Source: Variovorax beijingensis (lineage in GTDB: Bacteria; Pseudomonadota; Gammaproteobacteria; Burkholderiales; Burkholderiaceae_C). From it: a stretch of DNA of 64,000 nucleotides. Location: NCBI RefSeq assembly GCF_007828835.1, contig NZ_VIVL01000006.1, positions 310,001-374,000 on the forward strand, read 5' to 3'. The notes under the pieces are model-generated. The model did not search any database and was not told where the DNA came from. It saw only the letters and a program-made list of their open reading frames with translations. The position numbers were made by a program, and so were the translations under genes. Positions 1 to 64,000 of the stretch are shown here, piece after piece (position 1 is the stretch's first letter; the number at the start of each line of letters is the position of its first letter).

Positions 1-606
1 CTCCGCCTGATTGGTGGCGCCCAGCTTCTGCTTGACGCGGTACAGGTGCGAGCCCACCGTGCTGAGCGAAAGGTTCAGCGTGCTGGCAATCTGCGCCACC
101 GTCATGCCGCGCGCGAGCTGGATGAAAACCGAGAACTCGCGCTCGCTGAGCAGGTCGGCCGGGTTGGCTTCGCCCTCGATCTGCGCCGTGGCCAGCGCCT
201 GCGCGGTGTTGGCGTCGATGTAGCGGTCGCCGCGCGCCACGGCCTTCACCGCGGCAATCAGCGCATCGGGCGCGCTGCGCTTGGCCAGGTAGCCGAGTGC
301 GCCGGCGCGCAGCACGCGGCGCGGATGGATCGTGTCCTCGTGCGCCGACAGCGCCAGCACGCGCGCCTTGGGGTCGTGCGCCAGCAGGCGGCGCAGCGCT
401 TCCAGGCCGCCCATGCCGGGCATCGACAGGTCCATCACCACCACGTCGGGCCGCACCTGAGGATAGTCCTGGCAGGCCTGCTCGCCGGTGTCGGCCTCGG
501 CCGCCACCTCGATCTGCGCGTCGGCCAGCAGCATGCGAAAGCCCATGCGCACCAGCGCATGGTCGTCCACCAGCATCACTCGAATCGGCTGAATCGCCTG
601 GGTCAT
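1..606 (-). CDS. NarL/FixJ-type response regulator (3' end cut by window edge)
   Basis: Reading the minus strand from the ATG at 606 gives a receiver domain (start MTQAIQPIRVMLVDDH, phosphoacceptor Asp in VVVMDLSMPG at about residue 60, switch Lys in GYLAKRSAPD) followed by a LuxR-type helix-turn-helix (LLSEREFSVF, IASTLNLSLSTVGSHL). The reading frame is still open at base 1, so only the last part of the DNA-binding helix region and the stop are missing. Its ATG overlaps the stop of the histidine kinase gene by four bases (ATGA), so the two are translationally coupled and form a cognate pair. The targets are not shown by sequence; the neighbouring pqq genes are a reasonable guess because LuxR-type regulators (ExaE, PedR families) control PQQ-dependent alcohol oxidation elsewhere. 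Confidence 0.93.
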   Translation of the reverse strand, partial: MTQAIQPIRVMLVDDHALVRMGFRMLLADAQIEVAAEADTGEQACQDYPQVRPDVVVMDLSMPGMGGLEALRRLLAHDPKARVLALSAHEDTIHPRRVLRAGALGYLAKRSAPDALIAAVKAVARGDRYIDANTAQALATAQIEGEANPADLLSEREFSVFIQLARGMTVAQIASTLNLSLSTVGSHLYRVKQKLGATNQAE

Positions 607-1982
607 GTGTTCTCCGCGGCGGCCGCCGGCAAGGGCAGGCGCACCGTCAATTGGGCGCCGCTGGGCGCGGCGGGTTCAAGGCGCAGGTCGCCGCCCAGGC
701 TGTCGATGCGTTCGGCAAGCCAGCGCAGGCCATAGTGCCCTGTGCTGGTTTCCCTGGCGGCATCAGGGCCGGGCAGGCCGCGCCCGTCGTCGGTCAGCGT
801 GAGCTTCACGGTCTCTTCGTCGCCCTGCAGCGCCAGCACGATGCGGTGCGCCTCGCCATGGCGCAGCGCGTTGGTGATGCCTTCCTGCGCGGCGCGGTAC
901 AGCACCAGCGCGGTGTCGGTGTCGAGCCGCAGGCGGTCGAGCTCGATCTCCAGGTGCCATTCGACCTGCACGCCGCCGTGGCTGTTGCGGGTTCGCTCGA
1001 CCAGGTCCTCGAGCGCGGCCACCAGCCCGAACTTGTCGAGCACCAGCGGCGTGAGGCGCGGGATCATGCCGTGCATGGCGGTGTAGAGCCGCCCCGATTC
1101 CTCGGCGATCAGCCGCGCCGCCTGCTCGGACTGCGGATCGAGCGCCTGCACGCGCTGCGCGATCGACAGGGCCATGCTGCGCATCGCGGTGACCGACTGG
1201 CCCAGCTCGTCGTGCAGCTCGCGCGCGATCAGGCGGCGCTCCTGCTCGATCTTCTGGTCGACCCAGCGGCCCAGTTCGCGGCTTTCAGACAGGCGGCTCT
1301 CGGCGCGCACGGCACGCCGTTCGGTCTCGATGTGCTGCTGCAGCATGCCGACCATGCGGTTGAAGGCGGCGCCGATGGCCGCCGCCTCGGTGCCGGGCAG
1401 CGCGCGCAGCGAAACATCGAAGCGCCCGCTTTCGAGCTGGTTGAGCGCATCGACGATGTCCGCGAACGGGCGTGTGGCGCGGCCGACCAGCCAGAACACG
1501 CCCGCGTTCACCACCAGCAGCAGGCCCAGCGCGCTGAGGGTCAGCAGCGCGGCATCGTCCCAGGCATCGAGCACCGCGCGCGAAGCGTTCGAGCTCACGA
1601 TCAGCTTGCCGCCGGGAAAGGCGATCGACATCTGCGAAGGCGGCGGCGAGACGAGGCGGTCGAACCAATCGGGCGCATCGCGGCCGGCCTTGTAGACCGA
1701 GTTGGGCGAGCTGTAGAGCACGTGTTCCTCGGCATCGAGCAGCGTGATGTCGTTGGAGCGCACGCGGCCGACGCCCTGCAGGAACGACAGCATGGCCGGC
1801 GTGCCCTGGGCCGCGTAGAGCCAGGCGGTGCGGTTCAGCAGCTGCGCGGCCACGCGGTTGGCCGCGACGACTTCCTCCTGGATCGACTCGCGCATCGCAC
1901 GCACTTGCAGCGCGAGCATGGCCGCGACGAACAGCAGCGTCAGCAGGCTGACGATGAGGTTGATCTTCAGGCGCAGGGTCAT
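603..1982 (-). CDS. Membrane sensor histidine kinase, HisKA_3 (NarX/UhpB-like) type
   Basis: The 459-residue protein starts at the ATG overlapping the upstream iminopeptidase stop. It has a first membrane helix near residues 7-26 (LIVSLLTLLFVAAMLALQV), a periplasmic segment, a second helix (LLTLSALGLLLVVNAGVFW), a HAMP-like stretch, a HisKA_3 dimerisation box with the phospho-His in RLIARELHDELGQSV, and a C-terminal ATPase domain (AAQEGITNALRHGEA, LTDDGRGLPG, GHYGLRWLAERI). This is the classic partner of LuxR-type response regulators such as the one directly downstream. The periplasmic domain is short and shows no family I recognise, so the signal is unknown. The start is fixed by the ATGA overlap and by the membrane helix that follows immediately. 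Confidence 0.92.
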   Translation of the reverse strand: MTLRLKINLIVSLLTLLFVAAMLALQVRAMRESIQEEVVAANRVAAQLLNRTAWLYAAQGTPAMLSFLQGVGRVRSNDITLLDAEEHVLYSSPNSVYKAGRDAPDWFDRLVSPPPSQMSIAFPGGKLIVSSNASRAVLDAWDDAALLTLSALGLLLVVNAGVFWLVGRATRPFADIVDALNQLESGRFDVSLRALPGTEAAAIGAAFNRMVGMLQQHIETERRAVRAESRLSESRELGRWVDQKIEQERRLIARELHDELGQSVTAMRSMALSIAQRVQALDPQSEQAARLIAEESGRLYTAMHGMIPRLTPLVLDKFGLVAALEDLVERTRNSHGGVQVEWHLEIELDRLRLDTDTALVLYRAAQEGITNALRHGEAHRIVLALQGDEETVKLTLTDDGRGLPGPDAARETSTGHYGLRWLAERIDSLGGDLRLEPAAPSGAQLTVRLPLPAAAAENT

Positions 1983-2974
1983 GGCGTGGGCGCGTTGCCG
2001 AAGTGGCCATGCCGCGCGTAGCTGTCGAGCGCGGCAACCATCGCCGAGGCCATGGCCGGGTGCGCGGGGTCGTGGCCCGCGCCGTCGATCCATTGCAGCC
2101 GGCTGTGCGGAATGCGGTCGTGCACGGCTTCTGCGCCATGCGGCGCGCAGATGCGGTCGTCGCGGGAATGCAGCAGCAGGGTGGGCACGCGGGGCAGTGC
2201 GGCCAGCCGGTCCGGCAGCGGGGGCGCATCGAGCCAGCAGCGGTGCAGCAGGTAATGGCTCTGCACGCGGTAGCGGTCGACCAGTGCGTCGAGCGTTTCG
2301 CGGTCCGGTCGGGCTTGGGCGGGCATCGGTTCGCCAGCTGGCACACCCGTGCCGCGCGCCAGCGCTTGCTCCCAGTGCCACCAGGCGAGCGCGAGCTGGC
2401 GGGCGCCATCGGCCGGCGCCTGCTGCAGGCCGCGGGCCAGGAAGCCCAGCATGTCGTGGCGCTCGCCGGCCGGTGCCACGGACGCGAACCGCGCCCATGC
2501 GGCGGGTGCGCGGCCGGCGCTGTCCTGGAAGAAGGCGCCGATCTCTTCGGCGTTCGGCAGGAACACCGCACGCAGCAGCAGCGCCGCCACCGCTTGCGGC
2601 TCGAAGGCCGCATGGGCCAGCGCCAGCGTGGCGCCCCACGAGCCGCCGACCACCAGCCAGCGCGGCACCCCGAGTTGTTCGCGCACGCGCTGCAGGTCGC
2701 CGAGCAGGTCGGCCGTGCGGTTGTGCATGGTCGCGCCGCGCGGGCGGCTGCGGCCGGCGCCGCGCTGATCGATGCTGATCACGCGGTATCGCGCCGGATC
2801 GAAGAAGCGGCGCAGCAGCGGCGAGCTGCCCGAGCCGGGCCCGCCGTGCAGGACCACGGCGCAGGCGCCTTCGGGATTGCCACCTTCTTCTACATGCAGC
2901 ACATGGCCGTGCGGCACCTCCAGTGCGTGGGTGCGCCAGGGAGGAGATTCGGGGTACAGGCCGGTGGGAAGCAC
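1979..2974 (-). CDS. pip: Prolyl iminopeptidase (alpha/beta hydrolase)
   Basis: A 331-residue alpha/beta hydrolase of peptidase family S33, which releases N-terminal proline from peptides in the cytoplasm. Visible family marks are the oxyanion-hole motif VVLHGGPGSGSSP, the DQRGAGRSRP segment, the nucleophile elbow VVGGSWGATLALAHA with the catalytic Ser, a C-terminal Asp in SRDDRICAPHG and a His in GAGHDPAHP. Length and motif order match the proline iminopeptidase family. It is the first gene of a three-gene minus-strand unit with the histidine kinase and response regulator, coupled by an ATGA overlap. An iminopeptidase near pqqA invites the idea of processing PqqA-derived peptide, but that is speculation; its start lies about 170 bases from pqqA on the opposite strand. 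Confidence 0.9.
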   Translation of the reverse strand: MLPTGLYPESPPWRTHALEVPHGHVLHVEEGGNPEGACAVVLHGGPGSGSSPLLRRFFDPARYRVISIDQRGAGRSRPRGATMHNRTADLLGDLQRVREQLGVPRWLVVGGSWGATLALAHAAFEPQAVAALLLRAVFLPNAEEIGAFFQDSAGRAPAAWARFASVAPAGERHDMLGFLARGLQQAPADGARQLALAWWHWEQALARGTGVPAGEPMPAQARPDRETLDALVDRYRVQSHYLLHRCWLDAPPLPDRLAALPRVPTLLLHSRDDRICAPHGAEAVHDRIPHSRLQWIDGAGHDPAHPAMASAMVAALDSYARHGHFGNAPTP

Positions 2975-3010
2975 GAGGGCGATGGTACGCGGTGGCCCTG
3001 TTGCCGCTAT

Positions 3011-3046
3011 TCATGAAAATCATGAAGTGCGAATCATGATTTCATG
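3011..3046. promoter_or_regulatory. AT-rich inverted repeat between pip and pqqA, candidate operator
   Basis: The left arm TCATGAAAATCATGA (3011-3025) and right arm TCATGATTTCATG (3034-3046) are reverse complements apart from one extra A. The block is markedly AT-rich compared with its surroundings. It lies 37 bases upstream of the pip start on one side and 100 bases upstream of pqqA on the other, so it could bind a regulator acting on both divergent units. The protein that binds is unknown. Confidence 0.5.
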
Positions 3047-3145
3047 GCTGGGTCTCGGTGGTTCATGGGTTCAAGATGGGGACCGGAGCACACGAAGTTC
3101 CCGCAGCCGCCACATGGCGCTGTGCAACCTTGCAGGAGACACCCT

Positions 3146-3220
3146 ATGAAGTGGGAAACCCCGACGGCCACCGATCTTCGCTTCGGCTTCGAGATCACGA
3201 TGTACGTCAGCGCTCGTTGA
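3146..3220 (+). CDS. pqqA: Coenzyme PQQ precursor peptide PqqA
   Basis: A 24-residue peptide starting MKWETPTATDLRFG and ending SAR. It contains the family signature FGFEITMY with Glu16 and Tyr20 spaced ExxxY, the two residues that PqqE joins by a carbon-carbon bond and from which the PQQ skeleton is made. A strong ribosome binding site AGGAG (3134-3138) sits seven bases before the ATG. The gene is followed by a strongly folded 220-base spacer and then pqqB, the usual pqqA-first order. It is short enough to be missed by automated gene calling, but the motif and context make it certain. Confidence 0.97.
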   Translation: MKWETPTATDLRFGFEITMYVSAR

Positions 3221-3227
3221 TTGGACG

Positions 3228-3323
3228 CCCCCCGTTGCTTGCTCACTTCGTGTAGCAGCCTCCCCCCACTGGGGGGCGCACCCGGCGGACTGGCAGAGCC
3301 AGTTCCGCGGGTGCACCGGGCTG
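3228..3323. repeat. Dispersed palindromic repeat with two hairpins between pqqA and pqqB
   Basis: This element contains TCACTTCGTGTA, then a CCCCCC-ACT-GGGGGG hairpin (3262-3276), then a second larger hairpin with arms 3278-3294 and 3298-3314 (14 of 17 positions pairing, loop AGA). A related copy with the same TCACTTCGTGTA and C-run/G-run core followed by GCGCA lies at 51880-51960. It is therefore a family of intergenic repeats and not specific to pqq. In this position it could act as a partial terminator or RNA stabiliser, favouring pqqA transcript over pqqBCDE. Confidence 0.7.
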
Positions 3324-3443
3324 GTTGCGTTGGGTTCGGGCGATGGGAAAGCGTACAACGCGGCAACTCCTCGACAGCCTGCCCCGGTGCGTTCCGGGGC
3401 GGGTTGTTTTCATCCGACCGACACGTCATCCATTTCTCTCCCG

Positions 3444-4367
3444 ATGCGCATCACCGTCCTGGGCTCGGCCGCTGGCGGCGGCTTCCCGCAGTGGAACTGC
3501 AACTGCCCCAATTGCGCCGGCGTGCGCAACGGCACGGTGCGCGCCAAGCCGCGCACGCAGTCGTCGATCTTCGTGCGCCCCGACGAGGGCGAGGACGGCG
3601 TGTTGTTCAACGCATCGCCCGACATCCTGGAGCAGATCCGCAGCAGCCCCATATTGCAGCCGGCGCGCGCAATGCGCGACACCGCCATCGCGGGCGTGGT
3701 GCTGATCGACGGCCAGGTCGACCATGCCACCGGCCTCTTCATGCTGCGCGAGCGCGGCACGCCGCTGCCGCTGTGGTGCACCGATCCGGTGGCCGAAGAC
3801 CTGAGCGAGGGTAATCCCGTGCTGCGCGTGCTGTCGCACTACTGCGGCGTGGCGCGCCACGCGATCACGCTCGACGGCAATTCCTTCGAGGTGCCCGGCG
3901 TGCCCGGCCTCGTCTTCCGCGCGATGGCGCTGACCGGCAAGGCCGCGCCGTACTCGCCGCACCGCGAGCAGCAGGTGCCGGGCGACAACATCGGCGTGGC
4001 CATCCTCGACCGCAGGAGCGGCAAGAGCCTGTTCTATGCGCCGGGCCTGGGGGCCATCACGCCGCCCGTGTTCGATGCCATGGCCAGCGCCGATGCGGTC
4101 ATGGTCGACGGCACCTTCTGGACCGACGACGAGATGCTTCGCCTGGGCGTGGGCAGCAAGCGCGCGCGCGAGATCGGCCACCTGCCGCAGTCGGGCGAGG
4201 GCGGCATGATCGAATGGCTGTCGAAGCTGCCCGCCACCACCACGCGTCGCATGCTGATCCACATCAACAACACCAACCCCATCCTCAATGAGGACTCCGA
4301 AGAGCATGCGGCGCTGCGGCGCGCAGGCATCGAGCCCTGCGAGGACGGGATGACGATCCAACTCTGA
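3444..4367 (+). CDS. pqqB: PQQ biosynthesis protein PqqB
   Basis: A 307-residue member of the metallo-beta-lactamase fold family, close to the usual length of about 304. It begins [21 protein letters not shown], the characteristic PqqB N-terminus, with the Cys cluster NCNCPNCAG that binds zinc. Other conserved stretches are [12 protein letters not shown] and [12 protein letters not shown] near the C-terminus. PqqB acts in a late oxidative step of PQQ assembly, proposed as an iron-dependent hydroxylase. The frame is open upstream, but the family start is clearly the ATG at 3444. It is followed 16 bases later by pqqC. No signal peptide is present, in line with a cytosolic enzyme. Confidence 0.96.
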
Positions 4368-4383
4368 AAACATCGAGCCCGCC

Positions 4384-5148
4384 ATGCATGCCGACAGGAT
4401 TCAAGATTCATCGCGCCCAGTCACGGGCAGCGAGAAAACCGCCCCGGCATGGAGCCGCCAGGAGTTCGAAGCCAAGCTGCGCGAGCGCGGCCGCAGCTAC
4501 CACATCCATCACCCGTTCAACGTCATGCTCAACAGCGGCCGGGCCACGCCCGAGCAGATCCGCGGCTGGGTGGCGAACCGCTTCTACTACCAGATCGCGA
4601 TCCCGATCAAGGACGCGGCCGTGCTCTCGAACTGCCCCGACCAGCAGGTGCGCCGCGGCTGGGTGCAGCGCATCCTCGACCACGACGGCTTCGAGCTCGG
4701 CGGCATCAAGGACGAAGGCGGCGTCGAGGCCTGGCTGCGGCTGGCCGAGGCGGTGGGGCTCACGCGCGAAGAAGTGCGCGACCTGCGCCACGTGGTGCCG
4801 GCGGTGCGCTTCGCGGTCGATGCCTACGTGAACTTCGCGCGCCGCGCGCCCTGGCAGGAGGCCGTGTGCTCCTCGCTCACCGAGCTCTTTGCGCCCGAGA
4901 TCCACAAGCAGCGCCTGGCCACCTGGCCCGAGCACTATGCGTGGATCGAATCGGCAGGCCTCGACTACTTCCGCAACCGCGTGAGCCAGGCTCGGCGCGA
5001 CGTGGAGCAGGGTCTGGCCATCACGCTCGACCACTTCGACACCCGCGCACTGCAGGAGCGCGCGCTCGAGATACTGCAGTTCAAGCTGGACATCCTGTGG
5101 GCCATGAACGATGCGATGGCGACGCGCTACGGGGTGAACGGCGCATGA
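4384..5148 (+). CDS. pqqC: Pyrroloquinoline-quinone synthase PqqC
   Basis: A 254-residue all-helical oxidase that performs the final ring closure and oxidation to give PQQ. Family motifs are seen throughout: [39 protein letters not shown] and [17 protein letters not shown] with the conserved active-site His, Tyr and Arg residues. The length matches typical PqqC (about 250). The first ATG at 4384 gives a 20-residue leader before the conserved region. The stop TGA overlaps the ATG of a 22-codon open frame that runs exactly to the pqqD start (see the mini-frame entry), so pqqC and pqqD may be translationally bridged. Confidence 0.96.
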
Positions 5149-5213
5149 GCGCTGCGCCGGGCCGCCCCAAGCAAGCTCGCACCGCAGTGCGAAGCACGAA
5201 GGTACTCCAATGA
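5145..5213 (+). other. 22-codon bridging open frame made largely of a dispersed repeat
   Basis: An ATG overlapping the pqqC stop (ATGA, 5145-5148) opens a frame of 22 codons that ends in a TGA overlapping the pqqD ATG (5210-5213). Most of it is repeat DNA: GCCGGGCCGCCCCAAG (5156-5171) is the exact reverse complement of 51935-51950, and it continues with a hairpin built from GCTCGCAC and GTGCGAAGC. It may serve to keep ribosomes moving from pqqC to pqqD and is not likely to encode a functional peptide. Confidence 0.45.
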
Positions 5214-5503
5214 CCGCGAACAAGCCCGTGCTCACCGCCGAAAGCAAGCCCCGCGTCGGCCCGGGTTTTCGCCTGCAATGGGAGCCGGCGCAGGAATGCC
5301 ATGTGCTGCTGTACCCCGAGGGCATGGTCCGGCTCAACGGCAGCGCGGGCGAGATCATGAAGCGCTGCGACGGCGAGCGCAGCGTCGCGGCCATCGTGGC
5401 CGACCTGGAGCAGGCCTTCGACACCACCGGGCTCGAACCCGAGGTGCGCGGCTTCGTCGAACTGGCGGCGCAGCAGAACTGGCTGCGCTGGGACGCCCAA
5501 TGA
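5210..5503 (+). CDS. pqqD: PqqA-binding chaperone PqqD
   Basis: A 97-residue protein of the PqqD family, which binds the PqqA peptide and presents it to the radical SAM enzyme PqqE. The winged-helix RiPP-recognition fold is recognisable from LLYPEGMVRLNGSAGEIMKRCDGERS and the C-terminal LAAQQNWLRW. Length is normal (about 90-95). The ATG overlaps the end of the preceding mini-frame, and its own stop overlaps the pqqE ATG (ATGA at 5500-5503), which suits the tight stoichiometry of PqqD and PqqE. Confidence 0.95.
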   Translation: MTANKPVLTAESKPRVGPGFRLQWEPAQECHVLLYPEGMVRLNGSAGEIMKRCDGERSVAAIVADLEQAFDTTGLEPEVRGFVELAAQQNWLRWDAQ

Positions 5504-6651
5504 CCGCCGCGCCGCCGCGCCCCGGACCGCCGCTCTGGCTGCTGGCCGAGCTGACCTACCGCTGCCCGCTGCATTGCGTGTTCTGCTTCAACCCGGTCGA
5601 CTTCGCGCAGCAGGAGAACGAACTCGGCACCGACGACTGGCTGCGCGTGCTGCGCGAAGGCCGCGAGCTCGGCGCGGTGCAGTGCGGCCTCTCGGGCGGC
5701 GAGCCGCTCCTGCGCGACGACCTGGAGATCATCATTGCCGAGGCCGCGCGCCTGGGCTACTACACCAACCTGCTGACCTCCGGCGTCGGCCTCACGGCGC
5801 AGCGCGCCGCCGCGCTGAAGGCCGCGGGCCTGGACCACGTGCAGCTGTCGTTCCAGGACTCCACGCGCGAGATGAACGACTTCCTCTCGCACACCAAGAC
5901 CTTCGAACTCAAGAACCGGGTGGCGAAGATCATCAAGGACCAGGGCTGGCCGATGGTGCTGAACGTGGTGATCCACCGCATGAACATCGACCACATCGAC
6001 CGCATCATCGAGATGGCGCACGAGATGGGGGCCGAGTACCTCGAGCTGGCCAACACCCAGTACTACTCGTGGGCCTTCGTGAACCGCGACCAGCTGCTGC
6101 CCACGCACGAGCAGCTGCGCCATGCCGAGGAGGTGACCGACGCCTGGCGCAAGCGGCTCGGCGAGCGCATGCGCATCTTCTTCGTGGCGCCTGACTACCA
6201 CGAGGGCAAGGCCAAGAAATGCGTCAACGGCTGGGGCAGCATGTTCCTCACCGTGGCGCCCGACGGCACCGCGCTGCCCTGCCACACCGCGAAGATGCTG
6301 CCGGGCCTCGAATTCCCGAACGTGAAGGCGCACGGCCTGCGCGAGATCTGGTTCGATTCCGAAGGCTTCAACCGCTACCGCGGCACCGGCTGGATGAAGG
6401 AGCCCTGCGCGAGCTGCGACCAGCGCGAGCAGGACCTGGGCGGCTGCCGCTGCCAGGCCTACCTGCTGGCGCAGGATGCGGCCGCGGCCGATCCGGTGTG
6501 CGCGAAGAGCCCGGACCACCACCGCGTGGTCGAGGCGGTGGAGCGTGCGGCCGCGCGCGATCCGGCGGCGCCGGCCGAGCATCCGCTGGTGTTCCGCGAT
6601 CCCGCCAATTCGCGGCGGCTTTCTGCCGCAATCGTCACGCCGCACGCGTGA
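5500..6651 (+). CDS. pqqE: PqqA peptide cyclase PqqE (radical SAM)
   Basis: A 383-residue radical SAM enzyme that cross-links Glu16 and Tyr20 of PqqA. The SAM-cluster motif CPLHCVFC (Cys22, Cys26, Cys29) is near the N-terminus, followed by the GGEPLL motif that contacts SAM. The C-terminal SPASM region has the expected cysteines: KKCVNGWGS, PCHTAKMLPG, PCASCDQREQDLGGCRCQAY. The start overlaps the pqqD stop by four bases. It is the last pqq gene here; pqqF/G-type proteases are not in the window, so PqqA trimming must be encoded elsewhere. The 188 bases after it hold no recognisable gene. Confidence 0.96.
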   Translation: MTAAPPRPGPPLWLLAELTYRCPLHCVFCFNPVDFAQQENELGTDDWLRVLREGRELGAVQCGLSGGEPLLRDDLEIIIAEAARLGYYTNLLTSGVGLTAQRAAALKAAGLDHVQLSFQDSTREMNDFLSHTKTFELKNRVAKIIKDQGWPMVLNVVIHRMNIDHIDRIIEMAHEMGAEYLELANTQYYSWAFVNRDQLLPTHEQLRHAEEVTDAWRKRLGERMRIFFVAPDYHEGKAKKCVNGWGSMFLTVAPDGTALPCHTAKMLPGLEFPNVKAHGLREIWFDSEGFNRYRGTGWMKEPCASCDQREQDLGGCRCQAYLLAQDAAAADPVCAKSPDHHRVVEAVERAAARDPAAPAEHPLVFRDPANSRRLSAAIVTPHA

Positions 6652-6839
6652 GGCGAGGGGCCGCCTCGGGCCGGCGCCACGGCACGGTTGAATTGCCCGG
6701 CGGCATGTGCACCGTCAAGCGGTTGACGCTGGCACGCGCCCCTGGCTACATTCCCGGACGAGCCCTTGGAGAGGCTGCCGCGTTGGCCGGCAGGCGCGTG
6801 CCTCTGCGAAATTCAACCCTGTTTCCGAAATCGAAATCC

Positions 6840-8246
6840 ATGTTCGGCCGAATCAAGCTCCATCCATTCATCAAGGCGAACCCTCCGCACGCAGGCTGCA
6901 CACCGGCGGCGAAGACACTGTTGGACAGGTACGAGGGGCAGTTGTCTGCCGCGCTGCTCGAGTTGTGGCGCAAGCACGGCCTCGGGCTCTACGGCCGCCG
7001 GCAGATCTGCCTGATCGATCCGCAGGCGTGGCAATCCACGCTCGATCGATGGATCGTTTCGCCACCCAGCGCCACCTTGCGCGTGCCCATTGCGCTGACG
7101 CCGTTCGGCACGCTTCTTTTCTACCGAAAGCTCACGGCCGTGGACGAGGACGTTGCGGCGCTGAACCCCGTGACCCGCAGCATCAGCATCCTGACCTGGG
7201 ACCTGGCGGATCTGTTCAACAACGTTCTGAGCGACCCGCGCCAAGCCGATGAATTCATCCAGCCGGCCATGCTCGAAACCGCGCAGCAGCAAGCAGGCAC
7301 GCTATCGTCCGGCGAGGCGTATCACGTCGATCCCATGCTGCTGTCCATGCAGATGCTGAAGATTGCCAGGACGGATGCGCTCGCGCTTCACCAGAAGCTT
7401 CGCGCACAGGTCGATCACGAGCAGGCGCCGCCCGCGCCGCCGCCGGGCACCATCCGCGCAGCCTTGCCCGCCGGATATCGCGAGGCGTTCAAGGACCTGG
7501 AAAGACAAGATGGCCATCCGAGCGGGCTTTATCTTTCCACCTATATCGATTGGCGCCGGCTGGTCGCCCTTCACGCGGATGGCAACTATCAGCTGCTCTT
7601 CTGGAGGAACGATCACAAGACGGGTGAAGCATCGGGCATACGGCATTACGACGGGCGGTATCGGACGCTCGAAACCGATGAGGGCGACTGCCTGCTGCAA
7701 CTCGACCTGGTGCTGACCGGCAAGTCGCTGGGCAGCGATGCCAGCGATGACGGCTTGTACCTGATGCGCAGCGGTGGACAGCCGCTGCTGTTGCAGGCTG
7801 CCCGCCTCGAGGACATGGCAACGGCCATCGGCGGGCGTTCGACCATGGGCAGCTCCGAACACTACTTCCGGCCCGTGCGGCTGGACGATCCCTTTCCTGC
7901 CGAGAACTCCGGTGGCATGGAGGCCCCACCTTTCGAGGACCTGCCGTCCGCGCTGCAGGCTCTGGTGCACCGCAAGCCTCTCCGGGCCACGATCGTCGAG
8001 GTCGACGCCCACAGCGACCCCGAAGATTCCACCGTGATGGTCTGGGTGGATCTGGGAAGCAACGACGGGCTGCGCAAGAACATGCCGCTCATGTCGCCCA
8101 AGGACAGCCCGCGCGCGCTCTACGGCTGGGTATGGCAGATGGATCCGAAGCGTTGCGGCGTCGGCATCAAGGTGCGGCGTGACGCGGCAGGCGCCGTGGT
8201 CAACGGCCCTGAGACGGGCGACGTCCTTGTGAGCCGGGCGGATTGA
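6840..8246 (+). CDS. GAD-like/DUF1851 domain protein of unknown function
   Basis: A 468-residue protein whose N-terminal 130 residues resemble the GAD-like plus DUF1851 (Tdi1-type) pair: HPFIKANPPHAGCTPAA, LLDRYEGQLSAALLELWRK, LTPFGTLLFYRKL and SILTWDLADLFNNVLSD. Proteins with these domains include immunity proteins for type VI secretion toxins. The rest (residues 200-468) contains a second region with repeated FEDL/YISTYIDW-like stretches and a final acidic domain (VMVWVDLGSNDGLRKNMPL) that I do not recognise. There is no signal peptide. No toxin gene or Vgr/PAAR gene is adjacent: it sits alone between pqqE and the 3' end of mxaL. The start was chosen because the similarity begins directly after MFGRIKL. 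Confidence 0.55.
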   Translation: MFGRIKLHPFIKANPPHAGCTPAAKTLLDRYEGQLSAALLELWRKHGLGLYGRRQICLIDPQAWQSTLDRWIVSPPSATLRVPIALTPFGTLLFYRKLTAVDEDVAALNPVTRSISILTWDLADLFNNVLSDPRQADEFIQPAMLETAQQQAGTLSSGEAYHVDPMLLSMQMLKIARTDALALHQKLRAQVDHEQAPPAPPPGTIRAALPAGYREAFKDLERQDGHPSGLYLSTYIDWRRLVALHADGNYQLLFWRNDHKTGEASGIRHYDGRYRTLETDEGDCLLQLDLVLTGKSLGSDASDDGLYLMRSGGQPLLLQAARLEDMATAIGGRSTMGSSEHYFRPVRLDDPFPAENSGGMEAPPFEDLPSALQALVHRKPLRATIVEVDAHSDPEDSTVMVWVDLGSNDGLRKNMPLMSPKDSPRALYGWVWQMDPKRCGVGIKVRRDAAGAVVNGPETGDVLVSRAD

Positions 8247-8296
8247 GTCCACCGGCGACAGCGCGAACCCGCGTTGCAGACCGAATTTCGCGAGAC

Positions 8297-9289
8297 CTAC
8301 CAGTCGACCTGAGGCCACCGTGGCATTGCCGGCCGAGCCGGAGCCGGCATCCGCCATGGCCGCCAGTCCCGCATCAGGCCGAGCTCCGGCGCGAACCGCC
8401 ATGCCAGCAGCGCCAGCGCGAGCAGCGCGGGAATCCACCGCAGGTCCGTATCCGCCGGCAGATATTGCGCGTAGCGGCGGTCCAGCATGGCCGTCTTCAG
8501 GGCCTCGGGCGTGTTCAGGCGCCGGTAGTTCACGCCGACCAGCTCGGCCAGCGCGCGCAGATGGTCCTGCCGCAGCTCGGAAAGATGTTCGTGGTTGAGC
8601 GCGCTGCCGATCGCCGAGCCCTGCACCACCTCGTCGGCCCGCCAGTAGCCGGCGGGCTCGCCGTTGCTGCCGGTCTTGGGAATCGGCACCGGCACGTCGC
8701 CGCCCACGCCGATCAGCCAACCCTGGACTTCGCCGGGCTTGATGTCCGTCATCGGCGGTGTCTCGTTGATGCGCAGCGGCGGCGATTCCTGCCCGTCGCT
8801 GATGAAGACGAAGTGGGTATCGGGCCCCACGCTGCGCGCGCCGCGCACGGCCCAGGTCACGCCTTTGCTCACGTTGCTCGCATTGGCCCAGCGCATGCGG
8901 CCGTCGATGCGCTCGAGCGAGGCCAGCAGTTCCTCATAGTGGCTGCAGACCTCGACCGGCGAGAGGATCACGAGCGAGCGGTAGTCCGCGAAGACGCTCC
9001 AGCCCACCTTGGAGCCGCAGGGCAGTGCACCGAGCACCTCGCGCATGGCGGCGCGTGCGAGCGTGAGGCGGCTGACCGCCGTGTGGTCGAGTTCCACGTC
9101 CTCGACGTTCATGCTCTGCGTGATGTCGAAGCTGACCTGCCAGTTGAACACCGGGCGCTGTAGCTGCACGCGCGGCGGCCAGACCGCGAGCGCCAGCAGC
9201 AGCAGGGCCAGCACCAGCGGCCAGCTGCCGGTGCCGCCGCCGATGCGCCGCCAGGCGATGCGCCACTGTTGCCGCAGCGGCGGTTTCAC
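8297..9289 (-). CDS. mxaL: MxaL-like protein, von Willebrand factor A domain
   Basis: A 330-residue protein with an N-terminal membrane helix (SWPLVLALLLLALAVW), a VWA domain whose metal site reads DITQSMN (DxTxS form), and a C-terminal membrane helix (WIPALLALALLAWRF). MxaL belongs to the MxaACKL group that in methylotrophs is needed for active methanol dehydrogenase, with calcium insertion proposed. The GTG start at 9289 overlaps the mxaK stop (GTGA). It is the last gene of the block that begins with xoxF and ends 50 bases from the convergent GAD-like gene. The assignment rests on domain type and on gene order R-S-A-C-K-L. Confidence 0.8.
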   Translation of the reverse strand: MKPPLRQQWRIAWRRIGGGTGSWPLVLALLLLALAVWPPRVQLQRPVFNWQVSFDITQSMNVEDVELDHTAVSRLTLARAAMREVLGALPCGSKVGWSVFADYRSLVILSPVEVCSHYEELLASLERIDGRMRWANASNVSKGVTWAVRGARSVGPDTHFVFISDGQESPPLRINETPPMTDIKPGEVQGWLIGVGGDVPVPIPKTGSNGEPAGYWRADEVVQGSAIGSALNHEHLSELRQDHLRALAELVGVNYRRLNTPEALKTAMLDRRYAQYLPADTDLRWIPALLALALLAWRFAPELGLMRDWRPWRMPAPARPAMPRWPQVDW

Positions 9290-9837
9290 GGCAGGTCTCC
9301 GGCGACGAAGCCCGGCACCCGGACCCGGCGCTGCTCGTGCGCCGGCTGCTGCTCGGCGGAGAAGGCTTCCTGGTCCTCGGGCGCGAGCCGCAGCGCGCGC
9401 TCCAGGTTGTAGCGCGCGTCCCAGTCCTCGGGCGCGGCGCGCAGCAGGTCGCGCAGCCGCTGCTTGCCGAGTTCGAACAGCGGCAGCGCGCCGGCCTCCT
9501 GCGCCATGCCCTGGCGCAGGTACATGTTGCCGAGGTTGAACAGCGCCTGCTGCGCGACCGGGTCGCGCTCGCCGGCCTGGATCAGGCTCGCATAGCCCTT
9601 GAGCGCGGCATCGTGCGCGCCGGCTTTCGAGAGGGCCAGCGCCTGGGCCAGTTGCAGTTCGCGCGGGGCCGAGATCGGCGCCGTCGTCGCGTCCTTGCCG
9701 ACCGGCGTGGCGGCGATGCGGGCGATCTCGGCATTCAGGCCCATGGTGTGGCGCAGCCGCAGCCCACGCTCCAGTGCCACGCCCACGCAGCACAGGCTCA
9801 GCATGCCGAAGACCAGGTGAATCGTGCGTCGCTTCAT
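9286..9837 (-). CDS. mxaK: MxaK-like protein with TPR region
   Basis: A 183-residue protein with one N-terminal membrane helix (TIHLVFGMLSLCCVGVAL) and a periplasmic helical region with TPR-like repeats (HDAALKGYASLIQAG, VAQQALFNLGNMYLRQG, WDARYNLERALRLAP). This architecture and its position between the two VWA proteins match MxaK, part of the methanol dehydrogenase maturation set. The start ATG overlaps the stop of mxaC by four bases; an earlier in-frame start would bury it in mxaC and lacks the membrane helix at its N-terminus. Confidence 0.78.
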   Translation of the reverse strand: MKRRTIHLVFGMLSLCCVGVALERGLRLRHTMGLNAEIARIAATPVGKDATTAPISAPRELQLAQALALSKAGAHDAALKGYASLIQAGERDPVAQQALFNLGNMYLRQGMAQEAGALPLFELGKQRLRDLLRAAPEDWDARYNLERALRLAPEDQEAFSAEQQPAHEQRRVRVPGFVAGDLP

Positions 9838-10841
9838 GAAGCGCTTTCTTTCCGCCAGCTCTGCAGCTGCACGGCGCGGCAGGCGAGCAGGCCTGCGCAG
9901 CACAGCATCGCTGCCAGGTAGAACGCGGCGCCGTGGTCGCGCCGCGGGACCCGCTCATGAATGGTGAGCGGAAAATTCTGCTGCCGGTCGATCTCGGCCA
10001 TGGCGGCGGCCATGGCATTGGAGTCGTCGACCTGGTAGAGCCGGTAGGGCGTGCTCAGCGTCTTGAAGAACTGGTGCAGCGCCAGTTCCTCGCCGAGGCC
10101 GTAGGCTGAAACCGTCTCGGTGTTGAGGTTGGGCGAGTTGGGGCCGCTGCGCACGTAGATCCAGTACAGGCCGATCTTCTCGCGCGCAAGGCCGACGTGG
10201 ATGCGCTGCCGCGTCGGCTCGTCGAGCTGGGCGCCGCCGTCCGAAACGATCAGGATCACGCGGCTGCCCGAATAGCTGCGGCCTTCGAATTCCTCGATGG
10301 CCGCGAGCAGCGCCACGCCCATGCGGGTTTCGGGCAGGCCGCGGCCGATGGCGGTGGCGGCAAGCGCGGCCTGCACCGTGTCGGTCTTCTGCGTGAACGG
10401 CACCACCGCGATAGGCACCGTGCTGAAGGTCATGAAGGCAAAGCGGTTGTCGGGCCGCTTGGCGACGAATTCGCTCAGCAGGTCGCGCACGACCTTGGCC
10501 TTGGGCTCCTGTGACATGCGGCCCGCGGTCTGCAGGCCGTTGGTGTGCACCGTCGCATCCATGCTGCTGCTGCGGTCCATCAGGATCAGCACCTCGGCGC
10601 CGCGCCCGGCGCGCTCGACCACGGCGCCCGACTGCCCCGGCCCCGCGAGCCCGAGCACCGTGAAAGCCATGGCGCCGACCGCGAACGCGCGCCACAGAAA
10701 GCCGACCAGGCGCCCGACGCGGTCGGCCGGCAGCCAGCCCACATACGAGAAGCCCAGCGTGTCGCTTCGCTTGCGCAGCAACGGCAGCAGCGCAAGCGGC
10801 AGCAGCACGAGCATCCAGGGCTGGGCGAGGTCGAAGCGCAT
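9834..10841 (-). CDS. mxaC: MxaC-like membrane protein, von Willebrand factor A domain
   Basis: A 335-residue BatA-like protein: a membrane helix at residues 9-22 (WMLVLLPLALLPLL), a second near residue 50-70, a VWA domain with intact metal site DRSSSMD at about residue 90, TFSTVPIAVVPF, a second metal-site segment ETRMGVAL and IVSDGGAQLDEPT, and a C-terminal helix (AAFYLAAMLCCAGLLACRA). MxaC is part of the MoxR-associated MxaRSACKL system for methanol dehydrogenase activation. It is separated from mxaA by 15 bases and overlaps mxaK. Confidence 0.82.
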   Translation of the reverse strand: MRFDLAQPWMLVLLPLALLPLLRKRSDTLGFSYVGWLPADRVGRLVGFLWRAFAVGAMAFTVLGLAGPGQSGAVVERAGRGAEVLILMDRSSSMDATVHTNGLQTAGRMSQEPKAKVVRDLLSEFVAKRPDNRFAFMTFSTVPIAVVPFTQKTDTVQAALAATAIGRGLPETRMGVALLAAIEEFEGRSYSGSRVILIVSDGGAQLDEPTRQRIHVGLAREKIGLYWIYVRSGPNSPNLNTETVSAYGLGEELALHQFFKTLSTPYRLYQVDDSNAMAAAMAEIDRQQNFPLTIHERVPRRDHGAAFYLAAMLCCAGLLACRAVQLQSWRKESAS

Positions 10842-10856
10842 GGCTCTGTCTGCCGG

Positions 10857-11777
10857 TCAGTGCCGGTGGCGCTTTTCCGCATTGCGCAGCGCGCGGCACA
10901 GCGGCTTGAGCGGGTAGGCGGCCTGGGGCTGCGCCGGCGCGGCGGCGCTTTCGGCGAAGAAGAAGCGCCGGGTCGATTCGCGGTAGAAATCTTCCAGCCG
11001 CGGCTGCAGCGGGCGCAGGTAGGGTGCATCGGCCAGCAGCTGCGGCAGGCTGGCGCCGTGCACGACACGGCCGGCGCTCCGGTTGAGCGCGCGGTGCAGC
11101 ACGCGCCATGCCTCGGGGCTTGCCGGGTCATCGATGCGCTTGAGCTCGCGCCAGGCATGCGCGAACGGCAGCTGCTGTGCCTCGCGCATGTTGCGCCAGG
11201 CCCACCAGGCGAGCCAGGCCAGCAGCACCGCGAGCAGCGCCAGGAGCGAGAGCTTCAGATGCTGTTCGATGGCGTAGGTCGGAAGCGCCGCGACCGGCCG
11301 GTCCGGCCGCAGCGGCTGCAGGTCGCCCTGGCCGAAGGTTTCCGCCGGCGCCAGCGGCCCGATGCTGACCGGCCAGGCGGGCAAGGCGAGCGCAGGGCCC
11401 GCGACGGTGGCGATCGTCAGGGCCGGCAGCGAGATGGCGGTCAGCGCGCGCGGCGCATTGATGAGCTGGTACTCGATGGCGAGCCAGCGCCTGCCCTGTG
11501 CATCGGTCTCGATGCGCGATGGCCTGCGTTCGAGCCAGAGATCGATGCGCGCCGCGGCGGGCAACGCACCGGGCTCGAGCGGCCGGCCTTGGTGCTCGAG
11601 CAGCACGCGCTGCGTGAGCAGGTCGCCGAGCACGTGGCCGAAGCTGCGCGGCTGCTCGATGGTGGCCGCAGCGGCTGGCGTGGCGGGATCGGCGGCGCGC
11701 GCAAAACCGGCGGGCACGGCGGTCAGAAGCAGCGCCAATGCCAGCGCCGCGGGATGAACGAGGTTCGTTGCGCTCAT
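10857..11777 (-). CDS. mxaA: MxaA-like exported/membrane protein
   Basis: A 306-residue protein with a signal peptide (LVHPAALALALLLTAVPAGFARA), a periplasmic domain, and one membrane helix near residue 190 (LLALLAVLLAWLAWWAW) followed by a cytoplasmic tail. This layout matches MxaA, a BatD-like partner of the VWA proteins, required for active methanol dehydrogenase in Methylorubrum. The start ATG overlaps the stop of mxaS (ATGA at 11774-11777). Sequence similarity in this family is low, so the call depends heavily on gene order. Confidence 0.75.
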   Translation of the reverse strand: MSATNLVHPAALALALLLTAVPAGFARAADPATPAAAATIEQPRSFGHVLGDLLTQRVLLEHQGRPLEPGALPAAARIDLWLERRPSRIETDAQGRRWLAIEYQLINAPRALTAISLPALTIATVAGPALALPAWPVSIGPLAPAETFGQGDLQPLRPDRPVAALPTYAIEQHLKLSLLALLAVLLAWLAWWAWRNMREAQQLPFAHAWRELKRIDDPASPEAWRVLHRALNRSAGRVVHGASLPQLLADAPYLRPLQPRLEDFYRESTRRFFFAESAAAPAQPQAAYPLKPLCRALRNAEKRHRH

Positions 11778-12649
11778 GCCGCCGTCTCCAGGAAATAGCG
11801 CGTGAGCGCTTCGGCGTCGAAGCGGCCCTGCAGGTGAAAGGGCGGCATGCCGTGCGCATTGAACAGCGCGCTGAGTTCGGCGCGGCGCGCCGCGACCGAT
11901 TCGCGCCACCGCGTGCGCAGCGAATCGCGCATCCACAGGCTGCGCCGCGCGCCGGTTTCGGCGTCGCGCAGGGCGACCAGCGCGCGGGCCTCGGGCGGTT
12001 CGACCTCGGCCGGGTCCCAGACCACCAGCGGAACGACGCACGCCGGAGAGAACTGTTCGAGCAGCTCACCCAGCGCGGCGATCGGCCAGTGAAAGTCGGA
12101 CGCGAGAAACACCAGTCCGCCGCGGCCCACCAGGCGTTCGGTGGCGCGGCGCAAGCCTGCCAGCGCGCTGCCGTCGGTGGGCGCCGGGCCCGCGGCAGCT
12201 TGGCAGTCGCGCAGCATCGTCGCCATCAGGCTGCCGTTGCCGCGGCTGTGGCGCGCCGGCACGAAGAGGTCCTGGCGCTCGCGCTGGTCGAAGGCCAGCA
12301 GGCCGACCGTGTCGCCGGCGCGAAAGGCGCTGTAGCCCAGCGCCTCGACCAGGTCGGCCACCACGTCGAGCTTGCGGCGCTCGGCGCCGAAATGCATCGA
12401 GGCCGACACGTCGACCACCACGTGCACCGGAATCGCCACGCGCAGCCGATGGATGCGCACCAGCCAGTCGCCGCGGCCTTCGCGCACGCTCGCGCGCAGG
12501 TCGATGCGGCGCGGGTCGGGATGGTCGAACAGCCGCCGGTGCGCAGCGAATTCCTGTCCGCTGCCCTGGCTCAGCCCGCGCTGCGCACCCGGGCGCCAGC
12601 CGCCGAAGCGGCGCGGCAGCTGGTAGTGGAATTCGTCGACGCGGTCCAT
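11774..12649 (-). CDS. mxaS: MxaS-like DUF58 protein
   Basis: A 291-residue soluble DUF58 protein. It begins MDRVDEFHYQLPRRFGGWRPG and carries the DUF58 signature DHPDPRRIDLRAS and a VWA-like metal site VDVSASMHFG, followed by LLAFDQRERQDLF and LVFLASDFHWP. DUF58 proteins are the standard partner of MoxR ATPases; MxaS plays that role in methanol dehydrogenase maturation. The ATG at 12649 lies four bases after the mxaR stop and is preferred because the conserved region starts there. Confidence 0.82.
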   Translation of the reverse strand: MDRVDEFHYQLPRRFGGWRPGAQRGLSQGSGQEFAAHRRLFDHPDPRRIDLRASVREGRGDWLVRIHRLRVAIPVHVVVDVSASMHFGAERRKLDVVADLVEALGYSAFRAGDTVGLLAFDQRERQDLFVPARHSRGNGSLMATMLRDCQAAAGPAPTDGSALAGLRRATERLVGRGGLVFLASDFHWPIAALGELLEQFSPACVVPLVVWDPAEVEPPEARALVALRDAETGARRSLWMRDSLRTRWRESVAARRAELSALFNAHGMPPFHLQGRFDAEALTRYFLETAA

Positions 12650-12653
12650 GGCA

Positions 12654-13673
12654 TCAGGGGGCGGCGATCTTGTCCATGATTTGCGTGACCAGCGCTTCCG
12701 ACAGCTCGGCCCGGCGCAGTTCGTAGACCGGCGTGAAGAAGACGCGGTGCCCAAGCACCGAGGGCAGCACCGCCGCCAGATCGGCGGGTTCGAGGTGCGA
12801 GCGGCCTTCGAGCCAGGCCACGGTGCGCGCCGCGCGCAGCAGCGCGCTCATGCCGCGCGGGCTGGCGCCAGCCAGGATCAAGCGGTCCATGTCCACGCCA
12901 TCGATCCGGATACCGAACTTCTGCGGCGCTTCGGTGGCCTCCCACACGTCGAGCACATAGCGCTCGATGGTCTCGCTGGCGCGCACGCTGCGCTGCACCT
13001 GCGCGCCGATGGCGTTGAGCCGGTCCCAGGGCAGGATGGCCGGCGCCACCTTGTCGATCAGGCTTTCGGTGTCGTGGTAGGCGGTGTCGAACACCAGCGA
13101 CTGGCGGATGCCGCGGTCGGCCGGCTTGGGCATGTTCAACTCGAACATGAAGCGGTCGCGTGCCGCCGAAGCCAGTTCGAAGGTCTCTTCGCGCTCGACC
13201 TTGTTGCGGTCGGCGAACACCGTCATGTGCGGAAAGCTGTACTCGCGGTCGAAGGCCGACACCGTGCGCTCGGCCATCGCGCGCAAGAGCAGCGACTGCA
13301 CCTGCGGCCGGGCCCGGTTGATCTCGTTGAAGAAGAAGGTGACCAGGCGCTCGCCGTGGCGCAGCAGCGGCCCCGGGTCGATGCGCGGGCGGCCTTCGGC
13401 GTCCACGTAGGTGTGATAGACCAGGTCGCCGGGCATCAGGTCGACCGTGCCCTCGACGCGCTCGAAATCGCCGCCGATGGCGCGCGAGAAGGCACGCAGC
13501 ACCGTGGTCTTGCCGACGCCCACGTCGCCTTCGAGCAGCACATGGCCACGCGCGAACAGCGCCACGTTGATGAGGCGAATCGTTTCGGCCTGGCCGATCA
13601 CCGCTTTCGCGACTTCGCTTTCGACGCGCAGCGCGAGGCGGCGCCAGTCTTCGAGTTGTTCTTCGGTGCCCAT
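12654..13673 (-). CDS. mxaR: MoxR-family AAA+ ATPase MxaR
   Basis: A 339-residue MoxR-type ATPase with a Walker A motif GDVGVGKT near residue 50, the MoxR segment VEGTVDLMPGDLVYH, and sensor regions further on (MTVFADRNKVE). The Walker B region reads FFFNEINRARP, with Asn in place of the usual Asp before Glu. MoxR proteins act as chaperone-like ATPases with DUF58 and VWA partners, here in the activation of methanol dehydrogenase. It is the first of the MxaRSACKL genes and is 22 bases downstream of mxaD. The Walker B change may be normal for the MxaR subfamily. Confidence 0.88.
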   Translation of the reverse strand: MGTEEQLEDWRRLALRVESEVAKAVIGQAETIRLINVALFARGHVLLEGDVGVGKTTVLRAFSRAIGGDFERVEGTVDLMPGDLVYHTYVDAEGRPRIDPGPLLRHGERLVTFFFNEINRARPQVQSLLLRAMAERTVSAFDREYSFPHMTVFADRNKVEREETFELASAARDRFMFELNMPKPADRGIRQSLVFDTAYHDTESLIDKVAPAILPWDRLNAIGAQVQRSVRASETIERYVLDVWEATEAPQKFGIRIDGVDMDRLILAGASPRGMSALLRAARTVAWLEGRSHLEPADLAAVLPSVLGHRVFFTPVYELRRAELSEALVTQIMDKIAAP

Positions 13674-13695
13674 GGTGGTGTCCGGTGCCCCGGGG

Positions 13696-14241
13696 CTACT
13701 TCGACTCCATCATCTTCTTCAGGTGGGCGAGCCCGTCGCGGTAGACGCCGGTCACGGCCTTGATGGCGGCTTCGTCGTTCTTGTCCGGCGGCGGATCGTT
13801 GTTGGGATAGCCGCGGTAGAAGGCGCCGCGCCATTCGACGACGGACTTGCCGCCGTCGGCCACCACCGAGAGCACGGAGGTGTAGTTGGTGACCGGCAGT
13901 GCGCCGCCGTCCTTGGCGCGGTAGTTGTATTTCATCTTCGCGTCGTCGTAGCCCTCGAGCGTCTCGACCAGCGTGCCGCCGGCCTTGAGCTTGACGGTGC
14001 GCACCGAGCCTTCGGTATTGCCCTTGTCGGCCGGGCTGTCGGCCACGGCCGGATGCCAGTCCTTCAGCGCGTTGAAGTTCTTGATCCTGGCCCAGACGGC
14101 ATCGGCCGGTGCCTCGATGGTGACTTTCTCGCTCACCTTCTGGCGCGTCGGCCCGTGGGCCTGGCTCGGCGCCGATGCGGCAAGCAGGAACGATGCGAGA
14201 AGAACGGACAGCGCCCGTCGGCCGGAGGGATGTGTCAGCAT
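13696..14241 (-). CDS. mxaD: MxaD-like periplasmic SRPBCC protein
   Basis: A 181-residue protein with a signal peptide (ALSVLLASFLLAASAPSQA) and an SRPBCC (polyketide cyclase/START-like) domain: VTIEAPADAVWARIKNF, WHPAVADS, TLVETLEGYDDAKMKYNY. MxaD is reported to help electron transfer between methanol dehydrogenase and its cytochrome c. In Methylorubrum mxaD lies at the end of the mxa operon; here it sits before mxaR. The spacing to the gene on each side is 22 and 51 bases, in keeping with one transcript. Confidence 0.8.
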   Translation of the reverse strand: MLTHPSGRRALSVLLASFLLAASAPSQAHGPTRQKVSEKVTIEAPADAVWARIKNFNALKDWHPAVADSPADKGNTEGSVRTVKLKAGGTLVETLEGYDDAKMKYNYRAKDGGALPVTNYTSVLSVVADGGKSVVEWRGAFYRGYPNNDPPPDKNDEAAIKAVTGVYRDGLAHLKKMMESK

Positions 14242-14292
14242 GGAAATATCCGTGATGAGGTGAGAAGAAAAAAGGTCGTTCCGAAAAAAAGG

Positions 14293-15276
14293 TCAGGGCT
14301 CCATCGGCGTGCCGATGAAGGCGCCGAAGCCGCGGCTGTTCTGCCCCGTGGCGATGGTCTTGAGCTTCTGTCCGCTCGCGGCGTCCAGCACCTGCACGTT
14401 GTCGTCCATCCAGTTGACGACGTAGACGCGGCCGCCGTGCGCGGCAATGCCTTCGGGGTAGGCAAAGCCGGGGAGGGTGCGCAGCAGCTTCAGCGAGGCG
14501 GCGTCGATCACGCTGACCGAGTCTTCGTGCTGGTTGGTCACGTAGAGCAGCGCGCCGCCCTCGGCCAGCGCCGCGCCGTAGGGCGCCTTGCCGGCCTTCA
14601 CGGTGGCAATGACGGCTGGGCGGCGGATGTCGCGCATGTCCACCACCGAGATGTCGTTGCTCTGCACGTTGAGCGCGTAGAGGCGCGAGCGCGGCGCGTC
14701 GTAGAGCAGCGCGAACGGATGGCTGCCGACGCGCACGCGCGCCAGCACGCGCTGCGCGGCAGTGTCGACCACGGCCACGCTGTCGTCGTCGCGCTCGGCC
14801 ACGAAAACGGTGGCGCCGCCTGGATGTGCGGCCACGCCGGCAGGCGCGCGGCCGACCGCGATCGAGGCCAGCGGTTTCGCGGCCCCGGTGGCTTGTGCGT
14901 CGAGCACCAGCAGCCGGCGGCTGTACCAGTCGGCCACGTACAGGCGCCGGCCGTCGGGAGAGATGTCGATGCCCACCGGCCCGTCGCCGGCCGGCAGCGT
15001 GTCCACGACCTTCTGCTGGCGCATGTCGATGACCGAGATGGTCTTGCTGTCGGGGTTGGAGACGAAGGCCCGGCCCGCGCGGCTCGATGCCACCACGCCG
15101 GCCGGCGAGCGGCCCACCGGCACCGTGGCCACCACCTGCTGCGAGGCGAGGTCGATCACCGACACGTCGTGGCTGCCCTGGTTGGTGATGTAGGCGAACG
15201 GCGCAGCCCAGGCCGAAGTGCACAGCAGCAGCAGGGAGGCAACCCCGGCGTGCACAGGTGTCGCGATACCCGTCAT
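14293..15276 (-). CDS. Exported YVTN-type beta-propeller protein
   Basis: A 327-residue secreted protein with a signal peptide (HAGVASLLLLCTSAWA) followed by about seven propeller blades with repeats such as AYITNQGSHDVSVID, AFVSNPDSKTISVID, LYVADWYSRRLLVLD, VFVAERDDDSVAVVD and LYVTNQHEDSVSVID. YVTN propellers frequently accompany PQQ-dependent dehydrogenases, but their task is unproven; a scaffold or binding role in the periplasm is likely. A second YVTN protein lies on the other side of xoxF (20924-21922). The start was chosen at the ATG giving a proper signal peptide, 26 bases after the upstream gene. Confidence 0.85.
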   Translation of the reverse strand: MTGIATPVHAGVASLLLLCTSAWAAPFAYITNQGSHDVSVIDLASQQVVATVPVGRSPAGVVASSRAGRAFVSNPDSKTISVIDMRQQKVVDTLPAGDGPVGIDISPDGRRLYVADWYSRRLLVLDAQATGAAKPLASIAVGRAPAGVAAHPGGATVFVAERDDDSVAVVDTAAQRVLARVRVGSHPFALLYDAPRSRLYALNVQSNDISVVDMRDIRRPAVIATVKAGKAPYGAALAEGGALLYVTNQHEDSVSVIDAASLKLLRTLPGFAYPEGIAAHGGRVYVVNWMDDNVQVLDAASGQKLKTIATGQNSRGFGAFIGTPMEP

Positions 15277-15302
15277 GGCGATCGACCGGCCCGGGACGCG
15301 GC

Positions 15303-15677
15303 TCAGCGCGCGGTCGGCGGGCCGATGAAGCAGCCCTTGTTGGCCTTGGCCTGCAGCGCCTTGTATCGCTTGATGTCGGCCTGCAGCTTTTCCGAGTCGC
15401 GGATGTAGCCGCCGCGCTCGCCGCCGATGGTGGTGGCCTTGGCGGCGGTGCTCAGGTCCACGTATTCCGAATACCTGATCTCCCTGGCCAGTGCGTCGAC
15501 CGCGCAGGAGCACTTGCTGGCCATTTCGAAGTGGCCCGCATCGGGGTGGGCCGCGATGCATTCCTGCACGTACAGCACGCGGTCCAGCGTGGGAAAGTCG
15601 TTGTTGGCATGCGTCGCGCCATGCACGGCCATCGGCAGGCCGAGAAGACAAAGAAGAAGTCGGACTGTTTTGTTCAT
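15303..15677 (-). CDS. Small exported cysteine-containing protein, function unknown
   Basis: A 124-residue protein with an N-terminal signal peptide (TVRLLLCLLGLPMAVHGA) and a mature part of about 100 residues. Cysteines occur in VLYVQECIAAHP, MASKCSCAVDALA and KGCFIGPP, four in the mature domain, which suggests two disulfides. There is no CxxCH haem motif and no EF-hand. I do not recognise the family. Its place inside the xox/mxa block, 38 bases from an exported neighbour on one side and 26 from the YVTN gene on the other, suggests a periplasmic role in methanol dehydrogenase function. Confidence 0.8.
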   Translation of the reverse strand: MNKTVRLLLCLLGLPMAVHGATHANNDFPTLDRVLYVQECIAAHPDAGHFEMASKCSCAVDALAREIRYSEYVDLSTAAKATTIGGERGGYIRDSEKLQADIKRYKALQAKANKGCFIGPPTAR

Positions 15678-15715
15678 GGCGTTCGCTGGAAGAATTTCGT
15701 GAGCGGCAACAGGCG

Positions 15716-16399
15716 CTAGCGCGCCGGCGCCTTGGCTCCGTCGATCAGGAGCTCCTCGACCATGAGGGGCTGGGCCGCGGCGCTGTCGCCCGGAATGGAG
15801 GTGCGAATGCCATAGACGCCGCCCGGCACCGCGTCGGACAGCGTGAAGCGGTAGGTCTTGGTCGCGAACTTTTCGTACTTCGGCCGGTTCGGGTCGTCCA
15901 GGAAGGGGCTGAAGACGATTTCCTTGCCCTTGATGGCGCGGCCCTGGTAGCGCAGCGACACGTCGCGCACTTCGGCGTCCTGGTAGATCCCCATGCGGAT
16001 GCGCTTGCGGAAGTGGTATTCGGAGCCGCGCGTGAGGCGCTTCATCTCGCGCACGTCGTGCTCCAGGAAATAGAGGATCACGGGATTGCCTTCGGCGGCC
16101 GGCACGTCGGGCACCGGGAGCTTGTGCGCACCGCTCAGGAACACGCCCTTGGCGTCGCAGCAGCGGCCGTCTTCCTTGGCGCTCAGGGACACGGTCACGC
16201 TGTCGGCAAACGCCTCCTCGAAGCTGCCGGTCTTGCCGAAGGTGTAGCGCAGCAGCATGGGCGCCTGCAGGTCTTTGAGCTGCGGCGTCATGAACAGCAG
16301 GCGTTCGGCGGGCGAGAAGTCGCGCTTGTCGGGCTCGGCATGCGAGGCCGGGGGAGACAAGAGAAGAACGCAGAGCGAAGCGGCGATGGCGAAGCGCAT
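15716..16399 (-). CDS. Exported protein of unknown function in the xox block
   Basis: A 227-residue protein with a clear signal peptide (AIAASLCVLLLSPPASHA). The mature part has a vicinal Cys pair in DGRCCDAKGVF, a conserved-looking ILYFLEHDVREMKRLTRG, and a beta-rich C-terminal half (FVSPFLDDP-like stretch, RFTLSDAVPGGVYGIRT). I do not recognise a named family. It starts 15 bases after the xoxJ stop and is clearly in the same transcript. A periplasmic partner of XoxF or of its cytochrome would suit the context; that is inference only. Confidence 0.8.
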   Translation of the reverse strand: MRFAIAASLCVLLLSPPASHAEPDKRDFSPAERLLFMTPQLKDLQAPMLLRYTFGKTGSFEEAFADSVTVSLSAKEDGRCCDAKGVFLSGAHKLPVPDVPAAEGNPVILYFLEHDVREMKRLTRGSEYHFRKRIRMGIYQDAEVRDVSLRYQGRAIKGKEIVFSPFLDDPNRPKYEKFATKTYRFTLSDAVPGGVYGIRTSIPGDSAAAQPLMVEELLIDGAKAPAR

Positions 16400-16414
16400 G
16401 AGGAAAACGGCAAC

Positions 16415-17305
16415 TCAGTTGGTGGGAACCCCGAACGATGCATCGACCAGCGGCACGCCGAACTCCTTGAGGATGGCCTGGATCTCGGGTGCCTTGGACT
16501 CGATCAGTCCTTCGACCTGCTGCTTCCATTCGCGCTCGCCGTAGCGCACGCCCATGGCCATCTGGTAGTCGAGGCGAACGCCCTTCTCGGACTTGAGCGG
16601 CACCACGACGAGGGCCGGGTTTTTGACGCGCCGCGCAAAGTAGCCCGCGATCGGGCCCCAGACCACCACGGCGTCGAGCTTGCCTTCGGCCAGGTCCTTC
16701 TCGACGATCTCGCCCGGGTACTGCGCGGGGTCGGCGCTCATGAGCTTGTAAGGCACACCCTGCTCCAGCAGGCCGTGCTTGTTGAGCCATTGCGAAGCCG
16801 GCGAGCGGTCGTAGATGCCGATGCGTAGCGACTTGAGCTTGGCCGGGTCGAGCTTGAGGAAGTCTTCCGCCGAGGCCACGTTGTCCATGCCCTTGCCCTT
16901 GGGAAAGACCAGCGCGTAGGTCGAGCGGTAGTAGGGCTTGGTGACCGAGACTTCGTCGAGCCCGACGGGCACGCCCATCACGATGTCGCAGGGGTAGTCC
17001 TGCCCCGGCAGCTTGAAGCGCAGCGTGTTGCGGAAGAAGGCCAGCCGCTGCGGGAACGAGTAGTAGGTGACCGGCAGGCCGAGCGCCTTGCCGAACACCT
17101 CGGCGATGCGGTTCTCGATGCCTTCTGCCTTGGTGTTGGAGAAGGGCATGTTGTTGGGATCCTGGCAGACGCGCAGCGCCTTGCGCGGCGGTGTTTCCTG
17201 GGCCAGCGCCGGCACCAGCGCGCAGCAGCAGGCTGCGCCCAGGAGGCCCGCCCGCAGGCGGGCGCCGATGGAAAGCGGCTTGGCAGCAGGCTGCCGCGTC
17301 GTCAT
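16415..17305 (-). CDS. xoxJ: XoxJ/MxaJ-like periplasmic binding protein
   Basis: A 296-residue exported protein with a signal peptide ending near ALVPALAQ, then a family 3 solute-binding fold: LRVCQDPNNMPFSN, GIENRIAEVFGKALG, CDIVMGVPVGLDEV, TKPYYRSTYALVF, LRIGIYDRSPA and LDAVVVWGPIAGYFA. This is the MxaJ/XoxJ family that accompanies methanol dehydrogenases and is proposed to bind and help activate the apo-enzyme, not to transport solutes. The ATG overlaps the xoxG stop by four bases (ATGA), fixing the start. Gene order xoxF-xoxG-xoxJ is the standard one. Confidence 0.92.
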   Translation of the reverse strand: MTTRQPAAKPLSIGARLRAGLLGAACCCALVPALAQETPPRKALRVCQDPNNMPFSNTKAEGIENRIAEVFGKALGLPVTYYSFPQRLAFFRNTLRFKLPGQDYPCDIVMGVPVGLDEVSVTKPYYRSTYALVFPKGKGMDNVASAEDFLKLDPAKLKSLRIGIYDRSPASQWLNKHGLLEQGVPYKLMSADPAQYPGEIVEKDLAEGKLDAVVVWGPIAGYFARRVKNPALVVVPLKSEKGVRLDYQMAMGVRYGEREWKQQVEGLIESKAPEIQAILKEFGVPLVDASFGVPTN

Positions 17306-17706
17306 TTGTTTTCTTCCACTCGGGCGCGGGTGATGGCGCCGTCGGACCGGCCCTTGAGGTAGGCGTAGAGCTGGTTGATGTTCTCCATCACCGCCGGGTT
17401 GTTGCCGAAGCTCTGCATGCCCTTGTCGAGCCTGCCGTCGCGCACGGTCTTGATGAAGTCTTCCTTCTTCATCGTCTTGAGGCTGTTGATGAGGGACGGT
17501 CCCACCATCCCTTCCTGGTTGGGTCCATGGCAGCGGTCGCAGGCCGCGGAGCGCCAGGTGCGGAAACCCTTCATGGTTTCGGGATCCACCTTGTAGCCGT
17601 CGGTGACCTTGTAGGGCGCGGGGTCTGGCGCGGCAATGGCCAGTGTGCAGGCCACGCCGGCGAGCAGGACGAGGGAAGGCAGCAACGTTGACTTACGAAA
17701 TTTCAT
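17302..17706 (-). CDS. xoxG: Cytochrome c XoxG, electron acceptor of XoxF
   Basis: A 134-residue exported class I-like cytochrome c. It has a signal peptide (LLPSLVLLAGVACTLAIAA), one haem-binding motif CDRCH in RSAACDRCHGPNQEG, and a likely axial Met in DKGMQSFGNNP. XoxG cytochromes take electrons from the PQQ of XoxF in the periplasm. The start is the ATG at 17706, because the upstream in-frame extension would add a charged segment before the signal peptide. A hairpin lies between it and xoxF; downstream it overlaps xoxJ. Confidence 0.93.
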   Translation of the reverse strand: MKFRKSTLLPSLVLLAGVACTLAIAAPDPAPYKVTDGYKVDPETMKGFRTWRSAACDRCHGPNQEGMVGPSLINSLKTMKKEDFIKTVRDGRLDKGMQSFGNNPAVMENINQLYAYLKGRSDGAITRARVEENK

Positions 17707-17744
17707 GGCTCCTGGGTCTCCGGGTATCTTTTGAAAGTGCGCGG

Positions 17745-17772
17745 GGGAGAGCCCTCGAGCGAGTGCTCTCCC
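17745..17772 (-). promoter_or_regulatory. Hairpin between xoxF and xoxG, possible attenuator
   Basis: GGGAGAGC (17745-17752) and GCTCTCCC (17765-17772) form a perfect eight-base-pair stem with a 12-base loop in the 115-base xoxF-xoxG spacer. No run of T follows on the transcribed strand, so it is not a normal terminator; it may protect the 3' end of the xoxF message. Confidence 0.4.
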
Positions 17773-17821
17773 GGTTCGCATGTTGCGTCCATCTGTCCGA
17801 TGGCGCCTCGGTAGTAACGCT

Positions 17822-19648
17822 TCAGTTGGGCAGCGCGAAGACAGTCAGCGAGCCGCCGAGCTCGGTGTACTGGGCGAGGTCCTTGTAGCCGCCGACGGCG
17901 CCCAGGCCTTCGGTGCTCTTCTCGGGGTCGATGCCCGCAGCCATGCCGATGCCGGCCCAGCCGCCGATGCCCGAGAACACGCCGACGTACTGCTTGCCCT
18001 TGTGCTCATAGGTGAACACGTTGCCGATGATGCCGGACGGGGTCTTGAACTTGAACAGCTCCTTGTTGATGTCCTTGGCATCCACGCACTTCAGGTAGCC
18101 TTCCAGCGTGCCGTAGCAGGAGATCCCGCCCGCGGTGTTCAGCGAACCGCTCCACACCGAGAACTTCTCGGCCTTGGTCTGCACGATCTTGCCGGTGCCC
18201 GCATCCCAGGCGATGAAGTTGCCCATGCCGCCATGGCTGCCCGGTGTGGGGTACATCGAGAGCGTGGCGCCCACGTACGGCTGGCCTGCCGTGTACTCGA
18301 CCTTGAACGGCTCGTAGTCCATGCAGACGTGGTTCGTCGGCACGTAGAAGAGCTTGGTGTTGGGGTCGTAGGAAGCCGGTTGCTGGTCCTTGCTGCCCAG
18401 TGCCGCCGGGCAGATGCCCTTGGTGTTGACGTCGGCGCCGTTCTGCGCGGTCGAGTACTTGGCCACCACCTGCGGCCGGCCGGTCTTCATGTCGACGTGC
18501 GTGGCCCAGTTCACCTTGGGGTCGTACTTCTCGGCCACCAGCAGCGCGCCGGTCACACGGTCCAGCGTGTAGGCGAAGCCGTTGCGGTCGAAGTGCACCA
18601 GCGCCTTGGTCGGCTTGCCCTTGACGTTGATGTCCGCCAGGATCATTTCATTGATGCCGTCGAAGTCCCACTCGTCGAACGGCGTCATCTGGTAGACCCA
18701 GTTGACCTTGCCGGTGTCGACGTCGCGCGACCAGATGCTCATGGACCACTTGTTGTCGCCGGGCCGCTGCGAGGGGTTCCAGGTCGACGGGTTTCCGGTG
18801 CCGTAGTACACGGCATTGGTCGCCTTGTCGTAGCTGTACCAGCCCCAGGTGGTGCCGCCGCCGATCTTCCACTGGTCGCCCTTCCAGGTCTTCAGCGAAG
18901 AGTCCTTGCCCACGGGCGCCATCTTGCCGTCGGTCCAGGTCATGGTCTTGGCCGGGTCCATCAGCATTTCTTCGTCCGGGCCGGTGCTGTAGCCCTTCCA
19001 GGCCAGCTTGCCGTCCTTGATGTTGTAGGCTGCAAGGAAGCCGCGCACGCCGAACTCGCCGCCGCTGATGCCGGTGATGACCTTGTCCTTGAAGACGTGG
19101 GGTGCGTTGGTGTTGGTGGCACCGACCTTCGGATCGCCGTTCTTCACGGTCCACACCACCTTGCCGGTCTTGCTGTCGAGCGCCACCAGGGTGGTGTCGG
19201 CCTGTTGCAGGAAGACCTTTCCTTCCGCATAGGCGAGCCCGCGGTTCACCGTGTCGCAGCACATGACCGCGATCACCGACTGGTCCTGCTTGGGTTCGTA
19301 CTTCCACAGGATCTTCTGGGTTTCCACGTCGAGCGCGAACACCTTGTTCGGGAACGGCGAGTGCAGGTACATGACGCCATCGACCACCAGGGGCGAACCC
19401 TCGTGGCCGCGCAGCACGCCGGTGGAGAAAGTCCACGCGACCTGCATCTTGCCCACGTTGCTCTTGGTGATCTGATTCAACTTGCTGTATCGCTGGTTGA
19501 ACATATCGCCCGCTTGCGTGGCCCAGTTCTTGGAGTTGGCGATGTTTTTCTCGACGTCGGCATTGGCGAGCGCCAAGGCCGGAAGAGCCAACATCGCGAC
19601 GCCGATATGCCGTACGAGACGGCCGGCGATCTGCCTGGAAAACTTCAT
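17822..19648 (-). CDS. xoxF: Lanthanide-dependent methanol dehydrogenase XoxF
   Basis: A 608-residue PQQ-dependent propeller enzyme with a signal peptide ([17 protein letters not shown]) that oxidises methanol in the periplasm. The adjacent cysteines Cys130-Cys131 (VMCCDTV) form the vicinal disulfide next to PQQ. The active site reads DEWDFDG: Asp328 is the catalytic base and Asp330, two residues on, is the extra acid that marks lanthanide-dependent enzymes (MxaF has Ala there). Glu198 (GGEFGVRG) and Asn286 (GTGNPSTWN) supply the other metal ligands. Trp-docking repeats such as [11 protein letters not shown] are present. It is the first gene of the 13-gene block and has a good ribosome site (GAGGAGA) before the ATG. 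No mxaI-like small subunit follows. Confidence 0.97.
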
Positions 19649-20170
19649 AGATGTCTCCTCACATTTCAGTGGGTTTTGAACATGGTCATGGCGGCAGCCT
19701 GCGGATCTTTCGATCACCTTGGCGAATGCTGCGGTCCGCAACATCCATGCCTGCCAGTTCCAGCGTGGAGCACTTCGGCAGCCGGTGCGCGCTTCATGCG
19801 AAGACAGGTGGCGCCACTCGGAACAGGCGTGCGCGAGGCGGCCTTCGCGCAGTGCGCGGCGGCGTGCTGCAACGCGATCCGGACCTAGGGAAATCCCGGG
19901 CGTTCGGTGTGCCGGCCGGAGCCTCCCGCCACGCATTGCCGTAGCCCTGCATCATGTGCGCATCAAATTTGACGCAAAGTGTCTCGTGCGACGTGACGAA
20001 TGTCGGGCGGCCATGGCTTGCAGCGGGCTGGCAGGCCTTCGCGCGAGCCAACGGACGGCGACGCATCACGGTGAAAACCCTCGAATTCCAGAGGCACGGA
20101 ATTTGCGGCTCGAAGGCAAACGGCCCATACCATTGAGACACCCAAAGCCCGGCGAATCCCATCGATCTAC
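19649..20170. promoter_or_regulatory. Divergent control region between xoxF and the ABC transporter
   Basis: This 522-base stretch carries no gene I can support. It must hold the promoters of both xoxF (leftward) and the uptake cluster (rightward). One small palindrome, TCAAATTTGA (19963-19972), lies in a locally AT-rich patch with partly complementary flanks (GCG/CGC) and could be an operator. No sigma-54 or other recognisable promoter pair was found. Confidence 0.5.
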
Positions 20171-20884
20171 ATGCTGCGAACCATCGACTTAACCAAGCGC
20201 TATGGCACGCGCACGGCGCTGCAGTCGTTGTCGCTGCATCTGCCTGCGGGCCAGTTCGTGGCGCTGCTCGGACCCAACGGCGCGGGCAAGTCGACGCTGT
20301 TCCAGGTGCTCACGGGCATGTTCGCGGCCGACGAAGGCGAGGTCGAGGTGGCCGGCCATTCGCTGCGCCGTTCGGCGACTGCGGCGCTGCGGCAGATCGG
20401 CGTCGTGTTCCAGCAGATGTCGCTCGACCTGGACCTGAGCATCCGGCGCAACCTGCTGTTCCAGGCCGACCTGCACGGCCTGCCGCGGCGGCTTGCGGCC
20501 GAGCGCATTGCGTCGGCCTGCGAGCGCCTGAACATCGACGCCGACCTCGACCGCAAGGTGCGCGAGCTGTCGGGCGGCAACCGGCGCAAGGTCGAGCTGG
20601 CGCGCGCAGGGCTGCACCGGCCTGCCGTGCTGCTGATGGACGAAGCCACCGTCGGGCTCGATCCCAGATCGCGCCAGGATCTGCTCGCGGCCCTGCATGC
20701 GGATGTGCGCGAGCGCGGCGTGTGCGTGCTGTGGGCCACGCACCGGGTCGAGGAGGCCGAGGAGGCCGACCGCGTGCTGGTGCTGCACAAGGGACAGCTG
20801 CTGGCGGACGGAACGCCGGCGCAGGTGGGCCAGAGCCTTGGCGGCGCCACGCTGGAGGCGGGCTTCATCGCACGCACCGCCTGA
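20171..20884 (+). CDS. ABC transporter ATP-binding protein, PQQ-dehydrogenase-associated type
   Basis: A 237-residue ABC ATPase with Walker A GPNGAGKST, the Q-loop VVFQQMS, signature motif ELSGGNRRKVELA, Walker B VLLMDEATVGLDP and switch His ATHRVEEAEE. It belongs to the group found beside PQQ-dependent alcohol dehydrogenases (TIGR03864-like), which includes PedB of Pseudomonas putida and LutE of Methylorubrum, both implicated in lanthanide supply. It is the first gene of a plus-strand unit with the propeller, binding-protein and permease genes that follow. The substrate is inferred from context, not from sequence. Confidence 0.88.
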   Translation: MLRTIDLTKRYGTRTALQSLSLHLPAGQFVALLGPNGAGKSTLFQVLTGMFAADEGEVEVAGHSLRRSATAALRQIGVVFQQMSLDLDLSIRRNLLFQADLHGLPRRLAAERIASACERLNIDADLDRKVRELSGGNRRKVELARAGLHRPAVLLMDEATVGLDPRSRQDLLAALHADVRERGVCVLWATHRVEEAEEADRVLVLHKGQLLADGTPAQVGQSLGGATLEAGFIARTA

Positions 20885-20923
20885 ATCAAGAACTATCCGA
20901 GCCAAAAAGAATGGAGACATCGC

Positions 20924-21922
20924 ATGCCGCAACCTTTCCTGCCCCCGCTTGCGCGCGCCCGGTTCCGCGCGGCCGCTAGCGCGTTCGCGCTGGCCGCCGC
21001 AAGCGCCGCCGCGCTGGCGCAGGGCACCGCCTATGTGTCGAGCGAGAAGGACAGCGCGCTGACGATGATCGACCTGGCAACCCTGGCCGTGAAGGGCACG
21101 ATCCCGACCTGCAAGCGCGCGCGCCACATCCAGCTCACGCCCGAGCGCCAGATCATGGTGGCCTGCACTGATTCCAACCAGGCCGACCTGATCGACCCCG
21201 CGAGCGGCAAGTCGGTGCGGCGCATTCCGCTGGGCGATGAACCCGAGGCTTTCGACCTGTCGCCCGACGGCAAGGTCATCTATGTCTCCAACGAGGATGC
21301 GGGCGAGGCCAGCTTCATCGACGCGGCCAGCGGCAAGAAGCTGCGCTCGGTCAAGGTGGGCGCGGAGCCGGAGGGCGTCAAGGTCAGCGCCGACGGCAAG
21401 ACGCTGTACGTCACGTCGGAGGTGGCAAGCCTGGTGCACGTGATCGACACGGCCAGCGGCAAGGTCGTGAAGAACATCAAGGTCGGCAAGCGCCCGCGGC
21501 GCATGGCCATCACGCCCGACGGCAAGGAGCTCTGGGTCACCAACGAGCTGGGCGCGAGCGTCAGCATCGTCTCCACTGCCACCAACGAGGTGATCGACAC
21601 GCTCAAGTTCGAAGTGAAAGGCGCGCGCGCCGAGGACATCACGCCCGTGGGCATCCAGATGACGAGCGACGGCAAGCGGGCCTTCGTGGGCCTTGGTCGC
21701 GCCAACCACGTGGCCTTCGTCGACGTGCCCGGCCGCAAGGTCGGCTCGCTGGTGCTGGTCGGCAAGCGGGCCTGGAACGTCACGCTCGACAAGGCGCAGG
21801 CGCGGCTCTACGTCGTCAACGGCCTGAGCGACGACGTGACGGTGGTCGACGTGGCCGGCGCCAAGGCCGTCAAGAGCGTTCCGGTAGGGCGCGTGCCCTA
21901 TGGGCTCGTGATCGTCGAATGA
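20924..21922 (+). CDS. Exported YVTN beta-propeller, PQQ-associated ABC component
   Basis: A 332-residue protein with a signal peptide (RFRAAASAFALAAASAAALA) and a seven-bladed YVTN propeller: AYVSSEKDSALTMID, IYVSNEDAGEASFID, LYVTSEVASLVHVID, LWVTNELGASVSIV, LYVVNGLSDDVTVVD. It matches the propeller family that travels with PQQ-linked ABC transporters (TIGR03866-like). Its stop overlaps the ATG of the next gene (ATGA), so it is made together with the binding protein. A role as periplasmic metal- or ligand-binding accessory is likely; no metal site can be read with confidence. Confidence 0.87.
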   Translation: MPQPFLPPLARARFRAAASAFALAAASAAALAQGTAYVSSEKDSALTMIDLATLAVKGTIPTCKRARHIQLTPERQIMVACTDSNQADLIDPASGKSVRRIPLGDEPEAFDLSPDGKVIYVSNEDAGEASFIDAASGKKLRSVKVGAEPEGVKVSADGKTLYVTSEVASLVHVIDTASGKVVKNIKVGKRPRRMAITPDGKELWVTNELGASVSIVSTATNEVIDTLKFEVKGARAEDITPVGIQMTSDGKRAFVGLGRANHVAFVDVPGRKVGSLVLVGKRAWNVTLDKAQARLYVVNGLSDDVTVVDVAGAKAVKSVPVGRVPYGLVIVE

Positions 21923-23100
21923 GGACGCGCGCAACGGCTTCCTGCTTCGCGGGCGCGTGGTTGATGGCCGTGGCGCTCGTGGCGCCGGCGGCGGCGGGCG
22001 CGGCCGTGCTCAAGGCCACGCTGATCACGCCGGACGACGATCCGCGCCTGGAGCGCTCGCGGCTGGAGCGTGCCTACCTGGGACACCCGGGCGGCCGGCT
22101 TTCCGACGGGCTCGAGGTCGCGCTCGAGGAGACGAAGTTCGAACTGGAGGCCGCGGGTGCCGAGGTGGCGCTGGCCAGCGCGCCGGCCGCGACCCTCGAG
22201 GCGGCGCGCGCCGCCGCGGTGGCGGCCGAGAAGAACGGCGCGGCGGTGCTGCTGACCGACCTGCCGGCCGAATGGACGCTGGCCGTGGCCGATGCCGTGA
22301 AGCTGCCGGTGCTGAACCTGGGCGACGCCTCCGACCGGCTGCGCCAGCAGGATTGCCGCGCCCGCATGTTCCACCTGATTCCGAGCGAACGGATGCGCAG
22401 CGATGCGCTGGCGCAGACGCTGGTGTCGCGCAAATGGAGCAAGCTGCTCCTGCTGGTGGGTGGCAGCCCGCAGGACGCGCTGCGTGCGGCCACCGTGCAG
22501 GCGTCGATCAGGCGCTACGGCCTGCAGGTGGTGGCCAGCAAGCCGTTCAAGCTCTCGGCCGACCCGCGCGAGCGTGATCTCGCCAACCCGCTGCTGCTCA
22601 CGGCCGGCAACAGCTATGACGCCGTGTGGGTGGTCGACAGCGACGGCGAATTCGCGCGCATGCTGCCCTACCGCACGGTGCTGCCGCGGCCGGTGGTGGG
22701 CGACGGCGGGCTGGTGGCGCTGGCCTGGCATGCGCAGTTCGAGCGCTACGGCGCGCCGCAGGTCTCGCGCCGCTTCGCCAAGGCCGCGAAACGCCCGATG
22801 ACCGCGCAGGACTGGGCCGCATGGATGGCCGGCAAGACCCTGGCGGCCGCCGCCATTGCCGCGCCCAAGGGGCCGAACGCGGCCTGGGCCCAGGCCATCG
22901 GCAAGAGCACGCTCGACGGTTCCAAGGGCACCAGCCTGAGCTTCCGCGCCTGGGATGGCCAGCTGCGCCAGCCCATGCTGCTGACCGACGGGCAGGGCGT
23001 GATCGCGCAGGCGCCGGCCGAAGGCGTGCTGCACCCGCGCAACGTGCTCGACACGCTGGGCGCCGATGCACCGGAGAAGCTATGTCCGATCGCGCGCTAG
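21919..23100 (+). CDS. ABC transporter periplasmic binding protein, PQQ-associated type
   Basis: A 393-residue exported protein (signal peptide SCFAGAWLMAVALVAPAAAGA) with a type I periplasmic-binding fold: LSDGLEVALEETKFEL, AAVLLTDLPAEWTLAV, LGDASDRLRQQDCRARMFHLIPS, WSKLLLLVGGSPQDALRA and YDAVWVVDSDGEFARMLPY. It matches the substrate-binding family of PQQ-dehydrogenase-associated ABC systems (TIGR03863-like; PedA/LutA relatives). Both ends overlap its neighbours (ATGA with the propeller; 19 bases with the permease). If the system imports lanthanide or a lanthanide chelate, this would be the capture protein. Confidence 0.87.
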   Translation: MRTRATASCFAGAWLMAVALVAPAAAGAAVLKATLITPDDDPRLERSRLERAYLGHPGGRLSDGLEVALEETKFELEAAGAEVALASAPAATLEAARAAAVAAEKNGAAVLLTDLPAEWTLAVADAVKLPVLNLGDASDRLRQQDCRARMFHLIPSERMRSDALAQTLVSRKWSKLLLLVGGSPQDALRAATVQASIRRYGLQVVASKPFKLSADPRERDLANPLLLTAGNSYDAVWVVDSDGEFARMLPYRTVLPRPVVGDGGLVALAWHAQFERYGAPQVSRRFAKAAKRPMTAQDWAAWMAGKTLAAAAIAAPKGPNAAWAQAIGKSTLDGSKGTSLSFRAWDGQLRQPMLLTDGQGVIAQAPAEGVLHPRNVLDTLGADAPEKLCPIAR

Positions 23101-23969
23101 AAACCCCAAAGCCTGCGGGCGAACAGGCCGAACCGCTGGCACGTCGCGGGCTGGGCCACGCGCTGCAGGCGATGCGCGCCATCATGCTGCGCGAGCTCTA
23201 CAAGTTCTCGCAGCAGACCGGGCGACTGGTGTCGGCGCTGGTGCGGCCGCTGCTGTGGCTGGCGGTGTTCGCGGCCGGTTTCCGCAACGTGTTCGGCGTC
23301 GCGATCGTCGAGCCCTACGACACCTACATTCCGTACGACGTCTACATCGTGCCGGGGCTGGTCGGCATGGTGCTGCTGTTCAACGGCATGCAGTCGTCGC
23401 TGGCCATGGTCTACGACCGCGAGATGGGCCTGATGCGCCTTTTGCTCACGGCGCCGCTGCCGCGGCCGTGGCTGCTGTTCTCCAAGCTCTGCGCCACCGC
23501 GCTGCTGTCGGTGCTGCAGGCGCTGGTGTTCGTGGTGGTGGCGGCGCTGATCGGCACCGAGCTGCCGCTGCTGTCGCTTGCCGGGCTGCATGCGCTGGTG
23601 GCGCTGGCGGCCGGCGCGCTCATGCTGGGCGCGCTCGGGCTGCTGCTGTCGGTGCACATCAAGCAGCTGGAGAACTTCGCGGGCACGATGAACTTCGTCA
23701 TCTTCCCGATGTACTTCCTTTCGACCGCGCTCTACCCGCTGTGGAAGCTGCAGGAATCGGGCGCCGAATGGGTGTACCAGCTGGCGCGCTTCAATCCCTT
23801 CACCTACGCGGTGGAGTGGATCCGCTTCGCGCTCTACGGCAAGGACCCGGGCCTGGCGCCCTATGTGGTGCTGGGCTGCCTGGTCGTTTTCTTCGGGCTC
23901 GCCTGCTGGGGCTACGACCCGCAGCGCGGCTTCGGCGGCCTGACCAAGCGCGGCGGAGGCGGGCCATGA
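23082..23969 (+). CDS. ABC-2 type transporter permease
   Basis: A 295-residue integral membrane protein of the ABC-2 family with about six helices, for example LVRPLLWLAVFAAGF, YIVPGLVGMVLLFNGM, LVALAAGALMLGALGLLLSV, FVIFPMYFLSTALYPLW and YVVLGCLVVFFGLACWGY. It completes the ATPase-binding protein-permease set and resembles PedC/LutF. ABC-2 permeases are usually exporters, so its pairing with a binding protein is unusual and the transport direction is open. The start ATG lies inside the end of the binding-protein gene, and its stop overlaps the next gene by four bases. Confidence 0.88.
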   Translation: MSDRALETPKPAGEQAEPLARRGLGHALQAMRAIMLRELYKFSQQTGRLVSALVRPLLWLAVFAAGFRNVFGVAIVEPYDTYIPYDVYIVPGLVGMVLLFNGMQSSLAMVYDREMGLMRLLLTAPLPRPWLLFSKLCATALLSVLQALVFVVVAALIGTELPLLSLAGLHALVALAAGALMLGALGLLLSVHIKQLENFAGTMNFVIFPMYFLSTALYPLWKLQESGAEWVYQLARFNPFTYAVEWIRFALYGKDPGLAPYVVLGCLVVFFGLACWGYDPQRGFGGLTKRGGGGP

Positions 23970-24979
23970 GCCGGAGGCAGGCCGCGGGCGGGCAGGGCGG
24001 CGCCACCCGGCGCGGCTGGCTTCGCGGGGCCGGCGTGCTGGCACTGGGCGCATTGCCCTTGGCCCGGGCGATGGCGTCGACCGAGCCCTTTCCTTCGCGG
24101 CCCGTCACGCTGTGGGTGCCCTGGCCCGCGGGCGGCGCCACCGACATCTCGCTGCGGATCCTGGCCGAGCTGGCCTCGGTTGCGCTCGGGCAGCCGGTGC
24201 TGACCGAAAACCGCGGCGGCGCCGGCGGCACGCTGGCCATGCCGGTGCTGCAGCAGGCGCGGCCCGATGGTTACACCATCGCCCAGATGCCGCAGCCGGT
24301 GTTCCGCGCGCCGCACACGCAGAAGGTGCTGTGGGACCCGATCCGCGACGTGACGCCGATCATCCAGGTGTCCAGCGTCACCTTCGGCGTGCTGGTCGCG
24401 GCCGGCAGCCCAATGCGTTCGCTCGAAGACATGTTCGCATTCGCGCGGGCCCGGCCCGGCGAACTGACCATTGCCACCAACGGCATCGGCACCACGCCGC
24501 ACATGGTGCTGGAGACGCTGTTCACGGCGCGCGGCCTGCGCTACATCCATGTGCCGTACAAGGGCACGGCCGAGCAGCTCAATGCGATTGCGGGCGGGCA
24601 GGTGATGGCCGGCGTCAATTCCACCGGCTTCGGGCCCGCGGTCGACGCGGGCACGCTGCGGCTGCTGGCGATCTTTTCCGGCGAGCGTTCGAAGCGCTGG
24701 CCACAGGTGCCCGTGCTGCGCGAGCTCGGCTTCGACATCGTGGCCAAGTCGCCCTATGGGCTGGCCGGCCCGCGCGGCCTGTCGCGCGGCGTGGTGGCGG
24801 TGCTGCACGACGCTTTCAAGAAAGCCATGTTCGACCCGCGCTTCAGGGACGAACTCGCCAAGTACGACCAGGAGGTCGACTACCTCGGTCCGGAGGCCTA
24901 CGCGCAGTCGTGCCGCGAAATCTTCGCGCAGGAGCGCGCCATCGTCGAAAAGCTGGGCCTCGCGCGCACCGGCACTTGA
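23966..24979 (+). CDS. Bug/TctC-family periplasmic binding protein
   Basis: A 337-residue tripartite-tricarboxylate-type binding protein. The N-terminus has an Arg-rich stretch and a hydrophobic core (TRRGWLRGAGVLALGALPLARA) that could be a Tat or Sec signal. Family motifs follow: FPSRPVTLWVPWPAGGATD, LTENRGGAGGTLA, YIHVPYKGTAEQLNAIAGGQV, LLAIFSGERSKRWPQVPVLRELG. Such proteins bind carboxylates with high affinity. It overlaps the ABC permease stop (ATGA) and precedes the TonB receptor by 13 bases. A carboxylate-binding protein in this unit suggests that the imported species may be a metal-chelate; that is inference. Confidence 0.88.
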   Translation: MSRRQAAGGQGGATRRGWLRGAGVLALGALPLARAMASTEPFPSRPVTLWVPWPAGGATDISLRILAELASVALGQPVLTENRGGAGGTLAMPVLQQARPDGYTIAQMPQPVFRAPHTQKVLWDPIRDVTPIIQVSSVTFGVLVAAGSPMRSLEDMFAFARARPGELTIATNGIGTTPHMVLETLFTARGLRYIHVPYKGTAEQLNAIAGGQVMAGVNSTGFGPAVDAGTLRLLAIFSGERSKRWPQVPVLRELGFDIVAKSPYGLAGPRGLSRGVVAVLHDAFKKAMFDPRFRDELAKYDQEVDYLGPEAYAQSCREIFAQERAIVEKLGLARTGT

Positions 24980-24992
24980 GGGGGAGAACGCC

Positions 24993-27290
24993 GTGAGCCG
25001 ACCGAAATTGCCCACCGCCCGCCGGCTGATCGGCCTTGCCGTGGCGGCCGCTGCCTGCCCCCTGCCCGGACAGGCGCAGGAGGCCGGCGCGGCCCAGCCG
25101 GGCAGTCTGCCGGCCGTCGAGGTGGTCGCCACCACGCCGGTGCCGGGCATCGAGGTACCAAAGGACCAGATCCCGTCCAACGTGCAGACCGCCGACGACC
25201 TGCACCTGCGCCGCGCGCAGAGCCTGAACCTGCCGGACTTCATGGCCACGCAGCTGCCCAGCGTGAACGTGAACGAGATCCAGGGCAATCCGTACCAGGT
25301 CGACGTGAACTACCGCGGCTTCAGCGCGAGCCCGGTGCTCGGCACGCCGCAGGGCCTGTCGGTGTACCAGGACGGCGTGCGCATCAACGAGCCCTTCGGC
25401 GACGTGGTGAACTGGGACCTGATCCCGAAGGCCGCCATATCGAGCATCACGCTGCTGCCGGGCTCCAACCCGCTGTTCGGCCTCAACACGCTCGGCGGTG
25501 CGCTGTCGCTGCAGACCAAGCGCGGCGACACGCACCCCGGCACCGAGCTGGAGCTGCAGGCCGGCTCCTTCGGCCGCGTGAGCACCGAACTCACGCATGG
25601 CCGCAAGCTGGCCGAAGGCGGGCACCTGTTCCTCGCGCTCGGCGGCCTCAACGAAGACGGCTGGCGCAATTTCTCGCCCTCGCGCGTGCGCCAGCTGTTT
25701 GCCAAGGTCGGGCAGGACAGCGGAAGGCTTTCCTGGGACCTGAGCTTCACCCATGGCGACAACCGGATGATCGGCAACGGCCTGCTGCCCGAGTCGATGC
25801 TGATGCAGAACCGCAAGCAGGTCTACACGCGGCCCGACCGCACCAACAACCGCATGTCGATGCTCACGCTCAACGCCAGCTACCGCCTGAGCGACCAGCA
25901 GACGATTTCCATGACCGCCTACTCGCGGCGTTCGCGCTACAGCACGCTCAATGGCGACCTCAACGACGATTTCAATCCGCCGGACAACGAGGCCACGGGC
26001 GTGGAGAACCGCACCTACACGCGCCAGCATGGCGAAGGCGTGGCGCTGCAGTCGACCTATGCCGCGGGCATTCACCAGCTCACCTTCGGTGCCTCGGTGG
26101 ACCGCGCGCACACGCACTTCCGCCAGACCGAGGCCGAGGGCCTGCTGGACTCCACGCGCGCGGTGGTGCCGCAGGAAGAAGCCGAAGTCGATGCGCTGCT
26201 CGCGGGCAGGAGCCGCACTGCGAGCCTCTATTTTTCCGACCTGGTGAGCCTGCGGCCGAACCTGCAGCTGAGCCTCTCGGGCCGCTACAACGACACCCGC
26301 GTGAGCACCCGCGACGAGGGGCGCGCCTTGCTCGGGCTGTCCACGCAGCTCGACGGCGAAGGCCGCTACAAGAAGTTCAATCCCGCCATCGGCCTCACAT
26401 GGCAGGCCACGCCGCGGCTCACGGCCTACGCGGGCTGGAGCCAGGGCAGCCGCGCGCCGAGCCCGATCGAGCTCGGCTGCTCCGACCCGGCCAACGCTTG
26501 CGTGCTGCCCAACGCGCTGCAGTCCGATCCGCCGCTCAAGCAGGTGGTGTCGCAGACATTCGAAACCGGACTGCGCGGCACGCTCGACTCCGGCATGCGC
26601 TGGAATGCCTCGGTGTTCCGCACCGTCAACAAGGACGACCTGCTGTTCGTGAGCAGCGGGCTCTCGCGCGGCTACTTCAGCAACTTCGGGCGCACCCTGC
26701 GCCAGGGCGTGGAACTCGGCCTTTCGCAGCACACGGACCGCGTCGACTGGTCGCTGTCGTACAGCTACCTGCGCGCGAGGTACGACTCGCCGGCCTGCCT
26801 CGTGGCCGAAGCGAACAGCAGCGCCGAGACCAGCCCCGCCTGCACCGGCGAGGGCGAGATCGCGGTGCGCCGCGGCGACCGCCTGCCGGGGCTGCCGGCG
26901 CATTCGCTCAAGCTCAATGTCGACTGGCGCGTGACCCCCGAGTGGACGCTGGGCGCGCAGTACCGCGTGTACTCGAAGCAGACGGTGCGCGGCAACGAGA
27001 ACGGCCTGCACGCACCCGACGGGGCCGATTTCAGCGGCAGCGGCCGCATCGGCGGCTACGCGCTGCTCGACCTCACGACGCGCTGGAAGCTCGGGCGCAA
27101 CCTCGAACTCTTTGCCAAGGTGGCGAACGTGTTCAACCGCCGCTATGCCACGGCGGGCCAGCTGGGCCGCAACGGCTTCGATGCGAGCGGCGCGGTGGCG
27201 GCGCCCGATGCATGGCGCAATGCGCAGTTCGTGGCGCCGGGCGCGCCGCGCGCGGTGTGGATCGGCATGCGGGTGCAACTGGGCGTCTGA
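24993..27290 (+). CDS. TonB-dependent outer membrane receptor, candidate lanthanide-chelate receptor
   Basis: A 765-residue TonB-dependent receptor. A GTG start at 24993 with GGGGGAGAA just upstream gives a signal peptide (RLIGLAVAAAACPLPGQA), then a plug domain (LPAVEVVATTPVPG, VSVYQDGVRINEPFGDVVNWD, LLPGSNPLFGLNTLGGALSLQTKRG) and a 22-strand barrel ending in RAVWIGMRVQLGV with a slightly atypical terminus (V instead of F). Receptors of this kind import metal chelates across the outer membrane. Location behind the PQQ-associated ABC genes and beside xoxF matches the position of LutH in Methylorubrum. It converges on cbbR with an 18-base gap. Confidence 0.88.
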   Translation: MSRPKLPTARRLIGLAVAAAACPLPGQAQEAGAAQPGSLPAVEVVATTPVPGIEVPKDQIPSNVQTADDLHLRRAQSLNLPDFMATQLPSVNVNEIQGNPYQVDVNYRGFSASPVLGTPQGLSVYQDGVRINEPFGDVVNWDLIPKAAISSITLLPGSNPLFGLNTLGGALSLQTKRGDTHPGTELELQAGSFGRVSTELTHGRKLAEGGHLFLALGGLNEDGWRNFSPSRVRQLFAKVGQDSGRLSWDLSFTHGDNRMIGNGLLPESMLMQNRKQVYTRPDRTNNRMSMLTLNASYRLSDQQTISMTAYSRRSRYSTLNGDLNDDFNPPDNEATGVENRTYTRQHGEGVALQSTYAAGIHQLTFGASVDRAHTHFRQTEAEGLLDSTRAVVPQEEAEVDALLAGRSRTASLYFSDLVSLRPNLQLSLSGRYNDTRVSTRDEGRALLGLSTQLDGEGRYKKFNPAIGLTWQATPRLTAYAGWSQGSRAPSPIELGCSDPANACVLPNALQSDPPLKQVVSQTFETGLRGTLDSGMRWNASVFRTVNKDDLLFVSSGLSRGYFSNFGRTLRQGVELGLSQHTDRVDWSLSYSYLRARYDSPACLVAEANSSAETSPACTGEGEIAVRRGDRLPGLPAHSLKLNVDWRVTPEWTLGAQYRVYSKQTVRGNENGLHAPDGADFSGSGRIGGYALLDLTTRWKLGRNLELFAKVANVFNRRYATAGQLGRNGFDASGAVAAPDAWRNAQFVAPGAPRAVWIGMRVQLGV

Positions 27291-29873
<2,583 letters not shown>

Positions 29874-29903
29874 ACCCGCTTTCCAGTTCCAGGAGCAACA
29901 GAC

Positions 29904-30323
29904 ATGCGAATCACACAAGGCACCTTTTCCTTCCTGCCCGACCTGAGCGACGAGCAGATCAGCCGCCAGGTCGACTACTGCCTCGACAAGGGCTGGGCCA
30001 TCGGCCTCGAATACACCGACGACCCCCATCCGCGCAACACCTTCTGGGAGATGTTCGGCAACCCGATGTTCGACATCAAGGATGCGGCCGGCGTCATGCT
30101 CGAACTCGCGGCCTGCCGCAAGACCTTCCCGCAGCAGTACATCCGCGTGACGGCTTTCGATTCGACGCACGGCACCGAGTCGGTCGTGATGTCCTTCATC
30201 GTCAACCGGCCGTCGAACGAACCGGGCTTCCGCCTGATCCGCACCGAGGAGCCGGGCCGCACGATCCGCTACAGCATCGAGAGCTATGCGGCGCAGGCGC
30301 GGCCCGAAGGCAGCCGCTACTGA
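29904..30323 (+). CDS. cbbS: RuBisCO small subunit, red-type
   Basis: A 139-residue small subunit with the typical start MRITQGTFSFLPDLSDEQI and motifs QVDYCLDKGWAIGLEYTDDPHPRNTFWEMF and CRKTFPQQYIRVTAFD. The C-terminal extension (NRPSNEPGFRLIRTEEPGR) beyond the core is the mark of red-type Form IC/ID subunits, in which it forms a hairpin in the central channel. It lies 30 bases after cbbL and before the matching activase cbbX. The ribosome site AGGAG is just upstream. Confidence 0.97.
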   Translation: MRITQGTFSFLPDLSDEQISRQVDYCLDKGWAIGLEYTDDPHPRNTFWEMFGNPMFDIKDAAGVMLELAACRKTFPQQYIRVTAFDSTHGTESVVMSFIVNRPSNEPGFRLIRTEEPGRTIRYSIESYAAQARPEGSRY

Positions 30324-30359
30324 TCGAACCCTTTCGCACGCGCATTGCAAGAGGCACGC

Positions 30360-31283
30360 ATGGACGCCACCGAATCCCCCGCCGCAACGGCCACGGCGCC
30401 GAGGCAGCTCTTCGAGTCTTCGGGCGTGAAGGCGCTGCTCGACCAGCTCGACGCCGAGCTGATCGGGCTGGCGCCGGTCAAGGGCCGCATCCGCGACATC
30501 GCGGCGCTGCTCTTGATCGACAAGCTGCGCCAGGCGCAGGGGCTGCAGTCGCAGCCGCCTTCACTGCACATGTCGTTCACGGGCAACCCGGGCACCGGAA
30601 AGACCACGGTGGCGATGCGCATGGCCGAGGTGCTCAAGCAGCTGGGCTATGTGCGCAAGGGCCACCTGGTGGCGGTGACGCGCGACGACCTGGTGGGCCA
30701 GTTCATCGGCCACACGGCGCCCAAGACCAAGGAAGTGATCAAGAAGGCGATGGGCGGCGTGCTGTTCATCGACGAGGCCTACTACCTCTACCGGCCCGAG
30801 AATGAACGCGACTACGGGCAGGAGGCCATCGAGATCCTGCTGCAGGTGATGGAGAACCAGCGCGACGACCTGGTGGTGATCCTCGCAGGCTACAAGGACC
30901 GCATGGAGACCTTCTTCGGCAGCAACCCGGGCATGGCCTCGCGCATTGCGCACCACATCGACTTTCCGGACTACAGCGAGGCCGAGCTGATGCAGATCGC
31001 GCAGCTCATGCTGGGGCGGCTGAACTACAGCTTCGACGACGGCGCGGCCTCCACCTTCTCGCGCTACGTGAGCCTGCGCCGGGGCCAGCCGCACTTTGCC
31101 AATGCGCGATCGATCCGCAACGCGCTCGACCGCATCCGGCTGCGCCACGCCACGCGCCTGTTCGGCAGCGACGAGGCCCTGACGCGCGAGCAGCTCTGCA
31201 CGCTGCAGGCGCAGGACATCCTGGCCAGCCGTGTCTTCAATGCGCCGGCGGACGGCCCGCAGGCCGAAGGAGAAAAGAGATGA
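30360..31283 (+). CDS. cbbX: Red-type RuBisCO activase CbbX
   Basis: A 307-residue AAA+ ATPase. Walker A is GNPGTGKT (residues 75-82), Walker [11 protein letters not shown], followed by the pore-loop region and sensor segments ([29 protein letters not shown]). CbbX threads the C-terminus of the red-type large subunit to release inhibitory sugar phosphates. The ATG at 30360 preceded by AGAGG is preferred to a TTG 15 bases earlier. The stop overlaps the cbbY start (ATGA). Presence of cbbX agrees with the Form IC assignment of CbbL and CbbS. Confidence 0.96.
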
Positions 31284-32083
31284 GCATCGAAGCCCTGGTC
31301 TTCGACGTCGACGGCACCCTGGCCGACACCGAGGAAGTGCACCGCATGGCCTTCAACCTGGCTTTCGAGCAGCTCGGGCTCGGCTGGCACTGGAGCCAGG
31401 CCGAATACCGCGCGCTGCTGGCGGTCACGGGCGGCAAGGAGCGCATGAAGGCCTACATCGATTCGCTGCCGCTGGGTGCATCCGAGAAGAAGCGGCTGCA
31501 TGAACGCGTGCCGGCCATCCATGTGGCCAAGACGCAGCACTACACCGACATCGCGCGGCGCGGCGGCATCGAGCTGCGCACCGGCGTGCTGCGGTTTCTG
31601 GAGGAGGCTCAGCGCGCCGGCCTGCGCCTGGCGATTGCCAGCACCACCACCGCCGTCAACATCGACGCGCTGCTGCAGGCCACGCTCGGCCCGCGCGGCC
31701 TCACGATGTTCGACGTGATCGCCTGCGGCGACCAGGTGCGCGCGAAGAAGCCGGCGTCCGACATCTACCTGCTGGCGCTCGACACGCTGGGCGTGCCGCC
31801 CGAACGCGCCATCGCCATCGAGGACTCGCCCAACGGGCTGCGCTCGGCGCTGGGCGCCGGTCTCTGGACGCTGGTCACGCCGACCTTCTGGACCGAGGGC
31901 AGCGACTTCAGCGGCGCCGGCCTGGTGCTGCCGAGCCTGGGTGATCCTGCCCAGCCGCTGGCCGGCGAGCCCGGCGGGCGCCTTGCATCCGCGGCATGGC
32001 TCGGCATCGACGAACTGTTGCGGATGGCCACCGTGGCCCCGCCATTGAATGCCGTGCAGGCGCTCTACCGCGAGGACTCCTAG
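31280..32083 (+). CDS. cbbY: HAD phosphatase CbbY (xylulose-1,5-bisphosphatase)
   Basis: A 267-residue HAD-family phosphatase. Motif I is [13 protein letters not shown] with the nucleophile Asp, motif [11 protein letters not shown], motif III Lys in AKKPASDIY and motif [13 protein letters not shown]. CbbY in red-type operons removes xylulose-1,5-bisphosphate, an inhibitory by-product of RuBisCO, and so works with CbbX. The TAG stop is 24 bases before the cbbE start used here; a second ATG directly after the stop would give cbbE eight extra residues. Confidence 0.93.
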
Positions 32084-32107
32084 ATGCAGAACCAGGAAAG
32101 AAACACC

Positions 32108-32791
32108 ATGCGGATCGCGCCCAGCCTGCTGTCGGCGAACTTCGCACGGCTCGGCGAGGAGGTCACGGCGGTCATCGAAGCCGGTGCCGACCTGATCCAT
32201 TTCGATGTCATGGACAACCACTATGTTCCAAATCTGACAATCGGTCCGCTGGTCTGCGAGGCCATCAAGCCCTATGCGACGGTGCCGATCGACGTGCACC
32301 TGATGGTCAAGCCGGTCGATGCGCTGATCCCGATGTTCGCGCAGGCCGGCGCCTCGATCATTTCGTTTCATCCCGAGGCCAGCGAGCACATCGACCGCAC
32401 GATCCGGTTGATCAGGGACAGCGGCTGCAGGGCCGGCCTGGTGCTCAACCCCGCCACGCCGCTTGCGGTGCTCGACCATGTGCTGGACCAGCTCGACCTG
32501 GTGCTGCTGATGTCGGTCAATCCCGGCTTCGGCGGCCAGAGCTTCATCGAGAGCGTGCTGCCGAAGATCGAGGCGGTGCGCCGCCGCATCGATGCCAGCG
32601 GGCGCGATATCTGGCTGGAGGTCGATGGCGGCGTGAAGCCCGGCAACGCCGCGCGCATCGGCGCCGCGGGTGCCGACACCCTGGTGGCGGGCTCGGCCGT
32701 GTTCAACGGTGGCCGCTACCGCGAGGCCATCGGCGCCATCCGCGCGCAGGCGCTGCAGGGCCGGCATTCAATGGAAGGGCGTCCCGCATGA
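32108..32791 (+). CDS. cbbE: Ribulose-phosphate 3-epimerase
   Basis: A 227-residue TIM-barrel enzyme that interconverts ribulose-5-phosphate and xylulose-5-phosphate in the Calvin cycle. Motifs: [68 protein letters not shown]. The ATG at 32108 is chosen since AGGAAAG stands at the right distance before it and the family starts there. The stop overlaps the next gene (ATGA at 32788-32791). Confidence 0.95.
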
Positions 32792-33519
32792 CGAAAGAAG
32801 AGTTGCACGGCATCGATGCGATCGCCTTCGACCTCGACGGCACGCTGGTCGACAGCGCGCCCGACATCCGGCATGCGCTGAACTGCGCGCTCGAGGAGGG
32901 CGGACTGGCGTGCTTCGAGCTGGACACCGTGCGCGCATGGATCGGCGACGGCCCCGACGCGCTGATCCTGCAGGCGCTGCGCGAGCACGGGCTCGGCGGC
33001 AGCGAGGCGCTGCGCGGCCGGCTGCGCAAGTCCTTCGATGCCGCCACGCTGGCGGCGCCATTGAAGTTCGGCAGCGTGTTCGAGGGCATTGCCGCACTCG
33101 TCTCCGGCCTGCGCCGCACGCTGCCGATGGTGGTGGTCACGAACAAGCCGACGCCGCTGGCACGCGCCGTGCTGGATGCAGCAGGTCTGCTGCCGGCGAT
33201 GGCGGGGGTTCACGGCGCCGACACCGCGGCGCAGCGCAAGCCCGCGCCGCTCCTGCTGCAGGCCGCGGCGCGCCAGCTGGGCGTGGAACCCGCGAGGCTG
33301 CTGATGGTGGGCGACGGCCCGGCCGACCTGCTCGCGGCACAGGCAGCGGGCTGTCCGGCCGCGCTGGTGGCCTGGGGCTATGGCGGCCATGCGGCGGCGA
33401 ATGCGGGCGAAGCGGCGCGCGCATGGCGCGTCTCGACGCCGCAGCAACTGCTGCTGAGGGCATGCGAGTCGCGCGCTGCGGGCCGCCGAGACGAAGAAAT
33501 GACGACCCGGATTTTTTGA
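32788..33519 (+). CDS. cbbZ: Phosphoglycolate phosphatase CbbZ
   Basis: A 243-residue HAD phosphatase that removes 2-phosphoglycolate, the oxygenase by-product of RuBisCO. Motif I is [19 protein letters not shown], motif [13 protein letters not shown], motif [11 protein letters not shown] and motif [19 protein letters not shown]. The C-terminus has a basic extension ([19 protein letters not shown]) beyond the usual end. The ATG overlaps the cbbE stop. Its presence next to cbbY gives the operon both common RuBisCO repair phosphatases. Confidence 0.93.
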
Positions 33520-33537
33520 TTCAACCAGGAGACGATC

Positions 33538-34611
<1,074 letters not shown>

Positions 34612-34658
34612 ACGAGACCCCGCCGCCCGCACGAATTCTTCATCTCCCCGAGGCCACC

Positions 34659-35537
34659 ATGTCAGCCAAACATCCCATCGTTGCCATCACCGGCTCGTCC
34701 GGCGCGGGCACCACGTCCGTCACGCGGACTTTCGAGAACATCTTCCGCCGCGAGAGCGTCAAGGCGGCCATCGTGGAGGGCGACAGCTTCCACCGCTACG
34801 ACCGCAATTCCATGAAGGTGGCCATGGCCGAGGCCGAGGCCGCCGGCAACCGCAACTTCAGCCACTTCGGCGAGGACGCCAATCTGTTCGCCGAACTCGA
34901 GGCGCTGTTCCGCGACTACGGCGAGGCGGGCGTCGGCCAGAGCCGCAAGTACCTGCACGATGCGCAGGAGGCCGCGCCCTACAAGCAGGAGCCCGGCACT
35001 TTCACGCCGTGGGAAACGCTGCCCGACAGCGAGCTGCTGTTCTATGAGGGCCTGCATGGCGGCGTGACCACCGGGAAGGTCGACATCGCGCGCCACGTCG
35101 ATCTGCTGATCGGCGTGGTGCCGGTGATCAACCTCGAGTGGATCCAGAAGCTGCACCGCGACAAGAACACGCGCGGCTATTCGACCGAGGCCGTGACCGA
35201 CGTGATCCTGCGCCGGATGAACGAGTACGTGCACTACATCTGCCCGCAGTTCACGCGCACGCACATCAACTTTCAGCGCGTGCCGGTGGTGGACACCTCC
35301 GACCCGTTCATTGCGCGCACCATCCCGAGCCCGGACGAGAGCCTGGTCGTGATCCGCTTCGCCAACCCCACGGGCTTCGACTTTCCCTATCTGCTGAGCA
35401 TGCTGCACGACTCCTTCATGTCGCGGGCCAACACGCTGGTGGTGCCGGGCGGAAAGATGGAGCTCGCGATGCAGCTGATCTTCACGCCGATGATCCTGCG
35501 CCTCATGGAGCGCCGCAAGAAGGCCTATGCGATCTAG
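34659..35537 (+). CDS. cbbP: Phosphoribulokinase (proteobacterial type)
   Basis: A 292-residue phosphoribulokinase that makes ribulose-1,5-bisphosphate. P-loop ITGSSGAGTTSVTRTF lies at residues 10-25, followed by VEGDSFHRYDRNSMK, HFGEDANLF and FYEGLHGGVTT with the catalytic Asp and Glu. The size and sequence are of the short proteobacterial class, usually allosterically activated by NADH. The in-frame region before the ATG at 34659 is out of homology. It ends 55 bases before cbbT. Confidence 0.96.
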   Translation: MSAKHPIVAITGSSGAGTTSVTRTFENIFRRESVKAAIVEGDSFHRYDRNSMKVAMAEAEAAGNRNFSHFGEDANLFAELEALFRDYGEAGVGQSRKYLHDAQEAAPYKQEPGTFTPWETLPDSELLFYEGLHGGVTTGKVDIARHVDLLIGVVPVINLEWIQKLHRDKNTRGYSTEAVTDVILRRMNEYVHYICPQFTRTHINFQRVPVVDTSDPFIARTIPSPDESLVVIRFANPTGFDFPYLLSMLHDSFMSRANTLVVPGGKMELAMQLIFTPMILRLMERRKKAYAI

Positions 35538-35592
35538 CGCGCGCCCGCCGCGGCCGAACACCTCACGCACAACGAACCCACCGGAACCTCGC

Positions 35593-37632
35593 ATGACGAC
35601 TGACAACCTCGCCTTGCGCACGCAGTGCGCCAACGCCATCCGCGCGCTGGCCATGGACGCGGTGCAAGCCGCCAACTCGGGCCACCCGGGCATGCCGATG
35701 GGCATGGCCGACATCGCCGAAGCCCTGTGGCGGCATCGCCTGCGGCACGATCCCGCCGATCCGCGCTGGATGAATCGCGACCGCTTCGTCGTTTCCAACG
35801 GGCACGGCTCGATGCTGCTGTATGCGCTGCTGCACCTGAGCGGCTATGCGCTGCCGATGGAGGAGCTGCGGCGCTTCCGCCAGCTGCATTCGCGCACGCC
35901 GGGCCACCCCGAGGCCGGCGTCACGCCCGGCGTGGAAACCACCACCGGGCCGCTGGGGCAGGGCATCAGCAATGCGGTGGGCATGGCGCTGGCCGAGAAG
36001 CTGCTGGCCGAGGAATTCAACCGCCCCGGCCACGAGGTGATCGACCACCGCACCTACGTGTTCCTGGGGGACGGCTGCCTGATGGAAGGCATCAGCCACG
36101 AGGCCTGTTCGCTCGCGGGCACCTGGCGCCTGCGCAAGCTGGTGGCGTTCTACGACGACAACGGCATCTCGATCGACGGCGAGGTCGGCGGCTGGTTCAG
36201 CGACGACACGCCGGGCCGCTTCGAAGCCTACGGCTGGACCGTGCTGCGCGACGTCGACGGCCATGACGCCGAGGCGCTCGACGCAGCCATTGAAAGCGCC
36301 ACGGCCGCGGACCGCCCGGTGCTCGTGTGCTGCAAGACGCGCATCGGCCAGGGTTCGCCGAACCGCGCCGGCACCGCGAAGGCGCATGGCGAGGCATTGG
36401 GCGAGGCCGAGATCGCGTTGACGCGGCAGGCGCTCGGCTGGAGCGCCGCGCCCTTCGAAGTGCCGGCGGCCATTGCAGAGGCGTGGTCGGCGCGCGAATC
36501 GGGCGCCGCGCTGCACAAAGCCTGGCAGGAGCGCTTTGCCGCCTACGCACAGGAGCATCCGGCGCTGGCGCGCAAGTTGCTGCGACGCCATCGCACCGAC
36601 GCGCCGCTCACTGCAAAAGCCGAGGCAGCCCTGGCTGCGGCCGCGTCGGGCGCCGAGCAGCGCAAGGCATCGGTCGCCACGCGAAAGGCCTCGCAGCAGG
36701 TGCTCGACGAAGTCGGCCCGGCGATGCCCGAACTGATCGGCGGTTCGGCCGACCTCACGGGTTCGAACCTCACCGACTGGAAGGGCCACCGCGCGCTCAA
36801 GGGCACGGGCACCGGCAACCACGTGCACTACGGCGTGCGCGAGTTCGGCATGGCGGCCATCATGAACGGGCTCGCGCTGCACGGCGGCTTCCGTCCCTTC
36901 GGCGGCACCTTCCTGACTTTTTCCGACTACGCGCGCAACGGCGTGCGCATGTCGGCGCTGATGAAGCTGCCGGTCATCTATGTCTTCACGCACGACTCGA
37001 TCGGGCTCGGCGAGGACGGCCCGACGCACCAGCCGGTGGAGCATGCCTCGAGCCTGCGGCTGATTCCCGATGTCGACGTGTGGCGCCCGGCCGATGCCAC
37101 CGAGACGGCCGTGGCCTGGCGCCAGGCCCTGCGCCGCGTCGACGGGCCGAGCTGCCTGCTGCTGACGCGCCAGGCGCTGCCGCATGCCGGCGACGCCGGC
37201 GAGCGCATCGAATCCATTGCGCGCGGCGCCTATGTGCTGCGCCGTCCGGAGGCGGAGTGCGTCTGCCTGCTGGCAAGCGGCTCCGAGGTGAGCGTGGCGC
37301 TGGCCGCCGCGGCCCTGCTGGCGCAGGACGGCATCGAGGCGCGCGTGGTGTCCGTGCCGTGCATGGACGTGTTCGAACGGCAGGACAAGGATTGGCGCCA
37401 CGCGGTCATTCCGCGCCACCTGCCGCGCGTGGCGGTGGAGGCCGGCAGCACCGGCCTGTGGTGGAAGTTCGTCGGCGAATACGGCGACGTGGTCGGGCTC
37501 GACCGCTTCGGCGAATCGGCGCCGGCTGGCGAGCTCTTCAAGCTGTTCGGACTGACCGCCGAAGTGGTGGCCGAGCGCGCCCGCCGCCTGCTTGCGAACG
37601 CCGCGCCGGCCGGCCTGAAAGAGGCCGCATGA
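35593..37632 (+). CDS. cbbT: Transketolase
   Basis: A 679-residue thiamine-diphosphate enzyme. Motifs include [20 protein letters not shown], the ThDP site [18 protein letters not shown] with [48 protein letters not shown], and LLTRQALP. It performs the two-carbon transfers of the regenerative phase. Normal length (about 660-680). Its stop is overlapped by an ATG opening a 22-codon frame that runs into the start of cbbA (37629-37697), so reading of cbbA may be coupled. Confidence 0.96.
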
Positions 37633-37697
37633 GCTTCGAAACGCGCGACCTGCCCACGCCCATTTCCAACTTCACAGGAGAGCTCCCATGGCCATGA
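37629..37697 (+). other. 22-codon frame bridging cbbT and cbbA
   Basis: An ATG overlapping the cbbT stop (ATGA) opens a 22-codon frame that stops at 37697, just inside the start of cbbA (ATG 37688). It contains the cbbA ribosome site. It probably has no product of its own but would let ribosomes finishing cbbT reach the cbbA start. Confidence 0.3.
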
Positions 37698-38704
37698 TTT
37701 CGCTGCGCCAATTGCTGGACCACGCCGCCGAGCACCAGTACGGCGTGCCGGCGTTCAACGTCAACAACCTGGAGCAGATCCAGGCCATCATGCAGGCCGC
37801 GCGCAAGACCGACAGCCCGGTCATCCTGCAGGCTTCGGCCGGCGCTCGCAAATACGCGGGCGAACCCTTCCTGCGCAAGATGGTCGAGGCGGCGGCCGAG
37901 ATGTACCCCGGGATCCCGATCGTGATGCACCAGGACCACGGCGCCAGCCCGTCGATGTGCATGCAGGCCATCCGTTCGGGCTTCACCAGCGTGATGATGG
38001 ACGGCTCGCTGATGGAAGACGCGAAGACGCCCGCGAGCTATGACTACAACGTGGGCGTGACCAGCCGCGTGGTGGAGATGGCGCATGCGGTCGGCGTCTC
38101 GGTCGAGGGCGAGCTGGGCTGCCTCGGGTCGCTCGAGTCGGGCATGGCCGGCGAGGAAGACGGCAGCGGGGCCGAGGGCGTGCTGTCGCACGACCAACTG
38201 CTGACCGATCCGCAGCAGGCGGTCGATTTCGTGTCGCGCACCGGCGTGGATGCGCTGGCCATTGCCATCGGCACTTCGCATGGCGCCTACAAGTTCAGCC
38301 GCAGGCCGACCGGCGACATCCTTGCGATCGACCGCATCAAGGAGATCCATGCGCGCATTCCGAAGACGCACCTCGTGATGCACGGCTCTTCGTCGGTGCC
38401 GCAGGAATGGCTGGCCGTGATCCGCGAGTTCGGCGGCGACATCAAGGAGACCTACGGCGTGCCGGTGGAGGAGATCCAGGAAGGCATCCGCCATGGCGTG
38501 CGCAAGGTCAACATCGACACCGACATCCGGCTGGCGATGACCGGCGCGATGCGCCGCGCCATGGGCCAGGACCGCAGCGAATTCGATCCGCGCAAGTTCC
38601 TGAAGGAGGCGACCGCGGCCGCGCGCGATGTCTGCATCGACCGCTTCCAGGCCTTCGGCACCGCGGGCATGGCGTCGCGGATCAAGCCGGCGCCGCTGCA
38701 GTAG
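37688..38704 (+). CDS. cbbA: Fructose-bisphosphate aldolase class II
   Basis: A 338-residue class IIB aldolase. Zinc ligands and active-site residues appear in [38 protein letters not shown] and [13 protein letters not shown], and the C-terminal [17 protein letters not shown]. In the Calvin cycle it makes fructose- and sedoheptulose-bisphosphate. The ATG follows ACAGGAGAGC. It is the last cbb gene; gap and pgk do not follow. The stop is only five bases from the stop of the convergent fdsD gene, leaving no room for a separate terminator. Confidence 0.96.
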
Positions 38705-38709
38705 CGCTG

Positions 38710-38934
38710 CTATTCGAGCAGCGCCCGGTGGACGCGGATCGCCTCGGCCGACACGGGGTTCAGTTCCCCCGGTCCGCCGGTGTCCAGGTGCGCCAGCAGC
38801 TCGCGCCGCATGCGCGGTTCCCAGAAGCGTTTCAGGTGCAGCGCCAGGTCATGCAGGGCTTCGCTGCGGTCGGGCATGGCTTCGAAGAAGCTGCCCATCT
38901 GGTTCACCATGCGGATCAGCTGGTCGACGTGCAT
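38710..38934 (-). CDS. fdsD: NAD-dependent formate dehydrogenase delta subunit
   Basis: A 74-residue protein of the FdsD family, which assists assembly or stability of the molybdenum formate dehydrogenase. Family features are the start MHVDQLIRMVNQMGSFF, FWEPRMRRELLAHLD and a C-terminal EAIRVHRALLE. It lies 11 bases after fdhD and is the last gene of the fds operon. The gene is short, with the start fixed by similarity; the upstream in-frame extension overlaps fdhD and is not expected to be translated. Confidence 0.93.
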   Translation of the reverse strand: MHVDQLIRMVNQMGSFFEAMPDRSEALHDLALHLKRFWEPRMRRELLAHLDTGGPGELNPVSAEAIRVHRALLE

Positions 38935-38945
38935 TGCAGGAAACC

Positions 38946-39782
38946 TCAGGCGTTGGAGGGCAGGCCGTTCAGCCGCCACGGGTGGGTGTAGATGACCAGG
39001 TCGTCGCCGCGCACGAAGCCTGCCAGCGTCAGGCCCGCGTCCTGCGCAACCGCCGTGGCCAGCGAGGTCGAGGCCGATACCGCGGCCAGCAGCGGCACGC
39101 CGGCGGCAACGGTCTTCTGCACCATCTCGAAACTCGCCCGGCTGGTCACCGCGATGAAGCCGGTGGAGGCGGGCACGCTGCTTCTTGCGAGCGCGCCGAC
39201 GAGCTTGTCGAGCGCGTTGTGGCGGCCGACGTCCTCGCGCACCAGCAGGGCTTCGCCCTCGACGCTGCACCAGGCAGCCGCATGCACGGCACCCGTCACC
39301 TTCTGCAGCACCTGCAGCGAGGCCAGCTCCCGCATGCCGCGCGCGACGGCGCGGGTCGAGAGCGCCGGGCCCTCGGGCAGGGGCGGCAGCGCGCGCGTGA
39401 CATGCGCCAGGCTCTCGGTGCCGCACAGGCCGCAGCCCGTGCGCCCGGCCATCGAGCGGCGGCGCGCCTTCAGCCGCGCGAAGGCCGCGCTCGCCACCTC
39501 GAGCTTGAGCGTGATGCCTTCGGGGGCGTACGCTTCCTCCACGCCGTAGAGCTCGCCGCGTCCGAGCAGGATGCCCTCGCTGAGCGCGAAGCCCAGCGCG
39601 AAGTCGGCCAGGTCGGTGGGCGTCGCAAGCATCACAGCGTGCGCAATGCCGTTGAACTCCAGCGCGACCGGCACCTCCACGGCCACCCAGTCGCGGTTGT
39701 CGAAGGCCCGGCGGGCGCGCACGCCGCGCACGGGCAGAAGTTCCGCGCTTCCGGGACGCAGTGGGACGTCGGACAGGTTCAC
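38946..39782 (-). CDS. fdhD: Formate dehydrogenase sulfurtransferase FdhD
   Basis: A 278-residue protein that passes sulfur from a cysteine desulfurase to the molybdenum cofactor and is required for active formate dehydrogenase. The active-site loop is RTGCGLCGTESL with the CxxC pair. Other motifs: FNGIAHAVMLATPTDLADFALGF, VTGAVHAAAWC, REDVGRHNALDKLVGA and FIAVTSRASFEMVQK. The GTG start at 39782 overlaps the fdsA stop (GTGA). Upstream frame is fdsA in another frame. Confidence 0.95.
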   Translation of the reverse strand: MNLSDVPLRPGSAELLPVRGVRARRAFDNRDWVAVEVPVALEFNGIAHAVMLATPTDLADFALGFALSEGILLGRGELYGVEEAYAPEGITLKLEVASAAFARLKARRRSMAGRTGCGLCGTESLAHVTRALPPLPEGPALSTRAVARGMRELASLQVLQKVTGAVHAAAWCSVEGEALLVREDVGRHNALDKLVGALARSSVPASTGFIAVTSRASFEMVQKTVAAGVPLLAAVSASTSLATAVAQDAGLTLAGFVRGDDLVIYTHPWRLNGLPSNA

Positions 39783-42652
39783 TTGGCGGCCGCCGTTTCT
39801 TCGATGCGCCTGCTCAGCAGCTCTTCCTGCAGAGCGTTGAACCGGCTGTACTCCTGCTGCCATTCGGAAGGCTGCATCACCGGCATCACCTGCACCGCGG
39901 TCACCTTGAACTCGGGGCAGTTGGTGGCCCAGTCGGAGTTGTCGGTGGTGATCACGTTGGCGCCCGATTCGGGGAAGTGGAAGGTGGTGTAGACCACGCC
40001 CGGCTGCACGCGCTCGGTGATGGTGGCCCGCAGCACGGTTTCGCCGGCGCGGCTGCGGATGCCGACCCAGTCGCCCTCGGCGATGCCGCGGTCCTCGGCG
40101 TCGGCCGGGTGGATCTCGAGGCGGTCCTCGCTGTGCCACTGGTTGTTGTCGGTGCGGCGGGTCTGCGCGCCCACGTTGTACTGCGACAGGATGCGCCCGG
40201 TGGTCAGGATCAGCGGGTACATGCGCGTGACCTTCTCGTCCGTTGGCACGTACTGCGTGATGATGAACTTGCCCTTGCCGCGCACGAACTCGCCGACGTG
40301 CATGGTCGGTGTGCCTTCGGGCGCAGCCTCGTTGCAGGGCCACTGCACGCTGCCGAGCTTCGCGAGCTTGGCGTAGCTCACGCCCGCGAAGGTGGGCGTG
40401 AGTGCGGCGATTTCGTTCATGATCTCTTCGGCGCTCGCATAGTTCATGGGATAGCCCAGCGCGTTGGAGAGCAGCTGCGTCACCTCCCAGTCGGCATAGC
40501 CGGCCTTGGGTGGCATGACCTTGGTGACGCGCGAGATGCGGCGCTCGGCGTTGGTGAAGGTACCGTCCTTCTCCAGGAACGACGCGCCCGGCAGGAACAC
40601 GTGGGCGTACTTGGCGGTTTCGTTCAGGAACAGGTCCTGCACCACGATGCATTCCATCGCCATCAGGGCCTCGGCCACGTGCTGCGTGTTCGGGTCCGAC
40701 TGGACCACGTCCTCGCCCTCGCAGTACAGGCCCTTGAAGCTGCCGGTGATGGCGGCATCGAACATGTTGGGAATGCGCAGCCCCGGCTCGGCGCGCAGCG
40801 CCACGCCCCAGGCGTCTTCGAAGCTGCCGCGCGCGGTGCTGTCCGACACATGGCGGTAGCCCGGCAGCTCGTGCGGGAACGAGCCCATGTCGCAGGAGCC
40901 CTGCACGTTGTTCTGGCCGCGCAGCGGATTCACGCCCACGCCTTCGCGGCCCACGTTGCCGGTGGCCATGGCGAGGTTGGCGATGCCCATCACCATGGTC
41001 GAGCCCTGGCTGTGCTCCGTCACGCCCAGGCCGTAGTAGATGGCGGCATTGCGCTTGCCGCCGTGGCCCTTGGCAAACAGCCGCGCGGCGGCGCGCAGCT
41101 CGGCCGCCGGCACGCCGGTCACTGCTTCCATGGCCTCGGGCGAGTTGGCCGGGCGCGCAACGAACTCCCGCCACTCGTTGAACGACTTGGGCTCGCAGCG
41201 CTCGGCCACGAAGGCTTCGTCGACCAGGCCTTCGGTCACGATCACATGCGCCATGGCGCTGATCACCGCCACGTTGGTGCCGGGCTTGAGCTTGAGATGA
41301 TGGTCGGCCTTGACGTGGGGCGACTTCACCAGGTCGATGGTGCGCGGGTCGATCACGATCAGCCGTGCACCGGCGCGCAGGCGGCGCTTCATGCGCGACG
41401 CGAACACCGGGTGGCCGTCGGACGGGTTGGCGCCGATCACCATGATCACGTCCGACTTCTCGACCGACTTGAAAGTCTGCGTGCCGGCCGATTCGCCCAT
41501 CGTCTGCTTCAGGCCATAGCCGGTGGGCGAGTGGCACACGCGCGCGCAGGTGTCGACGTTGTTGTTGCCGAAGGCCGCGCGCACCAGCTTCTGGACCAGG
41601 TAGCCCTCTTCGTTGGTGCAGCGCGAGGACACCAGCCCGCCGATGGAATCGGTGCCGTACTTCGCCTGGATGCGGCGGAACTCGCTGGCGGCGTGGTTGA
41701 CGGCTTCGTCCCAGCTCACCTCGCGCCACGGATCGGTGATCCTGCTGCGGATCATGGGCTTGAGCACGCGGTCCTTGTGGGTGGCGTAGCCCCAGGCAAA
41801 GCGGCCCTTCACGCACGAGTGGCCTTCGTTGGCCTTGCCGTCCTTCCAGGGCACCATGCGCACCACTTCGTTGCCCTTCATCTCGGCCTTGAAGCCGCAG
41901 CCCACGCCGCAATAGGCGCAGGTGGTGATGGCGCTGTGCTCGGCCTGGCCCAGCCAGATCACCGATTTTTCCTGCAGCGTGGCCGTGGGGCAGGCCTGCA
42001 CGCAGGCGCCGCAGCTCACGCATTCGGATTCCATGAAGGGCTGGTCCTGGCCCGCCGATACGCGCGACTCGAAGCCGCGGCCGCTGATGGTGAGCGCGAA
42101 GGTGCCCTGCGTTTCTTCGCAGGCGCGCACGCAGCGGTTGCAGACAATGCACTTGGCCGGGTCGTAGGTGAAGTAGGGGTTGGACTCGTCCTTGGCGCTC
42201 TTCAGATGGTTGGCGCCGTCATACCCGTAGCGCACGTTGCGCAGCCCGGTGACGCCCGCCATGTCCTGCAGTTCGCAGTCGCCGTTGGCGGCGCAGGTGA
42301 GGCAGTCGAGCGGATGGTCGGAGATGTAGAGCTCCATCACGCCCTTGCGCAGCTCCTGCAGCCTCGGGCTCTGCGTGCGCACCTTCATGCCGGCCTCGGC
42401 CGGCGTGGTGCACGACGCCGGATAGCCCTTGCGTCCGTCGATCTCCACCAGGCAGAGCCGGCAGGAGCCGAAGGGCTCCAGGCTGTCGGTCGCGCACAGC
42501 TTGGGCACCTGCACGCCCGCATCGACCGCGGCGCGCATCAGCGAGGTGCCCTTGGCCACCGTCACCGGCATGCCGTCGATCTCGAGCGTGACTTCCTCGG
42601 TGGATTCGCGCCTGGGCGTGCCGTGGTCGATGTCTTGCGATGGGTTCAGCAT
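39779..42652 (-). CDS. fdsA: NAD-dependent formate dehydrogenase alpha subunit (molybdenum)
   Basis: A 957-residue catalytic subunit that oxidises formate to CO2 at a bis-MGD molybdenum centre. Order of sites: N-terminal [2Fe-2S] (Cys53, Cys64, Cys67, Cys81), His-Cys [4Fe-4S] in HPLDCLTCAANGDC, two [4Fe-4S] in CIVCNRCVRAC and CVSCGACVQAC, another in CAYCGVGCG with GHSCVKG, and the Mo-ligand Cys373 followed by His374 (ARVCHSPTGYG). The product is cytosolic (no signal peptide). The length matches FdsA of Cupriavidus and Rhodobacter. It overlaps fdhD downstream and is 28 bases after fdsB. Confidence 0.97.
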   Translation of the reverse strand: MLNPSQDIDHGTPRRESTEEVTLEIDGMPVTVAKGTSLMRAAVDAGVQVPKLCATDSLEPFGSCRLCLVEIDGRKGYPASCTTPAEAGMKVRTQSPRLQELRKGVMELYISDHPLDCLTCAANGDCELQDMAGVTGLRNVRYGYDGANHLKSAKDESNPYFTYDPAKCIVCNRCVRACEETQGTFALTISGRGFESRVSAGQDQPFMESECVSCGACVQACPTATLQEKSVIWLGQAEHSAITTCAYCGVGCGFKAEMKGNEVVRMVPWKDGKANEGHSCVKGRFAWGYATHKDRVLKPMIRSRITDPWREVSWDEAVNHAASEFRRIQAKYGTDSIGGLVSSRCTNEEGYLVQKLVRAAFGNNNVDTCARVCHSPTGYGLKQTMGESAGTQTFKSVEKSDVIMVIGANPSDGHPVFASRMKRRLRAGARLIVIDPRTIDLVKSPHVKADHHLKLKPGTNVAVISAMAHVIVTEGLVDEAFVAERCEPKSFNEWREFVARPANSPEAMEAVTGVPAAELRAAARLFAKGHGGKRNAAIYYGLGVTEHSQGSTMVMGIANLAMATGNVGREGVGVNPLRGQNNVQGSCDMGSFPHELPGYRHVSDSTARGSFEDAWGVALRAEPGLRIPNMFDAAITGSFKGLYCEGEDVVQSDPNTQHVAEALMAMECIVVQDLFLNETAKYAHVFLPGASFLEKDGTFTNAERRISRVTKVMPPKAGYADWEVTQLLSNALGYPMNYASAEEIMNEIAALTPTFAGVSYAKLAKLGSVQWPCNEAAPEGTPTMHVGEFVRGKGKFIITQYVPTDEKVTRMYPLILTTGRILSQYNVGAQTRRTDNNQWHSEDRLEIHPADAEDRGIAEGDWVGIRSRAGETVLRATITERVQPGVVYTTFHFPESGANVITTDNSDWATNCPEFKVTAVQVMPVMQPSEWQQEYSRFNALQEELLSRRIEETAAAK

Positions 42653-42680
42653 GGGATGTCTCCTCTGTTCGTCTCGTCGG

Positions 42681-44237
42681 TCAGGCTGCGGCGCGGTCGG
42701 GGGCTTCGATGCCGAAGTCCTCGGGGTAGTGATTGATGGCCGACAGCACGGGGTAGGGCGTCATGCCGCCCATGGCGCAGAGCGAGCCGTGCAGCATGGT
42801 GTCGCACAGGTCGCGCAGGAGAACGACCTGCTGCGGCCGGTTCTGGTTGCTGGTGATCTTGTCGATCACTTCCACGCCGCGCGTGGAGCCGATGCGGCAG
42901 GGCGTGCACTTGCCGCAGGACTCGATCGCGCAGAATTCCATCGCGTAGCGGGCCAGCTGCGACATGTCGGCCGTGTCGTCGTGCACCACGATGCCGCCGT
43001 GCCCGACCACCGCGCCCACGGCGGCATAGGCCTCGTAGTCCAGCGGCAGGTCCCACTGCGATTCGGGCACGTAGGCGCCCAGCGGACCGCCCACCTGCAC
43101 CGCCTTGATCGGCCGGCCGCTCGCGCTGCCGCCGCCGAAGTCGTAGAGCAGTTCGCGCAGGCTCAGGCCGAAGGCCTTCTCGACCAGGCCGCCATGCCTG
43201 ATGTTGCCGGCCAGCTGGAACGGCAGCGTGCCGCGGGAGCGGCCCATGCCGTAGTGCTTGTAGAAGTCCGCGCCGCGCGCCAGGATGAGGGGCACCGAGG
43301 CCAGCGTGATCACGTTGTTGATCACGGTCGGCTGGCCGAACAGGCCCTGCAGCGCCGGCAGCGGCGGCTTGGCGCGCACGATGCCGCGGCGGCCTTCCAG
43401 GCTTTCGAGCAGCGCGGTTTCCTCGCCGCACACATAGGCGCCGGCCGCCTTGCGCACGGTCAGGCGGAAGCTGCGGCCCGAGCCCAGGATGTCGTCGCCC
43501 ACGAAGCCGGCTTGCTCGGCATGGCGGATGGCCTCGTTGATGGTGGCAATGGCATGCGGGTATTCCGAGCGCACATAGACGTAGCCCTCGGTCGCGCCGG
43601 TCGCAAGGCCCGCGATGGCCATGCCTTCCACCAGCATCAGCGGATCGCCTTCCATCGTCATGCGGTCCGAGAAGGTGCCCGAGTCGCCTTCGTCCGCATT
43701 GCAGACGATGTATTTCTGCGGCGCCTCCGCGGCCAGCACCGTCTTCCACTTGATCCCGGCCGGGAATGCGGCGCCGCCGCGGCCGCGCAGGCCGGAGTCC
43801 AGCACCTGCTGAACGATCTCGGCCGGAGCGAGGGTGAGCGCGCGGCGCAGCCCCGCGAAGCCTTCGTGCGCCTCGTAGTCGGCCACGGACACCGGATCGG
43901 TCACGCCCATGCGGGCGAAGGTCAGGCGCTCCTGTTTCTTCAGGTACGGAATCTCTTCGGTCAGGCCCAGGTTCAGCGCATGCGCGCCGCCCGAAAGAAA
44001 GCTGGCGTCGAACAGGCCGGCGACGTCGGCACCCGTGACCGGGCCGTAGGCCACGCGGCCTTGCGGCGTGGCCACTTCGACCAGCGTCTCCAGCCAGAAC
44101 AGGCCGCGCGAACCGTTGCGCACGATGCGCACATCGGCGTTGCGTGCACGGGCTTGCGCCGCGATCTGCCGGGCCACCCGGTCGGCGCCGACCGCCAGCG
44201 CCGCGGAGTCGCGGGGGACATAGACGGTGGTGGTCAT
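42681..44237 (-). CDS. fdsB: NAD-dependent formate dehydrogenase beta subunit (diaphorase)
   Basis: A 518-residue NuoF-like subunit that passes electrons from the iron-sulfur clusters to NAD. It has an N-terminal thioredoxin-like [2Fe-2S]-type domain lacking obvious ligands, the FMN/NADH site RGRGGAAFPAGIKWK, CNADEGDSGTFSDR, YVCGEETALLESLEG, and a C-terminal [4Fe-4S] site ESCGKCTPCRIGSTRG with a fourth Cys in DTMLHGSLCAMGG. Its ATG overlaps the fdsG stop by four bases. Confidence 0.96.
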   Translation of the reverse strand: MTTTVYVPRDSAALAVGADRVARQIAAQARARNADVRIVRNGSRGLFWLETLVEVATPQGRVAYGPVTGADVAGLFDASFLSGGAHALNLGLTEEIPYLKKQERLTFARMGVTDPVSVADYEAHEGFAGLRRALTLAPAEIVQQVLDSGLRGRGGAAFPAGIKWKTVLAAEAPQKYIVCNADEGDSGTFSDRMTMEGDPLMLVEGMAIAGLATGATEGYVYVRSEYPHAIATINEAIRHAEQAGFVGDDILGSGRSFRLTVRKAAGAYVCGEETALLESLEGRRGIVRAKPPLPALQGLFGQPTVINNVITLASVPLILARGADFYKHYGMGRSRGTLPFQLAGNIRHGGLVEKAFGLSLRELLYDFGGGSASGRPIKAVQVGGPLGAYVPESQWDLPLDYEAYAAVGAVVGHGGIVVHDDTADMSQLARYAMEFCAIESCGKCTPCRIGSTRGVEVIDKITSNQNRPQQVVLLRDLCDTMLHGSLCAMGGMTPYPVLSAINHYPEDFGIEAPDRAAA

Positions 44238-44698
44238 GAGGCGCTCCGCGCTTCCTCGACGATGCCGTCGAACCGTGCCGGCGTGATGCGCGCATGCACC
44301 TCATCGTTCACCGCGATGGCGGGCGACGAGGCGCACAGGCCGAGGCAGAACACCGGCTCCAGCGAGTACTGGCCGTCCGCCGACGTGCCGTGCACACCGC
44401 AGCCCAGGCGTTGCTCGGCATGCGCGAGCAGCGCATCCGCACCCATGGCCTTGCAGGCCTCTGCTCGGCAGACCTGCACCAGCAGCCGGCCTGCCGGGGC
44501 CGAGCGGAAGTGGTGGTAGTAGCTGACCACGCCATGCACCTCGGCACGCGACAGGTTGAACTGCTCGGCGATGAGGGGGACGGCGTCGGGCGGAACATGC
44601 CCCAGCGCGTCCTGGATGCCGTGCAGCGCAGGAAGCAGCCCGCCCGGGGTGTCCTTGTGCGCAGCGGCGATGGATGCCGCGATGCCCAGATTGTTCAT
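44234..44698 (-). CDS. fdsG: NAD-dependent formate dehydrogenase gamma subunit
   Basis: A 154-residue NuoE-like subunit with a [2Fe-2S] cluster bound by cysteines in VQVCRAEACKAMG and VFCLGLCASSPA. Other motifs: LPALHGIQDALGHVPPDAVPLIAEQFNL-like region split over HG and VSYYHHFRSAPAGR. It is first in the fdsGBA-fdhD-fdsD operon and is preceded by AGGAGA at a normal distance. The operon is divergent from the regulator at 44821. Confidence 0.95.
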   Translation of the reverse strand: MNNLGIAASIAAAHKDTPGGLLPALHGIQDALGHVPPDAVPLIAEQFNLSRAEVHGVVSYYHHFRSAPAGRLLVQVCRAEACKAMGADALLAHAEQRLGCGVHGTSADGQYSLEPVFCLGLCASSPAIAVNDEVHARITPARFDGIVEEARSAS

Positions 44699-44806
44699 AT
44701 GCTTTGAATCTCCTAATGTTGGAGCTGCAATACCGTGGTGGCGCGAGTCTATGGAGAGGCATCGAATGCCACAATATGAGGCGTTCAGCCCAATAAATAT
44801 GCTTTG
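44697..44806. promoter_or_regulatory. fds divergent control region with 100-base-spaced direct repeat
   Basis: The 122 bases between fdsG and the divergent regulator contain ATATGCTTTG twice, at 44697-44706 and 44797-44806, exactly 100 bases apart. The first copy overlaps the fdsG start codon and the second lies 14 bases before the regulator start. They may be binding sites for the regulator, or partly chance. The local sequence is AT-rich compared with the genes. Confidence 0.35.
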
Positions 44807-44820
44807 GAAAGCCGAAACTC

Positions 44821-45936
44821 ATGCATGAAGTGCACATCAGGCCGCAATGGACCATCCGCCAGGCCGACGGCGCGGCGCTGGCGCCGCGGGTGATCGAACT
44901 GCTGGTGCAGGTGCTGGAGCACGGCAGCCTGTCCAGCGCCTGCACCGTTTCCGGTGTGTCCTACCGCCACGCCTGGGAGCTGATCCGGCAGGGCGAAGCC
45001 ATGTTCGGCCAGCCGCTGGTGGCGATGCAGCGCGGCAAGGGTTCCAGCCTCACGCCACTGGGTGAAAAGCTGGTGTGGGCCGACCGCCGCATCACCGCGC
45101 GCCTGTCGCCGCTCCTGGATTCGCTGGCCTCCGAACTGGGCGCGGAAATCGAGAAGCTGATTCCCACCGCGCCCACGCTGCTGCGCATCCACGCGAGCCA
45201 TGGCTTCGCCATCGAGGCGCTGCATGGCTTCCTGGCCGCGGCGCAGGTGCCGGGCGACCTGCGCTACTGCGGCAGCGAGGAAGCCGTGGCCTCGCTGCAC
45301 CACGGCAGCTGCGACGTGGCGGGCTTCCATGTGCCGCTGGGCGCGTTCGAGGCCGAAGCCGTCGCGCACTACGGTTCCTGGCTCAACGCCGATACGCAGA
45401 AAGTCATCGGCATGGCGACGCGGCACCAGGGCCTGATGGTGGCGCCCGGCAACCCGAAGAAGATCTACACGCTGGCCGACCTGGCGCGCCCCGATGTCCG
45501 CTTCATCAACCGGCAGGCGGGCTCGGGCACACGCTATCTGTTCGACCTCCAGTTGCGCGAGCAGGGCATCGCGCCCGAAGCCATCAAGGGCTACGAGCAG
45601 TGCGAGTTCACGCACGCGGCCGTCGCGGCCTTCGTGGCCAGCGGCATGGCCGACGCGGGCTACGGCGTGGAAACGCCGGCGCGCCAGTTCAAGCTCGACT
45701 TCATCTCCAACCAGGTGGAGCGCTATTTCCTGCTGTGCGAGGAGCGCTCGCTTGCCGCGCCGATCGTGCGGCGGATGCTGGACATCCTGCAGAGCGAGGC
45801 CTACCAGAGCGCCGTGAACCGCCTGCCGGGCTACCAGGCGGTGAACTGCGGCCGCGTGCTGTCGCTGGCGGAGGCCTTCGAGTCGCTTCGCCCCGCGGCG
45901 GCCGGCAAGCGCCGCACGGCCACGCGATCCAGGTAG
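44821..45936 (+). CDS. Regulator with ModE-like HTH and periplasmic-binding-like domain (FdsR-type)
   Basis: A 371-residue regulator. The N-terminal 110 residues form a ModE/LysR-like winged helix (LVQVLEHGSLSSACTVSGVSYRHAWELI, LTPLGEKLVWADRRI). The rest is a PBP-like domain (PF12727/COG1910-like): LRIHASHGFAIEALHGFL, LHHGSCDVAGFHVPLG, INRQAGSGTRYLFD, HAAVAAFVASGMADAGYGVE. Such proteins often answer to molybdate or molybdenum cofactor. It is divergent from the molybdenum-dependent fds operon, so it most likely controls it. It ends in a basic tail. Confidence 0.85.
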   Translation: MHEVHIRPQWTIRQADGAALAPRVIELLVQVLEHGSLSSACTVSGVSYRHAWELIRQGEAMFGQPLVAMQRGKGSSLTPLGEKLVWADRRITARLSPLLDSLASELGAEIEKLIPTAPTLLRIHASHGFAIEALHGFLAAAQVPGDLRYCGSEEAVASLHHGSCDVAGFHVPLGAFEAEAVAHYGSWLNADTQKVIGMATRHQGLMVAPGNPKKIYTLADLARPDVRFINRQAGSGTRYLFDLQLREQGIAPEAIKGYEQCEFTHAAVAAFVASGMADAGYGVETPARQFKLDFISNQVERYFLLCEERSLAAPIVRRMLDILQSEAYQSAVNRLPGYQAVNCGRVLSLAEAFESLRPAAAGKRRTATRSR

Positions 45937-46015
45937 AAGAGGCGCTCTTCCGCTGTCAGCAGAAAGCACTCAGCAACTCGTTCGTCGCAACTTCGCGACA
46001 AAGCAGGCTCAAAAG

Positions 46016-46033
46016 TAACCATCTGTATGGTTA
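46016..46033. promoter_or_regulatory. Perfect palindrome upstream of a lipoprotein gene
   Basis: TAACCAT-CTGT-ATGGTTA is a perfect inverted repeat with a four-base centre, 80 bases after the regulator stop and 38 bases before the lipoprotein ATG. It may be an operator or an AT-rich weak hairpin. No matching copy was seen elsewhere in the window. Confidence 0.35.
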
Positions 46034-46071
46034 AATCGCCCGAACTATCGCGAAGAGGACGAGGGATCTCC

Positions 46072-46743
46072 ATGAAGCTGCTGCTGAGCATCGTGTGCGC
46101 CGTTGTTGCGTTGGCAGGGTGCGCCAGCACGCCGCCCACGCCGACCCAACCCGGCACCGGAACCGGGCTGTCTTACGTGCCCATGGTCGCCATGGAAGGC
46201 GTGGACCGGGCCCGCTACGACAGCGACGTGGCCGATTGCCGCACGGCCGCGATGCGGATCACCGCGCGCAGCGAAACCGGCGACGCCATGTGGCTTGCGC
46301 TGGGCCTGGGATTGATCACCGTGCATGGACAGGGCATCGTGGCTGCGGCCTCGTACACCGGCATTTCGGCTGCGGTGATCGACATGTCCTACCGGCCCAG
46401 CGCGGAGCTGGTTGCCGAGCACCAGCAGATCGCCGTGGTGCACTGCATGGCCAAGCGCGGCTACCGCAACCTCGACCCGAACGTGCGCGACACCTTCTAC
46501 GGACATGCCTTCAACCCGGAAGTGGTGCTCGCGCCGCGCAGGACCGGGGTCGACACCTACAACGCCGAAGTGCTTGCCAAGGCCGGGCAGTGCAGCATCC
46601 AGCCGCGCGCCGAGCTCACGGCCAAGGGCCCGGGCTACGAGTCGTACAGCGTGCCCTGCTCGAACGGCACGGCCTGGGCCGTGCGCTGCGAATTCGGCAA
46701 GTGCCGCGTGCTGGGCCAGTCGGCCGTCCGGCGCTCCTCCTGA
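46072..46743 (+). CDS. Predicted lipoprotein, function unknown
   Basis: A 223-residue lipoprotein with a type II signal peptide ending in the lipobox VALAGCAS (Cys at about residue 20). The mature part has a Pro/Thr-rich linker, a Gly/Ala-rich hydrophobic segment (MWLALGLGLITVHGQGIVAAASYTG) resembling glycine-zipper domains, and cysteines in DVADCRTAA, VVHCMAKRGY, GQCSIQ and VPCSNGTAWAVRCEFGKC. I do not recognise a named family. The ATG at 46072 is chosen because it starts the signal peptide; an upstream ATG at 46027 lies in the palindrome region. It converges with the PPK2 gene. Confidence 0.8.
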   Translation: MKLLLSIVCAVVALAGCASTPPTPTQPGTGTGLSYVPMVAMEGVDRARYDSDVADCRTAAMRITARSETGDAMWLALGLGLITVHGQGIVAAASYTGISAAVIDMSYRPSAELVAEHQQIAVVHCMAKRGYRNLDPNVRDTFYGHAFNPEVVLAPRRTGVDTYNAEVLAKAGQCSIQPRAELTAKGPGYESYSVPCSNGTAWAVRCEFGKCRVLGQSAVRRSS

Positions 46744-46758
46744 CGGCGCGGGCGCTCG

Positions 46759-47565
46759 TCACTTGATGAGCATGCCCTTGAGCGCGGGGTCGGCGGGCGG
46801 CGCCTTGAGCTTCATCTGCCGCAGGATCTTCATCAGGAGCCGCGCGATCATCAGGTTGCGGTGCCGCTTGTTGTTGGCCGGTATCACGTACCAGGGCGCG
46901 TGCTCGGTCGAGGTGGCCCGCAGTGCCTTGTCGTAGGCCTGCTGGTAGGCGCTCCACTTGGTGCGCACCTCGAGGTCGCCCACATTGAACTTCCATTGCT
47001 TGCCGGGCGTGTCGATGCGCGCCTGCAGGCGTTCGCGCTGCGTGTCCTTGTCGATGTGCAGCATGCACTTGACGATCACCGTGCCGGTCTCGACGAGCAG
47101 GCGCTCGAAATCGTTGATCTGCGCATAGCGCCGCTGGGTCTCGGCCTTGTCGATCCAGCCTTCGACCACGGGCACCAGCACGTCCTCGTAATGACTGCGG
47201 TTCCAGACCGCGATCTCGCCGCTGCGCGGCACCACTGCATGGCAGCGCCAGAGGTAGTCGTGCGCGCGCTCGTCGTCGCTGGGTGCCTTGAAGGCGGTGA
47301 CGCGCACACCCAGCGGGGAGGTGCGCGAGAACACCCAGCGAACGGTGCCGTCCTTGCCGCTGGTGTCCATGCCCTGCAGCACCAGCAGGACCTTGCGGCG
47401 GCCCTCGGCATGCAGCAGGTTCTGCATCTCGTCGAGCTCGATGGCCAGGGCGTCGATCTCGGCGAGCTGGGCGGCTTCGTTGCCGTCCAGGAACGGAGAT
47501 TCGCCGGGGTCCACCTGCGAGAGTTTGAACTTGCTGTCGACGCGGTATTTCTTGAAGCTGGCCAT
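46759..47565 (-). CDS. ppk2: Polyphosphate kinase 2 family protein
   Basis: A 268-residue PPK2-family phosphotransferase, which moves phosphate between polyphosphate and nucleotides. Walker A is LQGMDTSGKDGTVRWVF near residue 70, the lid region VTAFKAPSDDERAHDYLWRCH and Walker B/catalytic VWNRSHYEDVLVP follow, then WKFNVGDLEVRTKW and WYVIPANNKRHRN. The sequence pattern is closer to the AMP/ADP-phosphorylating class III group than to class I, but substrate is not certain. It lies 49 bases downstream of the S4 gene. Confidence 0.9.
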   Translation of the reverse strand: MASFKKYRVDSKFKLSQVDPGESPFLDGNEAAQLAEIDALAIELDEMQNLLHAEGRRKVLLVLQGMDTSGKDGTVRWVFSRTSPLGVRVTAFKAPSDDERAHDYLWRCHAVVPRSGEIAVWNRSHYEDVLVPVVEGWIDKAETQRRYAQINDFERLLVETGTVIVKCMLHIDKDTQRERLQARIDTPGKQWKFNVGDLEVRTKWSAYQQAYDKALRATSTEHAPWYVIPANNKRHRNLMIARLLMKILRQMKLKAPPADPALKGMLIK

Positions 47566-47614
47566 CAATCCGGACTCCGTGCAAAAGCACGCAGCGTACG
47601 CGATCGGCACCCGG

Positions 47615-48049
47615 TCAGCGGTCGCTGTCGTCCGGATCGATGGAAGCGCTCCAGCGGCTGTCCCATTCGGCATGCCGAGCGGCGCCGTCGAGCTCGCGCC
47701 GGTCGCGCTTGGTGGGCCGGCCCTGCTCGATGGCCAGCGCCGGCTCGCTGCCCATGCGGCGCTGCTCGCGCAGGGCCGCCTGCGCGGCAATGCTTTCGGG
47801 CGTTTCTTCGTAGAGCTGCTGCGCCACCGGCGCCGGCCCGCGCTGGCCGCTCAGGCCGCGCACCGTGACGGTTCGCGTCACGGCGCCCAGGCGGATGGCC
47901 ACCGTGTCTCCCGGCTTGACCTCGCGCGAGGCCTTGGCGATGTCGCCGTTGACCTGCACCCGGTTCTTGCCGATTTCGTCCGCAGCCAGCGAGCGCGTCT
48001 TGAAGAAGCGGGCGGCCCAGAGCCATTTGTCGATGCGCAGGCGATCCAT
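47615..48049 (-). CDS. hslR: S4-domain RNA-binding heat shock protein (HslR-type)
   Basis: A 144-residue protein starting MDRLRIDKWLWAARFFKTR, the standard N-terminus of HslR/Hsp15, with an S4 RNA-binding fold (LAADEIGKNRVQVNGDIAKASREVKPGDTV split across the loop) and a basic C-terminus (GRPTKRDRRELDGAARH). Hsp15 binds stalled 50S subunits carrying nascent chains. The start lies four bases after the stop of the histidine kinase gene, but a separate function is likely. Length is typical. Confidence 0.88.
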   Translation of the reverse strand: MDRLRIDKWLWAARFFKTRSLAADEIGKNRVQVNGDIAKASREVKPGDTVAIRLGAVTRTVTVRGLSGQRGPAPVAQQLYEETPESIAAQAALREQRRMGSEPALAIEQGRPTKRDRRELDGAARHAEWDSRWSASIDPDDSDR

Positions 48050-48053
48050 AGGT

Positions 48054-49475
48054 TCAGGAATTGTGGCGGTAGACGGGCAGGCGCACGACAGCATCGAGGC
48101 CGACCGTGTGTGCGGAATTTTCCTGCGCGCCGCGGTTGTCGAGGCTGATGCGTCCGCCGAGCGCAAGCACGATCTCGCGGCAGATGGCCAGGCCCAGCCC
48201 CGAGCCGCTGGCCGTGTCGCCGGCGGAAAACGGCGCGAACAGGCGCTGGCGCAGTTCGGCTGCAATGCCCGGCCCCTGGTCGCGCACCGTCAGCACGGCT
48301 TCCGGGCCGTCCGAGCGAACCATCACCGAAAGGGCGCCGCCGCGCGGGCTCTGCTTGATGGCGTTGTGCAGCAGGTTGCGCGTGAGCTCCTGCAGCATCC
48401 ATCGGTGCGCGCGCACCGTCACGGGCGCGTCGATGGCCAGTTCGAAGTCGAGCGCCTTGTCGGCGATCAGCGGCGACAGGTCCAGCGCAATCTGGCGCAC
48501 CACCTCGCCAAGCTCCAGCGGCATTGATTCAGGCTGTTGGCGCAGCTGCTCGACCTTGGCGAGCGACAGCATCTGGTTGGCGAGCGTGGTGGCGCGCTCC
48601 ACGGTCTGGCTGATCTCGCCCAGCGCCTGCTCGGGCGGCACGTCGCCGCGCCGCGCCGACTGCACCTGCGCCTTGAGCACCGCGAGCGGCGTGCGCAACT
48701 GATGGGCGCTGTCGCGCACGAAGCGCTTCTGGTGGTCGAGCAGGCGCTGCAGCCGGCCCATGACCTCGGTGGTGGCGTCGACCAGCGGGCGCAGCTCGCG
48801 CGGCGCATCGGGCGCGTCGATGGGGGAAAGGTCGTCGGCGGCGCGCTTCTCGATGGCTTCGCCGAGCTCACGCACCGGCCGCGTGGCGCGCTGCACCACC
48901 AGCACGGTGACCAGCGCGATCACGCCCATCAGCAGCAACTGGCGCCACAGCATGTCCACCAGCAGTTTGCGCACCAGGGTTTCGCGCAGTTCCAGCGTCT
49001 CGGCCACCTGCACCACGGCCATGCCGCGGCCGTGCCCACTGGCCACGGGCTGCAGCAACACCGCCATGCGCACCGGCTGGTTGCGAAAGCGCGCGTCGTA
49101 GAAATCGACCAGCGCCGCATAGGCGCCGCGGTCCGGGATGCGGCCGCGCCAGAACGGCAGTTCGGCAAAGCCCGAGACCATCTCGCCGTCGAGCGCCGAC
49201 ACGCGGTAGAAAAGGCGGCTGCGGTTGTCGGCCTCGAAGGCTTCGAGCGCGGAATAGGGCACGATCGCGCGCAGCCGCGCATGCTCGTCGTAGCCTTCCA
49301 CGTCGAGCTGCTCGCCGATGGTCTTGGCCGAGGCGAGCAGGGTGCGGTCGTAGGCCGTGGTGGCCGCGGCCAGGCTCTGGCGGTACAGGCTCACGCTGTT
49401 GATCACGATGAACAGCGCCACCGGCGCGAGAATGCCCAGCAGCAGCCTCGCGCGCAGCGACAAGGCGGCCTTCAT
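48054..49475 (-). CDS. tctE: Sensor histidine kinase, TctE-like
   Basis: A 473-residue membrane kinase with two helices (RLLLGILAPVALFIVINSVSL; QLLLMGVIALVTVLVV), a periplasmic domain, HAMP, HisKA box DSAHQLRTPLAVLKAQV, N-box RNLLHNAIKQSP, and ATP-lid DQGPGIA plus GSGLGLAICREIV. The kinase and the response regulator are divergent from tctCBA, matching the TctDE system that controls tricarboxylate uptake. Its ATG overlaps the stop of the regulator gene (ATGA). Confidence 0.87.
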   Translation of the reverse strand: MKAALSLRARLLLGILAPVALFIVINSVSLYRQSLAAATTAYDRTLLASAKTIGEQLDVEGYDEHARLRAIVPYSALEAFEADNRSRLFYRVSALDGEMVSGFAELPFWRGRIPDRGAYAALVDFYDARFRNQPVRMAVLLQPVASGHGRGMAVVQVAETLELRETLVRKLLVDMLWRQLLLMGVIALVTVLVVQRATRPVRELGEAIEKRAADDLSPIDAPDAPRELRPLVDATTEVMGRLQRLLDHQKRFVRDSAHQLRTPLAVLKAQVQSARRGDVPPEQALGEISQTVERATTLANQMLSLAKVEQLRQQPESMPLELGEVVRQIALDLSPLIADKALDFELAIDAPVTVRAHRWMLQELTRNLLHNAIKQSPRGGALSVMVRSDGPEAVLTVRDQGPGIAAELRQRLFAPFSAGDTASGSGLGLAICREIVLALGGRISLDNRGAQENSAHTVGLDAVVRLPVYRHNS

Positions 49476-50152
49476 GGCTCGGCGCGCAGCAGGTAGCCCA
49501 GCCCGCGCAGCGTCATCAGCGCCGCCCCGGTGCCTGCGAGCTTCTTGCGCAGCCGATACACCACCACTTCGATGGCCTCGTACTGCACATCGGTCTCGCC
49601 CGGGAACACGAGTTCGAAGAGCCGCTCCTTGCTCACCGCATGGCCGGGTTTCATCATCAGCGCCTTGAGCAGCGCCAGTTCGCGCGGCGTGAGCTCCAGG
49701 ATGCCGCTCTTGTGATAGATGGCGCCGCTCTCGGGCTCGAAGCGCAGCCCGCCCACTTCCTGCGGGTTCGGGCCCGCATCGGCGCCGGCATTCTGGTGGC
49801 GACGGCGCAGTGCGCGGATGCGCGCTTCCAGCTCATCGAGGTCGAAGGGCTTGGGCAGGTAGTCGTCGGCGCCGGCGTTCAGGCCCATGATGCGGTCGCC
49901 CACCGTGCCGCGGGCCGTGAGCAGCAGCACGGGCGTGCGCAGGCCCGCGGCGCGCGCCTGGGCCAGCACCTGCAGGCCGTCGAGGTTGGGCAGGCTCAGG
50001 TCGAGCGCCACCACGTCGGGCTCCAGCTCTCGCCACTGCTGGACGGCCAGCGCGCCGTCGCCGCAGATGCGCACGTCGATCCTGCTGCGGGCGAGGGCGC
50101 GCTGCAGGGTGACCTGCATCGAGGGATCGTCTTCGACCAGCAGCAGCTTCAT
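49472..50152 (-). CDS. tctD: OmpR-family response regulator, TctD-like
   Basis: A 226-residue regulator with a receiver domain (LLLVEDDPSMQVTLQ, phospho-Asp in VVALDLSLPNLDG, switch Lys in YLPKPFDLDELEARI) and an OmpR/PhoB winged helix (LELTPRELALLKALM, EAIEVVVYRLRKKL, TLRGLGYLLRA). It pairs with the kinase downstream and faces tctC across a 127-base spacer. Control of the tct operon in response to citrate or another carboxylate is the likely role. Confidence 0.9.
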   Translation of the reverse strand: MKLLLVEDDPSMQVTLQRALARSRIDVRICGDGALAVQQWRELEPDVVALDLSLPNLDGLQVLAQARAAGLRTPVLLLTARGTVGDRIMGLNAGADDYLPKPFDLDELEARIRALRRRHQNAGADAGPNPQEVGGLRFEPESGAIYHKSGILELTPRELALLKALMMKPGHAVSKERLFELVFPGETDVQYEAIEVVVYRLRKKLAGTGAALMTLRGLGYLLRAEP

Positions 50153-50279
50153 GGGGTGTGGTGGGGGAATGGTACTTCGGTGTTTTCCCCAGTCCGGTGG
50201 ACAGCCAACTGACAGCAGGGCGGCGCATGATAGCGGCTCAGGTTCAAGTCAGGTTTTCTTTAGTTCTCAGGAGACAACG

Positions 50280-51239
50280 ATGCGTCGCGACACCTTTTTG
50301 AAGTCATTGGCCGCGCTGGCCGCCGCCGGAGCCCTGCCGTTGTCGGCACGCGCCGCTGCCAACGTCAAGATGATGATCCCGGCCAACCCGGGTGGGGGCT
50401 GGGACACCACGGGCCGCGCGCTGGGCAAGGCCATGACCGAAGCTAAGGTGGCCGACACGGTCACCTACGACAACAAGGGCGGTGCCGCCGGCGCACTGGG
50501 CCTGGCCCAGTTCGTGAACGGCTCCAAGGGCGATCCGAACGCGCTCATGGTGATGGGCTCCGTCATGCTGGGCGGCATCATCACCGGCAAGCCGCCGGTC
50601 AATCTCTCGCAGGCCACGCCGATCGCGCGCCTGACCACCGAATACAACGTGTTCGTGCTGCCGGCCAACTCGCCCTTCAAGTCCATGAAGGACGTGGTCG
50701 AGCAGCTCAAGAAGGATCCGGGCAGCGTCAAGTGGGGCGGCGGTTCGCGCGGCTCCACCGAGCACATCGCCGCGGCCATGATCGCGCAGAAGGTCGGTGC
50801 CGATCCGTCCAAGATCAACTACGTGGCCTTCCGCGGCGGCGGCGAGGCCACCGCGGCCATCCTGGGCGGCAACGTCACGATCGGCGGCAGTGGCTACAGC
50901 GAGTTCGCCGAGTACATTGCCGCCGGCAAGATGAAGGCCATTGCGGTCACGTCGGCCCAGCGCCTGCCCGGCATCAACGTGCCCACGCTCAAGGAGCAGG
51001 GCATCGACGTGGAGATCGGCAACTGGCGCGGCGTATACGGCGCCCCAGGCATCAGCGCCGAGCAGCGCAAGGCGCTGACCGACATGGTGCTGGCCGCCAT
51101 GAAGAGTCCGTCGTGGGCCGAGTCGCTCAAGAAGAACGACTGGACGCCGGCCGTGCTTTCGGGCGAGGCCTTTGCCAAGTTCGTCGACGACGACTTCGCG
51201 AGCCTGCGCGCCATCATGGCCAAGTCCGGCATGGTCTGA
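50280..51239 (+). CDS. tctC: Tripartite tricarboxylate transporter binding protein TctC
   Basis: A 319-residue periplasmic binding protein with a signal peptide (TFLKSLAALAAAGALPLSARA), then the TctC fold: VKMMIPANPGGGWDTTGRALG, YDNKGGAAGALGLAQFVNG, SVKWGGGSRGSTEHIAA, YVAFRGGGEATAAILGG and GIDVEIGNWRGVYGAPG. It captures a tri- or dicarboxylate for TctAB. A strong AGGAGA site precedes the ATG. It is followed by a terminator-like hairpin before tctB. Confidence 0.92.
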   Translation: MRRDTFLKSLAALAAAGALPLSARAAANVKMMIPANPGGGWDTTGRALGKAMTEAKVADTVTYDNKGGAAGALGLAQFVNGSKGDPNALMVMGSVMLGGIITGKPPVNLSQATPIARLTTEYNVFVLPANSPFKSMKDVVEQLKKDPGSVKWGGGSRGSTEHIAAAMIAQKVGADPSKINYVAFRGGGEATAAILGGNVTIGGSGYSEFAEYIAAGKMKAIAVTSAQRLPGINVPTLKEQGIDVEIGNWRGVYGAPGISAEQRKALTDMVLAAMKSPSWAESLKKNDWTPAVLSGEAFAKFVDDDFASLRAIMAKSGMV

Positions 51240-51265
51240 ACCCGGCGCGCACCACTGGCCGCCAC

Positions 51266-51303
51266 ACGGCGCGCTGTCCTCGAAAGAGACGACAGCGTGC
51301 CGT
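51266..51303 (+). terminator. Terminator-like hairpin between tctC and tctB
   Basis: ACGGCGCGCTGTC (51266-51278) pairs with GACAGCGTGCCGT (51291-51303) at 12 of 13 positions with a 12-base loop, and TTT follows directly. It has the form of an intrinsic terminator or attenuator and would raise tctC message over tctBA, which suits the higher demand for binding protein. Confidence 0.65.
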
Positions 51304-51336
51304 TTTCAAATCCAGTTCCACATCCCGAGAGAAAAA

Positions 51337-51873
51337 ATGACAACTCCAGACTCCTCGGCCGCGCCGCCACCGACGGCCATCTGGCCCCAAACGCTGGTCG
51401 GCATCGGCGTGTTCCTGACCGGCCTGGCGCTGGCTTTCGGCGCCATCGGCATTTCCTCCGAGGCCGGCTACGGCGGCGTCGGCCCCAACTTCCTGCCCTG
51501 GCTGGTGTCGGGCGTGCTCACGCTGTGCGGCGGCTGGATTCTCTGGGAGGCGCGCACCGGCGGCTTTCGCGAGCTCGATGCACCCTCGGGCGCGGAGCAC
51601 GCCTACTGGCCGGGCTTCGTCTGGGTGTCGGCCGGCCTGCTGCTCAATGCGGCGCTGATCACCACGCTGGGCTTCATCCTGAGCTGCACGCTGTGCTACG
51701 TGCTGGCGGTGCAGGGCCTGCGCCGCGCGAGCGGCCAGCCCTCGGCCAACCAGCCGCGCACCTGGGCCATCGACCTGCTGACCGGCGCGCTCATCTCGGC
51801 GCCCGTGTTCTGGATGTTCACCAAGTTCCTGGCCATCAACCTGCCGGGCCTCACGACCACCGGCTGGATCTGA
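51337..51873 (+). CDS. tctB: Tripartite tricarboxylate transporter small membrane subunit TctB
   Basis: A 178-residue membrane protein with four helices (TLVGIGVFLTGLALAFGAIG, FLPWLVSGVLTLCGGWIL, FVWVSAGLLLNAALITTLGFILS, LLTGALISAPVFWMFTKF), the layout of TctB. It stabilises TctA in the inner membrane. The ATG at 51337 follows GAGAGAAAAA. It is followed by a dispersed repeat and then tctA. Confidence 0.9.
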   Translation: MTTPDSSAAPPPTAIWPQTLVGIGVFLTGLALAFGAIGISSEAGYGGVGPNFLPWLVSGVLTLCGGWILWEARTGGFRELDAPSGAEHAYWPGFVWVSAGLLLNAALITTLGFILSCTLCYVLAVQGLRRASGQPSANQPRTWAIDLLTGALISAPVFWMFTKFLAINLPGLTTTGWI

Positions 51874-51879
51874 CATGAA

Positions 51880-51960
51880 CCCCCACGCTCATCACTTCGT
51901 GTATTCGCTGCCCCCCGAGGGGGCGCAGGCCTGCCTTGGGGCGGCCCGGCGGGAGGCCTG
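51880..51960. repeat. Dispersed palindromic repeat between tctB and tctA
   Basis: This copy reads through TCACTTCGTGTA, a CCCCCC-GA-GGGGG hairpin followed by GCGCA, and CTTGGGGCGGCCCGGC (51935-51950). The first two parts match the repeat at 3228-3323. The last part is the exact reverse complement of 5156-5171 between pqqC and pqqD. It therefore links all three elements into one family typical of this kind of genome. Confidence 0.75.
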
Positions 51961-51962
51961 AC

Positions 51963-53477
51963 ATGGACATTTTCAACGCACTCATGACGGGTTTCGCCGC
52001 GGCGATCACCCCTGTCAATCTTCTCTGGTGCCTGGTGGGCTGCGCGCTGGGCACGGCCGTGGGCGTGCTGCCGGGCATCGGCCCGGCGGTGGCGGTGGCC
52101 ATGCTGCTGCCCATCACCGGCAAGGTCGACATCACGGCCTCGATGATCTTCTTCTCGGGCATCTACTACGGCGCCATGTACGGCGGCTCGACCACGTCCA
52201 TCCTGCTCAACACGCCCGGCGAAACGGCCAGCATGGTGACGGCGATGGAAGGCAACAAGATGGCCAAGAGCGGCAGGGCGGGCGCGGCGCTTGCCACCGC
52301 CGCCATCGGCTCCTTCGTGGCCGGCACCATCGCCACCGTGATCGTCACGCTGTTCGCGCCGTTCGTGGCCGAGTTCGCCGTGAAGCTCGGCCCGCCCGAG
52401 TATTTCCTGCTGATGCTGCTGGCCTTCACCACGGTGAGCGCGGTGCTCGGCAAGAGCACGCTGCGCGGCATGACGGCGCTGTTCATCGGCCTGGCGGCCG
52501 GCTGCGTCGGCCTGGACCAGATCTCGGGCCAGGGCCGCTACACCGGCGGCATTCCCGAACTGCTCGACGGCATCGAGATCGTGCTGGTGGCCGTGGGCCT
52601 GTTCGCGGTGGCCGAGGTGCTGTACGCCGTGCTCTACGAGGGCAAGGTGGTCGAGGACCAGAACAAGCTGACCCGCGTTCACATGACGGCGCGCGACTGG
52701 AAGCGCTCGATTCCGGCATGGCTGCGCGGCACCGCCATCGGCACGCCGTTCGGCTGCATTCCGGCCGGCGGCACCGAGATTCCGACCTTCCTGAGCTATG
52801 CGACGGAAAAAAAGCTGGCCAAGGACGCGGACGCCAGGGCCGAGTTCGGCACCAAGGGCGCCATCGAGGGCGTGGCCGGCCCCGAAGCCGCCAACAACGC
52901 CACGGTGACGGCGGCGCTGATCCCGCTGCTCACGCTTGGCATCCCCACCTCGAACACCACCGCCATCCTGCTCGGCGCGTTCCAGAACTACGGTATCCAG
53001 CCGGGGCCGCAGCTGTTCACCACGTCGGCTGCGCTGGTGTGGGCGCTGATCGCTTCGCTCTACATCGGCAACGTGATGCTGCTGGTGCTGAACCTGCCGA
53101 TGGTGGGCCTGTGGGTCAAGCTGCTGAAGATTCCCAAGCCGCAGCTCTACGCCGGCATCCTGATCTTTGCGACGGTGGGGGCCTACGGCATGCGCCAGAG
53201 TGCATTCGACCTGTTCCTGCTCTACGGCATCGGCCTGCTCGGCGTGGCGATGCGGCGCTTCGACTTTCCGACCGCTCCCGTGGTGGTGGGCATGATCCTC
53301 GGGCCGCTGGCCGAGGCGCAGCTGCGCAACGCGATGTCCATCGGGGAGGGCAGTGCCTCGGTGTTCTTCCAGCGGCCGATGTCGATCACGCTGGTGGTCG
53401 TCATCGTGGCTGTGCTGGTGCTGCCGCGCGTTGCCAAGCGGATGAGTGAACGCAAGCTGGCGAGGCTGGCGGCCTGA
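51963..53477 (+). CDS. tctA: Tripartite tricarboxylate transporter large membrane subunit TctA
   Basis: A 504-residue integral membrane protein with about 11 helices; the length is exactly typical of TctA. Family motifs: [59 protein letters not shown] and [32 protein letters not shown] split over the loop. The start [10 protein letters not shown] is preferred to an upstream frame extension within the repeat. A dyad repeat follows the stop. Confidence 0.93.
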
Positions 53478-53520
53478 GATTGCTGTTTTTTCCCGGGGCC
53501 GGGTCTCGCCCCGGCGGGCG

Positions 53521-53556
53521 ACTTACTTTCTTTTGGCGAAGCAAAAGAAAGTAAGT
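53521..53556. repeat. Long perfect hairpin between convergent tctA and RND pump genes
   Basis: ACTTACTTTCTTTT (53521-53534) and AAAAGAAAGTAAGT (53543-53556) are perfect reverse complements with an eight-base loop GGCGAAGC. The arms are AT-rich while the flanks are very GC-rich. It stands between two convergent genes and could act as a terminator in both directions. The sequence has the look of a dispersed repeat of this bacterial group. Confidence 0.7.
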
Positions 53557-53628
53557 CCGCCGCCGGGCGGATATCCCGGCCTCGGGAAGCAAACGCCGGT
53601 CAGCGTCACAAAGAGCGAGAGAACAGAA

Positions 53629-56600
53629 TCAACCAGCCGGCCTCTCCACCAGATCATCATCGATATGCGGATCGGCCGGCTGCCCCCGCAGCTTGCGCAC
53701 GGTCCGCCGCATCCAGTGCTCGATGTCGTCCACGTAGGTGAACACCGCCGGCACCACCAGGAGGCTCAGCACGGTCGAAGTGATCAATCCGCCGATCACC
53801 GCCATCGCCATCGGCGAGCGGAAGCTCGAATCGGCAGTGCCCAGGCCCACGGCAATCGGCAGCATGCCGGCGCCCATCGCGAGCGTGGTCATGATGATGG
53901 GCCGTGCCCGCTTGTGGCAGGCGTCGCGCAGCGCGTCCCAGCGGCTCATGCCGTGGTCGCGGCGCGCCACGATGGCGTATTCCACCAGCAGGATCGAGTT
54001 CTTGGTGGCGATGCCCATCAGCATGATCAGGCCGATCAGCGACGGCATCGACAGCGCCTTCTGCCCGATCAGCAAACCCACGAAGGCACCGCCGAGCGCC
54101 AGCGGCAGCGCGCAGAGGATCGTCACCGGATGCAGGAAGTCCTTGAACAGCAGCACCAGCACGATGTAGATGCACAGCACGCCCGTGAGCATCGCAAGGC
54201 CGAAGCTGTTGAACAGCTCCGTCATCACTTCCGCGTCGCCCACCTCGGTCACGCGCACGCCGGGCGGCAGCTTCTGGATCGAGGGCAGCGCGGTGACGGC
54301 GGTCTTGGCGTCGCCCAGGCCCACGCCCGAGAGTTCGATCTCGAAGTTGACGTTGCGCGAGCGGTCGTAGCGGTCGATGACAGCCGGGCCGCCTTCCATC
54401 GTGAGCGAGGCCACCTGGCTCAGCATGACCGGGCCGCGCGCGCCGGGCACCGAGAGGCGGCCGAGCAGTTCGAGGTTCTGCCGCGCCGAGTCCTCGAGCT
54501 TCACCACGATGGGCACCTGCCGCTGCGCGAGGTTGAGCTTGGCCAGCGCCTGGTCGTAGTCGCCCAGCGTGGCCACGCGCAGCGTCTCGGCGATGGCCGA
54601 GCTGGTCACGCCCAGGTCGGCGGCGCGCGCGAAGTCGGGGCGCACGGCGATCTCGGGGCGGATCAGGCTCGCGGTGGAAGTGATGTTGCCGAGGCCGGGC
54701 ACCGTACGCAGGTCTTTCTCGACCGCGCTGGCGGCGCTGGCCAGCGCCGCGGGGTCTTCACCCGTGAGCGCGAGGATGTATTTTTCGCCCGAGCCGCCCA
54801 GGCCCACGGTGCTGCGCACGCCGGGCAGCGTTTCGAGCGCGGCGCGGATCTGGTTCTCGATCACCTGCTTGCGCGGACGGTCGCCACGCTCGTCGAGCTT
54901 GATGGTGAGCGTGGCCTTGCGCGTTTCGGGCGTGCCGAAGTTGGCGAACGGATCGCCGCCCGCGCTGCCGCCGGCCACGGTGGTGTAGACGCTGCGCACA
55001 TGATCGATCTTCATCACGCGATTGCGCGTTTCCTCCGCGGCCGCGGTGGTCTGCGCGAGCGTGGAGCCGGGCGCCAGGGAGAGATAGATCTGCGTCTGCG
55101 AGTTGTCGTCAGGCGGAATGAAGCCGGTCTTCAGCAGCGGAATCATCGCCAGCGAACCGAAGAAGAAGAGGGTGGCGAGCACCATCGTCTTGAAGCGGTG
55201 GTGCGTGCTCCATTCCACCGCGCGCATGTAGGCCGTGAGCCAGCGCGGCTCCTTTTCGGCACCCACCACCGGCTTCAGGATGTAGGCCGCCATCATGGGC
55301 GTGAGCATCCGTGCCACCACCAGCGACGCGAACACCGCGAGCGAGGCGGTCCAGCCGAACTGCTTGAAGAACTTGCCGGCCACGCCGCTCATGAAGGCGG
55401 TGGGCAGGAACACCGCGATCAGCGTGAAGGTGGTGGCGATCACCGCCAGCCCGATCTCGTCGGCCGCTTCCATGGCCGCCTCGTAGGGCGACTTGCCCAT
55501 GCGCAGATGGCGCACGATGTTCTCCACCTCCACGATGGCGTCGTCCACCAATATGCCCACCACCAGCGAGAGCGCGAGCAGCGAGATCACGTTGACCGAA
55601 AAGCCCAGCAGGTGCATGCCGATGAAGGCCGGAATCACCGACATCGGCAGCGCCACGGCCGAGACGAAGGTGGCGCGCCAGTCGCGCAGGAACAGCCACA
55701 CCACGATCACGGCCAGGATTGCGCCCTCGTACAGCAGGTGCAGCGAGCCCTCGTACTCTTCTTCCACCGGCTCGACGAAATTGAAGGCCTCGGTCAGCTC
55801 GATGTCGGGGCGCTGCGCGCGCAGTTCGGCCAGCGCCTTCTGGATCGCGCGGCCCACCTCGACCTCGCTCGCGCCGCGGCTGCGCGCCACTTCGAAGCCG
55901 ACCACCGGCTTGCCGTTGAGCAGCGCCGCGGCGCGCGGCTCGGCAATGGTGTCGCTGATGCGCGCCACCTGGTCGAGCCGGATGCGGCGGCCGTCGGAAA
56001 GCGCAATCTGCATGTCGGCCAGCTGGTCGGCCGACTGCACGGTGGCCAGTGTGCGCACCGGCTGCTCGCTGCCGCCCAGGTCGATGCGGCCGCCCGCGCT
56101 TTCGGTCTGCACCTGGCGCAACTGGCGCGAGATGTCGGCCGCTGAAGCCCCCAATGCCTGCAGCTTGGCCGGGTCGAGGTCAACGTGCACCTGGCGCGTG
56201 ACGCCGCCCACGCGGTTCACCGCGCCCACGCCGGGCAGCGCGAGCAGCTTCTTGGTGATGTCGTTGTCCACGAACCAGCTCAGCGCCTCGGCATCCATGC
56301 GCGACGAGGCGATGGTGAAGGCCAGCACCGGCTGGGCTGCGAAGTCGAGCTTGGTGACCACCGGGTCGCGCACGTCGGCAGGCAGGTCGGCGCGCACGCG
56401 CTGCACCGCGGAGCGCACGTCGTCCACGGCTTCCTGCACCGGCTTCTCGAGGCGGAACTCGACGATCAGCGTGGCGGCGCCGTCCTGCACCTTGGTGGTG
56501 ATGTGCTTGAGGCCCTGCACCGTGGCAATGGAGTTCTCGAGCTTGCGTGCGACGTCGGTCTCCAGCTGCGAAGGCGCCGCGCCGGGCAGCGATGCCGAGA

Positions 56601-56739
56601 CCGTCACGGTCGGCAGGTCGATGTCCGGAAAGTTCTGCACCTTCATGGCGTTGAAGGACAGCAGCCCCCCGAAGGTGAGCAGCACGAACAGCATCACCGC
56701 CGGAATCGGGTTGCGGATGGACCATGCGGAGACGTTCAT
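53629..56739 (-). CDS. RND efflux pump inner membrane transporter
   Basis: A 1036-residue RND (HAE1-type) proton-driven exporter. Start MNVSAWSIRNPIPAVMLFV, then a large periplasmic loop, LVVGILVDDAIVEVENIVRH in helix 4 with the proton-relay Asp pair, LVVARMLTPMMAAYILKPV, a second large loop, and a C-terminal set of helices (PSLIGLIMLMGIATKNSILLVE-like region, SLLVVPAVFTYVDDI). Twelve helices are expected from family. It works with the membrane fusion protein upstream, whose stop overlaps its start, and with the outer membrane factor. Substrates are unknown. Confidence 0.94.
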   Translation of the reverse strand: MNVSAWSIRNPIPAVMLFVLLTFGGLLSFNAMKVQNFPDIDLPTVTVSASLPGAAPSQLETDVARKLENSIATVQGLKHITTKVQDGAATLIVEFRLEKPVQEAVDDVRSAVQRVRADLPADVRDPVVTKLDFAAQPVLAFTIASSRMDAEALSWFVDNDITKKLLALPGVGAVNRVGGVTRQVHVDLDPAKLQALGASAADISRQLRQVQTESAGGRIDLGGSEQPVRTLATVQSADQLADMQIALSDGRRIRLDQVARISDTIAEPRAAALLNGKPVVGFEVARSRGASEVEVGRAIQKALAELRAQRPDIELTEAFNFVEPVEEEYEGSLHLLYEGAILAVIVVWLFLRDWRATFVSAVALPMSVIPAFIGMHLLGFSVNVISLLALSLVVGILVDDAIVEVENIVRHLRMGKSPYEAAMEAADEIGLAVIATTFTLIAVFLPTAFMSGVAGKFFKQFGWTASLAVFASLVVARMLTPMMAAYILKPVVGAEKEPRWLTAYMRAVEWSTHHRFKTMVLATLFFFGSLAMIPLLKTGFIPPDDNSQTQIYLSLAPGSTLAQTTAAAEETRNRVMKIDHVRSVYTTVAGGSAGGDPFANFGTPETRKATLTIKLDERGDRPRKQVIENQIRAALETLPGVRSTVGLGGSGEKYILALTGEDPAALASAASAVEKDLRTVPGLGNITSTASLIRPEIAVRPDFARAADLGVTSSAIAETLRVATLGDYDQALAKLNLAQRQVPIVVKLEDSARQNLELLGRLSVPGARGPVMLSQVASLTMEGGPAVIDRYDRSRNVNFEIELSGVGLGDAKTAVTALPSIQKLPPGVRVTEVGDAEVMTELFNSFGLAMLTGVLCIYIVLVLLFKDFLHPVTILCALPLALGGAFVGLLIGQKALSMPSLIGLIMLMGIATKNSILLVEYAIVARRDHGMSRWDALRDACHKRARPIIMTTLAMGAGMLPIAVGLGTADSSFRSPMAMAVIGGLITSTVLSLLVVPAVFTYVDDIEHWMRRTVRKLRGQPADPHIDDDLVERPAG

Positions 56740-57965
56740 GGGCGTGCCCTCGCTTCGCCGTTGCCCTGGCCGCCCGCGGCGGCCGAGGCCGGCGCTGCGG
56801 CAGGCCGGGCGCCCGCGGCCGCAGGGGCCGGCGGCGCCACCACGCGCACCAGGTCGCCGTCGTTCAGGAAGCCGGCGCCCTGCACCACGATCTGTGCGCC
56901 TTCGGGCAATGCGCTGGTGATTTCCACGCGCTCGCCGACGCGGCGGCCGGTCTGCACCTTGAGCTGCACCACGCGGTTGTCGGGCTGCAGCACGAAGACG
57001 TTGTTGAAGCCGTCGCGCGGAACAATGGAACTCTGCGGCACGGTGGGCGCGGAGCTGCGCCCCAACTCGAAGTCGCCGCGCGCGAACATGCCGGCCTTGA
57101 TGCCGGTGTTCTGCTGCACGTTCGGCAGGTCGACATAGACCAGCGCCGCGCGGGTCTGCGGATCGACGGTGGGAGCGATGCTGCGCACCTTGCCGCGCAC
57201 CTGCGCGCCGCTCGCGCTGACCACGAAGGCGGTGGTGCCCACGGTAATGCGGCTGAGCTCGGCCGAGGTGACTTCGGCACGCCATTCGAGCCGGCCCTGG
57301 CGGATCAGGCGGAACAGCTCGGTGCCGGCGGGCACCACGCTGCCGACCGTGGCGGTGCGCGAGGAGATCACGCCGTCGTCGGGCGCCAGCACCTGCGTGT
57401 TGCGGCCGCGCACTTCCTGCGCTGCGAGCACGGCTTCGGCGGCCTCGACGCGCGCCTTGGCGGTCTGCTCGGCCGTCTGGTACTGGTTGATCTGCTGTTG
57501 GCTCAGTGCGCCGGTGGCCTGCAGCGTGCGTGCGCGCGCCGCGTTGCCCGCGGCGTCGGCCGCGGTGGCCCTGGCCTCGGCGAGCGAGGCGCGCGATTGC
57601 GCGATGTCCGCGCGCACCGTCTCGGGCGAGAACACGGCCAGCAGCTGGCCCCTCTTCACCACGTCGCCCACGTTCACGCGCACTTCGGCGAGCTTGAGGC
57701 CGCTGGATTCGGAGCCCACGCTGGCCTCCTGCCAGGCCGCCACATTGCCGTTGGCCGCAAGCGTGAGCGCGAGTTCGGTGGGCTCGGCCTTGGCGACGGT
57801 GACCGTCAGCGTCGGGCGAGCGGCCGGCGCACCCGCCTTGCCCTTGGTGGCGGCCGGCGTGCCGGCTTCGTTCGCGGGCTTGCGGGTCAGCCACACGGCC
57901 GCGGCGACGATGACGACCAGCGCCAGCAGCGCGATGGCAAGGGTGGAGCGTTTGATTCTTTTCAT
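56736..57965 (-). CDS. RND efflux membrane fusion protein
   Basis: A 409-residue periplasmic adaptor with an N-terminal membrane anchor (LAIALLALVVIVAAAVWL), a lipoyl half (VGSESSGLKLAEVRVNVGDVVKRGQLLAVF), a coiled-coil hairpin (AQSRASLAEARATAADAAGNAARA), the second lipoyl half (VLAPDDGVISSRTATVG), a beta-barrel domain and a Pro/Ala-rich tail. It connects the RND pump to the outer membrane channel. Both ends overlap their neighbours by four bases. Confidence 0.93.
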   Translation of the reverse strand: MKRIKRSTLAIALLALVVIVAAAVWLTRKPANEAGTPAATKGKAGAPAARPTLTVTVAKAEPTELALTLAANGNVAAWQEASVGSESSGLKLAEVRVNVGDVVKRGQLLAVFSPETVRADIAQSRASLAEARATAADAAGNAARARTLQATGALSQQQINQYQTAEQTAKARVEAAEAVLAAQEVRGRNTQVLAPDDGVISSRTATVGSVVPAGTELFRLIRQGRLEWRAEVTSAELSRITVGTTAFVVSASGAQVRGKVRSIAPTVDPQTRAALVYVDLPNVQQNTGIKAGMFARGDFELGRSSAPTVPQSSIVPRDGFNNVFVLQPDNRVVQLKVQTGRRVGERVEITSALPEGAQIVVQGAGFLNDGDLVRVVAPPAPAAAGARPAAAPASAAAGGQGNGEARARP

Positions 57966-59458
57966 GGCGACGTCGCGACCTTGGCGGCCGGGTTGGAAGT
58001 CATTGAGGGCGATTCGGGGCGGGCCCAGCCGCCGCCCATCGAGCGGTAGAGCGCCACCCAGGCTTCGGTGCGTTCGCGCTGCAGCGAGACGCGGGCGGTC
58101 TGCGCGGCGAAGAGCGTGCGGCGCGAATCCTCGAGCTCGAACAGGCTGGCCAGGCCGCTCTGGTAGCGCGCCTGGGTGGCATCGAACGAGGCCTGGTAGT
58201 TGCTCACCGCGGCGTCGGCATCGGCCGCGCGCGCGTCGGTGGCGTCGAGGTTGACCAGCGCTTCCTCCACCTCGCGTACCGCCTGCCGAACGTTCGCGCG
58301 GTAGAGCGACACGGCTTCGGTGTAGCGCGCCTTGGCCGCGTCGCTGTTGGCCGCGCGGGCGCCGCCGTCGAGCAGCGGCACCGTGAGCGAGACCGGGCCG
58401 ATGGTCCAGGTGTCGAGCGATTCGCGGAAGCCGCTGGTGCGGATCTGCATGCGGCCGATCGAGCCCGAGATGCTGAGCTTGGGATAGCGCTCGGCCTCGG
58501 CGGAGCCCACATCGGCGCTGGCCGACGCCACGCCGAGCTCAGCCGCGTACACGTCGGGCCGCTGCGAGATCGCCTCGGCCGGCACGCTGGCGATGCTGCC
58601 GACCGCGGGCAGCGTGCGCTGCGCGGGCGAGGCGGCGAGCTTGCGTTCGAGCGTGGGCTCATCGATGCCGCTGAGCGCCACCAGCGCCTTGCGCTGAACC
58701 GCGCATTGGGCGCGCTGCTGGGTCAGGCGACCCGAGGCGTCCGAGGCACTGGCGCGCGCGAGCGCTGCATCGGCCGGCGCGGTGAAGCCGGCGCGCGCCG
58801 ACAGGTCGGTGAGGCGCGCGGTTTCGCCGCGCGATCTGGCATCGGACTCGGCCACGCGCAGCTGCTGCTGGCAGGCGCGTTCGGCGAAGTAGGCGTTGGC
58901 CGTTTCGGCCGCGACGGCCACGCGCGCGTCGTGCCACTTGGCAGTGGCGCTGTTGAACTTCTGCTCGGCCGAATCGCGGTCGGCGCGCAGGCGGCCGAAC
59001 AGGTCGATTTCCCATTTGGACTGCAGGCCGGCCTGCAGCGTGGTCAGCGGCGCGACGGCGGCCGTACTGCTGCTGGACGAGGAAGCCGCGCCGCCGGCGC
59101 CGAAGGAGGAGCCCGAGACGCCGCGGCTCGCCGAGGCCGTGGCGTCCAGGTTGGGCAGCAGCGCCGCGCCGGCCTGCACGCGCGTGGAACGCGCCTCGGC
59201 CACACGCGCCGCGGCGCTTGCGAGAGTGGGGCTTGCGGCCTCGGCCGCGGCAATGAGCTCGACCAGCAGCGGATCGTCGAGCTGGCGCCACCAGTCGGCC
59301 AGCGACGCCAGCGAACCGCCGTGCGGCAGCGGCGCGTGCCATTGCGCGGGGAAGGGCGCCTCGACCGTGGCTGGCGGACGCGTCAGGCCGCAGCCCGCAA
59401 GGCCGAGACCAAGGCCCAGTGTCAGGCAGAGGGCGGCAATCGATCGGAGTCGTCTCAT
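57962..59458 (-). CDS. RND efflux outer membrane lipoprotein, NodT family
   Basis: A 498-residue outer membrane factor. Lipobox LGLAGCGL near residue 22 marks lipid anchoring; FPAQWHAPLPHGGSLASLADWWRQLDDPLL-like opening, SKWEIDLFGRLRADRDSAE, and repeated helical segments in both halves are typical of the TolC/NodT fold. A Ser-rich insertion (ASSSSSSTAAV) lies in the first repeat. It is placed first of the three pump genes and its ATG overlaps the TetR regulator stop. Confidence 0.92.
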   Translation of the reverse strand: MRRLRSIAALCLTLGLGLGLAGCGLTRPPATVEAPFPAQWHAPLPHGGSLASLADWWRQLDDPLLVELIAAAEAASPTLASAAARVAEARSTRVQAGAALLPNLDATASASRGVSGSSFGAGGAASSSSSSTAAVAPLTTLQAGLQSKWEIDLFGRLRADRDSAEQKFNSATAKWHDARVAVAAETANAYFAERACQQQLRVAESDARSRGETARLTDLSARAGFTAPADAALARASASDASGRLTQQRAQCAVQRKALVALSGIDEPTLERKLAASPAQRTLPAVGSIASVPAEAISQRPDVYAAELGVASASADVGSAEAERYPKLSISGSIGRMQIRTSGFRESLDTWTIGPVSLTVPLLDGGARAANSDAAKARYTEAVSLYRANVRQAVREVEEALVNLDATDARAADADAAVSNYQASFDATQARYQSGLASLFELEDSRRTLFAAQTARVSLQRERTEAWVALYRSMGGGWARPESPSMTSNPAAKVATSP

Positions 59459-60177
59459 GTCTTCTTTCTCCCTGAACGGGCAGGCGCGGCCGCGGGCCTG
59501 GCGGCGGTTTGGCGGCGCAGGGCTTCGGCCTCGACCAGCGCGATGGCATAGCCCGTGAGGCGCTGGGCCCAGGTGTCCACGCTGCGCGGCGTGTTCAGCA
59601 GGGAGGGGCGTATCGCCTCGACAAGGTCCTGGCTCACGAAAAGCTGCATCGCCAGGCCGGTGATGGCAAAGCTCAGCCGGTGCACGTCGTCGTCGGGCCG
59701 CGCGAGGCCCAGGCGCCGGCACAGCACCCGGGCAATGGCATTGTGCGGGCCCTTGATGTCGCGCTCCATCTCCTCGGCCCACTGGCTGGTCGGCTCGAGC
59801 ATTTCGCGCAGGTGCAGCTGGATGCACTGGCGCACGATCTCTCCCTGCTTGAGGGGCTCGATCATGCGCGTGAAGAAGATCCGCAGCGCCTCTTCCAGCG
59901 GCAGCTCGGGCGCGGCATAGAGCGAGATGAAATCGCCCGCGTTGCCGCCCATCGGCTCGCCGAAGGTGGCGGCATACAAGCCGGCCTTGTCGCCGAAGTA
60001 ATAGCTGATGGCCGAGATGTTCACGCCCGCGGCGCGCGCGATCTCGCGGGTCGAGGTCTTGGCGTAGCCGTTGGCGGCGAACAGCGCCAGGGCGGCGTAG
60101 AGCAGGCGCTGGCGTGCTTCGACGCCGTCGCTGCGCGGCGCGCGGGCGGAAAGTGCTTGCAGGGCGGAGGCGCTCAT
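59455..60177 (-). CDS. TetR-family regulator of the efflux operon
   Basis: A 240-residue TetR-type repressor with an N-terminal helix-turn-helix (RLLYAALALFAANGYAKTSTREIARAAGVNISAISYYFGDKAG split over the fold) and an all-helical C-terminal domain of the CecR/DUF1956 kind. It is first in the operon with the three RND genes, so it likely represses its own operon. The ATG at 60177 is chosen because an earlier TTG would place the start inside the operator palindrome. Confidence 0.88.
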   Translation of the reverse strand: MSASALQALSARAPRSDGVEARQRLLYAALALFAANGYAKTSTREIARAAGVNISAISYYFGDKAGLYAATFGEPMGGNAGDFISLYAAPELPLEEALRIFFTRMIEPLKQGEIVRQCIQLHLREMLEPTSQWAEEMERDIKGPHNAIARVLCRRLGLARPDDDVHRLSFAITGLAMQLFVSQDLVEAIRPSLLNTPRSVDTWAQRLTGYAIALVEAEALRRQTAARPAAAPARSGRKKT

Positions 60178-60199
60178 GCAGGCGATTAGATCATGCAGC

Positions 60200-60217
60200 A
60201 AATCAAACGTTTGATTT
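60200..60217. promoter_or_regulatory. Perfect 18-base palindrome, likely TetR operator
   Basis: AAATCAAACGTTTGATTT is a perfect 18-base palindrome 22 bases upstream of the TetR ATG, where the promoter of the efflux operon must lie. Its size and position are what a TetR dimer requires, so autoregulation is very likely. Confidence 0.8.
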
Positions 60218-60346
60218 ACTTATGGCGCGATGAGGGCTTTCTTCGCATTGGCGGCGAATGCGCTTTTGGCGCATTTCCGCCGGCTGCATCGATGCCACCG
60301 CAAGCGGCCCGGCGAGCGGCCGAATGAGGCGCGCTACGATCCGCCC

Positions 60347-61891
60347 ATGTCCGCCGTTCCGCCCGCCACCGCATCGCCCGCCTTGCCTCTGGATGCCGAA
60401 GGCATCCTCGCGCTGGCCGCGCGCTCGATGTTCCATCTGTTCTCGAGCATCAGCCAGGGCATGTTCCTGGTGGACCGCAGCGGGCGCATCGTGTGGGTCA
60501 ACGAAGGCTATCGCCGCTTCCTGCCGGCACTGGGCTTTTCGTCGATCGACCAGTTCATGGGCCACATGGTCGAGGACGTCATTCCCAACACGCAGATGCG
60601 GCGCGTGCTCGAGACCGGCGAGCCGATCCTGGTCGACCTGCTCAACAACAAGGCGGGTACCTTCGTGGTCAGCCGCATTCCGCTGCGCGCCGAGAGCGGC
60701 GGGCGCGAGGGCGAGGCGGGAGAAGTCATCGGTGCCATCGGCATCGTGCTGTTCGACCAGCCCGAGACCACGCTGCAGCCGCTCATCAGCAAGTTCGCGC
60801 TGCTGCAGCGCGACCTCGACGATGCACGTCGCGAGCTTGCAAGCCAGCGCAACAATCCGCTCTACCAGCATGCGGCCGACGGGCAGCGCCGCTCCAAGTA
60901 CACCTTTGCCAGCTTCATCGGCAGCAGCCCGGCCGCGGTGGAGGTGAAGCGCCATGCGCGCCGCGCCGCGCAGTCCGCGAGCCCGGTGCTGCTGCTGGGC
61001 GAAACCGGCACCGGCAAGGAACTGCTTGCGCATGCGATCCATGCGGCCTCGGCGCGGGCCAAGGGGCAGTTCGTCAGCGTCAACATTGCGGCCGTGCCCG
61101 ACACATTGCTGGAGGCCGAGTTCTTCGGCTTCGCGCCCGGTGCCTTCACGGGCGCCGACAGGCGAGGGCGCGAAGGCAAATTCAAGCTGGCCGACGGCGG
61201 CAGCCTCTTTCTCGACGAGATCGGCGACATGCCGCTCGGCCTGCAGGCCAAGCTGCTGCGCGCATTGCAGGAGGGCGAGATCGAGCCGCTGGGCTCCAAC
61301 AAGCTGGTGCCCTTCGATGCGCGCGTGATCGCCGCCACCTCGCGCGACCTGCCCGAACTGGTGCGCCGCGGCCAGTTCCGCGAAGACCTCTACTACCGCC
61401 TCAACGTGCTGCCGCTGCGCGTGCCGCCGTTGCGCGAGCGGCGCAGCGACATTCCGGCGCTGGTCGAGGCGCTGGGGGAGGACATGGCGCTGCGCAGCGG
61501 CGAGGCGCCGCCCGAGATCACGCCCGATGCGCTCGCGCTGCTGGCCGGCCAGCACTGGCGCGGCAACATCCGCGAACTGCGCAACGTGCTGGAGCAGGTC
61601 ACGATGCGCAGCGACTCGCAGCGCATCGATGCCGCGCAACTCGAACGCATCCTACGCGAAGCGGGGCTGGAGCAGATCGAGCTGCCCGCCACCCTGCAGA
61701 GCGCGCACGATGCCGACGAAGAGGCGCTGCTGCTGCGGCCGCTCGCGCAGCAGGTCGCCGAACTGGAGCGCAAGGCGATCGCCGCGGCGCTTGCGGCCAC
61801 CGGTGGCAACAAGCTGGCGACGTCGAGGCTGCTCGGCATTTCACGTGCCACGCTCTACGAGCGCATGACGAACCAGGAGCGGCCGGCGTGA
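60347..61891 (+). CDS. Sigma-54-dependent activator with PAS sensor domain
   Basis: A 514-residue enhancer-binding protein. A PAS domain occupies about residues 20-150 (ISQGMFLVDRSGRIVWVNEGY, DVIPNTQMRRVLETGEPILV). The AAA+ core has Walker A LLGETGTGKELLA, the sigma-54 contact motif PGAFTGADRRGREG, Walker B LFLDEIGDMPLG and the arginine-finger region. A Fis-type helix-turn-helix ends the protein (AALAATGGNKLATSRLLGISRATLYERM). There is no receiver domain, so the PAS domain is the sensor. A near-consensus sigma-54 promoter lies downstream at 62311, its likely target. Confidence 0.92.
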   Translation: MSAVPPATASPALPLDAEGILALAARSMFHLFSSISQGMFLVDRSGRIVWVNEGYRRFLPALGFSSIDQFMGHMVEDVIPNTQMRRVLETGEPILVDLLNNKAGTFVVSRIPLRAESGGREGEAGEVIGAIGIVLFDQPETTLQPLISKFALLQRDLDDARRELASQRNNPLYQHAADGQRRSKYTFASFIGSSPAAVEVKRHARRAAQSASPVLLLGETGTGKELLAHAIHAASARAKGQFVSVNIAAVPDTLLEAEFFGFAPGAFTGADRRGREGKFKLADGGSLFLDEIGDMPLGLQAKLLRALQEGEIEPLGSNKLVPFDARVIAATSRDLPELVRRGQFREDLYYRLNVLPLRVPPLRERRSDIPALVEALGEDMALRSGEAPPEITPDALALLAGQHWRGNIRELRNVLEQVTMRSDSQRIDAAQLERILREAGLEQIELPATLQSAHDADEEALLLRPLAQQVAELERKAIAAALAATGGNKLATSRLLGISRATLYERMTNQERPA

Positions 61892-61937
61892 AGCCTTCGA
61901 GCCTCGCCCGCTGCATCGGCCTGAAGCGAGCGAGCCC

Positions 61938-62213
61938 ATGAGCGTGCGCGCCCTGCGTTCCACCTTCGGCCCCAATTGCCATTGGTGCGGCCTGGCCATG
62001 GACTTCGACGAGCCGCACGGCAGGCCCGAGTCCGCGACCATCGAACACCTGATCGATTCGACGCTGGGCGGCGTGCGCTCGCAGAAGCACCGCCGGCTTG
62101 CGCACGCCGCCTGCAACCACGCGCGCAACGAGTTCCGCATGCAGGCCGAGCGCCAGTTCCAGCGCTGGATCGCCGAGCGCCAAATCTCCGAGAAAACCCT
62201 GACCGACAAGTAG
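61938..62213 (+). CDS. Small HNH endonuclease-like protein
   Basis: A 91-residue protein with the HNH nuclease features CHWCGLAM (zinc-binding CxxC), ATIEHLIDSTLGG with the catalytic His, and RLAHAACNHARNEFR with the final Cys/His/Asn. Such small stand-alone HNH proteins are common in proteobacteria; their function is not known and some are phage-derived. It follows the sigma-54 activator by 46 bases and precedes the control region of the next gene. Confidence 0.8.
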   Translation: MSVRALRSTFGPNCHWCGLAMDFDEPHGRPESATIEHLIDSTLGGVRSQKHRRLAHAACNHARNEFRMQAERQFQRWIAERQISEKTLTDK

Positions 62214-62223
62214 ACAGTTGATT

Positions 62224-62254
62224 GAAATTCAGACACATCAAGTGTTCTGAATTC
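62224..62254. promoter_or_regulatory. Inverted repeat upstream of a sigma-54 promoter, candidate activator site
   Basis: GAAATTCAGACAC (62224-62236) and GTGTTCTGAATTC (62242-62254) form an imperfect inverted repeat around ATCAA. Its centre is near 62239, about 100 bases before the start site expected from the sigma-54 promoter at 62311-62326. This is the usual distance for binding of an enhancer-binding protein, and the gene for one is directly upstream. Confidence 0.6.
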
Positions 62255-62310
62255 AGTCGACTTGCGCTTCCTCCGAATGAAGAAGCGTTTGGTATCAAGG
62301 GGTTAGCAGA

Positions 62311-62326
62311 TGGCACGAAGTGTGCA
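62311..62326 (+). promoter_or_regulatory. Sigma-54 (-24/-12) promoter
   Basis: TGGCACGAAGTGTGCA matches the sigma-54 consensus TGGCACG-N4-TTGCA at all but one fixed position, with GG at 62312-62313 and GC at 62324-62325 separated by exactly ten bases. It stands 32 bases before the ATG of the binding-protein gene and is followed by an AGGAG ribosome site. Confidence 0.8.
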
Positions 62327-62357
62327 ATATTCAGTCACCTATTTCAGGAGACAAAGA

Positions 62358-63545
62358 ATGAACCGTCGCCACCTCGTCGCCCTGGCCGCACTCGCCGCCT
62401 GTGTCACCGCTGCACCCGCCTGGGCCCAGTCCAACGAAATCCGCATCGCCCACATCTACAGCAAGACCGGGCCGCTCGAGGCCTACGGCAAGCAGACCCA
62501 GACCGGCCTGATGATGGGACTGGACTACGCCACCGGCGGCACGATGATGGTCAATGGCAAGAAGCTGGTGGTCATCGAGAAGGACGACCAGGGCAAGCCC
62601 GACCTCGGCAAGTCGCTGCTGGCCGCCGCGTACTCCGACGACAAGGCCGCGCTGGCGGTGGGCCCCACGGCTTCGGGCGTGGCCCTGGCCATGCTGCCGG
62701 TGGCCGAGGAGTACAAGAAGATCCTGATCGTGGAGCCGGCCGTCGCCGATTCGATCACCGGCGACAAGTGGAACAAGTACATCTTCCGCACCGGCCGCAA
62801 TTCGAGCCAGGATGCGATCTCGAATGCGGTGGCCATCGACAAGGCCGGCGTGACGGTCGCCACGCTCGCGCAGGACAACGCCTTCGGCCGCGACGGCGTG
62901 AAGGCCTTCGGCGCCGCGCTCAAGAAAGCGAAGCTGGTGCACGAGGAATATCTGCCGCCCGCCACCACCGACTTCACGGCGGGTGCGCAGCGCCTGATCG
63001 ACAAGCTCAAGGACCAGCCGGGCCGCAAGATCATCTGGATCGTCTGGGCCGGCGCGGGCAATCCGTTCAAGATCGTCGACCTCGACCTCAAGCGCTACGG
63101 CATCGAGATCGCCACCGGCGGCAACATCCTGCCGGCCATGGCGGCCTACAAGAACCTGCCCGGCATGGAAGGTGCGGCGTACTACTACTTCGGCATCCCG
63201 AAGAACCCGGTCAACGAGGCGCTGGTGTCGGCCCACTACAAGCAGTTCAAGGCACCGCCGGACTTCTTCACGGCCGGCGGTTTCTCGGCCGCCATGGCAG
63301 TGGTCACCGCGCTCAAGAAGACGGGCGGCGACACCGGCACCAACAAACTCATCGGCGCCATGGAAGGCATGAGCTTCGATACACCCAAGGGCAAGATGAC
63401 CTTCCGCAAGGAAGACCACCAGGCGATGCAGTCGATGTACCACTTCAAGATCAAGGCCGACCCGGCATTCGCCTGGGGCGTGCCGGAGCTGGTGCGCGAG
63501 ATCAAGCCCGAAGAGATGGACATCCCCATCAAAAACAAGCGCTGA
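62358..63545 (+). CDS. Branched-chain amino acid-type ABC transporter binding protein
   Basis: A 395-residue periplasmic binding protein with a signal peptide (LVALAALAACVTAAPAWAQ) and type I (LivJ-like) fold: IRIAHIYSKTGPLEAYGKQTQTGL, VAVGPTASGVALAMLPVAEE, VATLAQDNAFGRDGVKAFG, DFTAGAQRLIDKLK and MSFDTPKGKMTFRKEDHQAMQ. The family binds amino acids, aromatic acids or amides; the ligand is not evident. No permease or ATPase genes follow in the window. Transcription probably depends on sigma-54 and on the activator at 60347. Confidence 0.9.
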   Translation: MNRRHLVALAALAACVTAAPAWAQSNEIRIAHIYSKTGPLEAYGKQTQTGLMMGLDYATGGTMMVNGKKLVVIEKDDQGKPDLGKSLLAAAYSDDKAALAVGPTASGVALAMLPVAEEYKKILIVEPAVADSITGDKWNKYIFRTGRNSSQDAISNAVAIDKAGVTVATLAQDNAFGRDGVKAFGAALKKAKLVHEEYLPPATTDFTAGAQRLIDKLKDQPGRKIIWIVWAGAGNPFKIVDLDLKRYGIEIATGGNILPAMAAYKNLPGMEGAAYYYFGIPKNPVNEALVSAHYKQFKAPPDFFTAGGFSAAMAVVTALKKTGGDTGTNKLIGAMEGMSFDTPKGKMTFRKEDHQAMQSMYHFKIKADPAFAWGVPELVREIKPEEMDIPIKNKR

Positions 63546-63561
63546 GCGCCAATCCACAGCC

Positions 63562-63600
63562 GCGGCCCTGAGGCCGCACTCCCTTCGCCCCGGAGTGGCC
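63562..63600 (+). terminator. Hairpins after the binding-protein gene
   Basis: GCGGCC-CTGA-GGCCGC (63562-63577) is a perfect short hairpin and overlaps a second possible stem GGCC..ACTCC with GGAGTGGCC ending at 63600. No T run follows, so termination by this structure is only possible. Confidence 0.35.
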
Positions 63601-63710
63601 GCCGGGCGAGGCGCCAGCCTGCGCCGCCGAGGCCCGGGCGGTGCAACCAACGGCCGATTCGTCAGCAATCCAGCAAGCGTTCGATACACCTACAACAGAA
63701 GGAGACAGCG

Positions 63711-64000
63711 ATGGCAGCGATGCGATGGAAAAACTGGAAGGGATGGGCCGCGCTTGCGGCGATCACGATGGCGGCGGGGCAGGCCGCGACAGCGGCAGTG
63801 CCGCTGCCGGCATTGGGCGCCAATCCGGCGGAGGTGAGTGTGTCCGGCCTCTCGGCGGGCGGCTTCATGGCCGTGCAATTGCACGTGGCCTATTCGGCCA
63901 CCTTCAAGCGCGGCGCCGGCGTGGTGGCCGGCGGGCCGTACTACTGCGCCGAGGGCTCGGTGCTCAATGCCACCGGGCGCTGCATGGCGCACGGCAGCAG
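63711..64000 (+). CDS. Polyhydroxybutyrate depolymerase-like secreted hydrolase (3' end cut)
   Basis: The first 96 residues are present; the frame is still open at the window edge. A signal peptide ([17 protein letters not shown]) is followed by [21 protein letters not shown] with the lipase-box Gly-Leu-Ser-Ala-Gly containing the likely catalytic Ser, and [16 protein letters not shown]. These are marks of the esterase PHB depolymerase family. The ATG is preceded by GAAGGAG. The early position of the serine motif near residue 48 is typical of the PhaZ7-like group. Confidence 0.82.

Follow-up and report, generated by a model that had tools for sequence, protein, structure and literature searches.

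The mxaRSACKL genes have been assigned a role in calcium or metal insertion for the methanol dehydrogenase MxaFI (PMC6028718, PMC11845868). In the window analysed here (the whole stretch of 64,000 nucleotides from Variovorax beijingensis), these genes are joined to xoxF, which raises the question of what the machine serves where MxaFI is lacking. The role of the MoxR/VWA machine for quinoprotein dehydrogenases is unsettled, and a 2024 review treats it as a calcium device and states that XoxF does not require the mxaRSACKL genes (PMC11845868).

Gene content of the xoxF-mxaRSACKL run

A single run on the minus strand, from 19648 down to 8297, contains xoxF, a cytochrome c gene, xoxJ, two small conserved genes, a beta-propeller gene, mxaD and mxaR, S, A, C, K and L. 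The gaps are at most 115 bases and four neighbours overlap by 4 bases; xoxF through mxaL would be transcribed together. Neither promoter-like sites (0 versus 0.8 in shuffled sequences) nor terminator-like sites (10 versus 7.4, sd 3.0) were in excess. On the plus strand, pqqB, pqqC, pqqD and pqqE for cofactor synthesis (3447..6651; PF12706, PF03070, PF05402, PF04055) converge with the operon, and the genes for a PQQ-linked ABC ATPase, a beta-propeller protein and a binding protein (20171..23100; PF00005, TIGR03866 over and TIGR03863 below its cut-off) diverge from it.

First, the dehydrogenase encoded by xoxF (17822..19648, 608 aa) is classed as a lanthanide-type XoxF, for which lanthanide content and dependence are predicted. 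The protein matched TIGR03075 (2.5e-220), the best PDB matches were the XoxF structures 6dam (1.6e-289) and 6oc5, and a ten-residue stretch aligned to both structures carries the extra active-site aspartate. The c-type cytochrome (17302..17706, 134 aa from the chosen start) matched PF13442 and, below the curated cut-off, TIGR03874 (2.8e-19); it occupies the equivalent place in other xox operons and may act as XoxG. The periplasmic binding-type protein XoxJ (16415..17305) scored 284 bits against TIGR03871 (cut-off 212) versus 101 bits against the MoxJ model TIGR03870 (cut-off 258). The two small conserved xox-operon proteins, of 227 aa (15716..16399) and 124 aa (15303..15677, no Pfam match), gave 65 and 50 profile matches including the window. 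The predicted fold of the former (AlphaFold2 pLDDT 91) is weakly LolA-like, with LolA/LprG-like best PDB folds at TM below 0.45 among the matches examined; a "soxYZ" label for this gene was dropped, NCBIfam and Pfam giving it no support. The beta-propeller protein (14293..15276) is of the YVTN type (TIGR02276, 3.9e-64).

Second, the six maturation genes were found in the order R-S-A-C-K-L. MxaR (12654..13673) is a MoxR-type AAA ATPase (PF07726, 3e-26; PF17863) with the Walker A sequence GDVGVGKT, the pattern GxVGVGKT being present in 140 of 142 MxaR proteins. MxaS (11774..12649) is a DUF58 protein (PF01882, 4e-21) with the MIDAS-like motif DVSASM, and MxaC (9834..10841) is a VWA protein (PF13519, 1.2e-11) with DRSSSM. 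MxaK (9286..9837) is TPR-like, matching PF13432 (1.6e-5) and the BatC-like NF047507 (3.9e-4), both below cut-off. MxaA (10857..11777; profile A1) and MxaL (8297..9289) gave no match in Pfam or NCBIfam at 0.001 and are identified by gene order and by their homology to the equivalently placed genes of MxaFI operons, where MxaA and MxaK are annotated; for the VWA-like MxaL, a MIDAS-like motif (DITQSM here, present in 138/138 MxaL) adds to this. The AlphaFold2 model (pLDDT 86) and hydropathy of MxaA predict a beta domain, one membrane helix and a helical part, and its fold search returned no match below E 0.001. MxaA, C, K and L are all predicted to be membrane proteins, with C, K and L anchored in the membrane.

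Third, the mxaD homolog (13696..14241; PF10604, 7.4e-33) lies upstream of mxaR, whereas mxaD follows mxaL in the MxaFI operons compared. In a midpoint-rooted tree of 39 MxaD sequences, the five MxaFI-linked proteins formed their own clade (support 1.0), apart from the window. By this position and type, mxaD here belongs to a xox operon and mxaRSACKL follows it; the locus is no transplanted mxaRSACKL-D block. The original prediction of a full mxaRSACKL-mxaD set was exact in its limits, with mxaL ending at 8297 and mxaD starting at 14241 on the minus strand, and correct in its genes, with one correction on the place of mxaD. Its further statement that the set shares one block with a lanthanide-type XoxF in the absence of mxaF and mxaI was borne out by the gene run, the XoxF aspartate and the MxaI search described below.

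Distribution, selection and lineage of the genes

The 6.94 Mb, 37-contig assembly, rated 100% complete, gave a single 23-position match to MxaI (PF02315), at E 0.34 and below cut-off, so that no mxaF-mxaI pair was found in this genome. The next homologs of XoxF are 41, 39 and 29% identical, with none between 41 and 100%. MxaI was likewise found in 0/299 genomes of the family set; the same search recovered it in 6/349 genomes of the order set, demonstrating that it works.

Presence of the maturation genes was scored by MxaA because the MxaS profile also picks up further DUF58 genes (E 3.6e-8 to 1.2e-28), including one in the genome of the window (1.9e-27). In the family set, MxaA was observed in 31/299 genomes, 30 of which carry XoxF (at least 80% identity); the 262 genomes with neither gene rest on a search with one query sequence and at most seven scored candidates per genome. 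MxaA was present in 30/36 XoxF genomes versus 1/20 genomes with only another PQQ dehydrogenase (E 1e-100), a class set by 40-45% identity rather than by motif, and the Fisher tests on this co-occurrence ignore relatedness. One partial MxaA match (G026, 2.6e-4) was excluded as the profile did not recover it, and a 46-aa piece in a 6048-aa frame of G170 (3.1e-4) was taken as chance, this genome being scored without MxaA. In the order set, MxaA was observed in 32/349 genomes, 6 with MxaI and 26 without; XoxF was present in 30 of the 32, and in a 31st (L163) XoxF is cut by a contig end. Conversely, MxaA was undetected in 21 XoxF genomes (6/36 in the family set and 15/45 in the order set, a few of them incomplete drafts), so that XoxF cannot have a general need of the genes. 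In one of these (G058), XoxF is 89% identical to that of the operon; in two others the absence is weak because the assemblies are 85% (G419) and 78% (G422) complete. The MxaS profile, applied to 20 of the 21 (G487, whose XoxF frame has two stops, was left out), found nothing in 11 and only weak DUF58-type matches in 9.

The arrangement of the genes was compared in 144 clusters, each retaining five or six of the genes. They are a non-random set, drawn from family matches, order matches and the 80 best among the 260 loci that one scan gave. We excluded ten loci having only two to four genes, as well as duplicates: L068-L070 as short versions of the window, of L030 and of L027, and L085, L089 and L156 as identical to L024, L025 and L095. 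All six genes were present in 136/144 clusters, always on one strand and in the order RSACKL, and the other 8 have five. Among the best 80 of the 260 scanned loci, the operon order was kept in 11/11 Variovorax loci returned, and xoxF, the cytochrome gene, xoxJ, the 227-aa gene and mxaRSACKL were contiguous on one strand in 9/20 Paraburkholderia/Burkholderia loci, one of which meets a contig end before mxaL. V. paradoxus NBRC 15149 (locus L073) is a laboratory strain with this operon. In the same scan, xoxF was absent from the stretch in 11/20 Paraburkholderia/Burkholderia loci and present in 0/10 Caballeronia loci. Neither xoxF nor MxaFI lies near in 97/144 clusters, and 20 of 21 genomes chosen from these carry a XoxF-like enzyme, MxaI being outside that search.

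The six genes are under purifying selection, with dN/dS of 0.008-0.30 in comparison with five of the 11 Variovorax loci, similar to the rest of the operon. In the joined RSACKL tree, sampled outside the methanotroph gammaproteobacteria as were the single-gene trees, the 11 MxaFI-linked clusters formed one clan (support 0.993; L183, which has a XoxF gene less than 2 kb away, is counted among them). The window fell outside it, as did every cluster linked only to XoxF. The window was also outside the smallest clan holding these 11 clusters in each of the six single-gene trees; this clan consisted of the 11 alone in the R, C and K trees, whereas it gained one tip in the S tree (L030), one in the A tree (L166) and 15 in the L tree, the last all being order-set loci within L173-L192. 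At the 90% level, two columns distinguish XoxF-type from MxaFI-type proteins, both in MxaR.

The probable client of the machine

Taken together, the lack of MxaI, the co-occurrence with XoxF, the purifying selection and the separate clan suggest that these genes serve no hidden MxaFI and are probably not left over from a lost one, and that they most likely mature XoxF. We consider it probable that mxaRSACKL is here a working maturation machine made together with XoxF, as the original prediction had offered for one of its two readings; the linkage, co-occurrence, selection and phylogeny that favour it are those of comparative genomics. We infer XoxF as the client, and the following remodelling step. 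The cytoplasmic ATPase MxaR and its VWA-like partner MxaS would drive the process, the drive passing via the membrane proteins MxaA, MxaC, MxaK and MxaL, whose VWA, TPR and beta domains would face the periplasm. Newly exported apo-XoxF may then be remodelled so that PQQ and the metal, perhaps a lanthanide as the original prediction put it, enter and the dimer forms, with XoxJ and MxaD acting alongside.

Several other explanations were weighed. It is rather unlikely that the machine is a conditional aid, needed in some states such as scarce lanthanide, or letting XoxF take calcium or another metal, and otherwise dispensable. The XoxF genomes in which MxaA was undetected and the five parsimony changes in the presence of MxaA along a XoxF tree (35 of the 36 family genomes) agree with such a role. 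So does Methylorubrum extorquens AM1, where XoxF1 is reported to be induced while lanthanum lowers mxaRSACKL expression (log2 -4.3 to -7.0; PMC6414531), and both the genomes and this decrease argue against a strict need of XoxF for the genes. The nearly one-way co-occurrence and the strong constraint, however, suggest a regular rather than a rare role. Service to another PQQ alcohol dehydrogenase of the genome is quite unlikely. A MoxR/VWA machine can be encoded away from its client, and an enzyme encoded on contig C26, 41% identical to XoxF, also carries the lanthanide-type aspartate (DSWDFDGVNE); against this stands the single MxaA genome among the 20 that have the 40-45% class without XoxF. 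The genes bear the names of the MxaFI system, and single mxa genes without mxaF or mxaI in several Sphaerotilus genomes have been read as remnants of it (PMC13300288). That the present set consists of such remnants, kept by chance, is highly improbable given its low dN/dS in all six genes, the complete ordered six in nearly all clusters, the absence of MxaI from the family, the position outside the MxaFI clan shared with clusters linked to XoxF alone, and the tight co-occurrence with XoxF. The second reading of the original prediction, a standard MxaFI elsewhere in the genome as the real client, is refuted as far as the assembly goes and next to impossible, since the genome has no close XoxF homolog, and MxaI was not found by a search that does recover it in the order.

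Relation to known systems and meaning

Compared with the mxaFJGIRSACKLD operon of Methylobacterium, Methylocystis, Paracoccus and Methylophilaceae, the six genes, their order, the MIDAS-like motifs of S, C and L and the Walker A of MxaR are alike. Unlike that operon, the present one has no mxaF, mxaG-type cytochrome or mxaI, is joined to xoxF, has mxaD before mxaR, and its sequences are not part of the clan that the 11 compared MxaFI-linked clusters form. The set contains an AAA ATPase, DUF58, VWA, TPR and membrane parts, as do Bat / MoxR-VWA systems, which the whole set may resemble; MxaC resembles the BatA model and MxaK the BatC model, weakly and far below cut-off.

That mxaRSACKL can occur without MxaFI (Methylophilaceae, Sphaerotilus) and xoxFJG near mxaRSACKL (Methylotenera mobilis 13) is already known. 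Methylotenera mobilis JLW8 and M. versatilis 301 are described as having mxaRSACKL without mxaFJGI, and without mxaD, whereas the present block follows mxaD inside the xoxF run; in M. mobilis 13, xoxFJG lies three genes upstream of mxaRSACKL, but that island also has MxaFI (PMC4109929). The Sphaerotilus xoxF5 genomes described in 2026 also have XoxF without MxaFI and several mxa accessory genes (PMC13300288); these partial sets were read there as remnants, whereas the comparative evidence here favours a working set. AM1 likewise has XoxF, XoxG and XoxJ, and a MxaD homolog is reported to aid XoxF1 (PMC7391723), but its mxaRSACKL lies with mxaFJGI at a separate place and falls with lanthanum (PMC6414531). 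The text of the XoxF1 transposon screen in which this homolog is named does not name mxaR, mxaA, mxaC or moxR (PMC7391723). In Methylosinus OB3b, MxaA, C, D and K are reported to fall with cerium (PMC12482762), and for Paracoccus aminophilus, methanol growth via XoxF is described with no mxa genes detected (PMC4543880). These published observations weigh against the reading of a XoxF maturation machine, as do the clusters and loci without a nearby xoxF. No earlier report of a systematic link between mxaRSACKL and XoxF, or of the separate lineage, was found in the open-access papers covered here.

The MxaFI-linked clusters compared form one clan beside a wider XoxF-associated set, which fits a published view of mxaF as younger than xoxF (PMC12997859). 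It is therefore possible, and we propose it only tentatively, that MxaRSACKL originally matured the enzymes of XoxF lineages, perhaps by lanthanide loading, and that the calcium role with MxaFI would be a later recruitment of one branch; the joined tree is midpoint rooted and does not itself give the direction of recruitment. Because the machine is kept without MxaFI, any defect upon its deletion must act via XoxF or another client. A lineage with intact helper genes and no calcium enzyme thus provides a clean test of the role of these genes, with a bearing on how cells supply enzymes with rare-earth metals and on how the calcium enzyme arose.

The xox-mxa gene run and its proteins

In the window (64 kb, G+C content 68%), thirteen genes form a single run on the minus strand, from xoxF (17822-19648) to mxaL (ending at 8297), in the order xoxF, c-type cytochrome, xoxJ, a 227-aa gene, a 124-aa gene, YVTN beta-propeller, mxaD and mxaRSACKL. 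The gaps are at most 115 bases, 4-base overlaps occur four times, and promoter- or terminator-like sites were no more numerous than in shuffled sequence. Thus, the complete mxaRSACKL and mxaD set described in the original prediction is indeed joined to XoxF. pqqBCDE is convergent with this run, and a PQQ-linked ABC set is divergent from xoxF. The 227-aa and 124-aa genes (15303-16399) match no family model and recur next to xoxF in many loci.

Over almost its whole length XoxF aligns with the solved XoxF structures 6dam and 6oc5, and in that alignment it carries the additional lanthanide-type Asp; XoxJ scores above the TIGR03871 cut-off and below that for MoxJ. Domain matches identify MxaR as a MoxR-type ATPase, MxaC as a VWA protein, MxaS as a DUF58 protein and MxaD as a PF10604 protein; the TPR match of MxaK is weak. 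No library model matched MxaA or MxaL, and these putative assignments follow position and homology to the same-place genes of MxaFI operons. Among 144 clusters (loci with at least five of the six mxaRSACKL genes, from family matches, order matches and the best 80 of 260 loci of one scan), a MIDAS-like motif was observed in MxaC (144/144), MxaL (138/138) and MxaS (138/144), and 140 of 142 MxaR carry the Walker A motif GxVGVGKT. The Walker B stretch is N-E in all 139 of the 142 MxaR giving a match, MxaFI-linked and XoxF-linked alike (e.g. window 12654-13673); the usual form in MoxR proteins is D-E. Hydropathy indicates membrane segments in MxaA, C, K and L and none in R and S, and the flanking charges suggest a periplasmic location for the VWA, TPR and beta domains of the membrane proteins. 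The predicted MxaA model (pLDDT 86) consists of a beta domain plus helices, one of them long.

Association of mxaRSACKL with XoxF

First, among 299 genomes of the family, XoxF at at least 80% identity was found in 36 and MxaA in 31 (leaving out a weak partial MxaA match in genome G026): both in 30, XoxF alone in six and MxaA alone in one, G104, which is 76% complete. Ignoring kinship, the Fisher p was 4e-34 by genome and 1e-18 by genus (19 with both, 4 with XoxF only, 1 with MxaA only, 117 with neither). Where only another PQQ dehydrogenase was present (40-45% identity, E 1e-100), MxaA occurred in one genome of 20, again G104. Second, among 349 genomes of the order, MxaA was found by profile in 32, XoxF in 45 (E 1e-120, every counted genome having a match of at least 58% identity) and both in 30; in the other two MxaA genomes, xoxF is cut by a contig end (G299, locus L163) or the assembly is 85% complete (G622). 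MxaI accompanies MxaA in 6 of the 32, and 15 genomes have XoxF without MxaA. The MxaS profile, applied to 20 of the 21 XoxF genomes without MxaA, gave no match in 11 and weak matches at the general DUF58 level in nine. Therefore, the association runs in one direction: where mxaRSACKL occurs, XoxF is nearly always present, but XoxF is not always accompanied by mxaRSACKL. On the XoxF tree (35 of 36 family enzymes), presence of mxaRSACKL takes five changes by parsimony.

Third, XoxF lies in the fetched stretch of 42 of the 144 clusters, MxaFI in five (one of which, L183, has XoxF too) and neither in 97; of these, 14 are on stretches shorter than 15 kb and four have xox-type xoxJ or mxaD genes around them. 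Of 21 genomes chosen by hand from these 97 for taxonomic spread, 19 have XoxF at at least 69% identity, one (L115) combines matches at 54% with a 181-aa piece at 82%, and a MAG (L101) gave no XoxF match. All six genes occur in 136 clusters, each time on a single strand in the order RSACKL, and xoxF shares the strand of mxaR in 28 of the 41 XoxF-linked clusters having a called mxaR. Among the best 80 of 260 loci, the window's gene order is kept in all 11 from Variovorax; xoxF, cytochrome, xoxJ, the 227-aa gene and mxaRSACKL are consecutive in 9 of 20 Paraburkholderia/Burkholderia loci (one cut before mxaL), and xoxF is nearby in none of 10 from Caballeronia. Four of the six family XoxF genomes without RSACKL (L010, L046, L052, L060) have mxaD in their xox operons, and mxaD is therefore part of the xox operon in this family.

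Several side observations were made. In the family sample, the genus has three further genomes (G122, G215, G285), which gave no XoxF (E 1e-100) and no MxaA (E 0.001); the operon is patchy within the genus. Four family genomes each carry two different clusters (L024/L043, L025/L032, L026/L031, L029/L039): a window-like one, with MxaA at 52-66% identity, and another from a second class, at 33-36%. A xox-mxaRSACKL cluster in a MAG named Desulfovibrionaceae (L086) groups beside Variovorax, probably through a binning error. Between mxaL and pqqE lies a variable spot: the two genes abut end to end in 6 of 11 Variovorax loci, and in five 1.5-3.2 kb of other DNA comes between them. In the window this spot holds a GAD-like-domain protein (6219-8246), for which the other 192 loci gave no relative.

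Descent of the genes and absence of MxaFI

The suggestion that the system also serves XoxF is supported by linkage, co-occurrence, maintained genes and separate descent; the existence of XoxF genomes without MxaA counts against it. Because XoxF enzymes, some nearly identical, manage without the machine, it may be conditional or replaceable for XoxF.

In available excerpts, the partial mxa set of Sphaerotilus, which is without MxaFI, is interpreted as remnants (PMC13300288), and the window's genes could likewise be read as the remnant of an MxaFI operon. However, such a remnant would be expected within the MxaFI-linked clan, and the window lies outside. The five MxaFI-linked clusters form one clade in the tree of 144; with six alphaproteobacterial MxaFI operons added from plasmid records, all 11 form one clan (support 0.993, midpoint rooted), outside which fall the window and every cluster linked to XoxF alone. 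In the six single-gene trees, the smallest clan with all 11 never contains the window. Moreover, the six genes have dN/dS values of 0.008-0.30 (versus 5 of 11 Variovorax loci), resembling those of xoxF, xoxJ and the pqq genes, and therefore the six genes are maintained, which also argues against a remnant. The 11 best named matches of MxaS are Variovorax loci (86-94% identity), by which the organism is assigned to Variovorax.

An MxaFI elsewhere in the genome, the other option originally offered, is opposed by the search of its own assembly (6.94 Mb, 37 contigs, completeness rating 100%), in which PF02315 gave no MxaI over cut-off and a single 23-position match (E 0.34). The same model found none in the 299 family genomes at E 0.001 and found MxaI in 6 of 349 order genomes, and therefore the search works; all six belong to one family (f26), which we take to be Methylophilaceae. 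Besides XoxF, the genome's homologs have 41, 39 and 29% identity: the first (contig C26; L003, L064) is a second PQQ alcohol dehydrogenase with the lanthanide-type motif DSWDFDGVNE, and the second has a c-type haem motif close to its end. Thus, as far as this assembly shows, mxaF and mxaI are absent from the genome.

Published record and role in the lineage

In the available portions of the sources, a review states that XoxF does not require mxaACKLD or mxaRSEH (PMC11845868), mxaRSACKL is strongly down with lanthanum in M. extorquens AM1 (PMC6414531), and cerium lowers Mxa accessory proteins in Methylosinus OB3b (PMC12482762). For a XoxF1 screen, the excerpted text mentions an MxaD homolog but none of mxaR, mxaA, mxaC or moxR (PMC7391723), and that for Paracoccus aminophilus reports XoxF use with mxa genes not detected (PMC4543880). 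The accessible text gives xoxF in 28 of 34 Comamonadaceae genera and classes the V. paradoxus S110 enzyme as xoxF5 (PMC7065363). Excerpts on Methylotenera mobilis JLW8 and M. versatilis 301 describe two mxaRSACKL clusters, with mxaFJGI and mxaD absent (PMC4109929). In M. mobilis 13, as in the window, xoxFJG is close to mxaRSACKL (three genes upstream), but unlike the window, the same island holds mxaFJGI (PMC4109929); beyond this strain, no xoxF-mxaRSACKL linkage was seen in the open-access listings searched, one of them covering 20 of its 70 entries.

A TonB-dependent receptor (24888-27290) beside the PQQ/xox genes is a candidate lanthanide-chelate receptor. The stretch 27309-44237, with a cbbR-like LysR regulator, a RuBisCO large chain (28494-29873, presumably form II), further Calvin-cycle ORFs recognized by eye and, at 39779-44237, the molybdopterin and NADH-binding subunits of what is probably a formate dehydrogenase, is a probable methanol-to-CO2-to-sugar island.

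The xoxF-linked mxaRSACKL is a variant, apparently not previously described, of a known system. That the machine served lanthanide enzymes first is a tentative and rather doubtful proposal; judging from the sequence comparisons, mxaRSACKL quite probably matures XoxF in this lineage.
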